56,588 nucleotides of DNA, from assembly GCA_016841185.1 (NCBI GenBank), contig JAENZQ010000009.1, positions 43,220-99,807 of the forward strand. The letters are read 5' to 3'. Shown here one piece after another: positions 1 through 56,588 of the stretch (position 1 is the stretch's first letter; each line of letters starts with the position of its first letter). A program made the position numbers and the translations under genes. Source of the stretch: Anaerovorax odorimutans. GTDB lineage: Bacteria; Bacillota; Clostridia; Peptostreptococcales; JAAYPU01. The notes under the pieces are model-generated. The model searched no databases. It was not told the DNA's origin and saw only the letters and a program-made list of their open reading frames with translations.

Positions 1-305
1 GGATAAACCGAACTGCCGGTGCGATTTTCATCATGGAGGATGAAGATGTAACGCTGTATGCAAAATGGAAGACTGACAGTTATACCGTAAATTATGACGG
101 GAACGGCAGCACCGGAGGGACAGTGCCGACAGACAGCAACAGTTATGAACCGGGAGATATGGTAACTGTGTTGGGAAACACCGGAGGCCTTACAAAATCA
201 GGATGTTCCTTCGAGGGATGGAACACGAAAACGGACGGAACAGGGATAAACCGAACTGCCGGTGCGATTTTCATCATGGAGGATGAAGATGTAACGCTAT
301 ATGCC
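1..305 (+). repeat. Tandem 243-bp (81-codon) InlB-type repeat, at least one full unit
   Basis: The first about 60 bases of the window recur at 244-303 with very few differences, a period of 243 bp or 81 codons. The repeat continues off the left edge, so the array length is unknown. Confidence 0.88.
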
Positions 306-1622
306 AAGTGGGCAGATGTCGGTTCAGGCAGGCGGTCTCATAGGCATAAAAAGGAAACGCCTTCCGAAGAAGATATGTCTGTAACGGTGAATGGACAGGC
401 CCAACAGCAGGTGGCTATCGTTTCAACTGAGACCCGAAACGGCAGGACCGTTTCTACAGTAATTCTTGATACAGAAAAAATGTCTGAGACTGTTAACTCA
501 GGACAGGACGGAAGTAAGGTTACCGTTCCCATAACAGGCACAGCCGATGTAGCAGTAAGTAAACTAAATGGAGACCTGATCAAAGTAATGGAAAATAAAC
601 AGACTGTAATGGAAATCAAGACGGATCAAGCGACTTACACGCTTCCGGCTCAACAGATTGATATTGATGCTGTTTATTCGGAGTTTGGCCGGGATGTAAG
701 CCTGTCTGATATTACGGTAAGCATCGAAATAGCCAAAACTTCCGAAGAAAAAGTCAAAATCATTGAAGATACAGCTTCAGAAGGCAACTTTTCCATTGTT
801 GTGCCGCCGGTAGATTTTTCTGTAAAATGCACCTGTGGGGACAAGACCGTGGACATCAGCAGTTTCAACAGTTATGTCCAAAGAGCCGTAGCCATACCGG
901 ATGATGCGGATCCGTCAAAAATAACCACTGCAGTTGTGGTGGATCCAGATGGAACGTTACGGCATGTTCCTACAAAAGTTATTGTCATCGACGGTAAATA
1001 TTATGCACAAATCAACAGTTTGACCAACAGTTCATATTCGGTAATCTGGAACCCGGTAGAATTTGAAGATGTCATCGATCACTGGGCAAAAGAAGCAGTT
1101 AATGACATGGGGTCGAGGATGATTATCAGCGGTGTAGGTAAAAACAGATTTGATCCGGACAGGGAAATCACCCGTGCCGAGTTTGCGGCAATAATAGCCA
1201 GAGGTCTGGGACTGAAGCCCGGACAAGGCAATAATCCGTTTGAAGATGTAAATGAGGATGCCTGGTATTGTGATTTTGTCAGAACTTCAGCAGAATATGG
1301 AATCATATCCGGGTATGGCAACGGAAAATTCGGCCCTATGGACAAAATAACACGAGAACAGGCCATGGTAATGATTGAAAGAGCTATGAAAATTTGCGAA
1401 TTGGAATCAGAAGCGGGAGAGGATGAGACAGAAAGCCTTCTTGCTGCCTTTGATGATTCGGGGCAAGCGGCAAAATGGGCAAAGGAAAGTATGGCTGCCT
1501 GTATCAAATCGGATATTATTTCCGGAAAGAGCAGTACGATGCTTGGACCAAAAGATAAAATAACCAGAGCGGAAGTGGCAGTTATCATAAGAAGGTTACT
1601 TCAGAAATCCAGTCTAATCTGA
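3..1622 (+). CDS. Surface protein with InlB-type B repeats and three SLH domains (5' truncated by window edge)
   Basis: The reading frame is open from the first bases of the window, so only the C-terminal about 540 residues are visible. The visible part starts inside a tandem repeat of the InlB B-repeat/Listeria-Bacteroides type (motifs YDGNGSTGGTVP, FEGWNT, VTLYAKW). A spacer of about 230 residues with beta-rich composition follows. The C-terminus carries three S-layer homology domains (FEDVIDHWAKEAV, FEDVNEDAWYCDFV, FDDSGQAAKWAKES, each ending in an ITRAE or ITREQ motif). SLH triplets anchor proteins to pyruvylated secondary cell-wall polymer, so this is an exported, wall-bound protein, probably an adhesin or S-layer-associated protein. 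It ends at a hairpin terminator. The first in-frame ATG at 33 lies within a repeat and is not the true start. Confidence 0.9.
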   Translation: MNRTAGAIFIMEDEDVTLYAKWKTDSYTVNYDGNGSTGGTVPTDSNSYEPGDMVTVLGNTGGLTKSGCSFEGWNTKTDGTGINRTAGAIFIMEDEDVTLYAKWADVGSGRRSHRHKKETPSEEDMSVTVNGQAQQQVAIVSTETRNGRTVSTVILDTEKMSETVNSGQDGSKVTVPITGTADVAVSKLNGDLIKVMENKQTVMEIKTDQATYTLPAQQIDIDAVYSEFGRDVSLSDITVSIEIAKTSEEKVKIIEDTASEGNFSIVVPPVDFSVKCTCGDKTVDISSFNSYVQRAVAIPDDADPSKITTAVVVDPDGTLRHVPTKVIVIDGKYYAQINSLTNSSYSVIWNPVEFEDVIDHWAKEAVNDMGSRMIISGVGKNRFDPDREITRAEFAAIIARGLGLKPGQGNNPFEDVNEDAWYCDFVRTSAEYGIISGYGNGKFGPMDKITREQAMVMIERAMKICELESEAGEDETESLLAAFDDSGQAAKWAKESMAACIKSDIISGKSSTMLGPKDKITRAEVAVIIRRLLQKSSLI

Positions 1623-1628
1623 TGAATG

Positions 1629-1664
1629 AAACCCCTGAGGAAAAATCCAAAGGGGTTTATTCTT
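1629..1664 (+). terminator. Rho-independent terminator of the SLH gene
   Basis: An 8-bp stem (AAACCCCT pairing with AGGGGTTT) with a 14-nt loop begins seven bases after the stop codon and is followed by a T-rich stretch. Confidence 0.85.
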
Positions 1665-1682
1665 TACTCCGTGTCATCAAGA

Positions 1683-1711
1683 TTGATATTTATCTTCAAA
1701 TAAGATAGAAT
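1683..1711 (+). promoter_or_regulatory. Sigma-A-type promoter of the moxR operon
   Basis: TTGATA and TAGAAT are separated by exactly 17 bp, about 35 bp upstream of the MoxR start codon and downstream of a terminator. Confidence 0.6.
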
Positions 1712-1744
1712 GATAGCAAAATAAATACACAGAAGGATAATAGA

Positions 1745-2719
1745 ATGAATCATAATAATTATATGCTCCCGGCATTTATCAATCAACTGGATAAATTTTG
1801 GGAACAAATGGATAAAGTTATCGTTGGAAGAAGAAAAGAGTTAAAATTCATATTGACGGCGCTGTTAAGTGAAGGACATGTTTTACTGGAAGATCTTCCC
1901 GGCACGGGAAAAACTACAATGGTTAAGGCATTTTCCAAAGGAATGGATTGCTTGTTTTCCAGGATCCAATGTACACCGGACTTGCTCCCGTCGGATATTT
2001 TAGGAGGCTCAATATTCAATCCCAAAACAAGTGAGTTTTATTTAAGAAAAGGACCGGTTTTCACCAACGTATTGCTGGTGGATGAGATCAACCGGGCATT
2101 GCCTCGTACGCAGTCCAGCTTATTGGAGTGTATGGAGGAAAGGCAAGTTTCCTTAGAGGGAAAAACCTATATCCTATCCTCCCCTTTTATTGTTTTGGCA
2201 ACACAAAATCCTATAGAAATGGAAGGGACTTTCCAGCTTCCTGAGGCTCAACTGGACAGATTTTGCATGAAATTGAAATTAGGATATCCGACACAAAAAG
2301 AAGAAGAAAGCATGCTTGAGAAAGTAGGAGACGCAATTCCTTATGACAAGATCGATATTATATTTAATCCGAAGGAAGTACAGGAGATGCAAAGACAATG
2401 TAAAGACATTCATGTTCATGAGTCAATACGGGAATACATTGCCCGGTTAGCCAATGCAACACGTTCACATGGTATTGTTTCTATCGGAGTAAGCCCTCGA
2501 GGAAGCAAGGTTTTGTACAAAACCGTAAAGGCATGGGCAATGCTGAACGGGCGTAATTATGCCATTTTAGACGATGTGAAAGAGATGGTCAAACCGGTTT
2601 GGAATCATCGCATGATCCTGAAGGCGGAAGCACATATCAATAACATCTCATCAGAGGATATTTTAGAAGAAATAGTGAAAAAAGTCAGCTTGCCAGATGA
2701 AGAGGTCGTTAATTTATGA
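1745..2719 (+). CDS. MoxR-family AAA+ ATPase
   Basis: This 324-residue protein is full length for the MoxR family of AAA+ chaperone-like ATPases. The Walker A motif is DLPGTGKTT (about residue 54-62), Walker B is LLVDEINRA, and the MoxR signature ATQNPIEMEGTFQLPEAQLDRF follows. Family members act in the cytoplasm, usually helping to assemble or activate complexes whose other components are encoded beside them. Here the next gene, a DUF58 protein, overlaps it by 4 bp (ATGA), and a polytopic membrane protein follows; this is the classic MoxR-DUF58-transglutaminase-like gene set. The client complex is unknown. The start is supported by an AGAAGGA ribosome-binding site. Confidence 0.93.
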   Translation: MNHNNYMLPAFINQLDKFWEQMDKVIVGRRKELKFILTALLSEGHVLLEDLPGTGKTTMVKAFSKGMDCLFSRIQCTPDLLPSDILGGSIFNPKTSEFYLRKGPVFTNVLLVDEINRALPRTQSSLLECMEERQVSLEGKTYILSSPFIVLATQNPIEMEGTFQLPEAQLDRFCMKLKLGYPTQKEEESMLEKVGDAIPYDKIDIIFNPKEVQEMQRQCKDIHVHESIREYIARLANATRSHGIVSIGVSPRGSKVLYKTVKAWAMLNGRNYAILDDVKEMVKPVWNHRMILKAEAHINNISSEDILEEIVKKVSLPDEEVVNL

Positions 2720-3993
2720 GTAAAGAGCACGAAGCAGATCACCATTTTGGAAATAGCAGCCGACCTTCTTTGGAAACCAGTATATTGTTTCAATTTCATG
2801 CAATATGGGTCTTGTTATTTATTCTTTTAATTGCAATCTGGTGCAGGTTTGTATCATTGATTGTTGTAAGCGCATTCCTGTTATTTCTATTCATTGCCAT
2901 TACACTATGGAAAAAAGCGTCGTTAAATCATATCTGGCCGACTTTACAGTTTTCAAAAACCAGAATGTTTGTTGATGAGGAATTCTTAATACATGCTTCT
3001 GTCTATAATGGCAAATGGCTTCCTTTAGTATGGCTTGAATGGGCTTTTTCAGAGAATTCGGGCGTTTACTTTGAAAATAACGGGTGCAATACGTATACCG
3101 TGCGCTTTTTATGGGTGCTCTGGTTCCGGGAAATAAAATGGACGCTAACCGGAATAGCGGTGCAACGGGGTGTTTACAATCTGGGGCAGATCATATTGCG
3201 TTCAGGTGATGGTTTTCGTTTTGCTGAGAAAGAAAAAGAATACCGATTGGACGGAAAGCTATATATTTACCCAAAGATCATACCGGTACATGTATCCGAT
3301 CTACGTCCTTCTATGCACTGGGGTGTGAAAGGAAAGCAGGGAGGATTTATAGAAGACCCTCTTATGGTAATAGGAGTCAGAGAATATCAAGCCGGCGACG
3401 AATGGAAGAGATTCAATTGGAAGGCAAGCGCCCGAACAGGAAAACTTCTGACTAATGTTTATCAGCCTGTTGTTCTGGAACAATTGATGGTTTATATAGA
3501 TGTCAGCGGGTTCGTAATCAATGAAACAGCTTATGACGACCCGGATGAACAAAAAATTTATGCTTTTAAAAAATGGGAAGCTTTTGAAAAGTTTCTTTCT
3601 GTTATTGCTTCAGTAGTCTTAAATTACAAAAAACGGGGAATGGGTATCGGCTTTTCCAGTAATGCTCTGAACTGCAATGGGGGAAAAATGCCGAATATAT
3701 TACCTTGCACGGATTTGACGCCTTTTTTAGATCAGTTGGCTCAAATTACCCAGCGCGTAAGCGTTCCCCGAATGGTTCCCCTGGATGAAATGCATCACAA
3801 AGGGCAGCTATACATGCCGGTCTCTGTATTTTGCCATCATGTTAATCGAGAACATTATATGTGGTTTCAAATTCATAAGAATAAGGTTTCGGATATAAGT
3901 TTCTATTATAAAATGGAAACGGAGTATTCAAAAAAACTGGATGCAAATGCAAAATCAATATATTTGTTTCTCACGTCAGGCGAATCTGCTTAA
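2716..3993 (+). CDS. DUF58-domain membrane protein (MoxR partner)
   Basis: This 425-residue protein has two closely spaced hydrophobic segments near the N-terminus (about residues 25-65). A beta-rich middle region is followed by the DUF58 signature REYQAGDEWKRFNWKASART (about residues 222-241). DUF58 proteins usually carry a von Willebrand A-like region and are membrane-anchored partners of MoxR ATPases. The 4-bp overlap with moxR indicates translational coupling. The biochemical role is not established for the family; a function in envelope assembly or sensing is an inference from its neighbours. Confidence 0.88.
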   Translation: MSKEHEADHHFGNSSRPSLETSILFQFHAIWVLLFILLIAIWCRFVSLIVVSAFLLFLFIAITLWKKASLNHIWPTLQFSKTRMFVDEEFLIHASVYNGKWLPLVWLEWAFSENSGVYFENNGCNTYTVRFLWVLWFREIKWTLTGIAVQRGVYNLGQIILRSGDGFRFAEKEKEYRLDGKLYIYPKIIPVHVSDLRPSMHWGVKGKQGGFIEDPLMVIGVREYQAGDEWKRFNWKASARTGKLLTNVYQPVVLEQLMVYIDVSGFVINETAYDDPDEQKIYAFKKWEAFEKFLSVIASVVLNYKKRGMGIGFSSNALNCNGGKMPNILPCTDLTPFLDQLAQITQRVSVPRMVPLDEMHHKGQLYMPVSVFCHHVNREHYMWFQIHKNKVSDISFYYKMETEYSKKLDANAKSIYLFLTSGESA

Positions 3994-4009
3994 GAAGGGA
4001 GATTCTGTT

Positions 4010-5365
4010 ATGGACCGGTTTAAAGATATATACAAATCTTTCGTCATGATTTACAGTGAAATAATATGGATTTATTATGTCATTGTGTTGTTTACAAGTG
4101 TTGAATGGGATCAGCCGGCTTTTTTTGACCTTACCTATCTTATGATATCCGGGATAACAGGCTATTGTATAAATGTTGTATTATTAAAAAGCAGTAATCA
4201 TGTATTTTTATTTTTGGGAAATATGCTGATCATAGTTTTTTTTGTGATACAGAATTGGAAAAGTGTTGTGCCGCAGGGAGCATGGGGATTCGGTCTGGCG
4301 GTAAGCATCGGCATTATCTTTATTTTATTGCGCAGCGCCCGTTTAACCCGTCATCTTCCGACACGGCAGGAAGTATTACGTCGGTTTGAGGGGAATATTA
4401 TATATTACATTATTTTTGCATCTGCTTTTACTGTAAAGGAATGGGCAAGTTTAACATTCCATTTGTTTTTTATATTTGCTATTGCAAGCAGTCTCATTGG
4501 GATGGTATTGACATTACAAAACCATGAAGAGACTGAAAGCAGCCAAAACATAAAGATTATAAAAGCAGGGCAATCCGGATGGTTTACGGGCATAATGATT
4601 GTTTTTTTAATGTGTATGCCACTTTTTTCATTGATTTTCCTCCTGCCATCTGTAAACAAAGGACTATATTCTTTGGGCATCGGCAGTTGGAGAATGTTGA
4701 AATGGACAGGATTACAGATAGGTCTTTTTTTTAAATGGCTATTCAGCCTTTTTCCTGAACCGGAAATGGGAGAAATGCCTGCAGCACCACCGGGGCAAAA
4801 GATGATTACTTCTGAAGCGTTGGAAGAAACCACACATGCCTTTCCGGTTATATGGATGATTGCAGGAACTGCTGTTATCTTAACGGTTATAGCGGTGTGG
4901 TATATATCCAGATTAAGGAAAATCAGATTGACAAATAAGTTTGGGAGACCAAGACACATCGTTGTTATCAGAGAACCCGGATGGTCTATTAAAAGTCGTT
5001 TCAAGAATTTTTTACATTTTTTGAGATTGAAATGGTGCATGCAATTTTTCCGTTTTTATAAGCATCCCATTTATTGGTATTACCAACAAGTTCTGAAATG
5101 GGGTAAAAAGAACGATATCCTAAAAGAGAAAACAGAAACATCTAAAGAATATATAGAGAAAGTAATCAATCATATCCCTGAAAAAGAAAGCAGCTTCAGC
5201 TTTAAAGGCAGGAATTACAAAGCACCTGAATTATTAATCCGATTGAATAAAGATTATCAGGCTACTTATTACGGACTCCTGCCGGAAATATCGGGTGAAG
5301 GAGAATATAAACTTTTGATTGATTATTTAAAGAAAGCAGGCGGCAGTTTCATAAACGAGAAATAA
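4010..5365 (+). CDS. Polytopic membrane protein with DUF4129-like C-terminus, third gene of the MoxR operon
   Basis: The ATG at 4010 is chosen because AAGAAGGGAG lies just upstream; an ATG at 3941 is in frame but sits inside the previous gene. The 451-residue product has about five or six N-terminal membrane segments, a soluble stretch, one further membrane segment near residue 280-300 (VIWMIAGTAVILTVIAVWYI) and a charged C-terminal tail resembling the DUF4129 region of TgpA-like proteins. I see no transglutaminase-like catalytic core (no Cys-His-Asp pattern) between the membrane parts, which is the domain usually present at this position of the operon. It probably forms a membrane complex with the DUF58 protein. 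Confidence 0.7.
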   Translation: MDRFKDIYKSFVMIYSEIIWIYYVIVLFTSVEWDQPAFFDLTYLMISGITGYCINVVLLKSSNHVFLFLGNMLIIVFFVIQNWKSVVPQGAWGFGLAVSIGIIFILLRSARLTRHLPTRQEVLRRFEGNIIYYIIFASAFTVKEWASLTFHLFFIFAIASSLIGMVLTLQNHEETESSQNIKIIKAGQSGWFTGIMIVFLMCMPLFSLIFLLPSVNKGLYSLGIGSWRMLKWTGLQIGLFFKWLFSLFPEPEMGEMPAAPPGQKMITSEALEETTHAFPVIWMIAGTAVILTVIAVWYISRLRKIRLTNKFGRPRHIVVIREPGWSIKSRFKNFLHFLRLKWCMQFFRFYKHPIYWYYQQVLKWGKKNDILKEKTETSKEYIEKVINHIPEKESSFSFKGRNYKAPELLIRLNKDYQATYYGLLPEISGEGEYKLLIDYLKKAGGSFINEK

Positions 5366-5422
5366 AAACACTTAAAAAAGATCTTGGTAAGTATACAGAA
5401 GAGTTGCAGGAGGTTATGTATT

Positions 5423-6238
5423 ATGAATCAGAAAATAAAGATATTGTATTTTAGTGCGACGGGAACTACTGAAAAAATAGTATCAGGTATTGCCGATAAA
5501 CTTTCAGAGAATATGGCAGTCAAGGTATCTGACATTATTGACTTCACATTACCGAGTAATAGAAGTGAGCCTTTGTTATTTTCAGAAAGTGATGTGGTCA
5601 TTATTGGGGTACCGGTCTATGCAGGGCGTGTTCCCAATGTATTATTGAATTATTTGAAAGCAATTAAAGGAAACGGTGCTTTTGCAATAGCCGTAGTGGT
5701 TTATGGAAACAGAAATTATGATGATGCTTTGGTTGAGCTGAAAGATATCCTTGAATCCGGAAAGTTTAAAGTCATTGCAGGAGGCGCTTTTATAGGGGAG
5801 CATTCTTTTTCTGAAACATTGGCAAAAAACAGACCGGATGAAAAGGATATGACTATTGCATCGGATTTTGCCGATGAAATATACGAAAAAGTCTTCAATC
5901 AAAAGATATTCAAGCCCATTATTGTAAAAGGAAATAGTCCTTACAGGAATTATTACAGACCTATCAATAAGGATGGAATCCCTGTGGATATCAGAAGGGT
6001 AAAGCCCAAAACAAACGGTAATTGTACGGGCTGTAAACTTTGTGTTAAAGTTTGTCCAATGGGTTCTATTGATTCGGATGATACAAGCAGGTTGAATGGG
6101 ATCTGTATCAAATGCGGTGCGTGTATCAAGAAATGCCCTGTCCAGGCCAAGTATTATGATGATGAAGATTATTTAAGGCATAAAAAGGAATTGGAAATTG
6201 AATTTAAGGAGCGAAAGGAACCAGAACTGTTTATCTAA
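5423..6238 (+). CDS. EFR1-type flavodoxin/ferredoxin fusion protein
   Basis: The start at 5423 follows a GCAGGAGG ribosome-binding site; an in-frame ATG at 5384 lacks one. The 271-residue protein begins with a flavodoxin-like FMN-binding loop (YFSATGTTEKI) and a second flavodoxin motif (GVPVYAGRVPN). The C-terminus holds two 4Fe-4S ferredoxin motifs, CTGCKLCVKVCP and CIKCGACIKKCP. This is the architecture of EFR1-family electron-transfer proteins, which move electrons in the cytoplasm of anaerobes. Its partner is unknown. It stands between two unrelated operons and may be read through from the MoxR group, whose last gene ends 57 bp upstream. Confidence 0.87.
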   Translation: MNQKIKILYFSATGTTEKIVSGIADKLSENMAVKVSDIIDFTLPSNRSEPLLFSESDVVIIGVPVYAGRVPNVLLNYLKAIKGNGAFAIAVVVYGNRNYDDALVELKDILESGKFKVIAGGAFIGEHSFSETLAKNRPDEKDMTIASDFADEIYEKVFNQKIFKPIIVKGNSPYRNYYRPINKDGIPVDIRRVKPKTNGNCTGCKLCVKVCPMGSIDSDDTSRLNGICIKCGACIKKCPVQAKYYDDEDYLRHKKELEIEFKERKEPELFI

Positions 6239-6259
6239 CCGGACTATGTAATTCAAAAA

Positions 6260-6288
6260 TTGACTTTTTTCTGATAATATATTATTAA
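6260..6288 (+). promoter_or_regulatory. Sigma-A-type promoter of the histidine kinase gene
   Basis: TTGACT and TATTAA are separated by 17 bp, 26 bp upstream of the kinase start codon. Confidence 0.55.
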
Positions 6289-6313
6289 GTTCGAAATAAG
6301 GTTTGAGTGAAAT

Positions 6314-9300
6314 ATGAAAAGAAATTTCTTTTTAATTAGAAAAATAATTGTATTATCTATTATTTTGATAGCAACCATTTTTCAGAGTGCGGTATTTGCG
6401 GCTTCCGTCAAAAGTAGCCCTCCGACAGTAAATAGTGGCGTGCTTGATCTTTCCTTGTGGGATATGGGAAAAGACGGAATAGTGGATTTGTCAGGAGATT
6501 GGGACTTTTATTGGAATACTTTCTTGACTAAAAAAGATTTTGAGAACCTTGAACCGAAGCCGGATATAAAAGCAAGAGTGCCGGTAGTATGGAATGCTTA
6601 TCAGATAAACGGAAAAAGCCTTCCGGGTTTTGGGCATGCCACATACAGGTTGCAAGTTGTCGGTACAGATCCGGGCAAGCCTATGGCTTTAAGAATTCCT
6701 ACCATGTCTACGGCTTATCGTATGTTTATGGATGATGAATTGATTGCTTCCAATGGTACTGCTACATGGGATAGGAATGAATTTAAGCCGGAGAATAGAC
6801 CGGTTACCGTTTGTATTGTACCTGAAACAACGGAATTCAACCTTATTGTACAGGTAGCAAATTATGTTTATGATCGCGGGGGAATGTGGTATTCAATAAA
6901 AATGGGTACACCTGCTCAGATCCAAGAGCTTACCAGAAATGTTACCTATCTTGATTTATTTCTGATGGGAAGCTTTTTTATTATGGGGCTTTACTATTTA
7001 AGTATTTTTCTCCTGAGGCGGGAAGATAAAGCCAGCCTGTACTTCGTATTGATGTGTATTGTTGCAATGGGCAGAACCATGATCCACGGAGATTATTCAA
7101 TTTATAAAATACTGCCTTTTATAAATTTTAAAATGCTTGTTGTATTGAACTACTATACCGTTTACTGGGCAGGAACAACGCTCCTTTTGTTTTTGCGGGA
7201 ATTATTTCCCAAAGAAATATCGAAATATTCCGTTCGAGGTGCTTTAATTTATTCGTTCAGCATTTCGATTATTACATTATTGTCGCCGGTATGGTTTTTT
7301 ACAAAACTAAAGCCGTTTATGATGGTAGCTGTTATTTTGACGATATCGTACGGATTGATCTTTACCCTTGTCGCTTATTTCAGGAAGCGGCAGAATTCTC
7401 TTATTGTATTGGCAGGCGGTTTTGTTATTGGAGTTTGTGTGTTATATGATGTTCTGTATCACAGTCAGTTGATTTCCTTTGAGCTGGGGGAGCTGACACC
7501 TTTTGGGTTCTATATATTCATTTTTCTTCAATCATTTATCCTTGCCAGACGATTTGCAATTACTTTCAGGAATGTCAATGATCTTTCAGAAAAGCTTCTG
7601 AAACTGGACAAGTTAAAGGATGAGTTCCTTGCAAATACTTCTCACGAGTTAAGAACACCTTTGAATGGTATAATTGGAATCACGGAAGCTCTGGCCCGAG
7701 GCAGTGAAGGGTCTCTTAATCCGGAGCAAAAAGAGAAATTGTCGATTATATCCGACAGCAGTAAAAGATTATCTAATTTAGTCAACGATATTTTGGATTA
7801 TTCAAAAATGAAATATGAGGATATCCAACTGAATTGCAAAGCTGTGAGAATAAATGCTGTTGTAAATCCGACATTAATGATATTAAAACATTCCTTTGAA
7901 TCGGATGTTAAGCTCATTAATGACATTGATGACAAATTGCCTCCTGTTATGGCGGATGAGAATCGATTTGCTCAGATCATCCATAATTTGATAGGTAATG
8001 CTTTAAAGTTTACTAAAGAAGGATATGTGAGAATCTCAGCAGAGCAATCAGACAAGCGAGTTTTATTTTGTGTTGAAGATTCAGGGGAAGGCATTCCTCA
8101 AGAAAAATATGAAGATATTTTTAAATCCTTTGAACAGTTGGATACATCCCTCACGAGAAAACATGGAGGCACTGGCCTGGGACTTCCGATAACAAAATAT
8201 TTAATTGAGCTTCAAAAAGGAGAAATATGGGTGGAATCTGCTTTAGGAGAAGGCAGTCGGTTTTATTTTACACTTCCTGTTGCACAGATGCAGGAGTATG
8301 GGGAAAAAGAAATTCAATTGGAAGAGCCTATTGAAGTTGTTCCTGATGAAAATGTCAATGGTACTGTTGGGAGAACCGGTGGAAATGATCAAATCCTTAT
8401 CGTCGATGATGAAAAAATAAACTTACAGGCTGCAGCTGCGATACTTAATATGGAAGGATATGCGGTCATAGGTGCAAATAGTGGATTAAAAGCTTTAGAT
8501 GTAATCAGAAAAAATGAGGATATTAATTTAGTAATATTGGATGTGATGATGCCTGAAATGTCAGGATATGATGTGTGCCGAACAATCAGAGAAAGTAAAT
8601 CCCAATTTGATTTGCCCGTATTGATGTTAACTGCCAAGACCAATACGGAAGACATTATTATTGGGTTTGAGGCCGGAGCAAATGACTATCTTTTCAAACC
8701 TTTCGAAACGGAAGAACTTATTGCAAGGGTAAAGACATTGGTCAGCCTTAAAAAATCAGTAGCTCAGGCAATGGCGGCAGAGTCGGCGTTTTTGCAGGCA
8801 CAGATCAAGCCCCACTTTTTATATAATACGCTGAATACCATTTCTTATTTTTGTGATGTTGATCCTCAGCGCGCCGAACAGCTTATTAATACATTTGCAA
8901 ACTATTTAAGATACAGCTTTGATTTTGAAAAACTTGAAACGCATACATCAATTGAAAAAGAGATAAGCCTTGTTTATTCATATCTTGAAATTGAAAAAGC
9001 GCGTTTTGGAGAGAACATGGAGGCGGTTATTGATATTGATGATAACCTTCAAGGGCTTGTTCCACCCCTGTCTATACAACCTTTGGTAGAAAATGCTATA
9101 CATCATGGGTTAAGAGGAAAAGGCGCGAAAGGCACTGTTATGATTTCAGTCCATAGAACAGAGGAAGGGATAAAAGTTGTTGTCAATGATGATGGTATTG
9201 GGATATCAAGTGATAAGCTGGAGAATTTGCTTTCAGATTATGATACCGAAGGTATTGGTCTAAGAAACATCGACCTAAGACTTAGAAAATTATATGGACG

Positions 9301-9397
9301 GGGATTAAAGATTCAGAGTGAAACAGGGAAAGGCACGAGAATAGAATTTACAATACCGACAGGAGGTGAAAGTGTTGATACAAGCGCTAATTGTTGA
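6314..9397 (+). CDS. Hybrid sensor histidine kinase with 7TMR-DISM sensor and two kinase modules
   Basis: The 1,027-residue protein starts with a signal peptide (residues 1-29). An extracellular jelly-roll domain of the 7TMR-DISM type (about 50-190) and a seven-helix membrane region (about 205-410) follow. The cytoplasmic part contains, in order: a HisKA dimerisation domain with phospho-acceptor His444 in SHELRTPLNG; a HATPase domain (SGEGIP, GGTGLGLPI); a receiver domain with Asp743 in LDVMMPEMSG; and a second, LytS-type kinase module with His834 in KPHFLYNTLNT and its own HATPase (VENAIHHG, GIGLRNI). It thus carries two complete but different kinases joined by a receiver. The response-regulator gene overlaps its 3' end, so the two form a two-component pair. 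The signal sensed may be a carbohydrate-like ligand, as inferred from the jelly-roll fold. Confidence 0.92.
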   Translation: MKRNFFLIRKIIVLSIILIATIFQSAVFAASVKSSPPTVNSGVLDLSLWDMGKDGIVDLSGDWDFYWNTFLTKKDFENLEPKPDIKARVPVVWNAYQINGKSLPGFGHATYRLQVVGTDPGKPMALRIPTMSTAYRMFMDDELIASNGTATWDRNEFKPENRPVTVCIVPETTEFNLIVQVANYVYDRGGMWYSIKMGTPAQIQELTRNVTYLDLFLMGSFFIMGLYYLSIFLLRREDKASLYFVLMCIVAMGRTMIHGDYSIYKILPFINFKMLVVLNYYTVYWAGTTLLLFLRELFPKEISKYSVRGALIYSFSISIITLLSPVWFFTKLKPFMMVAVILTISYGLIFTLVAYFRKRQNSLIVLAGGFVIGVCVLYDVLYHSQLISFELGELTPFGFYIFIFLQSFILARRFAITFRNVNDLSEKLLKLDKLKDEFLANTSHELRTPLNGIIGITEALARGSEGSLNPEQKEKLSIISDSSKRLSNLVNDILDYSKMKYEDIQLNCKAVRINAVVNPTLMILKHSFESDVKLINDIDDKLPPVMADENRFAQIIHNLIGNALKFTKEGYVRISAEQSDKRVLFCVEDSGEGIPQEKYEDIFKSFEQLDTSLTRKHGGTGLGLPITKYLIELQKGEIWVESALGEGSRFYFTLPVAQMQEYGEKEIQLEEPIEVVPDENVNGTVGRTGGNDQILIVDDEKINLQAAAAILNMEGYAVIGANSGLKALDVIRKNEDINLVILDVMMPEMSGYDVCRTIRESKSQFDLPVLMLTAKTNTEDIIIGFEAGANDYLFKPFETEELIARVKTLVSLKKSVAQAMAAESAFLQAQIKPHFLYNTLNTISYFCDVDPQRAEQLINTFANYLRYSFDFEKLETHTSIEKEISLVYSYLEIEKARFGENMEAVIDIDDNLQGLVPPLSIQPLVENAIHHGLRGKGAKGTVMISVHRTEEGIKVVVNDDGIGISSDKLENLLSDYDTEGIGLRNIDLRLRKLYGRGLKIQSETGKGTRIEFTIPTGGESVDTSANC

Positions 9398-10475
9398 TGA
9401 TGAACAGCCTGCAGCGGATAAAATGGAAATACTGCTTAAGGAGAGTGGTATTGTAGATATAAAAGGCAAGTTTACGAACTCTTTAACAGCCTTGGAATTC
9501 ATGGGAAAAACACATATTGATGTCGCTTTTCTTGACATAGAGATGCCAGTAATGAGCGGGATAGAATTATCTAAAATCATAAAAGAGCATTATGAGGACG
9601 TTACGATTGTTTTTATAACGGCTTATGACGAATATGCAGTGGAGGCTTTCAGGATCAATGCCATTGATTATCTTATGAAGCCTTTTGATCGGAAAGTATT
9701 AAAAGAAACCCTTGATAGGATCGTTAAACAGAAAGATATTCGGATAGGCCCTCTTCAGGCTCAAATATTTTGCTTAGGCGGATTTGAACTGGTTACAATG
9801 CAGGACAGTAAAGTAGAGTTTCGAACCTTCAAGGCTGAAGAATTAATGGCTTTTTTCATTGATCGGAGAGGTGCCGAGATATCCAGAAGTGAAATAACGG
9901 ATAATCTTTGGCCGGAATTTGATGGAGATAAAGCAATATCGAACTTTAATGCCACACTCTATTATCTGAAAAAAGCTTTGGAGAAAAATGGAATAAAAGC
10001 GCCTGTCGAACGTATAAAAGACAGATACAAGCTGAATTTTAATGATCTTGAATGTGACTACTTTAAGTTTATAAGTTTTATATCTTCTTTAAAGGATATT
10101 CATAAGAACAATATATCAGAATGTGAAGCAACTACGGCTCTTTACAAAGGAGAATATCTAAAAGGGTGCGAATTTTCTTGGGCAGAAAAAAACAGAAATC
10201 TTGTCAGAGAGAAGTATGTTTCATTGATCCTTAAGATGGGAAAGTACTATAAAGCAGCAAAAAAGCATAATAAATTGGTGGAGCTTTTAAAAAACAGCAT
10301 AAAATATGAGCCGCTGCATGAAGGTATCAATGCGATGCTCTTGGAGACTTTAATGATGATGGGAGACAGACTTACAGCAGTTAAGCGGTATAATAGTTAT
10401 AAAAGAAAGTTAAAACAAGAATTTGGGATGGAGCCAAATCAAGAACTTAGAAAAATAATGGAAAAGGCAAAATAG
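9372..10475 (+). CDS. Response regulator with SARP-like (winged helix plus BTAD) output
   Basis: The receiver domain (residues 1-118) has the acidic pair in IVDDEQ, phospho-acceptor Asp55 in FLDIEMP, the conserved ITAYDEY and Lys in LMKPFD. The C-terminal half carries a winged-helix DNA-binding segment (EFRTFKAEELMAFF...NLWPEF) and a bacterial transcriptional activation (BTAD) helical repeat region ending in RYNSYKRKLKQEFGMEP, the arrangement seen in SARP-type regulators. The start is ambiguous: AGGAGG at 9361-9366 fits GTG 9372 or TTG 9375, and the upstream GTG at 9366 is unlikely because it overlaps that site. Its first 26 bases overlap the kinase gene, so translation is coupled. Targets may include the adjacent SLH giant gene, but that is only positional inference. 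Confidence 0.88.
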   Translation: MLIQALIVDDEQPAADKMEILLKESGIVDIKGKFTNSLTALEFMGKTHIDVAFLDIEMPVMSGIELSKIIKEHYEDVTIVFITAYDEYAVEAFRINAIDYLMKPFDRKVLKETLDRIVKQKDIRIGPLQAQIFCLGGFELVTMQDSKVEFRTFKAEELMAFFIDRRGAEISRSEITDNLWPEFDGDKAISNFNATLYYLKKALEKNGIKAPVERIKDRYKLNFNDLECDYFKFISFISSLKDIHKNNISECEATTALYKGEYLKGCEFSWAEKNRNLVREKYVSLILKMGKYYKAAKKHNKLVELLKNSIKYEPLHEGINAMLLETLMMMGDRLTAVKRYNSYKRKLKQEFGMEPNQELRKIMEKAK

Positions 10476-10519
10476 TAAATAGTAAATCCGCCGGAAAAGG
10501 CGGATTTACTATTTACTAT
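10472..10519 (+). terminator. Perfect 21-bp hairpin overlapping the stop codon of the response regulator
   Basis: Two 21-bp perfectly complementary arms (10472-10492 and 10499-10519) flank a 6-nt loop. The arms start at the stop codon. No U-tract follows, so it may be a factor-aided terminator or an mRNA 3'-end stabiliser. Confidence 0.75.
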
Positions 10520-10642
10520 CTATGGGACCCTATGGATGAAATTCAGGGGTTTTTATATTTTTGGTTTAGTGGTGGTTTAGCAGGATTCTATAAAATAATA
10601 AGTAGAATCTTTATATTTTATTTTAAATAGTTGATTATGATG

Positions 10643-10660
10643 AAGCTTTTATAAAAGCTT
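10643..10660. promoter_or_regulatory. 18-bp perfect palindrome upstream of the giant SLH gene
   Basis: AAGCTTTT and AAAAGCTT flank a 2-bp centre, 30 bp before the start codon of the SLH gene. It could be an operator or a leader hairpin; nothing distinguishes these. Confidence 0.4.
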
Positions 10661-10689
10661 GTGATTCAAATTTAGTGGAGGTGAAGGGA

Positions 10690-13600
10690 ATGAAAAACAA
10701 AAAACAGAATTTATTATGGATTGCAATTATTTTACTTATGACAAGCACTTTTTTTCCTGCTGTTTTTGCTCAGTCGACTGACAGCAATTATTTAGAAGAT
10801 ATTAATAATCACTGGGCTCAAAATGAAATTATTAGCTATGTGGAAAAAGGTTTTTTTAAGGGGTATAATGATCATACCTTTAAACCCGATGTTTTTATAA
10901 AAAGATCAGAATTTGTAACGGTAATCAATAAAGTATTTGGGTTTTATGAAAAAGAATTTATTGATTTTAAAGATGTGTCCAAAGGAAGTTGGTATTACGA
11001 CGAGATATTAAAAGCAAAATATATAGGCTATGTAAACGGAGACAATCAGGGCTATTTTTATCCGGATCAATACATAACCAGGCAAGAGGCGGCTACAATT
11101 ATTGCCAGAATACATGATTTGGACGAAGATACAATCGAAGAAGAGCTTAATTTTTCAGATAAAAACGATATATCAGATTGGGCAGTCGACAATGTCAAAG
11201 CGGTTGTACAAAAGGGATATATAAAGGGATATAGAGACAATACTTTCAAGTCTAAAAATAATATTACCAGAGCTGAAGCAGCCGTTTTAATCAGCCGTGT
11301 TTCCGGAGAGGTGTATAACGCTAAGGGTGATTATGGAAAAAATGAGGCGGTAAAAACAATACAAGGAAATGTTACAGTAGCCTGTACCGGCGTGAATTTG
11401 TCCAATTTGCATATAAAAGGAGACTTATATTTGACTGAAGGGATTGGAGACGGAGAAGTAAGGCTGGACAATGTTAAGGTAGATGGAAAAACCATCATAA
11501 AAGGCGGTGGCCCAAACAGTATCTTAATTATCAATTCGGATTTGAATATTGTGGTGATAAATACTGAAACAGGGCAGGTCAGAGTGCTGGCGAAAGACGA
11601 TACCAAAATCGATAATGTCGTTGTTTCATCCAGCGCAAAACTAGAAGAGGAAGAATTAACCGGAGACGGTTTTAGGAATTGTATTGTCAATGTACCTGAT
11701 GGAGAAGAAGTCATATTTGCAGGAGAGTTTAAGAATGTAGAAATCGATTCGCCTAATATGAATCTGAATGTTGCATCCGGAAATATTGAAAATTTGACCA
11801 TCAGCGATAAAGCGAAAAATACAAACCTTGAAATAGGTAAAAATGTAACCATCGGAAATGCTAACATAAAGGCAGCAGCTAAAATAACCGGAGAAGGGAA
11901 AATAGAAAAAGCAGATATAGAGTCAGATGATGTTGATATAGATGAAGATGTTTATTCAGAACCAAGCAGTTCGGGGAGCAATTCAGGCAGTGGCAGCAGA
12001 AGAAACAGCACGCCAAGTAATACGGCGCCAATAGTAGTAAATGAAATAGCAGATATTACAGATGCCATAGTCGGGAAAGTAATAACTGTAGACTTAAGCA
12101 ATGTATTTACAGATGACGATGGCGATGTACTAACTTTAAGTGCGGACAAAGGAATAATAGAAGATAAAATATGGAAAAGGACACCGTCAGCAATTGAAAC
12201 CATAACAGTGACCATTACTGCAAATGACGAAAACGGCGGAACAGCTTCGGATTCCTTCAATGTGACATCTATAGACCCAAACAGTATATCAACAGTAAAG
12301 CCGGGAGAAGAAACACAAACAGGTACGGCAGTACCGGCATCCAATGATGGAGAAACAGCGGCGGTACCGTATATGGAAGATGTATCGCAATGGTTTGTAG
12401 ATTCAAATACGGATATATTTACTTATACATTAGTATCAGTACAGGATTCAGATACCAATGATGTCAGTAGTGATGTAACATTGAACAGAACCACCGGCGC
12501 CATTTTCTATACGCCTGAAGCGGCACAGGCAGGAAAATATGTGAGTATTAACGTAAAAGGAGACAATTTAACAGATGGCACTATAGGAAATGTTATCATA
12601 ACCATAACAGTAGGAGCCGTACCAAGTGATGGGAACAGTGCACCTATAGTGGAAAATCCCATACCGGATCAAAGCGGAACTGTAGGAGAAGCTTTCAGCT
12701 ATACATTTGGAGCAGATGTATTTGCTGATGCAGATGGTGACAATCTGACATATACAGCAGCACCATTGCCGAACGGCATTACCTTTACGGCAGGTACAAG
12801 GACTTTCAGCGGCACACCTACAACAGCAGGTACAACAAGTGTAGTGGTGGCGGCAGATGACAGCAAAGGCGGAACGGTTACCGAAACCTTTGACATTGTC
12901 ATTACAGAGGTGCCTAACAGTGCACCGGCAGCAAATGCCTGCTTGATTACTACAGACGAAGATACACCTATATCAGGTATACTGGCGGCAAACGATGCAG
13001 ATAATGATGATTTAACATTTAGCAAAGTATCAGACCCATATCATGGAAGTGTTACTATTAATGCAGATGGTTCCTATACATATACGCCAACAACTAACTA
13101 TAATGGTTTCGACAGCTTTACTTTTAAAGCAGACGATGGAGCAATAGAATCTGAATCGGCAACAGTCAGTATAACTATTAATTCAATAAACGATGTACCT
13201 ACATTAGAAAGTGCTATACCGGACCAAAGCGAAACGGTGGGAGAAGCTTTCAGCTATACATTTGGAGCAGATGTATTTGCTGATGCAGATGGTGACAATC
13301 TGACATATACAGCAGCACCATTGCCGAACGGCATTACCTTTACGGCAGGTACAAGGACTTTCAGCGGCACACCTACAACAGCAGGTACAACAAGTGTAGT
13401 GGTGGCGGCAGATGACAGCAAAGGCGGAACGGTTACCGAAACCTTTGACATTGTCATTACAGAGGTGCCTAACAGTGCACCGGCAGCAAATGCCTGCTTG
13501 ATTACTACAGACGAAGATACACCTATATCAGGTATACTGGCGGCAAACGATGCAGATAATGATGATTTAACATTTAGCAAAGTATCAGACCCATATCATG

Positions 13601-16600
13601 GAAGTGTTACTATTAATGCAGATGGTTCCTATACATATACGCCAACAACTAACTATAATGGTTTCGACAGCTTTACTTTTAAAGTAGGCGATGGAACAAT
13701 AGAATCGGAACCAGCAACAGTGAGTATCACAGTCAATCCGGTAAATGATGCACCGACAGTAGTAAGCGGTGAGGAAATACAGACAGGAACAGCAATACCG
13801 GAATCTAATGATACCTTTACATCGGCAGTATTATATACAGCAAATGTATCAGGATGGTTTGACGATATAGATGAAGATACATTAACCTATGAATTGGTAT
13901 CAGCGCAAGATGAAGGAACAACAGATGTCAGCGGTGATGTGAGTTTGGATACAAACACAGGTGCATTAAGCTATACACCTGATGCAGCACAGGTGGAACA
14001 GGATGTCACCATTGAAGTAAAAGCAAATGACACAACTGCGGACAGCGCATCCAACGTAACCATAACGGTAGCGGTAGGAGCAGTACCAAACAGTGATCCT
14101 GTGGCAGAGGATGATACAGGGACGGTTGATGAAGACAGTACGATACTAATAGATGTGTTGGCAAATGATAGTGATGAAGACGGTGATACTTTAGCAATAG
14201 ATAGTTTCACAGAAGCAAGTGACGGTACAATAGCACAAGAAGGAGACAGTATAAGATATACGCCGGATGAAGATTTTAATGAAACAGACTCTTTCACTTA
14301 TACTATAAGAGACGGCAACGGAGGAACGGATACAGGAACTGTAAATATAACAATAAATTCAATAAATGATTTGCCTGTAGCAGTTGATGATACACCAACG
14401 ACAAATGAAGATACAGCCGTTACTGTTACAGTATTGGCAAATGATACGGATGTAGACGGGGATACACTATCCGTTACAGGATTTACACAAGGAATCGATG
14501 GAAGCGTTTCTCAAGAACAAGAAACCAACAATCTCATTTACACACCAAATTTGAATTTCAATGGAGCAGATTCATTCACCTATGATATAAGTGACGGTAA
14601 AGGAGGTATTGCAACAGCAACAGTTAATGTTACAATCACTCCGATCAATGATGTACCGACAGTAATAAGCGGTGAGGAAATACAGACAGGAACAGCGACA
14701 CCGGCATCTAATGATACTTTGACACCGGCAGTATCGTATTCAACGGATGTATCAGGCTGGTTTGATGATGTAGAAGAAGATACATTGACCTATGAATTGG
14801 TATCGGCGCAAGATGAAGGCACAACAGACGTCGGCGGTGATGTGAGTTTAGATACAAACACAGGTGCATTAAGCTATACACCCGATGCAGCACAGGCAGA
14901 ACAGGATATTACCATTGAAGTAAAAGCAAATGACACAACTGCAGACAGCGCATCCAACGTAACCATAACGGTAGAGGTAGGAGCAGTGCCTGCAGACACA
15001 CCGCTAACTGCAGAAGGAACTATATGCGATTCGGAAGCAGGAATTGATTTTATAGGTGTTCTTTACACGAGGGATGGAAATATATACTACAATCAACATG
15101 ACGGTCAAGGCAACTGGGCTGGTGAGATATTAATAAGCGCAGGTACAGAAGGTAAACTTGCTGTAGATAATTTGGACTGTATTCATGCAGCTTACACAAC
15201 AGCAGGCGACAAAATAGGCTACAGAATGTATGACGGAAGTGCTTGGACTGATGAGGAGTTGATTGAAAGTAATAATGGAGGAGCCTGCTCCATGCCAGAT
15301 ATTGATACAGATAGCAGTGGATTTGTCCATATAACTTATACGGATACATTGGGTAATACAGGCGATGCTTGGGATTATCCTGACATTATGTACGCGACAA
15401 ATTCTTCCGGCAGTTTTCAAAAATCTCTGATTTTTAATGGGTATAAAGATAATTATGATAACATGATACCCGGGTATCCTGCACAGTATTTCGAAAAGGG
15501 TTCAAATATTGCAGTTAAAGAAGGTAATTACTATATCACAGCACATAAATACGGCACAGGGTATAGTAAAACTTATTCAGTTGAAGTCAAATCAAATCTT
15601 GGAAGCGGAAGTACAGGAACTTCTTCATCCAATGTTTTCGATATCTATGATTTAACTGCAAATGGGGGTAAAGTTATCGCTTTGTATAAACACAGCAGCT
15701 TTAAAACGGCAGAATTAAGTGTCAGCGGAGAAACCATTAACTTCACAAATACAGAAGACTTAACAGGTGCATCAGTTAGCTCTGTTGCAACAAATGGTAC
15801 CGATATTGTGGCAGCCGGAATAAGCTCAACAAAACTGCAAGTCCATTACAATGGAATATCAAGCGTTTTTGATGATATAGCAGTTGAAGGTACGAAGGTA
15901 TCGGTAGTAAACTTAGATGGAAATTTTTATGCAGTATATAGAGATAATAGTGATCACAAAATTAAGATGCAATTAATTGGAGCACCGGCTCTGACTTATA
16001 CCATCAGCTTAGATACAATTGATCCAACTGATTTAGGAACAGTAACAGAAGGCTATGCATCAGAAGCTCCAACGGATGTTTCTGTTATAAAAACTGGAAC
16101 CGGTGATATTACTAACCTATTAGTAGCATTAAGCGGGACCAATGCAGATAGCTTTACAGTTACTCAGCCGGTAGCAGCAACATTAGATGACGAAACAACA
16201 TCGACAACCTTTACGGTAGTGCCAAACGATGGATTGGCGGTTGGAACATATACAGCGAATGTAGATGTAACAGCAAACGATGGAGTAAGTGAGTCATTTA
16301 TAATCAATTTTATAGTTAAAGAGCCGGCGCCTGCAGAATCAGCATTAATGCCTACAGCTGATGCAACCGACGTGTTAATAGATGCAGTCGTAAGCATTGT
16401 ATTTGACCGTAATGTAACTGTTAATAATCTAAGTGGAATTAAGATTGAATATGATGATGGCGGGATACAAAGCGTGCCGAGTTTAAGTTCTTCTTTAAAT
16501 GACCGTACAATAACAATAGATCATGATGATTTTTTAAATGGCACTACATTTACGGTAACCGTACCGGCAGATGCAGTAAGGAATTCAGAAGGAACAGGCA

Positions 16601-18399
16601 ACGAAGAAATCACATGGAGTTTTACCACAGTAATTCTAGGAGCAGAAATAACTATCGATAGCTTGCCTTTACAGATTGGTGCAAATGAAACTGCAACTGC
16701 ATCTACAACAGAGGCAGGTGCATGGGGCTGGATATCTGAGATGCCAAGTGTAGCGACCATTGATGCAGAAGGTAATATTACAGCTCTTACTCAAGGAAGT
16801 ACGATAATCAGCTATACAACATCAACCAGCGGTAAGGTCAATTCTGTTGAGGTAGAGGTTTATTCGGAGCCAAACGATGTAAGCGGAAGTTTAATGTTTG
16901 GAGACTCAACAACAACCATATCTGGCGGAACCAAGCAATTAACAGGATTTTCAAGTCCAAATCCTGATGAGACCGGGACATTTGAAATTAAAGACGGTTC
17001 AACAGATGTTATTACAGTTGATAACAACGGATTGGTGACCTATGTAGCAGACGATACGAAAACTATACGTTATGAATTAATAGAGACGGAAACCGGTCAA
17101 TTGTATGAGTTTGGGGAAGTAGACATAACTGCCGGACCTGCTCCGGCACCGACACTTTTATCGACATTCCCTGGAGATCAGGATAATAATATACCAACAA
17201 CAGGAGATCTTACGGTTGTGTTTAATGAGAATATAGCTCAAGCTGGCGATAATTTGAACGGTGTAACCATCACTTGTAATGGTGGAGATGATTCAGTAGG
17301 AAATATTAGTATATCTATTGATACTGATGATCTTCGTGTTTTGAACATTGCTCATGATGAACTTGCCAATGGGACCTATTATACTGTGTCAATCCCTTCA
17401 GGTTTAGTCAAGCAAGAGGCAGAAAGAAGTTATACCAATGAGGAAATTACATTTAGCTTTACAACAGTAGCAAAAGAGATTACAGGCTTTACAGCGTTAA
17501 CAGATGTGACTTTAGATGCTGATGAGCATTTGATTGATTTAGCAGCATTAAAAGCAAGTGGGAAACTTCCAGACACAGTAGAAGTAACAGATGGAACAAC
17601 TCCGGTGAATGCAACTATTACTGATTGGTCAGGAACATTTGATGGAACAGTAACAGACACCTATACCTTAACAGCAACATGGACAATGCCAGACGGTTAT
17701 GCTGATGAAATCGACCCTATCGCTGTGACACTCAATGTTGTTGTAAGTACTGCTCAAACAGAAGTTCCAGCACCGATAATAAGTGATGTAGAAATCAAAG
17801 CAGGAGATTACAATAAAATAGGCGGTACTATTATTGCAACTGTAATTACAGATGATTCGGGGTATACGGCAGACGAAGTGTTTGTGAATGGAGTGGATGT
17901 GACAGATACAATTGAAGATCAAGGAGACAATACTTATAAATTTACGTATACAGTTGCAGAAGGGGATACAGATCGTTCCGCTGAAGAAGATATTCCGATT
18001 AGTGTTGTACTTAATAATAACGGAATGACGAACGATCCCTATACTGAAATACCTACATATACTCTTAGTTTAATTCCTCTTATTGATGCAAATAAGCCTA
18101 CTGTAGTAAGTGCAAGTGTAGAATATGCGGCACCAGATAAAATAGTAATAGTATTTAGTGAAACGATAAATGGGAATACACAATATCAGTTAAATACATT
18201 TACAATTAATGAAAGTAGTTCACCGGTTTCAATGACAGCATTGCCTTCGGATACAGTAACTTTTACTTTAGACGCTCCAGTTAGTTCAGGAGAAGAAGTC
18301 ACATTTACTTATACTGGAGAGGGAGATTTTGCTGATACTCCTGCTTCTAACCAACTGGAAGGATTCACAGTAAGCGTTGAGAATAATGTGATACAATGA
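10690..18399 (+). CDS. Giant SLH-anchored surface protein with cadherin/Ig-like repeats (2,569 aa)
   Basis: ATG 10690 is preceded by GGAGGTGA; the upstream GTG at 10675 is within that region and unlikely. The product has a signal peptide ending near VFAQ (residue 28) and three N-terminal SLH domains (HWAQNEI, GSWYYDEILK, ISDWAVDNV, up to about residue 208). A beta-rich region of about 230 residues follows, then a Ser/Gly linker (about 425-445). The long tail holds tandem Ig/cadherin-like domains: putative-Ig units (FGADVFADADGDNLTY), Tandem-95/VCBS-like units (NEDTAVTVTVLANDTD), a possible beta-propeller-like segment (about 1440-1770), Big_5/SbsA-like units (VSIVFDRNVTV, LTVVFNENIA) and a BIG2-like unit. 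The Asp-rich turns suggest Ca2+ binding. Likely role: cell-surface adhesion or S-layer component. A relic of a further repeat lies just after the stop. Confidence 0.92.
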   Translation: MKNKKQNLLWIAIILLMTSTFFPAVFAQSTDSNYLEDINNHWAQNEIISYVEKGFFKGYNDHTFKPDVFIKRSEFVTVINKVFGFYEKEFIDFKDVSKGSWYYDEILKAKYIGYVNGDNQGYFYPDQYITRQEAATIIARIHDLDEDTIEEELNFSDKNDISDWAVDNVKAVVQKGYIKGYRDNTFKSKNNITRAEAAVLISRVSGEVYNAKGDYGKNEAVKTIQGNVTVACTGVNLSNLHIKGDLYLTEGIGDGEVRLDNVKVDGKTIIKGGGPNSILIINSDLNIVVINTETGQVRVLAKDDTKIDNVVVSSSAKLEEEELTGDGFRNCIVNVPDGEEVIFAGEFKNVEIDSPNMNLNVASGNIENLTISDKAKNTNLEIGKNVTIGNANIKAAAKITGEGKIEKADIESDDVDIDEDVYSEPSSSGSNSGSGSRRNSTPSNTAPIVVNEIADITDAIVGKVITVDLSNVFTDDDGDVLTLSADKGIIEDKIWKRTPSAIETITVTITANDENGGTASDSFNVTSIDPNSISTVKPGEETQTGTAVPASNDGETAAVPYMEDVSQWFVDSNTDIFTYTLVSVQDSDTNDVSSDVTLNRTTGAIFYTPEAAQAGKYVSINVKGDNLTDGTIGNVIITITVGAVPSDGNSAPIVENPIPDQSGTVGEAFSYTFGADVFADADGDNLTYTAAPLPNGITFTAGTRTFSGTPTTAGTTSVVVAADDSKGGTVTETFDIVITEVPNSAPAANACLITTDEDTPISGILAANDADNDDLTFSKVSDPYHGSVTINADGSYTYTPTTNYNGFDSFTFKADDGAIESESATVSITINSINDVPTLESAIPDQSETVGEAFSYTFGADVFADADGDNLTYTAAPLPNGITFTAGTRTFSGTPTTAGTTSVVVAADDSKGGTVTETFDIVITEVPNSAPAANACLITTDEDTPISGILAANDADNDDLTFSKVSDPYHGSVTINADGSYTYTPTTNYNGFDSFTFKVGDGTIESEPATVSITVNPVNDAPTVVSGEEIQTGTAIPESNDTFTSAVLYTANVSGWFDDIDEDTLTYELVSAQDEGTTDVSGDVSLDTNTGALSYTPDAAQVEQDVTIEVKANDTTADSASNVTITVAVGAVPNSDPVAEDDTGTVDEDSTILIDVLANDSDEDGDTLAIDSFTEASDGTIAQEGDSIRYTPDEDFNETDSFTYTIRDGNGGTDTGTVNITINSINDLPVAVDDTPTTNEDTAVTVTVLANDTDVDGDTLSVTGFTQGIDGSVSQEQETNNLIYTPNLNFNGADSFTYDISDGKGGIATATVNVTITPINDVPTVISGEEIQTGTATPASNDTLTPAVSYSTDVSGWFDDVEEDTLTYELVSAQDEGTTDVGGDVSLDTNTGALSYTPDAAQAEQDITIEVKANDTTADSASNVTITVEVGAVPADTPLTAEGTICDSEAGIDFIGVLYTRDGNIYYNQHDGQGNWAGEILISAGTEGKLAVDNLDCIHAAYTTAGDKIGYRMYDGSAWTDEELIESNNGGACSMPDIDTDSSGFVHITYTDTLGNTGDAWDYPDIMYATNSSGSFQKSLIFNGYKDNYDNMIPGYPAQYFEKGSNIAVKEGNYYITAHKYGTGYSKTYSVEVKSNLGSGSTGTSSSNVFDIYDLTANGGKVIALYKHSSFKTAELSVSGETINFTNTEDLTGASVSSVATNGTDIVAAGISSTKLQVHYNGISSVFDDIAVEGTKVSVVNLDGNFYAVYRDNSDHKIKMQLIGAPALTYTISLDTIDPTDLGTVTEGYASEAPTDVSVIKTGTGDITNLLVALSGTNADSFTVTQPVAATLDDETTSTTFTVVPNDGLAVGTYTANVDVTANDGVSESFIINFIVKEPAPAESALMPTADATDVLIDAVVSIVFDRNVTVNNLSGIKIEYDDGGIQSVPSLSSSLNDRTITIDHDDFLNGTTFTVTVPADAVRNSEGTGNEEITWSFTTVILGAEITIDSLPLQIGANETATASTTEAGAWGWISEMPSVATIDAEGNITALTQGSTIISYTTSTSGKVNSVEVEVYSEPNDVSGSLMFGDSTTTISGGTKQLTGFSSPNPDETGTFEIKDGSTDVITVDNNGLVTYVADDTKTIRYELIETETGQLYEFGEVDITAGPAPAPTLLSTFPGDQDNNIPTTGDLTVVFNENIAQAGDNLNGVTITCNGGDDSVGNISISIDTDDLRVLNIAHDELANGTYYTVSIPSGLVKQEAERSYTNEEITFSFTTVAKEITGFTALTDVTLDADEHLIDLAALKASGKLPDTVEVTDGTTPVNATITDWSGTFDGTVTDTYTLTATWTMPDGYADEIDPIAVTLNVVVSTAQTEVPAPIISDVEIKAGDYNKIGGTIIATVITDDSGYTADEVFVNGVDVTDTIEDQGDNTYKFTYTVAEGDTDRSAEEDIPISVVLNNNGMTNDPYTEIPTYTLSLIPLIDANKPTVVSASVEYAAPDKIVIVFSETINGNTQYQLNTFTINESSSPVSMTALPSDTVTFTLDAPVSSGEEVTFTYTGEGDFADTPASNQLEGFTVSVENNVIQ
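12685..13684 (+). repeat. Exact about 445-bp internal direct repeat (555-bp period)
   Basis: Bases 12685-13129 recur at 13240-13684; I see no difference between the two copies, while the sequence between and around them differs. One period is 185 codons, a two-domain unit (putative Ig plus Tandem-95-like). Confidence 0.9.
13752..14989 (+). repeat. Diverged direct repeat, 903-bp offset
   Basis: About 335 bp starting at 13752 recur from 14655 with scattered differences. It encodes a domain beginning VSGEEIQTGTA / ISGEEIQTGTA and ending at VGAVP. A more distant relative lies near 12303 (KPGEETQTGTA). Confidence 0.8.
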
Positions 18400-18455
18400 T
18401 GTTGGTTTTAGTAATCCAGTAAGTTCAGGAGATACAATAACAGTAAACTTTTTCA
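18400..18455 (+). pseudogene. Frameshifted relic of a further Big_5-like repeat after the giant SLH gene
   Basis: Directly after the TGA, the +1 frame reads VGFSNPVSSGDTITVNF. This matches the in-frame DAPVSSGEEVTFTY found about 130 bp earlier. The gene seems to have lost a terminal repeat by frameshift or recombination. Confidence 0.55.
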
Positions 18456-18463
18456 TTTATTCC

Positions 18464-18511
18464 AAAGAGGCGGTTCATATGGGTTTGATTTCAACCATAG
18501 GCCGCCTCTTT
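18464..18511 (+). terminator. Hairpin terminator of the giant SLH gene
   Basis: A 10-bp outer stem (AAAGAGGCGG with CCGCCTCTTT) and an inner TATGG/CCATA stem form a long hairpin. The T-run is short. Confidence 0.75.
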
Positions 18512-18606
18512 GCCTGTTTAGGAAAAGCAAGCGGTTCCTTGTTGCATGAATTTTTTATAAAGGAATTGAAATAATATAAGCAAGAAATCGAATAGGAGTG
18601 GTAGAA

Positions 18607-18819
18607 ATGTTTAAAGCAAGGTTTTGTGAAAATAATTTTCAGTATGGAACGGAAGATGTGGTTAAAAAATTAGAAGATGAAGGAGTAAATGTGGAGGTGG
18701 AACCTTGTCTGGGGTATTGCGGAGATTGTGAAGCCGGACCATTCGCTCTGGTAAACGATGAATTTATTCAAGCTGAAACAGCAGAAGAGTTATTTGAAAT
18801 GATACGGGATGAGATATAA
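18607..18819 (+). CDS. DUF1450 family small protein (YuzB-like)
   Basis: The ATG at 18607 has AGGAG eight bases upstream; the GTG at 18598 overlaps that site. The 70-residue product has the DUF1450 pattern: an N-terminal FCENN and a PCLGYCGDCEAGPFALVN centre with closely spaced cysteines, followed by an acidic helix. The cysteines could bind a metal or cluster, but the family has no established function. It is monocistronic, between a terminator and a strong promoter for the next gene. Confidence 0.82.
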   Translation: MFKARFCENNFQYGTEDVVKKLEDEGVNVEVEPCLGYCGDCEAGPFALVNDEFIQAETAEELFEMIRDEI

Positions 18820-18835
18820 AAAAATACTGAAATTA

Positions 18836-18865
18836 TTGACATATGCGTTAAAATAGTATTATAAA
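18836..18865 (+). promoter_or_regulatory. Strong sigma-A-type promoter of the VOC gene
   Basis: Consensus TTGACA lies 17-18 bp before TTATAA/TATAAA. It follows the DUF1450 stop closely and precedes the VOC start by about 55 bp. Confidence 0.65.
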
Positions 18866-18918
18866 AAAAAAGTGCCAAAAGGAGTTTTATATAGGCACGT
18901 AATGAGGAGTGAAGAGAA

Positions 18919-19281
18919 ATGAAATTCTGCTGGTGCACTATATCCGTTAACAACATGGATGAATCTTTAAGCTTTTACCAGGATATCGTAGGGTTAAGAC
19001 TAAATCAAAGGTTTAATGCAGGTCCGGAGACAGAGATTGCTTTCTTGGGAGAGGGAGAAACAAAAGTGGAACTGATATGCGGGCCAAATCAAGAAGCAAC
19101 CGGTAATAAACAAGGTATTTCCATAGGGTTTGAAGTTGAAACCGTTGATGAAATGATAGACTTTTTAAAGAAAAAAGGGATTGAAGTGAAAAATGAGCCG
19201 GTTCAACCCAATCCTCATGTCAGGTTTTTCTTTGTAAAAGACCCTAATGGGCTTAGTGTTCAATTTGTAGAGAATATCTAA
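18919..19281 (+). CDS. VOC-superfamily (glyoxalase/bleomycin-resistance-like) protein
   Basis: This 120-residue protein is one full VOC unit of two beta-alpha-beta-beta-beta modules: VNNMDESLSFYQDIVGLRLNQRF at the N-terminus and VRFFFVKDPNGLSVQFVENI at the end. The superfamily uses a metal site made from His/Glu residues; here the terminal Glu of VQFVE and Glu56 (VELICG) fit metal ligands. It could be a lactoylglutathione-lyase-like or dioxygenase-like enzyme; the substrate cannot be read from the sequence. A GAGGAGTG ribosome-binding site supports the start. Confidence 0.85.
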   Translation: MKFCWCTISVNNMDESLSFYQDIVGLRLNQRFNAGPETEIAFLGEGETKVELICGPNQEATGNKQGISIGFEVETVDEMIDFLKKKGIEVKNEPVQPNPHVRFFFVKDPNGLSVQFVENI

Positions 19282-19282
19282 T

Positions 19283-19357
19283 AGAAACAGAAGGGACGGT
19301 TATTTTTGTTTACCCTAAGCAGTTGAGTAAACAAAAATAACCGTCCCTTCTGTTTCT
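19283..19357. repeat. Dispersed palindromic repeat, copy A (31-bp perfect arms)
   Basis: Arms at 19283-19313 and 19327-19357 are perfectly complementary around a 13-nt loop (cctaagcagttga). The element contains the core GGGACGGTT. Partial or full relatives occur at 22073-22129 and 23506-23578. It lies just after the VOC stop and may also terminate transcription. Confidence 0.9.
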
Positions 19358-19430
19358 CGTGAAATATTTTGCCTGATCCGATATCCCAAAACAAAGCCTC
19401 CTGAATATCATAAAACAGGAGGTGTTTTTT

Positions 19431-20534
19431 ATGCCTGAAATCATGTATACTATAAAATCAGGGGATACTTTAGCAGCTATAGCCAGACTGTACGGTACAA
19501 CAGTTCAAGCAATCATCAATGCCAATAATATTGTAAACCCTAATCTGATATATCCGGGGACAAAGATCATCATTCCGGTAGAGGAAATGGAGCCGCCGGG
19601 AGGACCGCCGCCGGGAGAAATCATCTATACGGTTCAGCCGGGAGATACTTTGTACAGTATTGCACGTTTATATCAGGTTTCCGTTGAGAATATTGCTGAG
19701 CTTAATAATATTCAAAATCCAAGTCTGATTTATCCCGGGAAAAAGCTGTTGATGCCAGAAGGGGCAGTGAATCCATTCGGAAACGGCGTCATAAGATATA
19801 TTGTACAGCGGGGGGATACGCTTTATAGTATTGCAAGGCGGTTTGGCACTACAGTTGCAGAGCTTGCTGCAAGAAATAATATTGTTAATCCGGCATTGAT
19901 TCGAGTGGGTCAGATGCTGGTGATCCCTCTGCCTCAAAATGCTTCGGCTATTTATAGAGGGAACCCGTCTAAGAATAAGGTCGCATTTACTTTTGATGCC
20001 ACATACGGAGATAATCAGACTAATACATTACTTGATATTTTAAGGAGAAATAATATCAAGGCGACGTTTTTTCTGGCAGGCATATGGATAGAAAATTATC
20101 CGCAGCTCACAAGGAATATTGCTGCAGCAGGTCATGAAATTGCGAATCATACCTACACTCATCCGCATCTGCCTCAGCTGTCTTTAAGCCAGGTGGCAAA
20201 TCAAATCGTCAGTACAGGGAATATTATCAGAAATACTGTGGGTAAAACGCCTTATCTTTTAAGACCGCCTTTCGGTGAATATGATCAAAGTGTTTTGAAT
20301 ACAGCAGCTCGCCTAGGTTATTTAACAATCATGTGGACTGTAGACTCACTGGATTGGCAGAGTCCGGGTGTAGATGCGATTATCGACAGAGTTGTGAATA
20401 ATATAAAGCCAGGTGCTATTATCCTTATGCATCAGGCTGCAGCTCAGACACCGCAGGCCCTGCAAACCATTATTGACAGGCTGAGAAATCAAGGCTACTC
20501 CTTCGGAACTGTCACAGAAGTCTTGGACCCATAA
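19431..20534 (+). CDS. LysM (x3) polysaccharide deacetylase
   Basis: The ATG at 19431 follows AGGAGG; the GTG at 19422 overlaps that site. The 367-residue product has three LysM domains ([51 protein letters not shown]) separated by Pro/Gly linkers, then a NodB polysaccharide deacetylase domain from about residue 180. Motif 1 reads TFDATYGD rather than the usual TFDDG, motif 2 is NHTYTHPHL with the metal-binding histidines, and motif 3 is RPPFGEYD. No signal peptide is visible, as in several spore or cortex LysM proteins of sporulating Bacillota. It probably acts on peptidoglycan or another GlcNAc/MurNAc polymer in the spore or cell wall. Confidence 0.9.
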
Positions 20535-20541
20535 AACACAG

Positions 20542-20588
20542 AAGGGCCGTTCTTTTTCTTTGCTTTCTAAAAGAATAGCCCTTTTTTT
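20542..20588 (+). terminator. Terminator of the LysM-deacetylase gene
   Basis: Stem AAGGGC/GCCCTT plus inner TTCTTTT/AAAAGAA is followed by a T-run. Its sequence resembles the dispersed palindromic repeat and may be a decayed copy. Confidence 0.85.
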
Positions 20589-20590
20589 AT

Positions 20591-21151
20591 TCATTCATCC
20601 AAGTTATTAAACAAATTATTTACTGCAAAATAGTTTTTACCAACAACCTTTTCAATCATTATTGAAGTAACAATAACAAGCGGCAAGGATACCGCATAAC
20701 GCATCATTGAGAACTTTAAGCCAAGAAAACTTGCTTCAAAGATCGTCATTGGTATTCTGCAAATAGCTGATGCACCAAGATAAGTCAGCACAATACTCAA
20801 TTTAGCACCTTTCTTGCTTAATGCTGCTGCCATTGGCAATACAACAACAAATGGATAGAGCGTCGTACAAGCTAATAGTATAGATGCGGCATATCCCATA
20901 AAACCTGATGCTTCACCAAAATACTTTTCTACTGTTTTACGATCTACCCAAACCATAAACAATCCGACTAATACAAATGCCGGGGGAAATAGCTTGAGCA
21001 TATCACTGGCGAAAAAGATAAAGTTTTTGCCCATCTTCATACCGGAATCGATTTTAAAAATGTAAGAGTAAGCTATGAAAAGACCATATAAACAGAATAA
21101 AAGAAACAACGGTTTATTAATATATTTATTGTTTTTCATTTGATTTTTCAT
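20591..21151 (-). CDS. Half-size permease (UPF0718/ArsP-like), second half
   Basis: This 186-residue membrane protein has about five hydrophobic helices (FLLFCLYGLFIAYSYIF, LLACTTLYPFVVVLPMAAAL, AVSLPLVIVTSIMI) and a conserved-looking polar loop around ASAICRIPMTIFEASFLG. Together with the preceding gene it looks like the two halves of a DUF318/ArsP-type permease encoded as separate chains. Its ATG directly abuts the stop of that gene with no gap. It belongs to an arsR-permease-permease operon. The substrate is unknown; a metalloid or thiol-bound compound is a guess from the ArsR neighbour. Confidence 0.7.
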   Translation of the reverse strand: MKNQMKNNKYINKPLFLLFCLYGLFIAYSYIFKIDSGMKMGKNFIFFASDMLKLFPPAFVLVGLFMVWVDRKTVEKYFGEASGFMGYAASILLACTTLYPFVVVLPMAAALSKKGAKLSIVLTYLGASAICRIPMTIFEASFLGLKFSMMRYAVSLPLVIVTSIMIEKVVGKNYFAVNNLFNNLDE

Positions 21152-21634
21152 CTAATATACCTCTCCGTAGATTATCCCTATTGCAAGAGAGGCTATAATT
21201 GCAATTGCAAGGGAAGATGCATTTCTTAAGATCGTTAGCTTTACCCCGAAAAACTTTTTTTCAATGGGAAAAGTTACGATGCCGACCATCATCAAGCTTG
21301 TGGAGAAAGCTGCTAATACTGTATAACTAACTCCCTGGTTAAGTAACAGACCACATAAAGGAAATGTGATAAACCCAGGTAATAAGGATATTGACCCAAT
21401 AAGAGAAGCCATAATAACACCAACCATTACATCACTGGTTCCCAGATACTTGGCGATTACATGATCTGGCAAATAAAACAGGATAATTGAAACCAATGTC
21501 AGTGTTATCAGAAGCAATGGCAATATCTTAATAAACAAATTTAATGCTGTCTTTAATGACTTGAATGTCTTTTGCTTATTGGCTATGGCCGAAACCAATA
21601 AGGCAACTGAGGCAAGTCCATATAAATATGCCAT
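21152..21634 (-). CDS. Half-size permease (UPF0718/ArsP-like), first half
   Basis: This 160-residue protein has four or five membrane segments and a central signature SLLPGFITFPLCGLLLNQG of the kind found in permease family DUF318. Its start codon overlaps the arsR stop by one base (TAATG), indicating tight translational coupling. The partner half follows immediately. Splitting of this permease into two genes behind an ArsR regulator is seen in other anaerobes, to my knowledge, but I cannot verify that here. Confidence 0.7.
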   Translation of the reverse strand: MAYLYGLASVALLVSAIANKQKTFKSLKTALNLFIKILPLLLITLTLVSIILFYLPDHVIAKYLGTSDVMVGVIMASLIGSISLLPGFITFPLCGLLLNQGVSYTVLAAFSTSLMMVGIVTFPIEKKFFGVKLTILRNASSLAIAIIASLAIGIIYGEVY

Positions 21635-21993
21635 TATTCACTGCACCCCTTACTCTGTTTTTCACATATCCTTTTGCAGTCAAACTTTTCTACGTTTAAT
21701 TCCGTTTTTGTTTCCTCTAAATTAATTGTATCTTTTGCCAGTTCACCAATAAGTCTTTCTAATTCTTTTAATACGGTTCTTTGTACTTTATAGTGTGTAA
21801 AGTATCCAATTTTCTCGCCTTTTACCAAATCTGCCTTCTTTAAGACCTTTAGATGTTGAGATACTGCTGATTCAGAAATACCAAGCGCATTTGCTAATCC
21901 TTTTACGCAGATTTGTTTTTCAGATAACAGTAAAAATATCTTGAAGCGTGTTTCATCACCCAAGGCTTTAAATTTTTCAATAAGTTTCTTCAT
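21634..21993 (-). CDS. ArsR-family metal-responsive repressor
   Basis: This 119-residue winged-helix protein has the ArsR pattern: ALGDETRFKIFLLLSEKQICVKGLANALGISESAVSQH with a recognition helix SESAVSQHLKVLKKADLV. The usual helix-3 ELCVCDL metal motif is replaced by EKQICVKGL, with one Cys. The C-terminus has extra cysteines (DCKRICEKQSKGC) that could form the sensor site. It is the first gene of an operon with two permease halves and has an inverted repeat over its own promoter, so it probably autorepresses. Confidence 0.9.
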   Translation of the reverse strand: MKKLIEKFKALGDETRFKIFLLLSEKQICVKGLANALGISESAVSQHLKVLKKADLVKGEKIGYFTHYKVQRTVLKELERLIGELAKDTINLEETKTELNVEKFDCKRICEKQSKGCSE

Positions 21994-22010
21994 AAGAGCC
22001 TCCTTAATTA

Positions 22011-22069
22011 ATTAAGTAATATCTTAACCAAAATATTATCATGATTTTTTAATTCAGTCAATACTTAAT
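22011..22069 (-). promoter_or_regulatory. Promoter and probable ArsR operator
   Basis: Read on the minus strand, TTGACT (22056-22061) and TAATAT (22033-22038) are 17 bp apart. The inverted pair ATTAAGTA (22011-22018) and TACTTAAT (22062-22069) brackets the promoter, a plausible site for repression by the adjacent ArsR protein. Confidence 0.65.
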
Positions 22070-22072
22070 TAT

Positions 22073-22129
22073 TTTTTGTTTACTCTAAGTAGTTGAGAGT
22101 AAACAAAAAGAACCGTCCCTTCTGTTTCT
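22073..22129. repeat. Dispersed palindromic repeat, copy B (left arm truncated)
   Basis: The loop and right arm match copies A and C (ending in ACCGTCCCTTCTGTTTCT), but the left arm is cut to about 15 bp where it meets the arsR promoter region. Confidence 0.85.
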
Positions 22130-22134
22130 TTCTA

Positions 22135-22194
22135 TTGAAATAGAGAAAAATATATGATACTATATATTCAAATTTGAGTATATAAATTTGAATA
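22135..22194 (+). promoter_or_regulatory. Promoter and palindromic operator of the padR-like gene
   Basis: TTGAAA (22135-22140) and TACTAT (22158-22163) are 17 bp apart. Immediately downstream lies an 11-bp inverted repeat, TATTCAAATTT (22165-22175) and AAATTTGAATA (22184-22194). A related palindrome precedes the next gene, which suggests one regulator for both. Confidence 0.65.
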
Positions 22195-22206
22195 GAGGTA
22201 CAAATC

Positions 22207-22743
22207 ATGACAAATATACGATTGGTTCTTTTGGGATTATTATCCAGACATCCCATGCACGGATATGAGCTTAAACATATAATAGAAGATCATATGGGGG
22301 ACTGGACAGATATTAAAATCGGATCCATTTATTTTTCTTTATCCAAATTGGCTGAAGAGGGTTCTATTGAAGTTGCTGAAGAAACACGTGAAGGAAACCG
22401 GCCTTCAAAAACAATCTACAGGATAACTGAAAAAGGGAAAAAGGACTATTTTAAAATGCTTCATAAGTTATGGGCATCTGATAATAAAACCTATTATTCA
22501 TTGGATATTGGTTTGTTTTTCATGACCAGTCTTCCTAAAGAAGACATAAAAAAGTATTTGCTTCAGCGTATTGATAACATGGAGCGAGTACTCGATTATT
22601 TGACGCAGCACAAGACAGAGCATGGAAACTCAGCTAAAATTCCTCCGCAGGCTGGTGCAATTATGGATCATTCTTTATATCATATGGAAGCTGAAGTAAG
22701 ATGGATGAATAATGTTTTAGAAAAATTGGATTCTTTTTATTAG
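22207..22743 (+). CDS. PadR-family transcriptional regulator
   Basis: The 178-residue protein has the PadR winged helix at its N-terminus: LGLLSRHPMHGYELKHIIEDH, then KIGSIYFSLSKLAEEG as recognition helix, then a wing (SKTIYRITEKGKKDYF). The C-terminal part (residues 95-178) is helical, as in the dimerisation domain of AphA/PadR proteins. Palindromes just upstream of this gene and of the methyltransferase gene suggest autoregulation and control of the neighbour. The ligand is unknown. Confidence 0.9.
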   Translation: MTNIRLVLLGLLSRHPMHGYELKHIIEDHMGDWTDIKIGSIYFSLSKLAEEGSIEVAEETREGNRPSKTIYRITEKGKKDYFKMLHKLWASDNKTYYSLDIGLFFMTSLPKEDIKKYLLQRIDNMERVLDYLTQHKTEHGNSAKIPPQAGAIMDHSLYHMEAEVRWMNNVLEKLDSFY

Positions 22744-22761
22744 TAATATTTTTTACTCATA

Positions 22762-22791
22762 TATTCAAACTTTAATATACAATATTGAATA
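22762..22791 (+). promoter_or_regulatory. Second PadR-type palindrome before the methyltransferase gene
   Basis: TATTCAA (22762-22768) and TTGAATA (22785-22791) share half-sites and the same 30-bp span with the operator at 22165-22194. Confidence 0.55.
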
Positions 22792-22807
22792 AAAGGAGTG
22801 CAGTGTT

Positions 22808-23467
22808 ATGACAAATCCGAGAATACCTGAGACGAATGACGGCATTCAGAATGCGCCTGATGTTAGGGAATATGATCTGTTTCTAAAAAGTATGAGAGAC
22901 CGGGGCTGGCTTGAAACCGACCAGATCATTAAATCAGGCATTAAAGACGGGATAGCTTTGGAAGTGGGCCCAGGGCCAGGTTATTTGGGGCTTGAGTGGC
23001 TCAAAAAAACTGAAGGCACTAAATTAAAATGCATTGAAATCAGTAAGAACATGATTGAGCTGGCAAGAAAAAATGCGAGGGAATACGGTTTTAGTGAGAC
23101 ACGAATTGAATATGTATTGGGAAATGCCATGGATATGCCTTTCTCCGAGAATTCCTTCGATGCGGTTTTTAGTAACGGTTCTTTGCATGAGTGGGAAAAA
23201 CCGGAAATAATTTTTGATGAGATTTATCGTGTATTAAAATCCGGGGGGAAGTTCTTTGTAAGCGATTTAAGGCGGGATGTGAATCTATTTTTAAAATGGC
23301 TGCTATATATATCGGCAAAGCCCAAAACCATACGGAAAGGTTTGAAGACTTCCCTGCAAGCGTCCTATACAAAAGAGGAACTGGAACAGATCATGCGAGG
23401 TGCATCTCTAAAAAAAGCTGATATTTCAACGAATCCAATAGGGCTTATTGTTAAAGGGAAAAAATAG
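22808..23467 (+). CDS. Class I SAM-dependent methyltransferase
   Basis: This 219-residue protein has the class I motifs: motif I ALEVGPGPGYLGLEW (about residue 57-71), an acidic residue after beta-2 (CIEIS), FSENSFDAVFSNGSLHEW as motif IV and RVLKSGGKFFVSDLRR as post-motif V, similar to UbiE/COQ5-like enzymes. The substrate is not evident. The PadR-type palindrome upstream suggests it is controlled by the neighbouring regulator, which would fit a detoxification or resistance role; that is inference. The start is supported by AAAGGAGTG. Confidence 0.87.
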   Translation: MTNPRIPETNDGIQNAPDVREYDLFLKSMRDRGWLETDQIIKSGIKDGIALEVGPGPGYLGLEWLKKTEGTKLKCIEISKNMIELARKNAREYGFSETRIEYVLGNAMDMPFSENSFDAVFSNGSLHEWEKPEIIFDEIYRVLKSGGKFFVSDLRRDVNLFLKWLLYISAKPKTIRKGLKTSLQASYTKEELEQIMRGASLKKADISTNPIGLIVKGKK

Positions 23468-23505
23468 CAATAGAGAAACAAAAGAGATGATTCTGAAACA
23501 AAAGA

Positions 23506-23578
23506 GAAACGAAAGGGACGGTTCTTTTTGTTTACCCTAAGCAGTTGAGTAAACAAAAAGAACCGTCCCTTTCGTTTC
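23506..23578. repeat. Dispersed palindromic repeat, copy C (30-bp perfect arms)
   Basis: Arms 23506-23535 and 23549-23578 are perfectly complementary around the loop cctaagcagttga, identical to the loop of copy A. It sits between convergent genes and is flanked by short GAAAC-rich degenerate repeats (23474-23505 and 23579-23602). Confidence 0.9.
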
Positions 23579-23613
23579 ACGTTTCACCTTTCGTTTCAAT
23601 TCGTTACGTTCTT

Positions 23614-25764
23614 CTATATCAGGCCAAGTAATCTTACCGAGTTTGCGAAAACAAAACATATGATGATACCACAGGCTGTCGGGACCAAAAATGAAATGCA
23701 GGCCCACTTCCAGCTCTGGGTTTCTTTTCTTATGGTCAAGCACGTTGTGCCGCAGGGCCAGTGCATGAGAGAAAACAACATGACCGATACGGCCGTCAGC
23801 CAAGTCCATCCGTGAGAAACAAGCAGCTCTCTCAATTGATTCAGGCTATCCAGCTCCAGCATGCTGTCTGTTGCCATATAGCACATGATAATAATCGGAA
23901 CAACGATTTCATTTGCCGGAAAGCCAAGAATGAAGGCCATCAGGATATAACCATCCAGACCCAGAAGGTTTGCAAAGGGGTCCAGAAATGCTGCACAGTG
24001 TGCAAGGAGGCTCAAGTCTTCAAAATGGATATTTGCCAATATCCAGATCACCACACCGGCAGGTGCTGCAACTATCACAGCACGCCCTAATACGAATAAT
24101 GTTCTGTCAAATATGGAACGAACGATCACTTTCCCAATTTGAGGTTTTCGATAAGGAGGAAGTTCCAGCGTAAAGGAAGAAGGGAGCCCTTTTAGTATTG
24201 TTTTGGATAGTATTCTTGAGACTATCAGTGTCATAATGATACCAAATACGATGACTCCGGTTAAAATCAAGGTAGAAAATATGGATTGATAAGGGCCGGC
24301 AACAAATCCAGCAAAAAACATGGTAATAATCGCAATTAATGTTGGAAAGCGACCGTTACAAGGGACAAAGTTGTTTGTAATGGTTGCGATAAGCCGTTCT
24401 CTTGGAGAATCAATAATCCTGCAGCCAATGATTCCTGCCGCATTGCAGCCAAATCCCATACACATGGTTAAGGCCTGCTTTCCATGTGCACAAGCTTTTT
24501 TAAAAAAATTATCCAGATTAAAAGCGACTCTCGGTAAATATCCCAAGTCTTCAAGCAGGGTGAAAAGTGGAAAAAATATGGCCATAGGGGGCAGCATTAC
24601 TGAGATGACCCAGGCAAGCGTTTTGTAAATACCTGATACCATTAATCCATGAAGCCATGAAGGCGCTTTTACCCAGATAAAGAAGTCTGTTAATCTGGAT
24701 TCAATGCTGAAAAGAAAATCTGCAAGCATTGAGGAAGGATAATTGGCTCCTGTTATGGTCAGCCAGAATACAATACCCAGGAGGCCGACCATAATGGGTA
24801 TGCCAAAAATTCTGGACGTAAGAACGCTGTCTATTTTTCGATCTATATGGTTGTATTCCGCTTTTTCAAATTTTATGACTTTATTACTAATTTCTTCGGC
24901 GGCGCATACGATATGAGAAACGGTCTTATCTCTGAGCAGTTCATGGTCGATACCTGCTTTAAGTAAAACTTCTTTTGCTTCTTTCAATTTTTTTGTAATT
25001 GTTATATTTTCCAGTAAATCAAAATCAAGATATTTTCGTAATCCTATTAACAAGGTAGGATCTCCATCCAGCAACTTTAAGGCAGTCCAGCGACTGCTGA
25101 TTTTATCAGAGAGAAGCTCTTTTACTGAAGGTTCCAGAATATTGACTGCATCTTCGATAATATCATCGTAATGAATAATTAAAGGTGAAGGCGTTGTGTG
25201 TTTATTTGTTACCTCATAAACGGCATCCATCAATTCTTTCAGGCCTTGACCATTTCTTGCATTAGTCCCCACAACAGGAACACCAAGCTTTTTAGAAAGC
25301 TCTTTCAAGTTGATGTTTATTTTTTTCTTTTTTGCTTCATCTAAAAGATTGACGCAAACAACTACGTTTGAAGTGATTTCAAGAGTTTGAAGAACAAGAT
25401 TCAGATTTCTTTCTAAACAAGTAGCATCCGTGACAATGACCGTTGCGTCCGGACTCCCGAAGCAGACAAAGTCTCTGGCAACTTGTTCTTCTATAGAATT
25501 TGCCATAAGAGAATAAGTGCCTGGTATGTCTACCATAATAAAATTCGTATCTTTATGTCTATATTTCCCCTGAGCATTGGTTACTGTTTTGCCCGGCCAG
25601 TTTCCGGTATGTTGATTCAGCCCTGTCAAACTGTTAAATACTGTACTTTTTCCTACATTTGGGTTTCCTGTAAGAGCAATGACCTTATCTTTAGGTGAAG
25701 TGCGTTCAATTTTGAGTTCGCCTTCCAGTACGCCTGCACCGGTGGATTGACTTGTAAGACCCAT
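23614..25764 (-). CDS. feoB: Ferrous iron transport protein B
   Basis: This 716-residue protein has an N-terminal GTPase domain with G1 GNPNVGKST (about residue 33), G3 DIPGTYSL and a G4-like NLLDE, then a helical insertion. A large membrane domain follows with FeoB signatures: two Gate regions, MGFGCNAAGIIGCRIIDSPRERLIA, PCNGRFPTLIAI and FILGFPANEIVVPI. FeoB moves Fe2+ across the cytoplasmic membrane. feoA lies 23 bp upstream, and a palindrome before feoA probably carries iron-dependent control. No feoC-like gene follows. It converges on the methyltransferase gene. Confidence 0.97.
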   Translation of the reverse strand: MGLTSQSTGAGVLEGELKIERTSPKDKVIALTGNPNVGKSTVFNSLTGLNQHTGNWPGKTVTNAQGKYRHKDTNFIMVDIPGTYSLMANSIEEQVARDFVCFGSPDATVIVTDATCLERNLNLVLQTLEITSNVVVCVNLLDEAKKKKININLKELSKKLGVPVVGTNARNGQGLKELMDAVYEVTNKHTTPSPLIIHYDDIIEDAVNILEPSVKELLSDKISSRWTALKLLDGDPTLLIGLRKYLDFDLLENITITKKLKEAKEVLLKAGIDHELLRDKTVSHIVCAAEEISNKVIKFEKAEYNHIDRKIDSVLTSRIFGIPIMVGLLGIVFWLTITGANYPSSMLADFLFSIESRLTDFFIWVKAPSWLHGLMVSGIYKTLAWVISVMLPPMAIFFPLFTLLEDLGYLPRVAFNLDNFFKKACAHGKQALTMCMGFGCNAAGIIGCRIIDSPRERLIATITNNFVPCNGRFPTLIAIITMFFAGFVAGPYQSIFSTLILTGVIVFGIIMTLIVSRILSKTILKGLPSSFTLELPPYRKPQIGKVIVRSIFDRTLFVLGRAVIVAAPAGVVIWILANIHFEDLSLLAHCAAFLDPFANLLGLDGYILMAFILGFPANEIVVPIIIMCYMATDSMLELDSLNQLRELLVSHGWTWLTAVSVMLFSLMHWPCGTTCLTIRKETQSWKWACISFLVPTACGIIICFVFANSVRLLGLI

Positions 25765-25787
25765 GTTTGAAATTCCTCCTCGTATTA

Positions 25788-26030
25788 TTAATAATTTGGT
25801 TCTACAATGATTTTATTTGCTTCTTCAGAACGTAAAGCGATGATTGCTCCTCGAATGCCGTAAGCCGTGAGATTACCGGAAGGGCTTTTTTGCAAAGATT
25901 CAACGATGGTTTCGTTTATAAGTCCAAGGTCCAGCATCCTTCTGCGCATATTTCCATCTGAGGTAAGAAATTTTACTTTTGCTTTTTTGCCTGAAGGCAA
26001 TAGGCATAAAGGAATTAAATGATTTTTCAA
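25788..26030 (-). CDS. feoA: Ferrous iron transport protein A
   Basis: This 80-residue SH3-like protein matches FeoA: LLPSGKKAKVKFLTSDGNMRRRMLDLGLI near the N-terminus and YGIRGAIIALRSEEANKIIVE at the end. The start is TTG at 26030-26028, supported by GGAGG upstream; no closer ATG fits. FeoA is a small cytoplasmic partner needed for FeoB-mediated iron uptake. Confidence 0.93.
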   Translation of the reverse strand: MKNHLIPLCLLPSGKKAKVKFLTSDGNMRRRMLDLGLINETIVESLQKSPSGNLTAYGIRGAIIALRSEEANKIIVEPNY

Positions 26031-26051
26031 GCGAGTACCTCCATAGAAAAT

Positions 26052-26084
26052 TTAGTTTAAGGAAATTATCTTTCCTTAAACTAA
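26052..26084. promoter_or_regulatory. Perfect 14-5-14 palindrome upstream of feoAB (probable iron-repressor operator)
   Basis: TTAGTTTAAGGAAA and its exact complement flank TTATC. The half-site begins like a DtxR/IdeR-type site (TTAG...TAAG) rather than a classical Fur box (GATAAT repeats). It lies 22-54 bp upstream of the feoA start codon. Confidence 0.6.
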
Positions 26085-26195
26085 TATATGAGAGTTGCAA
26101 AAATTGTGTTACGAAAAGGTAGACATTAATACCCGAAAGAACATGAATTCAAGATAAATATAAATTGAATCAGAATATAAAAAAATATCCTCCAA

Positions 26196-26204
26196 TGGTA
26201 TAAT
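26196..26204 (+). promoter_or_regulatory. Extended -10 promoter of the LevR-type gene
   Basis: TGGTATAAT provides TG plus a consensus -10; no good -35 hexamer is present at 17 bp. Confidence 0.45.
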
Positions 26205-26239
26205 AAAGAAAACAACTTTAATCTAATTAGGGGGATATT

Positions 26240-28825
26240 ATGAACACAACCCGAAAAGCAAAAGTTTACGAGGAATTAAAAGAGCTTTCTGAGAGTATTA
26301 ATGAAAATGATATTTTAAGTAGCTGCCGAGTTGGTTTTGATGCAAGCTTCATTGGTAAAAGAATCAATATAAGAAGAAATAATGTAAGCAAAGAGTTAAA
26401 TATTCTTTTAAAGGAAGGTAAAGTAATTAAATTTACCGGAAAGCCTATTTTGTATATGGATAAAGAGGTGTTAGAAGGTAAAATAAATGGGCCAATAAAA
26501 TTATCGGTATTAAATCATGTAAGTCAATTAGTAGAAAATACAGTTACAGCTGTAGAAAAATCATGCTTGGAAGATAAAGAATCAATAAAGCCAAGTATCA
26601 ATATTTTAGACGGTATGATTGGAGCTAATGAAAGCCTAAAAACTTCAATAAAGCAGGCGAAGGCAGCAGTGTTATATCCTCCTAATGGACTTCATACACT
26701 ATTGGTTGGAGAAACAGGAGTAGGGAAAACAACATTTGCGGAAATTATTTATAGATATGCTGTAGATATCGGAAGATTATCCAAAGATGCACCTTTCATA
26801 ATTTTTAATTGTGCCGATTATGCAGAAAATCCGCAGCTTCTTATGTCGCATCTTTTTGGACATGTTAAAGGTGCTTTTACAGGAGCAAATACAGAAAAGG
26901 AAGGATTGGTTGATAAAGCAAATCATGGCATTTTATTATTGGATGAAATACATCGGCTTCCTCCCGAAGGTCAGGAAATGCTATTTTTGACCATAGATAA
27001 AGGTATTTATAGGAGATTGGGTGAATCTGAAAACCTAAGGCAATCAAAATTTATGATCATAGGAGCAACTACAGAAAATCCGAAGTCGGCTATATTAAGT
27101 TCTTTTTTAAGAAGGATACCGGTTGTTATTAGACTTCCTGCTTTGAATAAAAGGACGCTGGAAGAGCGTATGGCATTTATCTGCTATTTTTTCAGGAAAG
27201 AATCAGAAAAAATAAATCTTCCCATTAAAGTTATGAAGGAAATGCTTAGAGTTTTTTTGATTTACAGTTGTCCCGGAAATATCGGACAATTGAAAAATGA
27301 CATTCAACTAATATGTGCAAATGCTTTTGTTGATTACTTGACTACTAATTCAATTCCAATAGAGGTAAAATTGTCTCACCTTTCTCAAAGTGTTAAAGAA
27401 GGGTTTTTTAAGATAAACAGCAGAAGAGTGGAGATTACTAAAAGCTTTAACTTGAATGATAGTACACCTATTATTTTTGACGGAAGGAATTCTGATATTA
27501 AAGATGATTTGAAAAGGCTGCTTCTCTATGATGATTATGATATAGAGAAGGATTATTATAATTCAATAATAAAGAACTATGAGGAATTTTCTAAAGAAGG
27601 ATTTACTAATTCTCAAGTTCGCATGAAAATTTTGAATCAAATCCAGGAGTATTTTGATAGAGCGCCTAAAGAACCAAAGGAAGAGTCGATCAAAGATTCA
27701 TTTATAGACAGTGAAACAGTGTTGAAAGTTGTAACTTCTGAATTATTGGAATTGATTGAAAAGATTTTAAATGAAGCAAACCGTACATTCAACAAAGCTT
27801 ATGATCGGAAAGTAATATACAGCCTTACCCTTCATATTGAAATACTGATAGAAAGGCTGAAAATAAATTCAGTTTCAGTTCATCCGAATAAAGAACATAT
27901 TTTTGAATACTACCATGATGAGTATCTGATAGCGCAGCGTATAAAAAATGCGGTTGAAAGCAATCTTTCAATTATAATACCGGATGACGAGATAGCATTT
28001 ATTGTAATGTTTTTATATGCTGTCAGTGCAGAAAAGGGAATCGATCGCATTGGCGTTCTTGTTATAACACATGGGAACAAGACGGCTTCCAATATGGTTC
28101 AGGTTGCAAATACATTGCTCGGAGCAGATTATGCTTATGCACTTGATATGCCCCTTGAGGAAAAGGTTAGTGTGATTTTGGACAGTGCCATCGAAATTGT
28201 TAAAAAAATTAATAGGGGCAGGGGGGTCCTTATTATGGTGGATATGGGTTCTCTTACAACTTTTTCAGATATTATAAGTGAAAGGACAGGTATTGATACA
28301 AGAATTATAAAAATGGTAAGTACACCAATGATTATTGAAGCGACCAGAAAAGCCATGTTGCCCGATATTAGTCTTGATGATCTGGTTGAGAGTGTTGATA
28401 AGATGAGTTCATTGATCGGCAGCAGAGTAGAATCTGATGACAGCACGAGGGGCTTTAAAAAACAGATTAACCGGAATACATTAATCAATTTCTTAGATCA
28501 GATCCTTATCTTCTTAAATCCCAACAAAGCATACGATTTATTGATAGAAGCTCTGGATAATATTTTAAGAGATTGTGATGTAACCATTGATGATGAAATT
28601 AAAATAAAATTCTTATTCCATTGCTCATGCATGATTGAAAGAACCATAAGAAATGAGAATTTGTCCTATAGTAACTTTAAGAATACGGCTAAAGAAAACG
28701 AAATAATTTTTAATCTTATTAAGCAGTATTTTATTGTTATTGAACAGGCATTTGGTATTGAGATACCAGACAGCGAGTTTGCTTATGTGGTGGAGATGTT
28801 TAATACACATTTTGATACACATTAA
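26240..28825 (+). CDS. LevR-type sigma-54-dependent PTS operon activator
   Basis: The 861-residue protein has an N-terminal winged-helix segment (about 1-80) and a sigma-54-interacting AAA+ domain with Walker A GETGVGKTT (about residue 156), the GAFTGA sigma-54 contact loop (about 211) and Walker B ILLLDEIHR. Next come a PRD domain (His in LTLHIEILIERL, about residue 535), an EIIA-mannose-like domain with ITHGNKTASN (about 613) and a second PRD (FHCSCMIERTI, about 793). In LevR proteins these histidines are phosphorylated by HPr or EIIB and tune activity to sugar supply. It faces a sigma-54 promoter for a mannose-family PTS operon directly downstream, so that operon is its probable target. 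Confidence 0.95.
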   Translation: MNTTRKAKVYEELKELSESINENDILSSCRVGFDASFIGKRINIRRNNVSKELNILLKEGKVIKFTGKPILYMDKEVLEGKINGPIKLSVLNHVSQLVENTVTAVEKSCLEDKESIKPSINILDGMIGANESLKTSIKQAKAAVLYPPNGLHTLLVGETGVGKTTFAEIIYRYAVDIGRLSKDAPFIIFNCADYAENPQLLMSHLFGHVKGAFTGANTEKEGLVDKANHGILLLDEIHRLPPEGQEMLFLTIDKGIYRRLGESENLRQSKFMIIGATTENPKSAILSSFLRRIPVVIRLPALNKRTLEERMAFICYFFRKESEKINLPIKVMKEMLRVFLIYSCPGNIGQLKNDIQLICANAFVDYLTTNSIPIEVKLSHLSQSVKEGFFKINSRRVEITKSFNLNDSTPIIFDGRNSDIKDDLKRLLLYDDYDIEKDYYNSIIKNYEEFSKEGFTNSQVRMKILNQIQEYFDRAPKEPKEESIKDSFIDSETVLKVVTSELLELIEKILNEANRTFNKAYDRKVIYSLTLHIEILIERLKINSVSVHPNKEHIFEYYHDEYLIAQRIKNAVESNLSIIIPDDEIAFIVMFLYAVSAEKGIDRIGVLVITHGNKTASNMVQVANTLLGADYAYALDMPLEEKVSVILDSAIEIVKKINRGRGVLIMVDMGSLTTFSDIISERTGIDTRIIKMVSTPMIIEATRKAMLPDISLDDLVESVDKMSSLIGSRVESDDSTRGFKKQINRNTLINFLDQILIFLNPNKAYDLLIEALDNILRDCDVTIDDEIKIKFLFHCSCMIERTIRNENLSYSNFKNTAKENEIIFNLIKQYFIVIEQAFGIEIPDSEFAYVVEMFNTHFDTH

Positions 28826-28930
28826 TTATTTAAGATATATTTTCAATAACGTGGTAAAAAGATCATTTGCGTGATCTTTTTTTTTATGTTTTTTCTTTAT
28901 TTTAGAGGCTTGATAATCGTGATACACATT
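28802..28930 (+). promoter_or_regulatory. Candidate upstream activator sites (ATACACATT repeats)
   Basis: ATACACATT occurs at 28803-28811, 28815-28823 and 28922-28930; the last two share TGATACACATT. All lie upstream of the -24/-12 promoter at 28943. The first two are inside the end of the regulator gene. Confidence 0.4.
28856..28885 (+). terminator. Terminator of the LevR-type gene
   Basis: Stem AAAAAGATCA/TGATCTTTTT with a short loop and a long T-run. Confidence 0.88.
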
Positions 28931-28942
28931 TAAGACAATTAT

Positions 28943-28959
28943 TTGGTACAAAATTTGCT
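28943..28959 (+). promoter_or_regulatory. Sigma-54 (-24/-12) promoter of the mannose-family PTS operon
   Basis: TTGGTACAAAATTTGCT matches the -24/-12 consensus with the GG and GC doublets exactly 10 bp apart. It stands 50 bp before the EIIA start codon, behind a LevR-type activator gene. Confidence 0.88.
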
Positions 28960-29008
28960 GTATATATTGATGCAGACATTCAAATACCTTTTAAGAAAGG
29001 ATGATTAG

Positions 29009-29425
29009 ATGATTGGAATATTGATTCTGACACACGGGAATTTTGCCGAAGGAATCCTTCAAAGCGTGGAATTAATTATCGGAAAACAGGATAACAGACA
29101 GGCAATTGGATTATATCCGGGTGAAAGTATAGAAAGCTTTAATGAGAAAGTATGGAATTCTGCCAAGCAGCTTAGTGAGAAGGGAGATGTATTGATTTTC
29201 ACAGATCTTTTCGGAGCGAGCCCTTATAATGCTGTTGCTCTGAATAGAAATAAATTTGAGGGCATAGAGCTCAGATGTATTACAGGCGTAAATTTGCCTA
29301 TGTTGATAGAAGCGTTTTCAAATCGGAAAAATTCAGTAATTGATGATGTTGTAGAAAAATGTATGAAAACAGGTAAAGATGGAATAAAAGAACTGTTTGC
29401 TGAGTTTAAGGCGGCGTATTTATAA
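29009..29425 (+). CDS. PTS system mannose-family EIIA component
   Basis: This 138-residue protein is a stand-alone mannose-family EIIA. The phosphorylated His is in ILTHGNFAEG (His10), and FTDLFGASPYNA is a further family motif. It takes phosphate from HPr and passes it to EIIB. It is the first gene of the operon under the sigma-54 promoter at 28943; AAGGATG supports the start. Confidence 0.93.
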   Translation: MIGILILTHGNFAEGILQSVELIIGKQDNRQAIGLYPGESIESFNEKVWNSAKQLSEKGDVLIFTDLFGASPYNAVALNRNKFEGIELRCITGVNLPMLIEAFSNRKNSVIDDVVEKCMKTGKDGIKELFAEFKAAYL

Positions 29426-29443
29426 ATTGGAGGAGGGATATAA

Positions 29444-29920
29444 GTGTTAAACATTGTTTTGACAAGAATCGACGACAGGTTAATTCATGGGCAAGTTATG
29501 ACAGCATGGGTTAAATATACCGGCGGGAATAGAATCATTATTATTGATGATTTAGTTGCACAAGATGATTTTATGATTTCAATGTTAAAAATGTCAATTC
29601 CGCCTGGCTTAAAATTAAATACTTATTCTGTGGAAGAGGCATCAAATGTGCTTAAAGGAGAAGGGGCCAAAAATGAAAAAATTATTATTCTGGTAAAGGG
29701 CCCTGAAGTGATTTATAAACTTTATAATCAAGGAGTTTTATTCAAGAATGTTAATGTTGGCGGAATGGGGGCTAATCCCGGGAGAAAAAAATTATATAAA
29801 AATATATCTGCTTCTGACGATGAAAGAGAAATATTTAAAAAACTATTAGATAAGGGCATATATGTCAGCATAAGAATTATTCCTGATGATAAGGAGGTGT
29901 CTATTAAAAAGCTATTATAG
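29444..29920 (+). CDS. PTS system mannose/fructose/sorbose-family EIIB component
   Basis: This 158-residue protein begins LTRIDDRLIHGQVMTAW, the EIIB signature with active-site His15, followed by GGNRIIIIDDLVAQDD. It is full length for the family. EIIB hands phosphate to the sugar during transport by EIIC/EIID. The GTG start at 29444 has GGAGGAGGG just upstream. Confidence 0.93.
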   Translation: MLNIVLTRIDDRLIHGQVMTAWVKYTGGNRIIIIDDLVAQDDFMISMLKMSIPPGLKLNTYSVEEASNVLKGEGAKNEKIIILVKGPEVIYKLYNQGVLFKNVNVGGMGANPGRKKLYKNISASDDEREIFKKLLDKGIYVSIRIIPDDKEVSIKKLL

Positions 29921-29955
29921 TTCATAAAAGTAAATCTAAAAAAGGAGGTTAGTAT

Positions 29956-30738
29956 ATGGAAATTTCGATTTGGCAAGCTTTTTTAATTGGATTAATTTAT
30001 TACTTGGGAACGGTAGGGACTCCTTGGCTGACCTTATTAGGCAGTATTAGTGTTGTTTATAGACCTTTAGTAGGAGGGACTTTGGTCGGTTTAGTTCTTG
30101 GAGACCCTGTTACGGGATGTATTATCGGTGCAACAATAAACTTACCGTATTTAGCATTTATATCGGCAGGAGGAACAGTACCTGTTGATCCCGGACTGGC
30201 AGGTGCATTGGGAACAGCATTAGCTATGGCTGCAGGAGTTCAGCCGTCGGTTGCTGTTACACTTGCAGTACCTTTAGGATTGCTTGGCACGATGATTTGG
30301 GTAGCGCATATGACCGTTGATGTATTTTTTGTTCATATGGCAGATAAAGCTGCTGAGAAAGGTGATATTGATAAGATTTGTTTTTATCATGTTGTTCCGC
30401 CGCAAATTTTTATGTTTCTGATTACAGTAATTCCCGTTATGATAGGAGCGTATTACGGAGCAGATGTGGTTAAAGAGTTGATCACTCTATTAGAAGGAAA
30501 ACCTCTTCATGTTTTATCAGTAATAGGCGGTATTTTACCGGCATTGGGAATTGCAATGAATTTACGTGCAATAGGCAGAAAGGGTACTATGGCGTTTTTC
30601 CTGTTTGGGTTTTTAATTGCCGTTTACTTACACTTAGATGTTCTGACGGTAGCATTGTTTGCGGGAATAATTGCGTATATCTATACGATACTTTTAGCAC
30701 GAGAAGGAGGGTTGGAAAATGAATCAGGAAGTATATAA
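29956..30738 (+). CDS. PTS system mannose-family EIIC component
   Basis: The 260-residue product is a polytopic membrane protein with EIIC-Man family motifs (TVGTPWLTLLGSISVVYRPLVGG, GLVLGDPVTGCIIGATINL). It forms the sugar channel together with EIID, whose gene overlaps its 3' end by 20 bp. The sugar is not identifiable. Confidence 0.92.
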   Translation: MEISIWQAFLIGLIYYLGTVGTPWLTLLGSISVVYRPLVGGTLVGLVLGDPVTGCIIGATINLPYLAFISAGGTVPVDPGLAGALGTALAMAAGVQPSVAVTLAVPLGLLGTMIWVAHMTVDVFFVHMADKAAEKGDIDKICFYHVVPPQIFMFLITVIPVMIGAYYGADVVKELITLLEGKPLHVLSVIGGILPALGIAMNLRAIGRKGTMAFFLFGFLIAVYLHLDVLTVALFAGIIAYIYTILLAREGGLENESGSI

Positions 30739-31552
30739 TTCGGATAAAAAGCTGTCAAAAAAAGACGTTGTTCGTGCTTTTTGGCGTTGGACATTCTTTT
30801 CCCATGCAAATTACAACTATGAACGACTTGAGGCAACCGGAGTTGTACACTGTTTGGCACCGATTCTAAAGAAGTTATATGGCGATGACAAAGGTGAATT
30901 CAAAGCTGCAATAAAAAGACATATGCTTTTTTATAATACAGAACCTCATTTTGGCGGAGTCATAAACGGTATGTTTATTGCTATGGAAGAGGAAAGAGCA
31001 AATGGAGCTTCAATTACTGATGAAGCAATAAATGGTGTAAAAACCGGTTTGATGGGGCCTTTTGCAGGTATTGGAGATACTTTATGGCAAGGCACATTGA
31101 CGCCTATACTATTGGCTTTTGGTATCAGCTTAGGAATAGAAGGCAATCTTATGGGGCCTGTTCTTTATACTGCATTGATGTTCGGGATCATGCTGCCGGT
31201 TGCATACTATATGTGGATGACCGGTTATAAATTAGGTCGTTCGGGAATTCAAAAGATATTGGAAGGTAATTTGCTAAAGAGTGTTATGATTGCCGCATCC
31301 ACAATGGGTGCAATCGTTTTAGGTGCATTGTCAGCCCAATTCGTATCACTGTCAACTCCTGTAATGATTAATGTAGGTGGAGGCTCAATGGCTTTGCAAG
31401 CCGATATATTGGATAAGCTGGTTTTGAATCTATTGCCGCTTGCGGTAACATTGTTTACACTTTATCTGCTTAAACAGCAAAAGAAAGCGACTACAGTTTT
31501 AGGAATCCTGATGGCGTTAGGTGCTGTCGGAGGAGTCATCGGATTATTCTAA
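30719..31552 (+). CDS. PTS system mannose-family EIID component
   Basis: The 277-residue protein matches EIID: FWRWTFFSHANYNYERLEATGV near the start, FYNTEPHFGGVINGMFIAMEEE, and GLMGPFAGIGDTLWQGTLTPI, ending in hydrophobic helices. It completes the membrane part of the transporter. Overlap with EIIC and a GGAGGG ribosome-binding site inside that gene support the start. Confidence 0.93.
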   Translation: MNQEVYNSDKKLSKKDVVRAFWRWTFFSHANYNYERLEATGVVHCLAPILKKLYGDDKGEFKAAIKRHMLFYNTEPHFGGVINGMFIAMEEERANGASITDEAINGVKTGLMGPFAGIGDTLWQGTLTPILLAFGISLGIEGNLMGPVLYTALMFGIMLPVAYYMWMTGYKLGRSGIQKILEGNLLKSVMIAASTMGAIVLGALSAQFVSLSTPVMINVGGGSMALQADILDKLVLNLLPLAVTLFTLYLLKQQKKATTVLGILMALGAVGGVIGLF

Positions 31553-31583
31553 AGCAAAGAGATTTAATAGCTTTATAATGTAA

Positions 31584-31613
31584 GCAAAGTGTAGTTGATA
31601 AACTACATTTTGC
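31584..31613 (+). other. Intra-operon stem-loop between EIID and the aldolase
   Basis: A 13-bp stem (31584-31596 with 31601-31613, one G-U pair) with a GATA loop. No U-run follows, so it is more likely a partial terminator or an mRNA processing/stability element separating transporter and enzyme genes. Confidence 0.6.
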
Positions 31614-31667
31614 TTCCTATAAAATAAGAATTTAACAAAAAAAAAGTACTTTTTAGGAGGCGTTAAA

Positions 31668-32456
31668 ATGAAAAGAAGATGGCATAATATTTTTCAAAAA
31701 GATAATCGGTCATTTGTTTTAGCAATGGATCATGCAGAATTAATGGATGTTTCAGAATATGGTCTGCAAAGTCCTGCATACGTTATTAATGAAGCCTTGA
31801 TCGGTGGAGCAGATGCCATTCTTACAACATATGGAGTGGCAAAAAATTTTCATGACGAAATAGGCAATGCAGGTTTGATTTTGAGAATCGATGGAGGAAC
31901 TACCCAGGCGCATCCCAGTGGCTATATTATGGATAAAACAAAACAAATATTTTCTGTAGAGGATGCAGTTAAAGCCGGAGCAGACGGTGTTATGTGCATG
32001 GGGTTTACCGGTCTGGAAAATGAGGTGGAGATGATAGAAAATATTGCACATATTGCTTCGGAATGTGATAAATGGGGTTTGGTTTTTGGAGCTGAAATGA
32101 TTCCGGGAGGTTTCATAAAAGATGACCAAAAAACAATAAAAAATATTAAATTTGCTAATCGTTTAGGATCTGAACTTGGAGCAGATTTCATAAAATCACC
32201 CTATATTGGCGGAAACAATTGTTTTAAAGAGGTAATTGATAACTGTTATAAGCCTGTTTTAATATTAGGTGGCGGAAGTTCAAGAAATGATAAGGAGATT
32301 TTAACTTTGGTACGAGAGGCTATGGATAGCGGAACAAGTGGTGTTGTGATAGGCAGAAACATCTGGCAGCATAAAAAAATAAGAAAAATCTGCTGTGCAA
32401 TTTCATCAATCATTCACGAGAATAAAACAGTAGAAGAAGCAATTACATTATTGTAG
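31668..32456 (+). CDS. DhnA/LsrF-type class I aldolase
   Basis: The 262-residue protein is a class I (Schiff-base) aldolase of the DeoC/FbaB/LsrF group. Visible are LAMDHAE near the N-terminus, GGADAILTTYG, an acidic GAEMIPGG strand, the putative Schiff-base lysine in GADFIKSPY and the phosphate-binding end LGGGSSRNDKE / SGVVIGRNIWQ. It probably cleaves a phosphorylated ketose or hydroxy-keto phosphate made from the sugar entering through the PTS genes upstream. The exact substrate is unknown; fructose-bisphosphate aldolase is an alternative. Confidence 0.85.
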   Translation: MKRRWHNIFQKDNRSFVLAMDHAELMDVSEYGLQSPAYVINEALIGGADAILTTYGVAKNFHDEIGNAGLILRIDGGTTQAHPSGYIMDKTKQIFSVEDAVKAGADGVMCMGFTGLENEVEMIENIAHIASECDKWGLVFGAEMIPGGFIKDDQKTIKNIKFANRLGSELGADFIKSPYIGGNNCFKEVIDNCYKPVLILGGGSSRNDKEILTLVREAMDSGTSGVVIGRNIWQHKKIRKICCAISSIIHENKTVEEAITLL

Positions 32457-32503
32457 AATTCTTTATCCGGTAATTTAAAGAAAGAAGGTGCAATTAATAG
32501 AAT

Positions 32504-33544
32504 ATGATGAAAGCAGCTGTTTTTACACATATTGGACAGATTGAAATAGAAGATATCCAAAAACCTGTTCCCAAAAGCGATGAATTATTGATTCATTTAA
32601 AAGCATGTGCAATCTGTACATGGGAACAGAGGGTATATCAAGGCGTCAATAAAGTAGAATTACCTTTTATCGGCGGGCACGAGATGGCCGGGATTATTGA
32701 GGAAATAGGGCCGGAAGTCGATACATGCAAATGGCATCTTGGCGATCGGGTAGTTATCGGGCTTTTAAACTCCTGCGGAAAATGCCATTATTGCCTGAAT
32801 GGACAACAAGGTGCCTGTGAAAATTTTGACCATAGTAAGTTTGTGGGAGGATTGCCTATTAGAGGAATGGGAGGATTTAGCGAATACTTAGCAGTATCAC
32901 CTAATAATGTATTTAAAATTAAAGGCGATATTTCATTTGAAATTGCATCTTTAACAGAGCCGTTATCATGTGTTGTTCATAGCGTTGAAAGAGGTGAAGT
33001 AAATTTTGGCAGCGACGTTGTTGTAATTGGAGCAGGGATAATGGGTATGCTTCATCTGTTATTATTAAAGCGGAAATCAGCAAGAGTCATAGTAAGTGAA
33101 CCAGATGATGAACGGCGTAAATTAGCGGTACAATTAGGAGCAGACGAAGTAATAGACCCTTTAAAGGAAGATCCGGTTGAAAAGGTAAGATTATTAACGG
33201 ATGGGCGAGGTGCTGAAGCCGTATTTATTACTACACCATTATCACGGATAGCAACCCAATCCATTTATATGTCCGGGAAACTTGGTAAAATAATAATTTA
33301 TAGCTCGTATCATCCTGACGTTCCGGTTGAATTCAGCCCAAATTTGATTCATAAAAAAATGATAAGCATTACAGGAACTGCAAATTCAAATATATCAGAC
33401 TTTGAAAAGTCAATCAGATTACTTTCTTATAAGCAAATAGATCCTTCTATTTTTATAAGTGGCGTATATGAGTTGGCTGAGTGCAAAAAAGCATTAACGG
33501 AAGCAATAAAACCGGAAAATTTCCGAGTAATAATGAGAATATGA
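32504..33544 (+). CDS. Zn-dependent medium-chain alcohol/polyol dehydrogenase
   Basis: The 346-residue protein belongs to the MDR superfamily. It has GGHEMAGIIEEIG (catalytic Zn region), four structural-Zn cysteines in SCGKCHYCLNGQQGAC, and the NAD loop VVIGAGIMGMLHLLL. Residue 38-40 (CTWEQRVY) replaces the usual C-G-T/S-D pattern. In a PTS operon it probably oxidises a polyol phosphate or reduces a sugar-derived aldehyde. The ribosome-binding site (GAAGGTG) lies unusually far from ATG 32504; ATG 32507 is an equal alternative. Confidence 0.88.
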   Translation: MMKAAVFTHIGQIEIEDIQKPVPKSDELLIHLKACAICTWEQRVYQGVNKVELPFIGGHEMAGIIEEIGPEVDTCKWHLGDRVVIGLLNSCGKCHYCLNGQQGACENFDHSKFVGGLPIRGMGGFSEYLAVSPNNVFKIKGDISFEIASLTEPLSCVVHSVERGEVNFGSDVVVIGAGIMGMLHLLLLKRKSARVIVSEPDDERRKLAVQLGADEVIDPLKEDPVEKVRLLTDGRGAEAVFITTPLSRIATQSIYMSGKLGKIIIYSSYHPDVPVEFSPNLIHKKMISITGTANSNISDFEKSIRLLSYKQIDPSIFISGVYELAECKKALTEAIKPENFRVIMRI

Positions 33545-33578
33545 AAGATCAGATAGTGTATATACAGGAGGCGTAGTG

Positions 33579-33854
33579 ATGATAAATGTTGATGTGGTGC
33601 TGAAGAATGAGAGCGGGCTGCACGCAAGACCTGCAAGCCAATTCGTTCAGGAGGCATCCAAATACAAATCAGATATAACAATAGTAAAAGATCAGAATCG
33701 CTATAACGCTAAGAGCATTATTACGATTTTAAGTATGGGTGCCGGAAAAGGAGATAGGTTGATGATAGAGGCATCGGGAGAAGATGAGAAAAAAGCGGTA
33801 GAAGCTTTACAAGCTTTAGTGGATAATTGTTTTGATGAAGGAGTTGCATTATGA
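33579..33854 (+). CDS. HPr phosphocarrier protein encoded in the PTS operon
   Basis: ATG 33579 follows AGGAGG by seven bases; GTG 33576 is in frame but less well placed. The 91-residue protein is a canonical HPr: His15 in SGLHARPAS for phosphorylation by Enzyme I and Ser46 in AKSIITILS, the HPr-kinase site that serves catabolite control in Bacillota. Both key residues fall at the classical positions. Its gene overlaps Enzyme I by 4 bp. Finding the general PTS proteins inside a sugar-specific operon is unusual. Confidence 0.95.
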   Translation: MINVDVVLKNESGLHARPASQFVQEASKYKSDITIVKDQNRYNAKSIITILSMGAGKGDRLMIEASGEDEKKAVEALQALVDNCFDEGVAL

Positions 33855-35557
33855 TAGGGATAGGCGCCTCTCCAGGCATTGCAATAGGTACGACATTTGT
33901 TAAACGAAATCCGGATATCGAAATTAAGAAAAAAAAGATCATTCATGCAGATGAAGAAATTATAAGACTGAAGGATGCATTGTTAAAAAGTAAGGAAGAG
34001 ATTCGGTTGATTCTTAAAAAGGCGGCAGATGAAATTGGAAATGAAGAAGCCAAAGTTTTTGAGGCTCATTTAATGATTCTTGATGACCCTGAAATGTATG
34101 GACAGATAGAAAATAAAATAAGGGGAGCCAAAGTGAGCACAGAAGAGGCTTTAGAAGAAGTTTCAAAAACGTATATTGGTTTATTTGAGAATATGGATAA
34201 TCTATATATGCGGGAAAGGGCAGCCGATATAAAAGACGTTACGAAAAGAGTACTTAGAAACTTAACAGGAGCAGATACTGTCAGCTTGGCAGATATTAAA
34301 GGGCAAGTAATAATAGTTGCGGATGAATTAACACCATCGGATACTGCCCAGATGGATAAAACGAGAGTTATTGGAATTATTACAGAACTGGGAGGAAAAA
34401 CATCTCATTCTTCAATAATGGCAAGAACTTTAGAGATTCCTGCAGTAGTAGGAGCAGGAAAAGAAATAGAGCACATAAAGTCAGGGGATACAGTCATTAT
34501 AGACGGGGATAAAGGAACGGTTATTTTAAATCCTGAAGAAGCACTAATAAAAAAATATACTGCCAAAAAGGAAGCGTGTCAGCAACTAAAGAAAAAACTC
34601 AAAAGCTTTATCGGAAAAGATACTATAACAAAAGACGGTATTAAGGTTGAGCTTGCAGCTAACATAGGAACACCGGAGGATGTGGACGGTGTATTAAAAA
34701 ATGATGGAGAAGGTATTGGACTTTACAGGACAGAATTCTTATATATGGACAGGGATACATTCCCGACAGAAGAAGAGCAATTTATAGCATACAAAAGTGT
34801 GCTGGAGCGAATGGGAGGTAAGCCGGTAGTTGTAAGGACGCTTGATATTGGAGGAGATAAAATTCTCCCATATTTAGCTTTGCCCGAGGAAATGAATCCA
34901 TTTTTAGGTTTGAGAGCCATCAGGCTATGTTTAAATAATAAGGAAATATTCAAAACGCAGTTGAGAGCGCTTTTAAGAGCCAGTATATATGGGAATTTGA
35001 AAATAATGTTTCCTATGATTTCCAGTGTTGAAGAATTGAGGGAAGCTAAAAAAATACTTGAAAAAGTAAGACAGGAACTGAAAAATGAAGGTATCCGTTA
35101 TAGCTTCAAAATAGAAATAGGGATGATGATAGAAGTACCTGCTGCAGCAATACTTTCGGAGATATTTGCTAAAGAAGTAGATTTTTTCAGTATAGGAACT
35201 AATGATTTGCTCCAATATACCGTTGCAGTAGACAGAGGCAATAAAGAAATTGCAAATCTTTATAACCCATTTCATCCTGCCTTATTGAGGTTAATAAAAA
35301 ACGTAATAGAAAATGGTCACAAAGAAGGTATATGGGTAGGGATGTGCGGTGAAATTGCAGGAGACCCGAGATTGATTCCAGTTTTGGTTGGAATGGGATT
35401 AGACGAATTTAGTATGAGTCCCATATCAATATTGAATACCAGATTTATCATATCAAACTTAATAAAGAAAGAATTGGAGAAAAAGAGTCAAGAAATCATT
35501 AATTGCTCAACTGCCGAGGAGGTATGTGAAGTGTTGGACAGTATTTGTGTGAAGTAA
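33851..35557 (+). CDS. PTS Enzyme I (phosphoenolpyruvate-protein phosphotransferase)
   Basis: The 568-residue protein is full length for Enzyme I. It has the N-terminal swivelling domain with active-site His186 in GGKTSHSSIMARTLEIPAV, and the PEP-binding TIM barrel with GIGLYRTEFLYM, RTLDIGGDK, LGLRAIR and the C-terminal GMCGEIAGD. It transfers phosphate from PEP to HPr in the cytoplasm. It is the last gene of the operon and completes a self-contained PTS (EI, HPr, EIIA-D). Confidence 0.96.
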   Translation: MIGIGASPGIAIGTTFVKRNPDIEIKKKKIIHADEEIIRLKDALLKSKEEIRLILKKAADEIGNEEAKVFEAHLMILDDPEMYGQIENKIRGAKVSTEEALEEVSKTYIGLFENMDNLYMRERAADIKDVTKRVLRNLTGADTVSLADIKGQVIIVADELTPSDTAQMDKTRVIGIITELGGKTSHSSIMARTLEIPAVVGAGKEIEHIKSGDTVIIDGDKGTVILNPEEALIKKYTAKKEACQQLKKKLKSFIGKDTITKDGIKVELAANIGTPEDVDGVLKNDGEGIGLYRTEFLYMDRDTFPTEEEQFIAYKSVLERMGGKPVVVRTLDIGGDKILPYLALPEEMNPFLGLRAIRLCLNNKEIFKTQLRALLRASIYGNLKIMFPMISSVEELREAKKILEKVRQELKNEGIRYSFKIEIGMMIEVPAAAILSEIFAKEVDFFSIGTNDLLQYTVAVDRGNKEIANLYNPFHPALLRLIKNVIENGHKEGIWVGMCGEIAGDPRLIPVLVGMGLDEFSMSPISILNTRFIISNLIKKELEKKSQEIINCSTAEEVCEVLDSICVK

Positions 35558-35577
35558 TATTGATTGGTTAGATTTTT

Positions 35578-35606
35578 TTGAAAATTAATAAAGTAAGTAT
35601 TATAAT
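35578..35606 (+). promoter_or_regulatory. Sigma-A-type promoter of the class II aldolase gene
   Basis: TTGAAA and consensus TATAAT are separated by 17 bp, about 155 bp before the start codon, leaving a long 5' leader (35613-35761) in which I see no clear structure. Confidence 0.65.
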
Positions 35607-35761
35607 AAAAATAGATAAAAAAATAATGATACTTTCAAATATTCAATGTGTTTTTTAAAATTATATGTTTAAACAGAAAAGGTCAGCTGATTTTAAGGTT
35701 GGAGAAGGATAAAAAATATAATGAGAAAAACACACCATTGAGATAAAGGAGAACATTTTTT

Positions 35762-36412
35762 ATGTTGATGCAGGAGGAAAGAGAAGCAATCGTTGAATAT
35801 TCCGTTAAATTGATCGAACATGGCCTGACAAAAGGGACTGGGGGAAACATAAGTATATTCAACAGACGGGAAAAAATTATGGCCATCAGTCCCAGTGGAT
35901 TGGATTATTACAAGACAAAACCTGAAGATATCGTAATACAGGATTTAAAAGGCAATAAAATAGAAGGAAACAGAAAGCCATCCAGTGAATATCATCTGCA
36001 CAGAATATTTTATGAAAAGCGGGAGGACTGCAATTCTGTGGTCCATGCCCATTCTATGTTTTCCGGCGTAATGGCTTGCCTGCACTGGACCTTACCGGCA
36101 AGCCATTACATGATCGCACTTGCCGGAAAGGATGTCAGGTGTGCAGAGTATGCTACCTTTGGAACTCAGCAGCTTGCTGAGAATGCTTTTGAAGCTATGA
36201 AAGACAGGAATGCAGTTTTTCTGGCAAACCATGGGTTGCTGACGGTATCAAAGGACCTACCCAATGCATTCAATACGGCCGAAGAGATAGAATTCTGTGC
36301 AGAAATGTATTACCGAGCAAGATGCGTAGGAGAACCCTTTATTCTTTCGGATGAAGAAATGGTACTTATAGGAGAAAAATTTAAAAACTATGGTCAAGTG
36401 AAACTTAGATGA
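35762..36412 (+). CDS. Class II aldolase (FucA/AraD family)
   Basis: The 216-residue protein is a typical FucA/AraD-type Zn aldolase or epimerase: GTGGNISIFNR, SPSGLDY, the conserved Glu in SSEYHLHR, two Zn histidines in VVHAHSMFSG and a third in FLANHGLLTV. Length and motifs fit L-fuculose-1-phosphate aldolase, which makes dihydroxyacetone phosphate and L-lactaldehyde, but related substrates are possible. It follows the PTS operon but has its own promoter; it may take over the sugar phosphate produced there. Confidence 0.88.
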   Translation: MLMQEEREAIVEYSVKLIEHGLTKGTGGNISIFNRREKIMAISPSGLDYYKTKPEDIVIQDLKGNKIEGNRKPSSEYHLHRIFYEKREDCNSVVHAHSMFSGVMACLHWTLPASHYMIALAGKDVRCAEYATFGTQQLAENAFEAMKDRNAVFLANHGLLTVSKDLPNAFNTAEEIEFCAEMYYRARCVGEPFILSDEEMVLIGEKFKNYGQVKLR

Positions 36413-36604
36413 TGAAATTCTGAAGCCTGTTGATGATTGCTCTAATAGTTTTTTGAAATCTTCATCAGCCATTCTTTCTTTCGTTTCAAAAATAATGGGG
36501 CTTTCCCAAACTTCGTCATTGCAAATAATCATATTTTTAAGGCTGTTGTTCTTAAGTGCATGTTGTCAATGGGATAAATCCTATTATTTTTAAATTTGAT
36601 CAAA
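36413..36604 (-). other. Spacer with a possible gene remnant on the minus strand
   Basis: A minus-strand reading frame starting at 36532 (MIICNDEVWESPIIFETKER...) looks protein-like for about 42 residues and then runs into the antisense of the aldolase gene. It has no ribosome-binding site. It may be the decayed 5' end of a lost gene. I do not recognise the product. Confidence 0.3.
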
Positions 36605-36605
36605 T

Positions 36606-36636
36606 AAAACAGTTTCCCTTAGGAAGACTGTTTTTA
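36606..36636. terminator. Hairpin terminator before the KDD-like regulator gene
   Basis: AAAACAGT pairs with ACTGTTTT around an inner TTCC/GGAA stem, followed by T-rich sequence on the plus strand. Confidence 0.7.
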
Positions 36637-36680
36637 TTTATTATAAAACTTTTCAGTTAATATCAAATTCGAATAAGGAG

Positions 36681-36689
36681 TGTTATAAT
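36681..36689 (+). promoter_or_regulatory. Extended -10 promoter of the KDD-like sigma-54 regulator
   Basis: TGTTATAAT gives TG plus a perfect -10 hexamer, about 70 bp upstream of the TTG start; the -35 region is poor. Confidence 0.45.
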
Positions 36690-36759
36690 ATATAATAGTA
36701 AATAGCATTCATATATCATTGCATATCGAACAAAACCTTGAAATAAGGGGGACTTTGAT

Positions 36760-38832
36760 TTGAAAAAATTTGATAAATACGGATTCAATAGAGTGTTAGA
36801 ACCCAAAAATTCTTTTCTGCAAACAGCATGGAAAATAGATAACACGATGGTGATTAATGAAAATGAATTGCTGTTGGATGTTGAAATACTTAACATAAAT
36901 TTTGTAAGTTTTGTCCAGATGATTGAAGAAGCAAATGGAGAAAAAAGCAGAATGGAAAACAGGATACTTGAAATCGTTAACAACAGGGGAAAGTTACATA
37001 ACCCTATAACAGGAACGGGGGGTATGCTTTATGGCAGAGTTAACCAAATTGGTAAAGCTTATTCCAATAAACAAGGACTGAAGACGGGAGATGAAGTCAT
37101 TTCCTTAGTTTCACTTTCAACTACTCCATTAAAGATTGATAAAATTTTGGATATAGATATAGGCTTTGCCCAAGTTTCAATTATTGGCCAGGCCATAATG
37201 TTCGAGTCTTCTCTTATTTCAAAAAAACCGGATGATTTACCTTTGAAAGTTTTAATCAGTGCATGGGATGAGGCTGGTGCTCCTGCAGAAACGACCCGAA
37301 TAGTTAAGCCAGGAGATAGAGTGATTATTTTAGGTGCATGGACAAAATTAGGCCTTTTATGCGGATTTGCAGCAAGAGAAAAGTCAGGAAGTAAAGGAAA
37401 AATTGTTGGTGTTATTAATTCGGAAGAAGGAAGGAAAAAGGCTGAAGAAAGTCAAGTGTTTGACGAAATTCTTTGCTGTGATATTAGTAATACTTTTAAT
37501 TTTTATAATGAGTACTTTGAAGAAAATAATTTATTTGATGTCGTTATCAACTGTTCTGAGGAAGCCTATGCTGAAATTATTACTTTATTCTTTGTAAAAA
37601 ATAAAGGAATTGTTTTTTTCCCAAGCTTAAGCAGTGACAGCAATGCAGCAGGTCTTTCGGCAGAGTCTATCGGCAAAGATATTACAATTATTCCATACAA
37701 AGGGTATGTAGAGGGTCATACGGAGTTGTCGCTTAAGCTGTTAAGAAAATATGATAAACTAAGGAAGCTACTGCAAGAAGGACTTGATAAAAGAGGAGCT
37801 TTTTTGAATAATTATAAAAACAATGATCAAAGATTTATTAATCATTGTTTACATTCATTGAAACACAATGGTCTAAATCTTGTTTTTGAAAGTAAACCTA
37901 TGAGAGATGTTCTGAAAAATGCTCTTAAAATTGCAAAATATGAATGCACAGTTATGATATATGGGGAATCTGGTACAGGAAAAGAAATTGTTGCTCAAAT
38001 CATATATAATAATAGTAAAAGAAAAAGTTTTCCATTTATTAAAATAAATTGCGCTTCTATCCCGGACCACTTATTGGAGTCCGAGTTGTTTGGATATGAA
38101 AAAGGTGCTTTTACCGGTGCAGATCCTAAAGGGAAAAAAGGAATTTGGGAGATTGCACAAAAAGGCATTCTGTTTTTAGATGAAATAGGTGAACTGCCGT
38201 TACAATTGCAGTCAAAGCTATTAAGAGTACTCCAGGAGAATGAAATATATAGAATCGGTGGGACAAAGCCTATAAAAACAGACGTCCGTATTATTGCAGC
38301 AACCAATAAAGATTTGACCCAAATGGTTAAAGAAGGAGAATTCAGAGAGGATCTGTATTATCGTTTGAATGTGTTTCCAATCTTTTTACCTCCTTTGCGT
38401 GAAAGGCATGAGGACATCAGATTATTAATCAAAGTTTTTATAGAGGAATACAATCAGAAGTTTCATTTATCAAAAACTATTGAACCAATGACTATTGAGT
38501 ATTTAAAAGAACAAGAGTGGGTAGGAAATATTCGAGAATTACAAAATTTCATTCAACGGCTACTGATTTCAACTGACAAAAATGTTGTTAAAATAGAAGA
38601 CGTGAGGTTATTGAAGAATAATTTTAGCAATAACCACAATAAAGGAATGGAGAAACAAAGTGAAATAATCATTAAAGAGAATGAGAGTTTAACGAATGCA
38701 ATGGAGAGAATAGAAAAAGAGATTTTGTTGCAATATAAAATGAAGTATAAAACCACAAGAAAAATGGCAAGTGCCCTTGGAATGACCCAATCCAGTATCT
38801 CCAGAAGGCTAATCAAGTACGGCATCACATGA
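36760..38832 (+). CDS. Sigma-54 activator with a 3,5-diaminohexanoate-dehydrogenase-like sensor domain
   Basis: The 690-residue protein is a fusion. Residues 1 to about 340 align end to end with the two KDD enzymes encoded downstream (36760: KYGFNRVLEPK, GTGGMLYG, LVSLSTTPLKID, FESSLISKKPDDLP). Its nucleotide loop reads GAWTKLG instead of GAGKAG, so NAD binding is probably lost or altered. A sigma-54 AAA+ domain follows: Walker A GESGTGKE (about 402), GAFTGA (about 449), Walker B ILFLDEIGE, RLNVFPIFLPPLRER. The C-terminus is a Fis-type helix-turn-helix (KMASALGMTQSSISRRL). I infer that the enzyme-like domain binds a pathway intermediate and switches on the -24/-12 promoter at 39256. The start is TTG, preceded by AAGGGGG; alignment with the KDD N-termini supports it. 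Confidence 0.93.
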   Translation: MKKFDKYGFNRVLEPKNSFLQTAWKIDNTMVINENELLLDVEILNINFVSFVQMIEEANGEKSRMENRILEIVNNRGKLHNPITGTGGMLYGRVNQIGKAYSNKQGLKTGDEVISLVSLSTTPLKIDKILDIDIGFAQVSIIGQAIMFESSLISKKPDDLPLKVLISAWDEAGAPAETTRIVKPGDRVIILGAWTKLGLLCGFAAREKSGSKGKIVGVINSEEGRKKAEESQVFDEILCCDISNTFNFYNEYFEENNLFDVVINCSEEAYAEIITLFFVKNKGIVFFPSLSSDSNAAGLSAESIGKDITIIPYKGYVEGHTELSLKLLRKYDKLRKLLQEGLDKRGAFLNNYKNNDQRFINHCLHSLKHNGLNLVFESKPMRDVLKNALKIAKYECTVMIYGESGTGKEIVAQIIYNNSKRKSFPFIKINCASIPDHLLESELFGYEKGAFTGADPKGKKGIWEIAQKGILFLDEIGELPLQLQSKLLRVLQENEIYRIGGTKPIKTDVRIIAATNKDLTQMVKEGEFREDLYYRLNVFPIFLPPLRERHEDIRLLIKVFIEEYNQKFHLSKTIEPMTIEYLKEQEWVGNIRELQNFIQRLLISTDKNVVKIEDVRLLKNNFSNNHNKGMEKQSEIIIKENESLTNAMERIEKEILLQYKMKYKTTRKMASALGMTQSSISRRLIKYGIT

Positions 38833-38980
38833 GTCGATAATGATTCGATAAATTTATGAAAGCAAAACTAAAAAACCTGCATTCCACGCCTGCAGCCTTT
38901 ATAATAAACTATTTCTTAAATGATAAAAACCAATCAATTTAGCGGTTTATATCTTGAGTCATTATTGCGTCATGAGTCGA
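38829..38980 (+). promoter_or_regulatory. Candidate upstream activator sites for the KDD-like regulator
   Basis: ATGAGTCGAT (38829-38838) and ATGATTCGAT (38840-38849) form a direct repeat. ATGAGTCGA recurs at 38972-38980 and TTGAGTCAT at 38954-38962. These sit 280-430 bp upstream of the sigma-54 promoter, a usual enhancer distance. Confidence 0.5.
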
Positions 38981-39081
38981 AATCGATACAATCAAAATAA
39001 GTTTTATTAAGTAAATAATACCTTTAGCTTATATAAATTAAATAACATTTTCTGAATATTCAAACTGAATTATGATAAATG

Positions 39082-39118
39082 AGAAATCTTTTTGAGCTTA
39101 AGAAGGATTTCTTTTTTT
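39082..39118 (+). terminator. Terminator of the KDD-like regulator gene
   Basis: AGAAATC pairs with GATTTCT, followed by a run of seven T. It separates the regulator transcript from the operon it probably controls. The gene-free stretch 38833-39310 otherwise holds the activator repeats and the sigma-54 promoter. Confidence 0.75.
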
Positions 39119-39255
39119 ATTGGTTTTTCAGCATAAAGAGGAATCTAAGAAGTTCATAATACATGAATTAGCATAGGATAGAATGGTTGGAAAAATAAAA
39201 CAATGCAATAATGTTTTTGATTGTAAAAAAAAGTTTTGGGCAAAAACGAATAAAC

Positions 39256-39272
39256 TTGGCATACTAATTGCT
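39256..39272 (+). promoter_or_regulatory. Sigma-54 (-24/-12) promoter of the 3,5-diaminohexanoate operon
   Basis: TTGGCATACTAATTGCT fits the consensus TTGGCAC-N5-TTGCT with one mismatch; the GG and GC doublets are exactly 10 bp apart. It lies 38 bp before the KDD1 start codon and downstream of a sigma-54 activator gene. Confidence 0.9.
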
Positions 39273-39310
39273 CAAATATAGAAAAGATTATTATATTGAG
39301 GAGGACAAGA

Positions 39311-40369
39311 ATGAAAGGGGACCAGTACGGCAGCCATCGTGTCATATCACCAAAGGGCTTACTGCCACAGGCTGCAGAAAGAATTAACAACGATCCAAAG
39401 ATTTTTTCAAATGAAATTTTAGTTGATGTTATTGCGCTTCAACCTACGGCCACAGCATTTGGGCGCATTAAGAATGAATGCGGCGACAATATAGACAAAA
39501 TCAAACAAACCATAATGGAAATAGTTGAGGACAGAGGCAAATTTCAAGATCCGGTCACAAAATCTGGAGGTATACTTATCGGAACTATTAAGGAGATAGG
39601 TGAAGATTTAGAAGACAAGTTAGACATTAATATAGGAGATAAGATTGCAACATTGGTTTCTTTATCACTTACTCCATTAAAGATATATCAGATCGACCGT
39701 ATCGATTTAGAAACAGAGCAGGTGTTTTGTAAAGCAGATGCTATTCTATTTGAAAGCGGCATCTATTCAAGGATTCCTGATGATTTGGACCAGAATTTAA
39801 GTTTGGCCATTATGGATGTAGCAGGTGCTCCTGCACAGGTAGCTATGAATACCAAGCCTGGAGATGTAGTTGTTGTGATTGGCGCCGGAAAGGCTGGCTT
39901 ACTTTGTCTTGCAGAGGCCAAGAAGAGGGTTGCACCAAATGGCAAAGTTGTTTGCCTCGAGTATTTGAAAGAACAATGCGAAATGGTAAAAAAGCTCGGG
40001 ATTGCTGATATTGTGCTGCAGGTAAACGGACAGGAGCCTCTTGCAACTTATCAAGAGTATATGGAGGCGATGGATGGACGTTTATCGGATTTTACTGTCA
40101 GTACTGTTAATGTTCCGGATACAGAGTTGTCAACCATTTTAGTGACTAAAGACACAGGAAAGATTTACTTTTTCAGTATGAGTACAGATTTTGTAAAGGC
40201 ATCTCTTGGTGCTGAAGGTATAAAAAAATACGTCCCAATGATTATTGGTGACGGTTACTATCCCGGTCACGCAGAGATTACTTATGACATTATAAGAAAT
40301 AATGAAAAGCTGAGAGCGTATTTTGTAAGCCGATATTGTAAAAACAGCTATAAACGTCAAGGTTTGTAA
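39311..40369 (+). CDS. kdd: L-erythro-3,5-diaminohexanoate dehydrogenase, copy 1
   Basis: The true start is ATG 39311 behind GAGGAGG; the TTG at 39296 overlaps that site. The 352-residue protein resembles 3,5-diaminohexanoate dehydrogenase of lysine-fermenting anaerobes (YGSHRVISPKG, GGILIGTIKEIG, VAGAPAQV), with an intact Rossmann loop VVVIGAGKAGLLCLAEA (about residue 187). KDD oxidatively deaminates 3,5-diaminohexanoate to 5-amino-3-oxohexanoate with NAD(P)+ and releases ammonia. It is the first gene after the sigma-54 promoter and is followed by TRAP transporter genes and the downstream enzymes Kce and Kal, which supports the assignment. A paralogue lies at 46186. Confidence 0.9.
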   Translation: MKGDQYGSHRVISPKGLLPQAAERINNDPKIFSNEILVDVIALQPTATAFGRIKNECGDNIDKIKQTIMEIVEDRGKFQDPVTKSGGILIGTIKEIGEDLEDKLDINIGDKIATLVSLSLTPLKIYQIDRIDLETEQVFCKADAILFESGIYSRIPDDLDQNLSLAIMDVAGAPAQVAMNTKPGDVVVVIGAGKAGLLCLAEAKKRVAPNGKVVCLEYLKEQCEMVKKLGIADIVLQVNGQEPLATYQEYMEAMDGRLSDFTVSTVNVPDTELSTILVTKDTGKIYFFSMSTDFVKASLGAEGIKKYVPMIIGDGYYPGHAEITYDIIRNNEKLRAYFVSRYCKNSYKRQGL

Positions 40370-40446
40370 GATTCCTTGAATGTTTATAATAAAAAGCCTG
40401 ATAGTACAATAATACATGTGAAAGTATTAAAGGAGGAAGAAAGAGG

Positions 40447-41487
40447 ATGAAAATGAAGAAAGTATTAGCCCTGATTCTTGTTGTTATGCTTATTCTAACA
40501 TCAGCAGGATGTGGAAGAGGAGGAGAAAGCTCTGACGCAGGTGCTGATTCGGAAAGCACTGAGCCTATTGTTGTTAAAATCAGTAATACAGATACAGGTA
40601 GTAGGTCAACAAATGTCGCCTGCGAATGGTTCAAAGAGTACATGGCTGAGAAGACAGATGGTAGAGTTATCGTTGAAGTCTATCCGGATGGTCAGCTTGG
40701 TGATGACCCGGAATCTTGTAAAGGGCTTTTGCTTGGAACAGTAGATATTTATTTTGGTCTTTCAGGAGTAGTTGGCGGTATTGTTGGTAATAAACTGGAT
40801 GTTGTTGACCTGCCGTTTCTTTATGATTCATATGAAGACTGGGTTGAAGGCAGCTTTGAGAAAGGTGGTCTTGACCTTTATAATCAGCTTTTGGAAGGTT
40901 CCGGATATTACTGCCTTGATTTTATGTATAACGGAATGAAGTCTTTGATCAGTACGGAAAAAGTTTACCACAATACAGATGACTTAAAAGGATATAAGCT
41001 TCGCATCACTCCTTCTGACATGAACCTTGCTATTTGGAAAGCCCTTGGTGCAAATCCGACACCTATGGCTTGGGGCGAAGTCTATACTTCCCTTGTACAA
41101 GGTACAATTGACGGACTTGATCATTCACTTGGTGTATTCAACGATTTCAAATTCTATGAAAATGCACCATATGTAACTCTTACACAACACCAGAGTTCGC
41201 CATATACTGTTCTGACATCAAATAAATTCTTGGATTCACTTCCAGAAGATATCAAGCCAATTTTCTTAGATGGTGTAGCACAAATGTGTGAAATGCAGAG
41301 GGCAGATGAGCGTGCATTAGAAGCAGAGTACATTCAAAACTTCTTAGATGCAGGCGCTACTGTATATGAATTAACAAAAGAAGAAAAAGATGCTTTATAT
41401 GAGCAATGCGTAAGTGTTTATGAGATGCAGAGAGAAAGAACCGGGGCTGAAATTTTTGATGCATTCCTTGAAACTGCAGGAAAATAA
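40447..41487 (+). CDS. TRAP transporter solute-binding lipoprotein (DctP family)
   Basis: The 346-residue protein starts with a lipoprotein signal peptide whose lipobox is TSAGC (Cys22). It has DctP/TAXI-type motifs: WFKEYMAEKTDGRVIVEVYPDGQLGDD, and LKGYKLRITPSDMN with the Arg that commonly binds a ligand carboxylate, and PMAWGEVYTSLVQGTIDGLDHS. It captures a carboxylate-bearing solute outside the membrane for the DctQM permease encoded next. Its place between KDD and Kce genes suggests a 3,5-diamino acid, beta-lysine or similar ligand; this is inference. Confidence 0.93.
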   Translation: MKMKKVLALILVVMLILTSAGCGRGGESSDAGADSESTEPIVVKISNTDTGSRSTNVACEWFKEYMAEKTDGRVIVEVYPDGQLGDDPESCKGLLLGTVDIYFGLSGVVGGIVGNKLDVVDLPFLYDSYEDWVEGSFEKGGLDLYNQLLEGSGYYCLDFMYNGMKSLISTEKVYHNTDDLKGYKLRITPSDMNLAIWKALGANPTPMAWGEVYTSLVQGTIDGLDHSLGVFNDFKFYENAPYVTLTQHQSSPYTVLTSNKFLDSLPEDIKPIFLDGVAQMCEMQRADERALEAEYIQNFLDAGATVYELTKEEKDALYEQCVSVYEMQRERTGAEIFDAFLETAGK

Positions 41488-41516
41488 ACATTTCGATAAA
41501 GTGTTCTTATATTTAT

Positions 41517-41543
41517 CTGGGTTGGGGACTTAACCTGACCCAG
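41517..41543 (+). other. Stem-loop between the TRAP binding-protein and permease genes
   Basis: CTGGGT pairs with ACCCAG, continued inward by GG/CC and two G-U pairs, giving a stem of about 10 bp. There is no U-run. Such structures often protect the binding-protein mRNA and lower expression of membrane subunits. Confidence 0.65.
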
Positions 41544-41628
41544 GTGTTTCATATATGTCATGTATGATTCTTAGTTTTAATTTAATTATTCATTTATTTT
41601 TTTGAATGAATGAGAATTGGAGACAATG

Positions 41629-42129
41629 ATGAAAAAGAATGGCTTAATTAATATTTATAATTACTTCGAAGAAATATTTCTGGTAACCATATTTGCAGTT
41701 CTGGTGGCAGATATCTTTCTTCAGGTAATAATGAGATATCTTTTTAATAATTCTTTATACTGGTCAGAAGAGTTGGGACGTTTCCTATTTGAATGGCTTA
41801 CCTGGATTGGGATTAGTCTTGGGGCTAAAAAGGGAGAGCATATTAAAATAAGCATGCTTGTAGACAAATTTTCATATAAAAAGGCTCAACTATTAAATAT
41901 ATCTTCATCCATTATTTTAATTGCCATTTGTGTGGTCACAATCTTTTACGGTATGTATATGACAATATTCTGGGCAGGGTCTAAGTTTATGTGTTTAAGA
42001 ATAAGCCTTGCTTGGGGATATATTGCAATCCCTCTTGGTTGCTCGCTGATGGTTTTAAGATCATTAGGTAATATCCGAGAATCTATCAATAATTATAAAG
42101 CAGGTGAGCCTGAAGGGAGGGATATGTAG
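41629..42129 (+). CDS. TRAP transporter small permease subunit (DctQ family)
   Basis: The ATG at 41629 is preceded by GGAG at six bases; ATG 41626 and TTG 41617 are less likely. The 166-residue protein has four membrane helices and the DctQ pattern VIMRYLFNNSLYWSEELGRFLFEWLTWIGISLGAKKGEHIKI. It pairs with DctM to couple solute uptake to an ion gradient. Its stop overlaps the DctM start by one base. Confidence 0.92.
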   Translation: MKKNGLINIYNYFEEIFLVTIFAVLVADIFLQVIMRYLFNNSLYWSEELGRFLFEWLTWIGISLGAKKGEHIKISMLVDKFSYKKAQLLNISSSIILIAICVVTIFYGMYMTIFWAGSKFMCLRISLAWGYIAIPLGCSLMVLRSLGNIRESINNYKAGEPEGRDM

Positions 42130-43430
42130 TGCAAGTATTGATTTTATTCTTGGTCTTATTTGCATTTATTCTGTTAGGCGTTCCAGTGGGGTTTGCCATC
42201 GGTGGTGCTACGATGCTTGTCTTATATTATTTTACTAATCTTGATATGGTTATTACTGCTCAGTATTGCTATGCGGGAATCGATTCTTTTACAGTACTTG
42301 CAATACCATTCTTTATGTTGGCCGGAGTAATTATGTCTACAGGCGGCATCGCTGCGCGAATCGTCAATTTTTGTGATAAATTGATTGGTTTTATTACTGG
42401 AGGTCTTGGAGCGGTTTCTGTCCTTGCCTGTATGTTTTTCGGGGCTTTATCCGGCTCGGGAATGGCAACCACATCGGCAATCGGAAGCATGATGATACCT
42501 GAAATGGAAAAGAAGGGCTATAATAAGGCTTACTGTACAACACTTGTATGTTTTGCAGGTATCGTAGGGATTATTATTCCTCCGAGTCTTGGATTTGTCC
42601 TTTACGGTGCTACAACCAATACATCCATATCGGATTTGTTTCTTGCAGGTATTATTCCCGGAATCACCATTGGAATAACTTTCTTATTAATGAACTATTA
42701 TATGTGTAAAAAATTGAATATCGGAGATAAAGAGAAAATATCAAAAGAAGTGCCTATAAAGGAATACATGACTAACCGACTCAAGGAGCTTGCGAAGTCC
42801 TTTAAAGAAGGCTTCTTTGCTCTACTGTCACCATTTATTATACTTGGTGGAATTTATTCCGGAATATTTACCCCTACAGAAGCAGCATGTATTTCCGTTG
42901 TTTATTCCATTTTTGTCAGCGTGTTTATCTATAAGGATTTGGATATAAGAGGGTTATATAAGACATTTTTGGCTGCAGCTATATTAAATGGCGTTACATC
43001 ATTTCTTCTCGGATATTCTACGGTATTTTCTACTTATTTATCCCATGCGGGAATACCGAGAATGGTGTATGAGATGTTAATGACCTGTACAGATAACAAG
43101 TTTGTCATGCTTTTACTCATTAATCTTATACTCCTTGTTATTGGCTGTTTCTTAGATACGGTCCCTGCTATAATTGTTATGTCACCGATACTGCTCCCGG
43201 CGGTGGTTGGCTATGGGGTTGACCCCGTACACTTCGGCATTATTATTACCGTTAACCTTGCAATCGGATTATGCACACCTCCCTACGGATGCAACTTGTT
43301 CGTTGGCTCGGCTGTTGGCAGAGTTAAGATGGAAAGTATGATGAGATATATTATACCGTTTTTCATCGTATCCATCGTTGCATTGTTGATTATTACCTTT
43401 ATACCGGCATTATCCTTAATGTTTTTATAA
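42129..43430 (+). CDS. TRAP transporter large permease subunit (DctM family)
   Basis: The 433-residue protein has about 12 membrane helices and DctM motifs: LLGVPVGFAIGGA, AIPFFMLAGVIMSTGGIAARI, FFGALSGSGMATTSAIGSMMIPEM and GLCTPPYGCNLFVG. It forms the ion-coupled transport channel. It starts with GTG overlapping the DctQ stop (TAGTG). Together with the binding protein it gives a complete TRAP importer inside a 3,5-diaminohexanoate operon. Confidence 0.95.
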   Translation: MQVLILFLVLFAFILLGVPVGFAIGGATMLVLYYFTNLDMVITAQYCYAGIDSFTVLAIPFFMLAGVIMSTGGIAARIVNFCDKLIGFITGGLGAVSVLACMFFGALSGSGMATTSAIGSMMIPEMEKKGYNKAYCTTLVCFAGIVGIIIPPSLGFVLYGATTNTSISDLFLAGIIPGITIGITFLLMNYYMCKKLNIGDKEKISKEVPIKEYMTNRLKELAKSFKEGFFALLSPFIILGGIYSGIFTPTEAACISVVYSIFVSVFIYKDLDIRGLYKTFLAAAILNGVTSFLLGYSTVFSTYLSHAGIPRMVYEMLMTCTDNKFVMLLLINLILLVIGCFLDTVPAIIVMSPILLPAVVGYGVDPVHFGIIITVNLAIGLCTPPYGCNLFVGSAVGRVKMESMMRYIIPFFIVSIVALLIITFIPALSLMFL

Positions 43431-43532
43431 TAGAGTGATAATTATACACAAAAAACCTTGATGACTTATTTATGGATGTGATGGCAAAATAAGCTGTCCT
43501 CTTATGATTTATTTGATGGAGGAAATAGTAAA

Positions 43533-44354
43533 ATGGAAAAATTAATTATCACCGCTGCTATATGTGGTGCGGAAGTGAAAAAAGAGCATAACCAGGCAGT
43601 GCCTTATACAATAGAAGAAATTGCTCGGGAAGCCAAGTCGGCATATGATGCAGGCGCAAGTATTATACATTTGCATGTAAGGGAAGATGACGGAACGCCA
43701 ACTCAGAGCAAAAAGAGATTCCAAGAATGTATAGATGCGATAAAAGGTGTCTGTCCGGATGTCATTATTCAGCCATCAACAGGTGGGGCTGTTGGTATGA
43801 CCGATGAGGACAGATTACAATCCATTTTTGTAAATCCAAAACCGGAATTTGCAACATTAGACTGTGGTTCTTGCAATTTTGGCGGAGATGAGGTATTTGT
43901 CAATACAGATAATACCATTAAAAATTTCGCTCAAACAATGCTTGAAAATAACATTAAACCGGAAATAGAAGTTTTTGATAAAGGCATGATTGATATTGCT
44001 ATGCGGGTATTTAAGAAACGGCTATTAAAGGCACCACTTCACTTCAATTTTGTATTAGGGGTTCAAATGAGCGGAACTATCCGAGATCTATCTTTTATGG
44101 TTGACAGTATCCCCTCTGATTCAACATGGACAGGAACCGGAATTGGTAAGACAGAATTTAAAATAGCAGCCGCTTCGATCATAATGGGCGGGCACGTTAG
44201 AGTCGGCTTTGAGGATAATATATATATTGAAAAAGGAAAGCTTGCCAAATCAAACGGTGAGTTAGTAGAAAAAGTGGTAAGAATAGCACGAGAATTTAAC
44301 AGAGAGATTGCATCACCTGATGAAGCAAGAAAGTTACTGTATTTTGGCAGTTAA
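43533..44354 (+). CDS. kce: 3-keto-5-aminohexanoate cleavage enzyme, copy 1 (BKACE family)
   Basis: The 273-residue protein belongs to the BKACE (DUF849) family of Zn-dependent beta-keto acid cleavage enzymes. Zn ligands His46 and His48 are in IIHLHVRE, and the third ligand Glu is in RVGFEDN. Glu14 (AAICGAEV) matches the residue that holds the 5-amino group in characterised Kce. The enzyme converts 5-amino-3-oxohexanoate and acetyl-CoA to 3-aminobutyryl-CoA and acetoacetate. Its neighbours, KDD upstream and the CoA-transferase and Kal genes downstream, supply the preceding and following steps. Confidence 0.92.
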   Translation: MEKLIITAAICGAEVKKEHNQAVPYTIEEIAREAKSAYDAGASIIHLHVREDDGTPTQSKKRFQECIDAIKGVCPDVIIQPSTGGAVGMTDEDRLQSIFVNPKPEFATLDCGSCNFGGDEVFVNTDNTIKNFAQTMLENNIKPEIEVFDKGMIDIAMRVFKKRLLKAPLHFNFVLGVQMSGTIRDLSFMVDSIPSDSTWTGTGIGKTEFKIAAASIIMGGHVRVGFEDNIYIEKGKLAKSNGELVEKVVRIAREFNREIASPDEARKLLYFGS

Positions 44355-44374
44355 AAGATTGGAGGGTTGTATGG

Positions 44375-45040
44375 ATGAACAAATTAGTATCGGTAGAAAG
44401 GGCTATTGAAACAATTAAAGATGGTTCTTCTATAATGGTAGGAGGTTTCATGGGAACAGGGACTCCTGAAATTCTTATTGATGCATTGGTTGAAAAAAAA
44501 GTAAAGGATTTAACCATTATATGCAATGATTCCTGTTATCCGGGAAGAGGAGTATCAAAGCTCATAGCTGAAAAACAAGTGAAAACATTAATTGCTTCTC
44601 ATGTGGGACTGAACCCGGAGACAGGAAAGCAAATGAGTGAAGGCATTATGGAGGTTGAGCTGGTTCCTCAAGGCACATTGGCAGAAAGAATAAGAGCCGG
44701 AGGTGCAGGCCTCGGGGGCTTTTTAACAAGAACCGGAGTGGGGACTGTTGTTCAGGAAGGAAAACAGGTTATTGAAGTTGACGGGGATAAATACCTTCTT
44801 GAGAAGCCTTTAGCAGCGGATTTTGCATTTATAAGAGCCTCTATTATCGATAAAAAGGGAAATGTTTATTATCATGAGTCCACAAGAAACTTTAATACGA
44901 TTATGGCAACGGCAGCGAATACGGTTATTGCGGCAACAGAGAAATTGGTGGAAGTTGGAGAAATGGACCCTAATATCGTTATGACGCCGCATATTTTTGT
45001 GGATTACATTGTAGAGGGGGAAAAACCATGGCAGATATAA
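44375..45040 (+). CDS. CoA-transferase alpha subunit, copy 1 (acetoacetate/butyrate type)
   Basis: The 221-residue protein is a family I CoA-transferase subunit A with [16 protein letters not shown] at the CoA-binding start, and [16 protein letters not shown]. With subunit B it should move CoA between butyryl-CoA (or acetyl-CoA) and acetoacetate, the acetoacetate coming from Kce. It overlaps subunit B by 13 bp. From 44537 its sequence is identical to the second copy at 48542, a sign of gene conversion. Confidence 0.93.
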
Positions 45041-45565
45041 AGCACTTTATCGCAAAAAGAGTGGCAAAGGAGCTAAAAGATGGAGATGTTGTGAATCTTG
45101 GAATAGGACTTCCTACACTTGTTGCCGACTACATTCCTTCCGATTATGATGTGACATTTCAATCAGAAAATGGTTTTGTGGGCATTGGGCCGGCACCGGA
45201 AAAAGGTAAAGAAGATGTGGATTTAATCAATGCAGGCGCACAATATGTATCTGTAAAGCCGGGTTCGGCTTTTTTTGACAGTGCCGTTTCATTCGGAATC
45301 ATTCGAGGCGGCCATGTGGATGCCACGGTTTTAGGGGCCTTGCAGGTAGATGAAGAAGGCAACCTTGCCAATTGGATTATTCCAGGTGTTATGGTGCCGG
45401 GAATGGGCGGTGCAATGGATCTTGTGAGTGGTGCAAAGAAAGTGATTATCGCCATGCAGCATACAAATAAAGGAAAACACAAAATTCTTAAAAAATGCAC
45501 ACTTCCATTAACAGCGGAAAAAGAAGTGGATCTCATTGTAACGGAAATGGGTGTCATTGAAGTAA
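44537..45565 (+). repeat. 1,029-bp tract identical to 48542-49570 (direct repeat, copy 1)
   Basis: With a constant offset of 4,005 bp I find no difference between 44537-45565 and 48542-49570. The flanks within the same genes differ at many positions. This is a gene-conversion footprint. Confidence 0.92.
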
Positions 45566-45681
45566 CAAATGAAGGACTCGTATTAAAAGAAATTAATTCT
45601 GAATATACAGTTGAAGAGGTTGTCAGCGCTACTGAGGCGCATCTCATTATAAGCGATGATTTAAAACCTATGGAGGGATAA
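45028..45681 (+). CDS. CoA-transferase beta subunit, copy 1
   Basis: The 217-residue subunit B has the catalytic Glu in [12 protein letters not shown] and GLGLP-like motifs ([15 protein letters not shown]). It completes the heteromeric acetoacetate CoA-transferase. The first 179 residues are identical to those of the copy at 49033; only the C-terminal tails differ ([10 protein letters not shown] here versus [10 protein letters not shown] there). Confidence 0.93.
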
Positions 45682-45712
45682 ATCAAAGCAAGTCAGCAAG
45701 GAGGAAAGAGAA

Positions 45713-46111
45713 TTGGATAAAATTACTTCATTAATAAGATTAAGAATGTCAGCCCATGATGCCCATTATGGAGGAAATCTTGTAGACGGAGCAAGAATCC
45801 TTCAGCTCTTCGGGGATGTGGCAACAGAGCTATTAATTCAGTTGGATGGAGATGAAGGACTTTTTAAAGCGTATCATATGGTTGAATTTAAAGCACCTGC
45901 ATTTGCAGGAGATTATATTGAGGCCTATGGAGAAATAATCGAAATAGGAAATTCATCAAGGAAGATGAGATTTGAGGCAAGAAAAGTCATCGTCCCGAGA
46001 ACCGATATAAATGAATCTGCCTGCGATATTCTTGAAGAGCCTGTATTAGTATGTAAGGCAGAAGGAACTTGCGTAACACCTAAAGAAAAACAGAGAAAAA
46101 ATAAAGATTAG
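45713..46111 (+). CDS. kal: 3-aminobutyryl-CoA ammonia-lyase
   Basis: The 132-residue protein matches the hotdog-fold Kal of lysine fermenters ([42 protein letters not shown]). It removes ammonia from 3-aminobutyryl-CoA to give crotonyl-CoA, which feeds butyrate formation. The start is TTG 45713 behind AAGGAGGAA; no in-frame ATG before residue 11 exists. It is the only Kal gene in the window, although the other enzymes are duplicated. Confidence 0.9.
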
Positions 46112-46133
46112 AAAATCAAAAGGAGGTATGCAA

Positions 46134-46157
46134 ATGCTAAGATTTCTTATTAGTTAG
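46134..46157 (+). other. Seven-codon mini-ORF with a strong ribosome-binding site
   Basis: AAAGGAGG precedes ATG 46134, which opens MLRFLIS and then stops, between kal and the second KDD gene. It could be a translated leader or a leftover of gene rearrangement. Confidence 0.3.
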
Positions 46158-46185
46158 TTTATTAAAGTGAAGTGGGGGACTGTAT

Positions 46186-47244
46186 ATGAAAAAAGGTGAT
46201 CCGTATGGCATTCATCGTGTCATTGAACCTAAAGGAAAGCTTCCTCAACCTGCAAAAGTACTTAACAACGACATGAGTGCAATCTTTGATAATGAAATAT
46301 TAATTGAAGTTCAAACACTTAACATTGATTCTGCAAGCTTTACAAACATATATAAAGAACATGCCGACATGGATTTAGAAAAAACCAAAGAAATCATTTA
46401 TGATATTGTAGATAAACAAGGGAAACATATGAATCCATGGACAGGTTCAGGCGGGATGCTTATAGGAAAAGTGAGTCAAATAGGGGATGCTCTTAAAGAT
46501 AAAATTGATTTAAAAATTGGCGATAAAATTGCCACTCTTATTTCATTGTCCTTAACCCCTTTGAGGATAGATGAAATCCTTGAAATCAGACCGGATATGG
46601 ACCAAGTTGATATAAAAGGAAAAGCTATTCTTTTTGAAAGCGGTATTTTTGCTAAAATTCCCGATGATTTGCCTGAAAAATTGGTTTTATCCGTATTGGA
46701 TGTAGCCGGGGCACCGGCTCAGACCAAAAGATTAAGTAAAAAGGGTATGAGTATTGTAGTTATAGGCGGAACAGGGAAATCAGGTATGCTGTGCCTGTAT
46801 GAAGCAAAAAAATGCGTAGGAGACAGTGGAAAAGTAATATGCGTAGGCCGAAACAAGAATAGTATAGCGAGAATAAAAAAATTAGAGAAGCAAGGAGTCT
46901 TTCTTGCAGATGAATACATTTGCGTCGACTGTACGGATGCAGTTTCCGTAATGCAGGCAGTCAACAATGTTACAAATGGAGAAATGGCTGATTTGGTTAT
47001 CAACACTGCTAATGTACCAGATACTGAAATGGCAAGTATATTGTGTGCTAAAGAAGAAGGGACCGTATACTTTTTCTCAATGGCCACAAGCTTCACAAAG
47101 GCTGCATTGGGAGCCGAAGGAGTCGGAAGAGATGTGAGTATGCTTATCGGTAATGGCTATGCAAAAAATCATGCTGAAATATCGCTGCAAATAATGAGAG
47201 ACTGTATACCTTTAAAAAGACTGTATGAAGAAATGTATGCTTAA
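46186..47244 (+). CDS. kdd: L-erythro-3,5-diaminohexanoate dehydrogenase, copy 2
   Basis: The 352-residue paralogue of the 39311 gene has the same length and motifs (YGIHRVIEPKG, GGMLIGKVSQIG, VAGAPAQT) and a dinucleotide loop IVVIGGTGKSGMLCLYEA. I see no promoter upstream, so it is probably the last gene of the sigma-54 operon; a strong hairpin follows. It may be redundant with copy 1 or work on a stereoisomer or homologue of 3,5-diaminohexanoate. Confidence 0.88.
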   Translation: MKKGDPYGIHRVIEPKGKLPQPAKVLNNDMSAIFDNEILIEVQTLNIDSASFTNIYKEHADMDLEKTKEIIYDIVDKQGKHMNPWTGSGGMLIGKVSQIGDALKDKIDLKIGDKIATLISLSLTPLRIDEILEIRPDMDQVDIKGKAILFESGIFAKIPDDLPEKLVLSVLDVAGAPAQTKRLSKKGMSIVVIGGTGKSGMLCLYEAKKCVGDSGKVICVGRNKNSIARIKKLEKQGVFLADEYICVDCTDAVSVMQAVNNVTNGEMADLVINTANVPDTEMASILCAKEEGTVYFFSMATSFTKAALGAEGVGRDVSMLIGNGYAKNHAEISLQIMRDCIPLKRLYEEMYA

Positions 47245-47251
47245 TAAATAG

Positions 47252-47287
47252 TATATATCAGATGGAATATTCTCCATCTGATATATA
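47252..47287. terminator. Perfect 15-bp hairpin ending the first 3,5-diaminohexanoate operon
   Basis: Arms 47252-47266 and 47273-47287 are exact complements around a 6-nt loop. There is no U-tract, so termination strength is uncertain; a regulatory palindrome is the alternative. Confidence 0.65.
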
Positions 47288-47308
47288 TTATCATGAATAG
47301 TTTATTCT

Positions 47309-47337
47309 TTGAGTTTTTTAAAAAAATGTATTATGAT
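47309..47337 (+). promoter_or_regulatory. Sigma-A-type promoter of the second Kce gene
   Basis: TTGAGT and TATGAT are 17 bp apart, about 70 bp upstream of the Kce2 start, directly after the hairpin. Confidence 0.6.
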
Positions 47338-47409
47338 ATTTAATAAAGAATAAATGATATATATTTAAGATAGTTGATAGTTGATACAAAAAAACGAAAG
47401 GGTATGGAT

Positions 47410-48225
47410 ATGGAAAAATTAATCATTACTGCAGCTATTTCCGGTGCTGAGGTTACAAAAGAGATGAATCCTGCGGTGCCATATACCATTGAGGAAATTG
47501 TCAGAGAGGCCAAATCTGCATATGATGCAGGTGCTGCTGTTATACATCTGCATGTCAGATGGGATGATGGTACACCAACTCAAGATAAAGGCAGGTTTAA
47601 AGAAGCAATTGATGCCATCAAGATACAATGTCCCGATGTCATTATTTTACCCAGTACAGGCGGGGCTATAGGCATGTCTGAGGAGGAAAGACTGCAACCT
47701 ATTGAATTAAGGCCGGAAATCGCGTCGCTGGATTGTGGTACATGTAATTTTGGGGATTCAATATTTGTTAACACAGAACAAATGATACAAATGTTTGCAA
47801 AAAAAATGAAAGCTTATGGTGTCAAGCCCGAACTGGAATGCTTTGAAAAGGGCATGGTCGATAATGCATTGAAACTGTATAAAAAAGGTCTTGTTGACGG
47901 GCCGTTGCATTTTAATATCGTATTGGGAGTGAAAGGTGCAATGTCGGCTACTGTCAGGGACCTTGTTTTTATGGTAGAGTCTTTGCCGGAAAATGTGACA
48001 TGGTGTGCAACGGGAATAGGTAAAGATGAATTCAATGTAGCTGCTGCTGCCATTGCAATGGGAGGACACATAAGAGTAGGCTTTGAAGATAATCTTTATT
48101 TAGAAAAAAGTGTATTAGCTGAGAGCAACGGAGCCTTAGTAGAAAAGGCAGTTAAATTGGCAGGTATTATGAATAGAGGGATTGCACAGCCGGACGATGC
48201 GAGAAGAATATTGGGGCTAAAATAA
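47410..48225 (+). CDS. kce: 3-keto-5-aminohexanoate cleavage enzyme, copy 2 (BKACE family)
   Basis: The ATG at 47410 is chosen because AAAGGG lies seven bases upstream and the N-terminus then matches copy 1; ATGs at 47374 and 47404 are upstream in frame. The 271-residue protein keeps Glu14, His46, His48 and the RVGFEDN Glu. Position 51, next to the Zn-binding strand, is Trp (HLHVRW) instead of the acidic residue in copy 1 (HLHVRE), so substrate preference may differ. It has its own promoter and heads a unit with the second CoA-transferase. Confidence 0.9.
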   Translation: MEKLIITAAISGAEVTKEMNPAVPYTIEEIVREAKSAYDAGAAVIHLHVRWDDGTPTQDKGRFKEAIDAIKIQCPDVIILPSTGGAIGMSEEERLQPIELRPEIASLDCGTCNFGDSIFVNTEQMIQMFAKKMKAYGVKPELECFEKGMVDNALKLYKKGLVDGPLHFNIVLGVKGAMSATVRDLVFMVESLPENVTWCATGIGKDEFNVAAAAIAMGGHIRVGFEDNLYLEKSVLAESNGALVEKAVKLAGIMNRGIAQPDDARRILGLK

Positions 48226-48376
48226 TATAAGATACAATATATAATATAGTGTCTTATAAAAGAGTTTTTTAATAAGAAGTGATATAATTAATATCTGAAT
48301 ATTTCTAAAATTGGGTTTTAATTAATGTCCAACATCTTATTAATTATAAATAATAAAACAAAGGGGCGAGAAGATT

Positions 48377-49045
48377 ATGAAAAATAAGATCATGACTGTT
48401 GAAGAAGCCATAGCTCCTATAAAGGATGGAGCCGTTGTCATGGTAGGAGGTTTCATGGGAACAGGGACTCCAGAAATACTAATAGATGCATTAGTTGATA
48501 AAAAGGTAAAAGATCTAACCATTATATGCAATGATTCCTGCTATCCGGGAAGAGGAGTATCAAAGCTCATAGCTGAAAAACAAGTGAAAACATTAATTGC
48601 TTCTCATGTGGGACTGAACCCGGAGACAGGAAAGCAAATGAGTGAAGGCATTATGGAGGTTGAGCTGGTTCCTCAAGGCACATTGGCAGAAAGAATAAGA
48701 GCCGGAGGTGCAGGCCTCGGGGGCTTTTTAACAAGAACCGGAGTGGGGACTGTTGTTCAGGAAGGAAAACAGGTTATTGAAGTTGACGGGGATAAATACC
48801 TTCTTGAGAAGCCTTTAGCAGCGGATTTTGCATTTATAAGAGCCTCTATTATCGATAAAAAGGGAAATGTTTATTATCATGAGTCCACAAGAAACTTTAA
48901 TACGATTATGGCAACGGCAGCGAATACGGTTATTGCGGCAACAGAGAAATTGGTGGAAGTTGGAGAAATGGACCCTAATATCGTTATGACGCCGCATATT
49001 TTTGTGGATTACATTGTAGAGGGGGAAAAACCATGGCAGATATAA
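48377..49045 (+). CDS. CoA-transferase alpha subunit, copy 2
   Basis: The 222-residue protein starts with a divergent N-terminus ([21 protein letters not shown]) but from residue 56 onward is identical to copy 1. It should have the same CoA-transferase role. A 150-bp spacer separates it from Kce2; it holds an imperfect TTAATTAAT inverted repeat (about 48317-48347) and no clear terminator, so co-transcription with Kce2 is possible. Confidence 0.92.
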
Positions 49046-49570
49046 AGCACTTTATCGCAAAAAGAGTGGCAAAGGAGCTAAAAGATGGAGATGTTGTGAA
49101 TCTTGGAATAGGACTTCCTACACTTGTTGCCGACTACATTCCTTCCGATTATGATGTGACATTTCAATCAGAAAATGGTTTTGTGGGCATTGGGCCGGCA
49201 CCGGAAAAAGGTAAAGAAGATGTGGATTTAATCAATGCAGGCGCACAATATGTATCTGTAAAGCCGGGTTCGGCTTTTTTTGACAGTGCCGTTTCATTCG
49301 GAATCATTCGAGGCGGCCATGTGGATGCCACGGTTTTAGGGGCCTTGCAGGTAGATGAAGAAGGCAACCTTGCCAATTGGATTATTCCAGGTGTTATGGT
49401 GCCGGGAATGGGCGGTGCAATGGATCTTGTGAGTGGTGCAAAGAAAGTGATTATCGCCATGCAGCATACAAATAAAGGAAAACACAAAATTCTTAAAAAA
49501 TGCACACTTCCATTAACAGCGGAAAAAGAAGTGGATCTCATTGTAACGGAAATGGGTGTCATTGAAGTAA
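48542..49570 (+). repeat. 1,029-bp tract identical to 44537-45565 (direct repeat, copy 2)
   Basis: Second copy of the identical CoA-transferase tract. Divergence restarts sharply at 49571 and, at the other end, at 48541. Confidence 0.92.
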
Positions 49571-49686
49571 TGCCGTTCGGACTATTGCTTAAAGAAATCA
49601 ATACGGATTATTCAGTTGAACAGGTTGTTGAAGCAACGGAAGCAGACATTATGATAAGTTCAAATTTAAAACCAATGATGAAATAG
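49033..49686 (+). CDS. CoA-transferase beta subunit, copy 2
   Basis: The 217-residue partner of the preceding gene overlaps it by 13 bp. The catalytic Glu in SENGFVGIG is present. It is identical to copy 1 up to residue 179, then diverges in the tail ([19 protein letters not shown]). The divergent tail still reads as a normal CoA-transferase C-terminus, so both copies should be active. Confidence 0.92.
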
Positions 49687-49697
49687 AAGCTATTAAA

Positions 49698-49726
49698 TCA
49701 ATCTGATTAATCAGGTTGATTTTTTT
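49698..49726 (+). terminator. Rho-independent terminator of the second CoA-transferase unit
   Basis: TCAATCTGAT pairs with ATCAGGTTGA (one G-U pair) around TA, followed by seven T. Confidence 0.9.
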
Positions 49727-49809
49727 ATAATACGAACCATCCATATGGAATAAAGATACTGCAATATGATATAATGTGTGAGCTAATAGATTTAAAAAAG
49801 GATGATATT

Positions 49810-50841
49810 ATGGAAACAATAAAATTAACTGAATACAGTCATGGTGCAGGCTGCGGATGTAAAATTTCGCCGGAAATACTGGAAACCATTATTAAAACGA
49901 CTCAAAATACAGTTGAATACCCGAATTTGCTGGTAGGAAATAATAGCAAAGATGATGCGGCTGCTTATGATTTGGGAAATGGTACTTCGGTTCTGAGTAC
50001 TACGGATTTTTTTATGCCTATAGTAGATGACCCTTATACTTTCGGTAGGATAGCAGCTACCAATGCCATCAGTGATATTTATGCAATGGGCGGACAGCCG
50101 CTTATGGCAATTTCTATCCTAGGATGGCCAATTGAGCAGTTATCAGCGGATATAGCAAGACAAGTTCTTGAGGGCGGACGCACGGCATGTGATGATGCAG
50201 GGATACCATTGGCAGGAGGCCATTCAATTGATGCTCCTGAACCCATCTTTGGACTTGCAGTGACCGGTATTGTTCAAAGCAAGCGATTGAAACAGAATAA
50301 TAAAGCAGAGCCCGGATGTCAGATTTTTTTGACTAAGCCCTTGGGAATTGGTATTTTGACAACGGCGCAGAAAAGAAAGAAGATAGAACCCGGGCATATA
50401 AATCCAGCAATTGAAGTCATGTGTACTCTCAATAAGCTTGGTACTGAGATTTCTTCTATGGAAGGTGTGGTCGCTATGACAGATGTTACCGGATTTGGTC
50501 TGCTTGGACATCTAGGGGAGATTTGTGAAGGCAGCGGTATTTCGGCAGAAGTATGGTATGATCAGGTACCACTGCTGCCCAATACCATAAAATATCTTAA
50601 AATGGATTGCATCCCGGGGGGTACAAGAAATAATTTTAAAAGCTATGGGCATACCATAAGTGAAATGACAGAGGAACAGAAATACATTTTATGTGATGCT
50701 CAGACCTCCGGTGGACTTTTGGTGGTTCTTAGAAAGGAAAGTGTTTCGGAATTTTTTGGGTTTACAAAAAAAGAAGGATTATCGTTGAAACCTATAGGAG
50801 AAACATGTTCAAGTAAAGAGAAATTAATCACAGTGATATGA
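49810..50841 (+). CDS. selD: Selenide, water dikinase
   Basis: The ATG at 49810 follows AAAGGATG; an in-frame ATG at 49774 gives a non-conserved extension. The 343-residue protein has the catalytic GAGCGCKI loop with Cys (not selenocysteine), the Asp-rich DDAAAYDLG motif, [33 protein letters not shown] and [14 protein letters not shown]. It makes selenophosphate from selenide and ATP. The downstream gene uses selenophosphate for tRNA modification and overlaps by 4 bp. Selenophosphate also feeds selenocysteine synthesis, but no selA or selB is in this window. Confidence 0.97.
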
Positions 50842-51953
50842 TGGGTGTGTCGGATATGATAAGTGATAGCAATAAGTATTTTGAAAAAATTGCAATTAAT
50901 AAAACACCCCTTATCGATGTAAGATCACCTTCGGAATTTAAAAAAGGAGCTTTTATAAATGCTGTCAATTTGCCGCTTATGAATGAAGAAGAGAGGCATT
51001 TAGTGGGGGCTTGCTACACGGAAAAAGGCAGTGAAGAAGCAATCCGTTTAGGGCATCAGCTGGTAAAGGGAGAAAAAAAGCAAAACCGTATTGAAGCATG
51101 GTCTACATATATTAAAAACTATCCTGAAAGCATGATTTATTGCTTCAGGGGTGGATTGCGCTCACGAATAGCTCAAGAATGGATTTTTGAAGCAACAGGA
51201 AAGAAGATTCAAAAAATTGAAGGAGGCTATAAAGCTTTCCGTAATTACCTGATTCAGGCTTTTGATTCTCATATGCAAAAAAGTATACCCATGGTGCTTG
51301 GAGGATATACAGGTTCGGGGAAAACTAAAATACTGAACAAGCTGGAAAATTCAATTGATATGGAGAGAATTGCTAATCATCGTGGTTCCTCTTTCGGAAG
51401 ATATATAACGCCGCAGCCAACTCAGATCAATTTTGAAAACAATCTGGCTTATGCGCTACTTCAACATAAAGCAAAGCAGTATACATATATGATATTGGAA
51501 GATGAAAGTAACAATATTGGAAGATGCCTTATTCCAAAACCCTTTTTCAGGTATTTGATTGCAGGGCAATTGGTATTGATTGATATTCCTTTTGAAGAGA
51601 GAGTAGTGAATACATATATTGAATATGTGATTCAGTCTCAAATCGATTACGTGAAAGTTTATGGCAAGAATTCCGGCTTTTGTGAGTGGTATCGGTATAT
51701 TTGCGATAGCATTACGAGATTAAAGAAACGACTTGGAGGAGCCGGATTTAAATGTATTATGAATGCTTTTGAAGAGGCTTCTCAGGAACAAAGGAATACA
51801 GGAGATACAGGGAGCCATAAGAGATGGATTGCTTTATTGTTAAAGTATTATTACGATCCAATGTATGCCTATCAGATAGAAAAAAATGCCGAGAGGATCA
51901 TATTCAGAGGAAACGGACAAGAGGTATACGAGTATCTTAAATCACTTCAGTAA
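50838..51953 (+). CDS. mnmH: tRNA 2-selenouridine synthase
   Basis: The 371-residue protein has an N-terminal rhodanese domain ([15 protein letters not shown], catalytic Cys in [13 protein letters not shown], about residue 98) and a C-terminal P-loop domain ([12 protein letters not shown], about 155). This is the SelU/MnmH architecture that replaces sulfur by selenium in the wobble 2-thiouridine of tRNAs for Lys, Glu and Gln. The start overlaps the selD stop; ATG 50856 is an alternative. The operon with selD supplies its substrate. Confidence 0.95.
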
Positions 51954-52141
51954 GCAATTAATATGAATTATTGTAAGCGATAGGACTGAAATCTTACAAG
52001 CTGTTTATAGTTTATGGAGTAGGGATTAGAGTTAGGAGTTAGTTGATTAGTGGTTGTATGGACAGGGCTTGCCCCTGTCCAAGTTCTTAGTCCGTAGTTT
52101 ATAGTAAGTTGGAAGCACGATAAAATTAATATTGAATAATT

Positions 52142-52177
52142 ATGATAGAAATTTAGCATACGCTAAATTTCTATCAT
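52142..52177. repeat. Perfect 16-bp inverted repeat with 4-nt loop
   Basis: Arms 52142-52157 and 52162-52177 are exact complements around ATAC. No T-run follows. Confidence 0.8.
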
Positions 52178-52284
52178 TAAATCTCCTGACCACAACTGTT
52201 ATCTATTATCCTTTATCTATTATCTTATTTCTGCCTCTAACCCCTAACTTAATCTATAATCCATACTCTATAAGCTGTTTCTCT

Positions 52285-52320
52285 GTCATCGCGAGGAGTG
52301 AAACGACGCGGCGATCTCAT
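52285..52320. repeat. Copy of a widespread GCGAGGAG...GCGATCTC dispersed repeat
   Basis: The sequence GTCATCGCGAGGAGTGAAAC and the following CGACGCGGCGATCTCAT resemble a dispersed intergenic repeat I recall from many anaerobic bacteria. Its base composition is far richer in GC than its surroundings. Confidence 0.55.
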
Positions 52321-52439
52321 ACTCACATTTAAGCTTACACTTCTACTTAAACTTACATTTCTACTCACACTTATTGTGTATCATTATTCTTTTTACTTGA
52401 ATACCATGATAGTAGCAGGAATTTAAATAAGGAGATGGA

Positions 52440-53171
52440 ATGATGGTCAATTATTTACAAAGAGAATGCAGGGGAGTTACTTATACGGTCAGAGCAGGGG
52501 ACACCTTTTATGGTATTGCAGCCAGTTTCAGGGTTTCTTTGCCGGCAATGATAATGGCCAATCCACAGATTGCAAACCCCAACTATTTGTATGTGGGGCA
52601 ACGGATTTGTGTACCCATAAGATGCAGTGGCCAGTATTATACTATTAAAAGTGGAGAAAGTTTAAATGTTATTGCACAAAAATTCAGAGTACCGCTTCAG
52701 CAATTATTATCCGCAAATCCACAGATAATAAACCCAAATATTTTGTATGTGGGACAGCGCATCTGCATCCCGACAGCAGAAAAACCTGAAAAAGGATGTG
52801 CGATGGTTCTCAACAGATATTCGGATACCACAACGGCTTTTCCTGAAATTACAGGCGGAGTCACATATATTCATCCTGCCGGTGAGGATAAATATGCAAT
52901 TACTTATGTGGCTACAGGATTGCCTGCACCTAAAAATATTGGCGATTTTGATGCTTATATCGGCACCCTTCGTATGGGTGGGGAAAAATATTCTGCGATA
53001 CTCGGCAGGTCTGCTCCCTATGAACAGGAGCCAACATGGGCAGGAACAAGAATCGTTCAGGTGAACCCTTTTAGTGCACCTGAAAACACAGCAGTAATCG
53101 CACCTTTCAATATAAAAAAGGATATTCAGGGCGAACCGATTTTAGAAGGCATTGTGGCGGAGTGCCGATAG
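52440..53171 (+). CDS. Protein with two LysM domains and an unrecognised C-terminal domain
   Basis: The 243-residue protein has two LysM domains (YTVRAGDTFYGIAASFRVS at about 13-58 and YYTIKSGESLNVIAQKFRVP at about 64-110), both with the typical NPQI(A/I)NPN-YVGQRICVP ending. The C-terminal about 125 residues (from KGCAMVLNRYSDT) are beta-rich and not recognised by me. No signal peptide is visible. LysM proteins of this build in sporulating Bacillota are often spore-coat or cortex proteins, so a spore role is plausible but not shown. ATG 52440 or 52443 both fit AAGGAG. Confidence 0.87.
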   Translation: MMVNYLQRECRGVTYTVRAGDTFYGIAASFRVSLPAMIMANPQIANPNYLYVGQRICVPIRCSGQYYTIKSGESLNVIAQKFRVPLQQLLSANPQIINPNILYVGQRICIPTAEKPEKGCAMVLNRYSDTTTAFPEITGGVTYIHPAGEDKYAITYVATGLPAPKNIGDFDAYIGTLRMGGEKYSAILGRSAPYEQEPTWAGTRIVQVNPFSAPENTAVIAPFNIKKDIQGEPILEGIVAECR

Positions 53172-53232
53172 AATCATATCAAAGGCCGACTAATGTTTTT
53201 TAGAACGTAAATTGAGTTTCAAATTCGTATTT

Positions 53233-53270
53233 AGATAGCTTAAATGAACAGATTTGAGTTATCTTTTTTT
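53233..53270 (+). terminator. Hairpin terminator after the LysM gene
   Basis: AGATAGCTTAAAT pairs with ATTTGAGTTATCT (two G-U pairs), followed by a T-run. Confidence 0.75.
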
Positions 53271-53439
53271 GTACTGTATTAATCGTCAGAAGGTGAATGA
53301 TTTAGATTGACAGTTGTCTTGTTTGGAAATGAATGGTAATATTTATTATAGCAAGTAGAAAAGAGAAGAAGATGAAAGGCTGTTTTGATCTTGTCTTTCA
53401 AAGACTTGGTAAAGAGCTGACTACAGGAGGTAGTTTGCT

Positions 53440-54312
53440 ATGAAGATTATAGGTGACAAAGTCATTGAAAGTATAAACGGCATTAAACATGAAGTGCCGG
53501 AGTCATTCAGTGGTTCGGATTTGGCTCTATTAAAGGCAAGTTATTTTGTTGAAGGTGAAAATCTGTTTGATTGCTATCATTTTGCTATTCCAAAAGTGGA
53601 AGTTCATTCATTCTTTATCGACAATAAAGAAATAAACTTACCCCAAAATACGATAGTACCAACAAATCCGGGACAGAAATTAATGGTTTCACCAATCAAC
53701 GAAAAGTATAATAAATCCAACGGTATCAAATTCATTTGCATGTTTATTGAGACCCAAAAGCTTCAGGAGCTGTCTAAAGCTGAATTCAATAGAAGTGATT
53801 TATTATTTAAAAATAATATCAGTTATTTAAACAATAATATTTCAGACTTGATTTCGAAGTTCGAATTTGAATGCAAATATAAACAATTTGGATATCAATT
53901 CATTCTTGATTGTCTTTCAATTGAGATAGGAGTTAATATGTTGAGAGAATTGAAAAACAATATGACGGACTTGCATGGATTTCGCAGATACTCGGCGAGA
54001 AAAGAGATTAACATCGCAATAGACTATCTCTGGGAGAATGTTCATATGGAGTTTTCCCTAAATAAGCTCTGCAGAGTTGTGAATTTAAGTCCGTATTATT
54101 TTATAAGGCTTTTCAAAGATAATATTGGAAAAACGCCTTATGAGTATTACATGGATATAAAAATCAGCAAGGCTATGGAATATTTTAAAGCGGGTAATCA
54201 TTCTATTACCGAAATAAGTTTTATTCTGGGATTTTCAAGCCACAGTCACTTTTCATCGATTTTTAAGAAAAGGATTGGAATAACACCCTCTGAATTTATA
54301 AAAAGGATTTAG
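53440..54312 (+). CDS. AraC-family transcriptional regulator
   Basis: The 290-residue protein has an N-terminal cupin-like sensor region (about 1-170, with PKVEVHSFFIDNKEINLPQ) and a C-terminal AraC/XylS DNA-binding domain: first helix-turn-helix FSLNKLCRVVNLSPYYFIRLFKDNIG and second ITEISFILGFSSHSHFSSIFKKRIGITPSEF. The ligand is unknown. It stands alone between two terminators, upstream of an SLH protein gene. Its start is backed by AGGAGG. Confidence 0.93.
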   Translation: MKIIGDKVIESINGIKHEVPESFSGSDLALLKASYFVEGENLFDCYHFAIPKVEVHSFFIDNKEINLPQNTIVPTNPGQKLMVSPINEKYNKSNGIKFICMFIETQKLQELSKAEFNRSDLLFKNNISYLNNNISDLISKFEFECKYKQFGYQFILDCLSIEIGVNMLRELKNNMTDLHGFRRYSARKEINIAIDYLWENVHMEFSLNKLCRVVNLSPYYFIRLFKDNIGKTPYEYYMDIKISKAMEYFKAGNHSITEISFILGFSSHSHFSSIFKKRIGITPSEFIKRI

Positions 54313-54415
54313 GATCCCAGCATTAATTATTTTAGAATTTCTATGAGTATGGCAATAACTTGAAAAGTTTTTAGCAATCAGGTGATATCATACTAAAGTT
54401 CAGTAATATTATAAT

Positions 54416-54448
54416 CTCCTTGTAAAATTAATTTGCAAGGAGTTTTTT
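54416..54448 (+). terminator. Rho-independent terminator after the AraC gene
   Basis: CTCCTTG pairs with CAAGGAG, followed by six T. Confidence 0.9.
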
Positions 54449-54487
54449 CATGTCACGAAAATGAAATCCTAATTTGATTACACGCCG

Positions 54488-54552
54488 GCATAGAAATACA
54501 GCCTTTTCTAAGCCTTTTGCAAAAAGGGGGAAGAGGATAAGCTATTCTATGC
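54488..54552 (+). other. Possible structured leader before the SLH gene
   Basis: GCATAGAA (54488-54495) pairs with TTCTATGC (54545-54552) at long range and encloses a small CCTTTT/AAAAGG hairpin. It lies 40-105 bp before the start codon. I could not match it to a known riboswitch. Confidence 0.35.
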
Positions 54553-54594
54553 GTTGTTTATCGGGTTCTATATTTTTAAAAAGGAGTTGAAAGG

Positions 54595-56588
54595 ATGAAA
54601 AGAAAGAGTCTAAAAAATGTTAATCCCGTTCTCATATTTTTATTAGTGTTTGTGATGGTACTGACTTCAGGTGTTTCTTATGCAGATACTATTCATCTTT
54701 CATCTGAAGGCGGCAGTATCACAGATATTGAAAAACATTGGGCAGAAGCATTTATAACAAAATGGATGACTAAAGGTTTGGCGAAGGGTTATGATGATCT
54801 GCATTTTTGCCCGGATAATAGTATAACCCGCTCAGAATTTGTTGCTCTAGTAAATAGAGCTTTTGGTTTTTCTGGAGAAAGGGATTGTCATTTTACAGAT
54901 GTTGAAACGGGTATCTGGTATGAGACAGAAATAAAAAAAGGCATTCAGGCAGGGTATGTCAACGGCTATGATGATAATACATTTAAGCCTTGCAAAGAAA
55001 TCAGTCGTGCTGAGGCAGCTGTGATCCTATTTAGACTCCTGAAACTCAATACGGCAAAAGAGACTGTATCTGGTATTTTTTCTGATTCGGAAGAAATAAT
55101 GTCATGGGCCAGAGATGCAGTAAGTACAGTAGTTTTAGAGGGATACATGGTAGGATATTCAGACGGCACCTTTAAACCGAGCAATCCCATAACACGCGCA
55201 GAGGCGATTGTCATGCTAAGTCGTGGTGTGGGAGAACTTTTTAATGAATCCGGAACTTTTGGACCGGTTGAAGGTCAACTCAACATAGATGGAAATGTGA
55301 CCGTGAATACAGATGATGTCATATTACAGAATATAAAAATAGAAGGGAATCTCTATTTAGCGGCCGGTATTGGCGACGGAACTGTAGAACTCGAAGGCGT
55401 CACTGTCAAGGGCAAAACGGTCGTAAGCGGTGGAGGAGAACACAGTGTTATTATAAATAATAGTTCCCTTGGTGAAGTTTACGTCATTCGAATAGGCGGA
55501 TATGTAAGAGTTGTTGCCAAGGGAGATACTTCTATAGAAAAAGCTATATTGGAAACAAAGGCTAAACTTGAGGAAGAAGGTTTAATTGGAGAAGGATTCG
55601 AAGATGTTGAAGTCAAAGCTTATGATACTTCAGATGGAGAAGTTGTTTTAGATGGAGAATTTAATAATGTCATGGTGCAAACCGGTGCCGATATAGACAT
55701 TACTGAAGATACAAAAGTGGAAAGCCTGAATGTGGCTCAAACAGCAGGAGAGACAACGATCAATATCAGTAAGAATGCCTCTATAGGCAGCCTTGTTTTG
55801 GAGGGGAATTCAAAAGTTAAGGGAACAGGGACTATCAATAATATAACGAATAATTCAAATTCAGTAATTGATGATGATTTGAATATAAAAAAAGATAACG
55901 TGCCTGAAGGCAACGGCGACAGAAGCGGCGGTGGAAGCGGCGGAAGCGGCGGTGGAGATGATGATACTTCACAGCCTGAAATATTGTCAATTTTACCAAG
56001 AGATGATTCAGAAAATGCAGCGGTAAATACCAACTTGGTGATCACATTTAATGAAAAAGTAACTTCAACTTCAGGAAAGAGTATTACTCTTTTAAAGACA
56101 GCAAATGATACCATAGTAAGAACAATTGCAGCAATTAGTTCAGAAGTGAGTATAAATAAAAAAGTAGTAACCATCAATCCTACGGATGATTTTGATTATT
56201 TGACTGAATACTATATTTTGATAGATGAAGGTGCATTTAAGGATGCAGCAGGCAATAGTTTTTCCGGTATCAATGATCGTTCAACTTGGAACTTTAAAAC
56301 AGCAGCAGATACGGATGCGGATACAACACCGCCGGTGATTGCAGACGTAGCAGATGCAGATATTCCTGAAGCGAATATCGCCACATGGGAAGCACCGGAT
56401 ACAACTGCTCATGACAATGTGGACGGCGATATCAGCGGAAATATCGGGATTACCTATACAAGCGAAGATGCAGGCAGTAATGTCACAGACCTGGCTTCTG
56501 CCAGAGCACATCTTTCCGCTCAGATAGGCAATACCGTAACAGTTGCTTACAATGTGGCCGATGCGGCAGGCAACAGTGCGGCAGAAGT
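54595..56588 (+). CDS. SLH-anchored surface protein (3' truncated by window edge)
   Basis: The reading frame is open from ATG 54595 (AAAGGAGTTGAAAGG upstream) to the end of the window, 664 codons. It has a signal peptide ending near SYADT, three SLH domains (HWAEAFIT, GIWYETEIKK, MSWARDAVST) up to about residue 215 and a beta-rich domain (about 225-430) that clearly matches the one in the giant SLH gene at 10690 (GNLYLAAGIGDGTVELEGV versus GDLYLTEGIGDGEVRLDNV). A Gly/Ser linker and a Big_5/SbsA-like Ig domain (TNLVITFNEKVTSTSGKSI) follow, then the start of a further Ig-like domain. It is a wall-anchored surface protein paralogous to the giant protein. Confidence 0.92.
   Translation, partial: MKRKSLKNVNPVLIFLLVFVMVLTSGVSYADTIHLSSEGGSITDIEKHWAEAFITKWMTKGLAKGYDDLHFCPDNSITRSEFVALVNRAFGFSGERDCHFTDVETGIWYETEIKKGIQAGYVNGYDDNTFKPCKEISRAEAAVILFRLLKLNTAKETVSGIFSDSEEIMSWARDAVSTVVLEGYMVGYSDGTFKPSNPITRAEAIVMLSRGVGELFNESGTFGPVEGQLNIDGNVTVNTDDVILQNIKIEGNLYLAAGIGDGTVELEGVTVKGKTVVSGGGEHSVIINNSSLGEVYVIRIGGYVRVVAKGDTSIEKAILETKAKLEEEGLIGEGFEDVEVKAYDTSDGEVVLDGEFNNVMVQTGADIDITEDTKVESLNVAQTAGETTINISKNASIGSLVLEGNSKVKGTGTINNITNNSNSVIDDDLNIKKDNVPEGNGDRSGGGSGGSGGGDDDTSQPEILSILPRDDSENAAVNTNLVITFNEKVTSTSGKSITLLKTANDTIVRTIAAISSEVSINKKVVTINPTDDFDYLTEYYILIDEGAFKDAAGNSFSGINDRSTWNFKTAADTDADTTPPVIADVADADIPEANIATWEAPDTTAHDNVDGDISGNIGITYTSEDAGSNVTDLASARAHLSAQIGNTVTVAYNVADAAGNSAAE

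Follow-up and report, generated by a model that had tools for sequence, protein, structure and literature searches.

In the textbook PTS, one shared pair of general proteins, Enzyme I (EI) and HPr, feeds many transporters and can thereby sense sugar supply for the whole cell. Among mannose-family transporters, the B. subtilis levDEFG and Salmonella DagR operons combine EIIA, EIIB, EIIC and EIID with a -24/-12 promoter and an activator containing AAA, PRD and EIIA domains; LevR-type activators are thought to be stimulated by HPr~P and inhibited by EIIB~P. General PTS genes located within an operon that uses them are already known. In C. glutamicum ptsHI is embedded in the fructose-PTS cluster (PMC2222622), and in the Clostridiales DhaQ regulon dhaKLM and ptsI are found together (PMC6615313). 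A phylogenetic survey described Firmicutes ptsHI as inherited mainly vertically, with few modifications (PMC2405797).

The locus analysed here, from Anaerovorax odorimutans, shares the transporter, promoter and activator architecture of the LevR-controlled operons, and unlike them it ends with HPr and EI and also encodes a DhnA-type aldolase and a Zn-dependent dehydrogenase. It lies in a stretch of 56,588 nucleotides (the window; C78:43220-99807) of a 3.56-Mb assembly in 88 contigs, with an estimated completeness of 100% and an estimated contamination of 0.7%. The locus is probably a PTS catabolic operon that is self-contained and sigma-54-driven, and the genome has five modules of this kind. 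For the operon we propose a phosphoryl relay and a pathway. Its most interesting aspect is the genome-wide arrangement to which it belongs.

Results

Gene content of the locus

An earlier note, made from the window alone, had listed EIIA, EIIB, EIIC, EIID, an aldolase, a Zn-dehydrogenase, HPr and EI running in one direction. All eight genes were found in this order (Table 1), with intergenic gaps of 18, 35, -20, 115, 47, 31 and -4 bp, the last being the overlap of the HPr and EI genes. The four transporter proteins score far above the cut-offs of the mannose/sorbose families, and both HPr and EI carry the family scores and residues of general PTS proteins (HPr His15, EI His186/189 and the EI active Cys). 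EI His186 is exactly where the note had placed it, while HPr His and Ser take the reported numbers 15 and 46 if the count begins at the codon after the GTG at 33576, and 16 and 47 if it begins at the GTG itself. We infer that the genes are co-transcribed; the gap preceding the DhnA-type aldolase could leave room for an internal promoter.

Table 1. Features of the locus in window coordinates, and the other EI/HPr sets of the genome, in which gene names lacking a profile match are readings of the translations.
Feature	Position	Strand	Evidence or remarks
LevR/DagR-type sigma-54 activator	26240..28825	+	PF00158, PF00874 (2 stretches), PF03610
Terminator-like hairpin and T run between activator and operon	about 28856..28888	+	Read from sequence; 11-pair A/T-rich stem in fold
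Candidate upstream activator site GATACACATT	28921..28930	+	Second copy 28814-28823
-24/-12 (sigma-54) promoter TGGTACAAAATTTGCT	28944..28959	+	49 bp upstream of EIIA start codon
EIIA, mannose family	29009..29425	+	PF03610 3e-28
EIIB, mannose/sorbose family	29444..29920	+	PF03830 8e-49
EIIC, mannose/sorbose family	29956..30738	+	PF03609 1e-69; 65-72% identity to Anaerostipes EIIC
EIID, mannose family	30719..31552	+	PF03613 4e-90
DhnA/LsrF/ADTH-synthase-type class I aldolase	31668..32456	+	PF01791 5e-40; expected Lys176 and Asp21 present
Zn-dependent medium-chain dehydrogenase (Tdh/IolM-like)	32504..33544	+	PF08240, PF00107
HPr	33576..33854	+	PF00381 5e-30; NCBIfam TIGR01003 above cut-off
Enzyme I (PEP-protein phosphotransferase)	33851..35557	+	TIGR01417 736 bits, cut-off 342; His186, Cys499
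Class II aldolase (L-fuculose-1-P / 5-deoxyribulose-1-P aldolase-like)	35762..36412	+	NF005302 356 bits, cut-off 264
C77: Man-family operon with nanE, SIS, nagB, nagA, HPr, EI
C26: GlcNAc-type EIICB, EIIA, nagB, nagA, HPr, EI			EIICB: TIGR01998 above cut-off
C47: glucitol PTS with EI; HPr upstream, beside dihydrolipoamide dehydrogenase gene			SrlA and SrlE above cut-off
C85: glpF-dhaK-dhaL-EIIA-EI-HPr and sigma-54 activator with N-terminal HPr-like domain

A class II aldolase gene begins 204 bp downstream of EI. Its product scores above the cut-off of the L-fuculose-1-P / 5-deoxyribulose-1-P aldolase family and contains HLH and HAH motifs. Its best solved relative, 6btd, was deposited as a fuculose phosphate aldolase and is cited in the paper describing the 5-deoxyribulose-1-phosphate aldolase DrdA of 5-deoxyribose salvage (PMC6079011). 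Because of the gap, co-transcription with the operon is uncertain, and given also the similarity to DrdA we did not accept the gene as a certain operon member; the enzyme may belong to 5-deoxyadenosine salvage instead.

Promoter and activator

The note had also claimed a single -24/-12 promoter ahead of EIIA and an adjoining LevR-type activator, and both are present. The strict promoter pattern, with a chance expectation of 0.09 per whole window, was found twice, the second copy lying inside an unrelated gene. Beside the promoter, the activator combines an AAA domain, PRD domains and an EIIA-Man domain; motifs read directly from the sequence are its GAFTGA and EIIA-like His611 and, in the Zn-dehydrogenase, a catalytic Cys/His-Glu motif and a structural four-Cys motif. 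Unlike DagR, the activator falls far under the cut-off of the Salmonella DagR equivalog (best NCBIfam match NF047795, 584 bits against 1400).

The sequence GATACACATT has two copies in the whole window, both 5′ of the promoter, making it a possible but weak candidate for an activator site. The hairpin between the activator and the operon was absent from a consensus terminator scan that applies its own stem and tail limits. HPr Ser46 was rejected as a sign of HPrK control, as Ser at this position occurs also in bacteria that lack HPrK. While neither PF07475 nor TIGR00679 had a match in the genome, the same searches missed the B. subtilis control as well, and we therefore make no claim about HPrK.

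Related operons

A scan of named genomes with EIIC identified 13 loci, mostly in Anaerostipes and other Lachnospiraceae, the first eleven 63-72% identical to the query. The Anaerostipes operons resemble the window in EIIC (Table 1) and in EIID (63-70% identical), and most of the complete loci have a Zn-dehydrogenase gene right after EIID, its product 47-50% identical to that of the window. A close relative of the DhnA-type aldolase was found in two other genomes of the 391 in the class. One of them, G334, has an operon in the order activator, EIIA, EIIB, EIIC, EIID, aldolase, FucO-like Fe-dehydrogenase and Zn-dehydrogenase, and shares with the window the LevR-type activator and the aldolase at about 50% identity. 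In another related locus, L118, a class II FBP aldolase, a 3-epimerase and a glycerol-1-P-dehydrogenase-like protein replace the DhnA-type aldolase.

Unlike the window, neither these Anaerostipes-type operons with orthologous EII genes nor the G334 operon contains HPr or EI. The genomes with these operons encode EI on another contig, one copy each and two in one Anaerostipes genome, and in G334 and the Anaerostipes genomes an HPr match lies beside it. HPr and EI are thus added to a transport-plus-dehydrogenase module that the operons otherwise have in common. A single literature search on the combined features of such an operon, Anaerostipes included, yielded only a C. beijerinckii sigma-54 paper.

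Proposed relay and pathway

Based on the protein families, EI would take phosphate from PEP and pass it via the operon's HPr to EIIA, then EIIB, and finally to a substrate imported through EIIC and EIID. The EIIA and PRD domains would let the activator sense PTS phosphorylation and fire the -24/-12 promoter. Once imported, the sugar or polyol phosphate would be oxidised by the Zn-dehydrogenase, giving a ketose phosphate for the DhnA-type aldolase to cleave to triose phosphate and an aldehyde. That two non-homologous aldolase types accompany the same transporter-dehydrogenase pair across genomes favours oxidation followed by aldol cleavage.

The solved structures nearest to the DhnA-type aldolase are MJ0400, an archaeal class I FBP aldolase and LsrF. 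Its four best models, among them the equivalogs of ADTH synthase, LsrF and archaeal FBP aldolase, score 204-130 bits, all below their cut-offs, and by these comparisons it shares only the superfamily with those enzymes. Both the aldolase and the Zn-dehydrogenase keep the expected motifs and fall below every NCBIfam equivalog cut-off; for this reason the order of steps is a guess and no named reaction is claimed. The most likely substrate is a sugar or polyol that yields a triose phosphate and an aldehyde on cleavage, and the "unusual sugar or polyol phosphate" of the earlier note is plausible. Our preferred guess, held with low confidence, is a pentitol or a deoxy-hexitol. 1,5-anhydroglucitol was considered and dropped, as no matching operon emerged from a literature search. 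Reaction order and substrate, like regulation and cross-talk between relays, are inferred here.

Five EI/HPr sets in one genome

The earlier note had supposed that this might be the host's only PTS. Pfam searches of the genome contradicted this, detecting five EI genes, HPr at six places (five HPr proteins and the HPr-like domain of a regulator), two Man-family EIIC, one glucose-family EIIC and, besides the operon's own EIIA, EIIA-Man at four places, two of them in regulators; no EIIA of the fructose/mannitol/galactitol type was found. The five EI/HPr sets serve two mannose-family PTS, one GlcNAc-type PTS, one glucitol PTS and one dihydroxyacetone (Dha) kinase (Table 1). Sigma-54-type sites also lie upstream of EIIA in the C77 operon and of glpF-dhaK in the C85 operon. 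The glucitol pair is split: about 6 kb lie between its EI and its HPr, and the nearest glucitol gene is 2.4 kb from the EI.

At none of the five loci does EI belong to a stand-alone ptsHI; in every case EII or dhaKL genes lie nearby in the same orientation. It is possible, though unlikely at an estimated completeness of 100%, that a ptsHI was missed because of the 88 contigs. A genome check therefore cuts both ways for the note: several complete PTS are present and a housekeeping ptsHI was not found. Its proposal that general PTS proteins are made only together with a transporter fails in its form of one sole PTS, and survives in a stronger one, because throughout the genome every EI is encoded beside a PTS or Dha operon.

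Divergence and origin of the pairs

Identity among the five sets ranges over 47-63% for EI and 41-68% for HPr. Closest to one another are the pairs of the window, C77 and C26 (EI 59-63%, HPr 63-68%), and their HPr stretches at His15 and Ser46 are nearly identical; the Dha and glucitol pairs are 47-56% (EI) and 41-53% (HPr) identical to the others. Given the shared contact stretches, insulation by protein specificity among the three close pairs is unlikely, and expression timing is the better candidate for any separation of their relays.

In a carefully built tree of 34 EIs, those of the window, C26 and C77 formed one clade (96/92), while the Dha EI grouped with the EI of G002, a genome of the same family. 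A single origin of all five was rejected (p-AU 2e-37). The placement of three of the five in one clade suggests duplication, and the simplest reading is that an HPr/EI pair was duplicated within the lineage for the operons of these three EIs and that the glucitol and Dha pairs arose separately. In a broader tree of 95 EIs the operon types were clustered, requiring 33 changes compared with a mean of 55.5 for shuffled labels (0 of 200 shuffles were as low); family membership adds to this clustering, and several long branches of the tree meet.

Linkage of EI to PTS operons across the order

EI was present in 74 of 118 genomes sampled from the order, mostly as one copy. A. odorimutans had the highest count, five, followed by genomes with four and three; the other two genomes of its family have 0 and 1. 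EI neighbourhoods were scanned with query proteins from the A. odorimutans genome and E. coli K-12, and an EI was counted as linked if an EII or dhaK/L gene lay on the same strand within 8 kb, a cut-off of our own. By this measure, with partial EIs left out, 66 of 95 EI genes are linked: 2 of 19 in family f4, which has mostly plain ptsHI and gives the background rate, and 64 of 76 outside it. Across much of the order EI is thus embedded as a rule, which makes the window an extreme example and not an exception.

Discussion

We consider it quite possible, if still short of probable, that A. odorimutans has a fully decentralised PTS, with no constitutive pool of HPr and EI and with each of five user operons supplying its own pair upon induction; at least three of the five have sigma-54-type promoters. 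Under the main reading, too, the failure to find a stand-alone ptsHI means that HPr and EI would come from the module that is switched on, and they probably also serve the other EIIs, given how little the HPr contact surface differs among the three closest paralogues.

This same contact surface allows that one pair could serve all, and the operon's HPr and EI might then be an ordinary general ptsHI for every PTS of the cell, the other four copies being redundant. Single-EI genomes of the order, in which ptsHI is often embedded in one PTS operon, fit such an arrangement. However, pure redundancy would predict decay or loss, whereas five diverged, residue-intact pairs have been kept, each with its own user operon, and we regard this explanation as unlikely. 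More doubtful still is a set of five orthogonal phosphorelays, each pair phosphorylating its own EIIA only. The clear divergence of the Dha and glucitol pairs would suit it, but the window, C77 and C26 pairs are too alike at their contact stretches, and PTS general proteins of even distant bacteria are known to cross-phosphorylate. That the operon is the organism's only PTS has nearly no chance of being correct, having nothing in its favour beyond the operon's completeness and requiring contamination to account for the five EI genes and the other complete PTS of the assembly.

If the PTS is indeed decentralised, then phosphoryl supply, PRD-based regulation and any PTS-based carbon hierarchy would depend on which module is active. 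A genome with a pair for each PTS and none shared would need another logic for its carbon hierarchy and its PRD-type regulators. The order also fits poorly with the picture of mainly vertical ptsHI inheritance (PMC2405797), as most EIs outside f4 are found within operons that use them and operon type is reflected in the EI tree.

In the open-access literature we found no genome described as having five private pairs but none that is shared. Close parallels are C. glutamicum and the Clostridiales DhaQ regulon, which resemble the window in that general PTS genes are sited with a PTS user. In C. glutamicum, however, the other EII genes (ptsG, ptsS) lie apart and share one pair, whereas A. odorimutans, in which no shared pair was found, has five sets.

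Enzyme-like and HPr-like activator domains, and EI and aldolase genes in other settings

The N-terminal part of a sigma-54 activator in the window matched NF052381 (L-erythro-3,5-diaminohexanoate dehydrogenase) at 194.8 bits, under the cut-off of 200. This dehydrogenase is an enzyme of lysine fermentation. Since a -24/-12 match (39257) lies upstream of the kdd gene (39296), the catabolic-enzyme-like domain may act as a sensor of a pathway intermediate. In the adjacent lysine-fermentation cluster, kdd and kce each occur twice, as do the genes for the two CoA-transferase subunits. Of the CoA-transferase, one copy lies at 44375-45681 and the other at 48377-49686; they are almost the same apart from their ends.

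Features discussed (L, extracted loci; G, sampled genomes)
Feature	Location	Strand	Remarks
Sigma-54 activator, 690 aa	window 36760-38832	+	enzyme-like N-terminal part, AAA, HTH
Lysine-fermentation cluster	window 39296-49686	+	kdd, TRAP transporter, kce, CoA-transferase, kal-like
Sigma-54 activator, Dha kinase locus	L012 7405-9435	-	N-terminal HPr-like domain, then PAS domain
DhnA aldolase and Zn-dehydrogenase pair, G244	L131 1199-8305	-	without PTS
Two tandem EI genes, G045	L047 8612-12300	+	

The G244 pair adjoins amino-acid-permease-like, aldehyde-dehydrogenase-like and glycine-reductase-like genes, one of each, a PTS-free setting in which it may act on a different kind of substrate. No HPr was found adjoining the tandem EI genes of G045; ascorbate-type PTS genes lie nearby.

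Comparison with known activators

The dehydrogenase-like domain was not found in the activator domain list of PMC6615313. The HPr-like domain of the Dha-locus activator retains GLHTR (His15-like), and activators with a PTS-HPr domain are among those that this paper lists.
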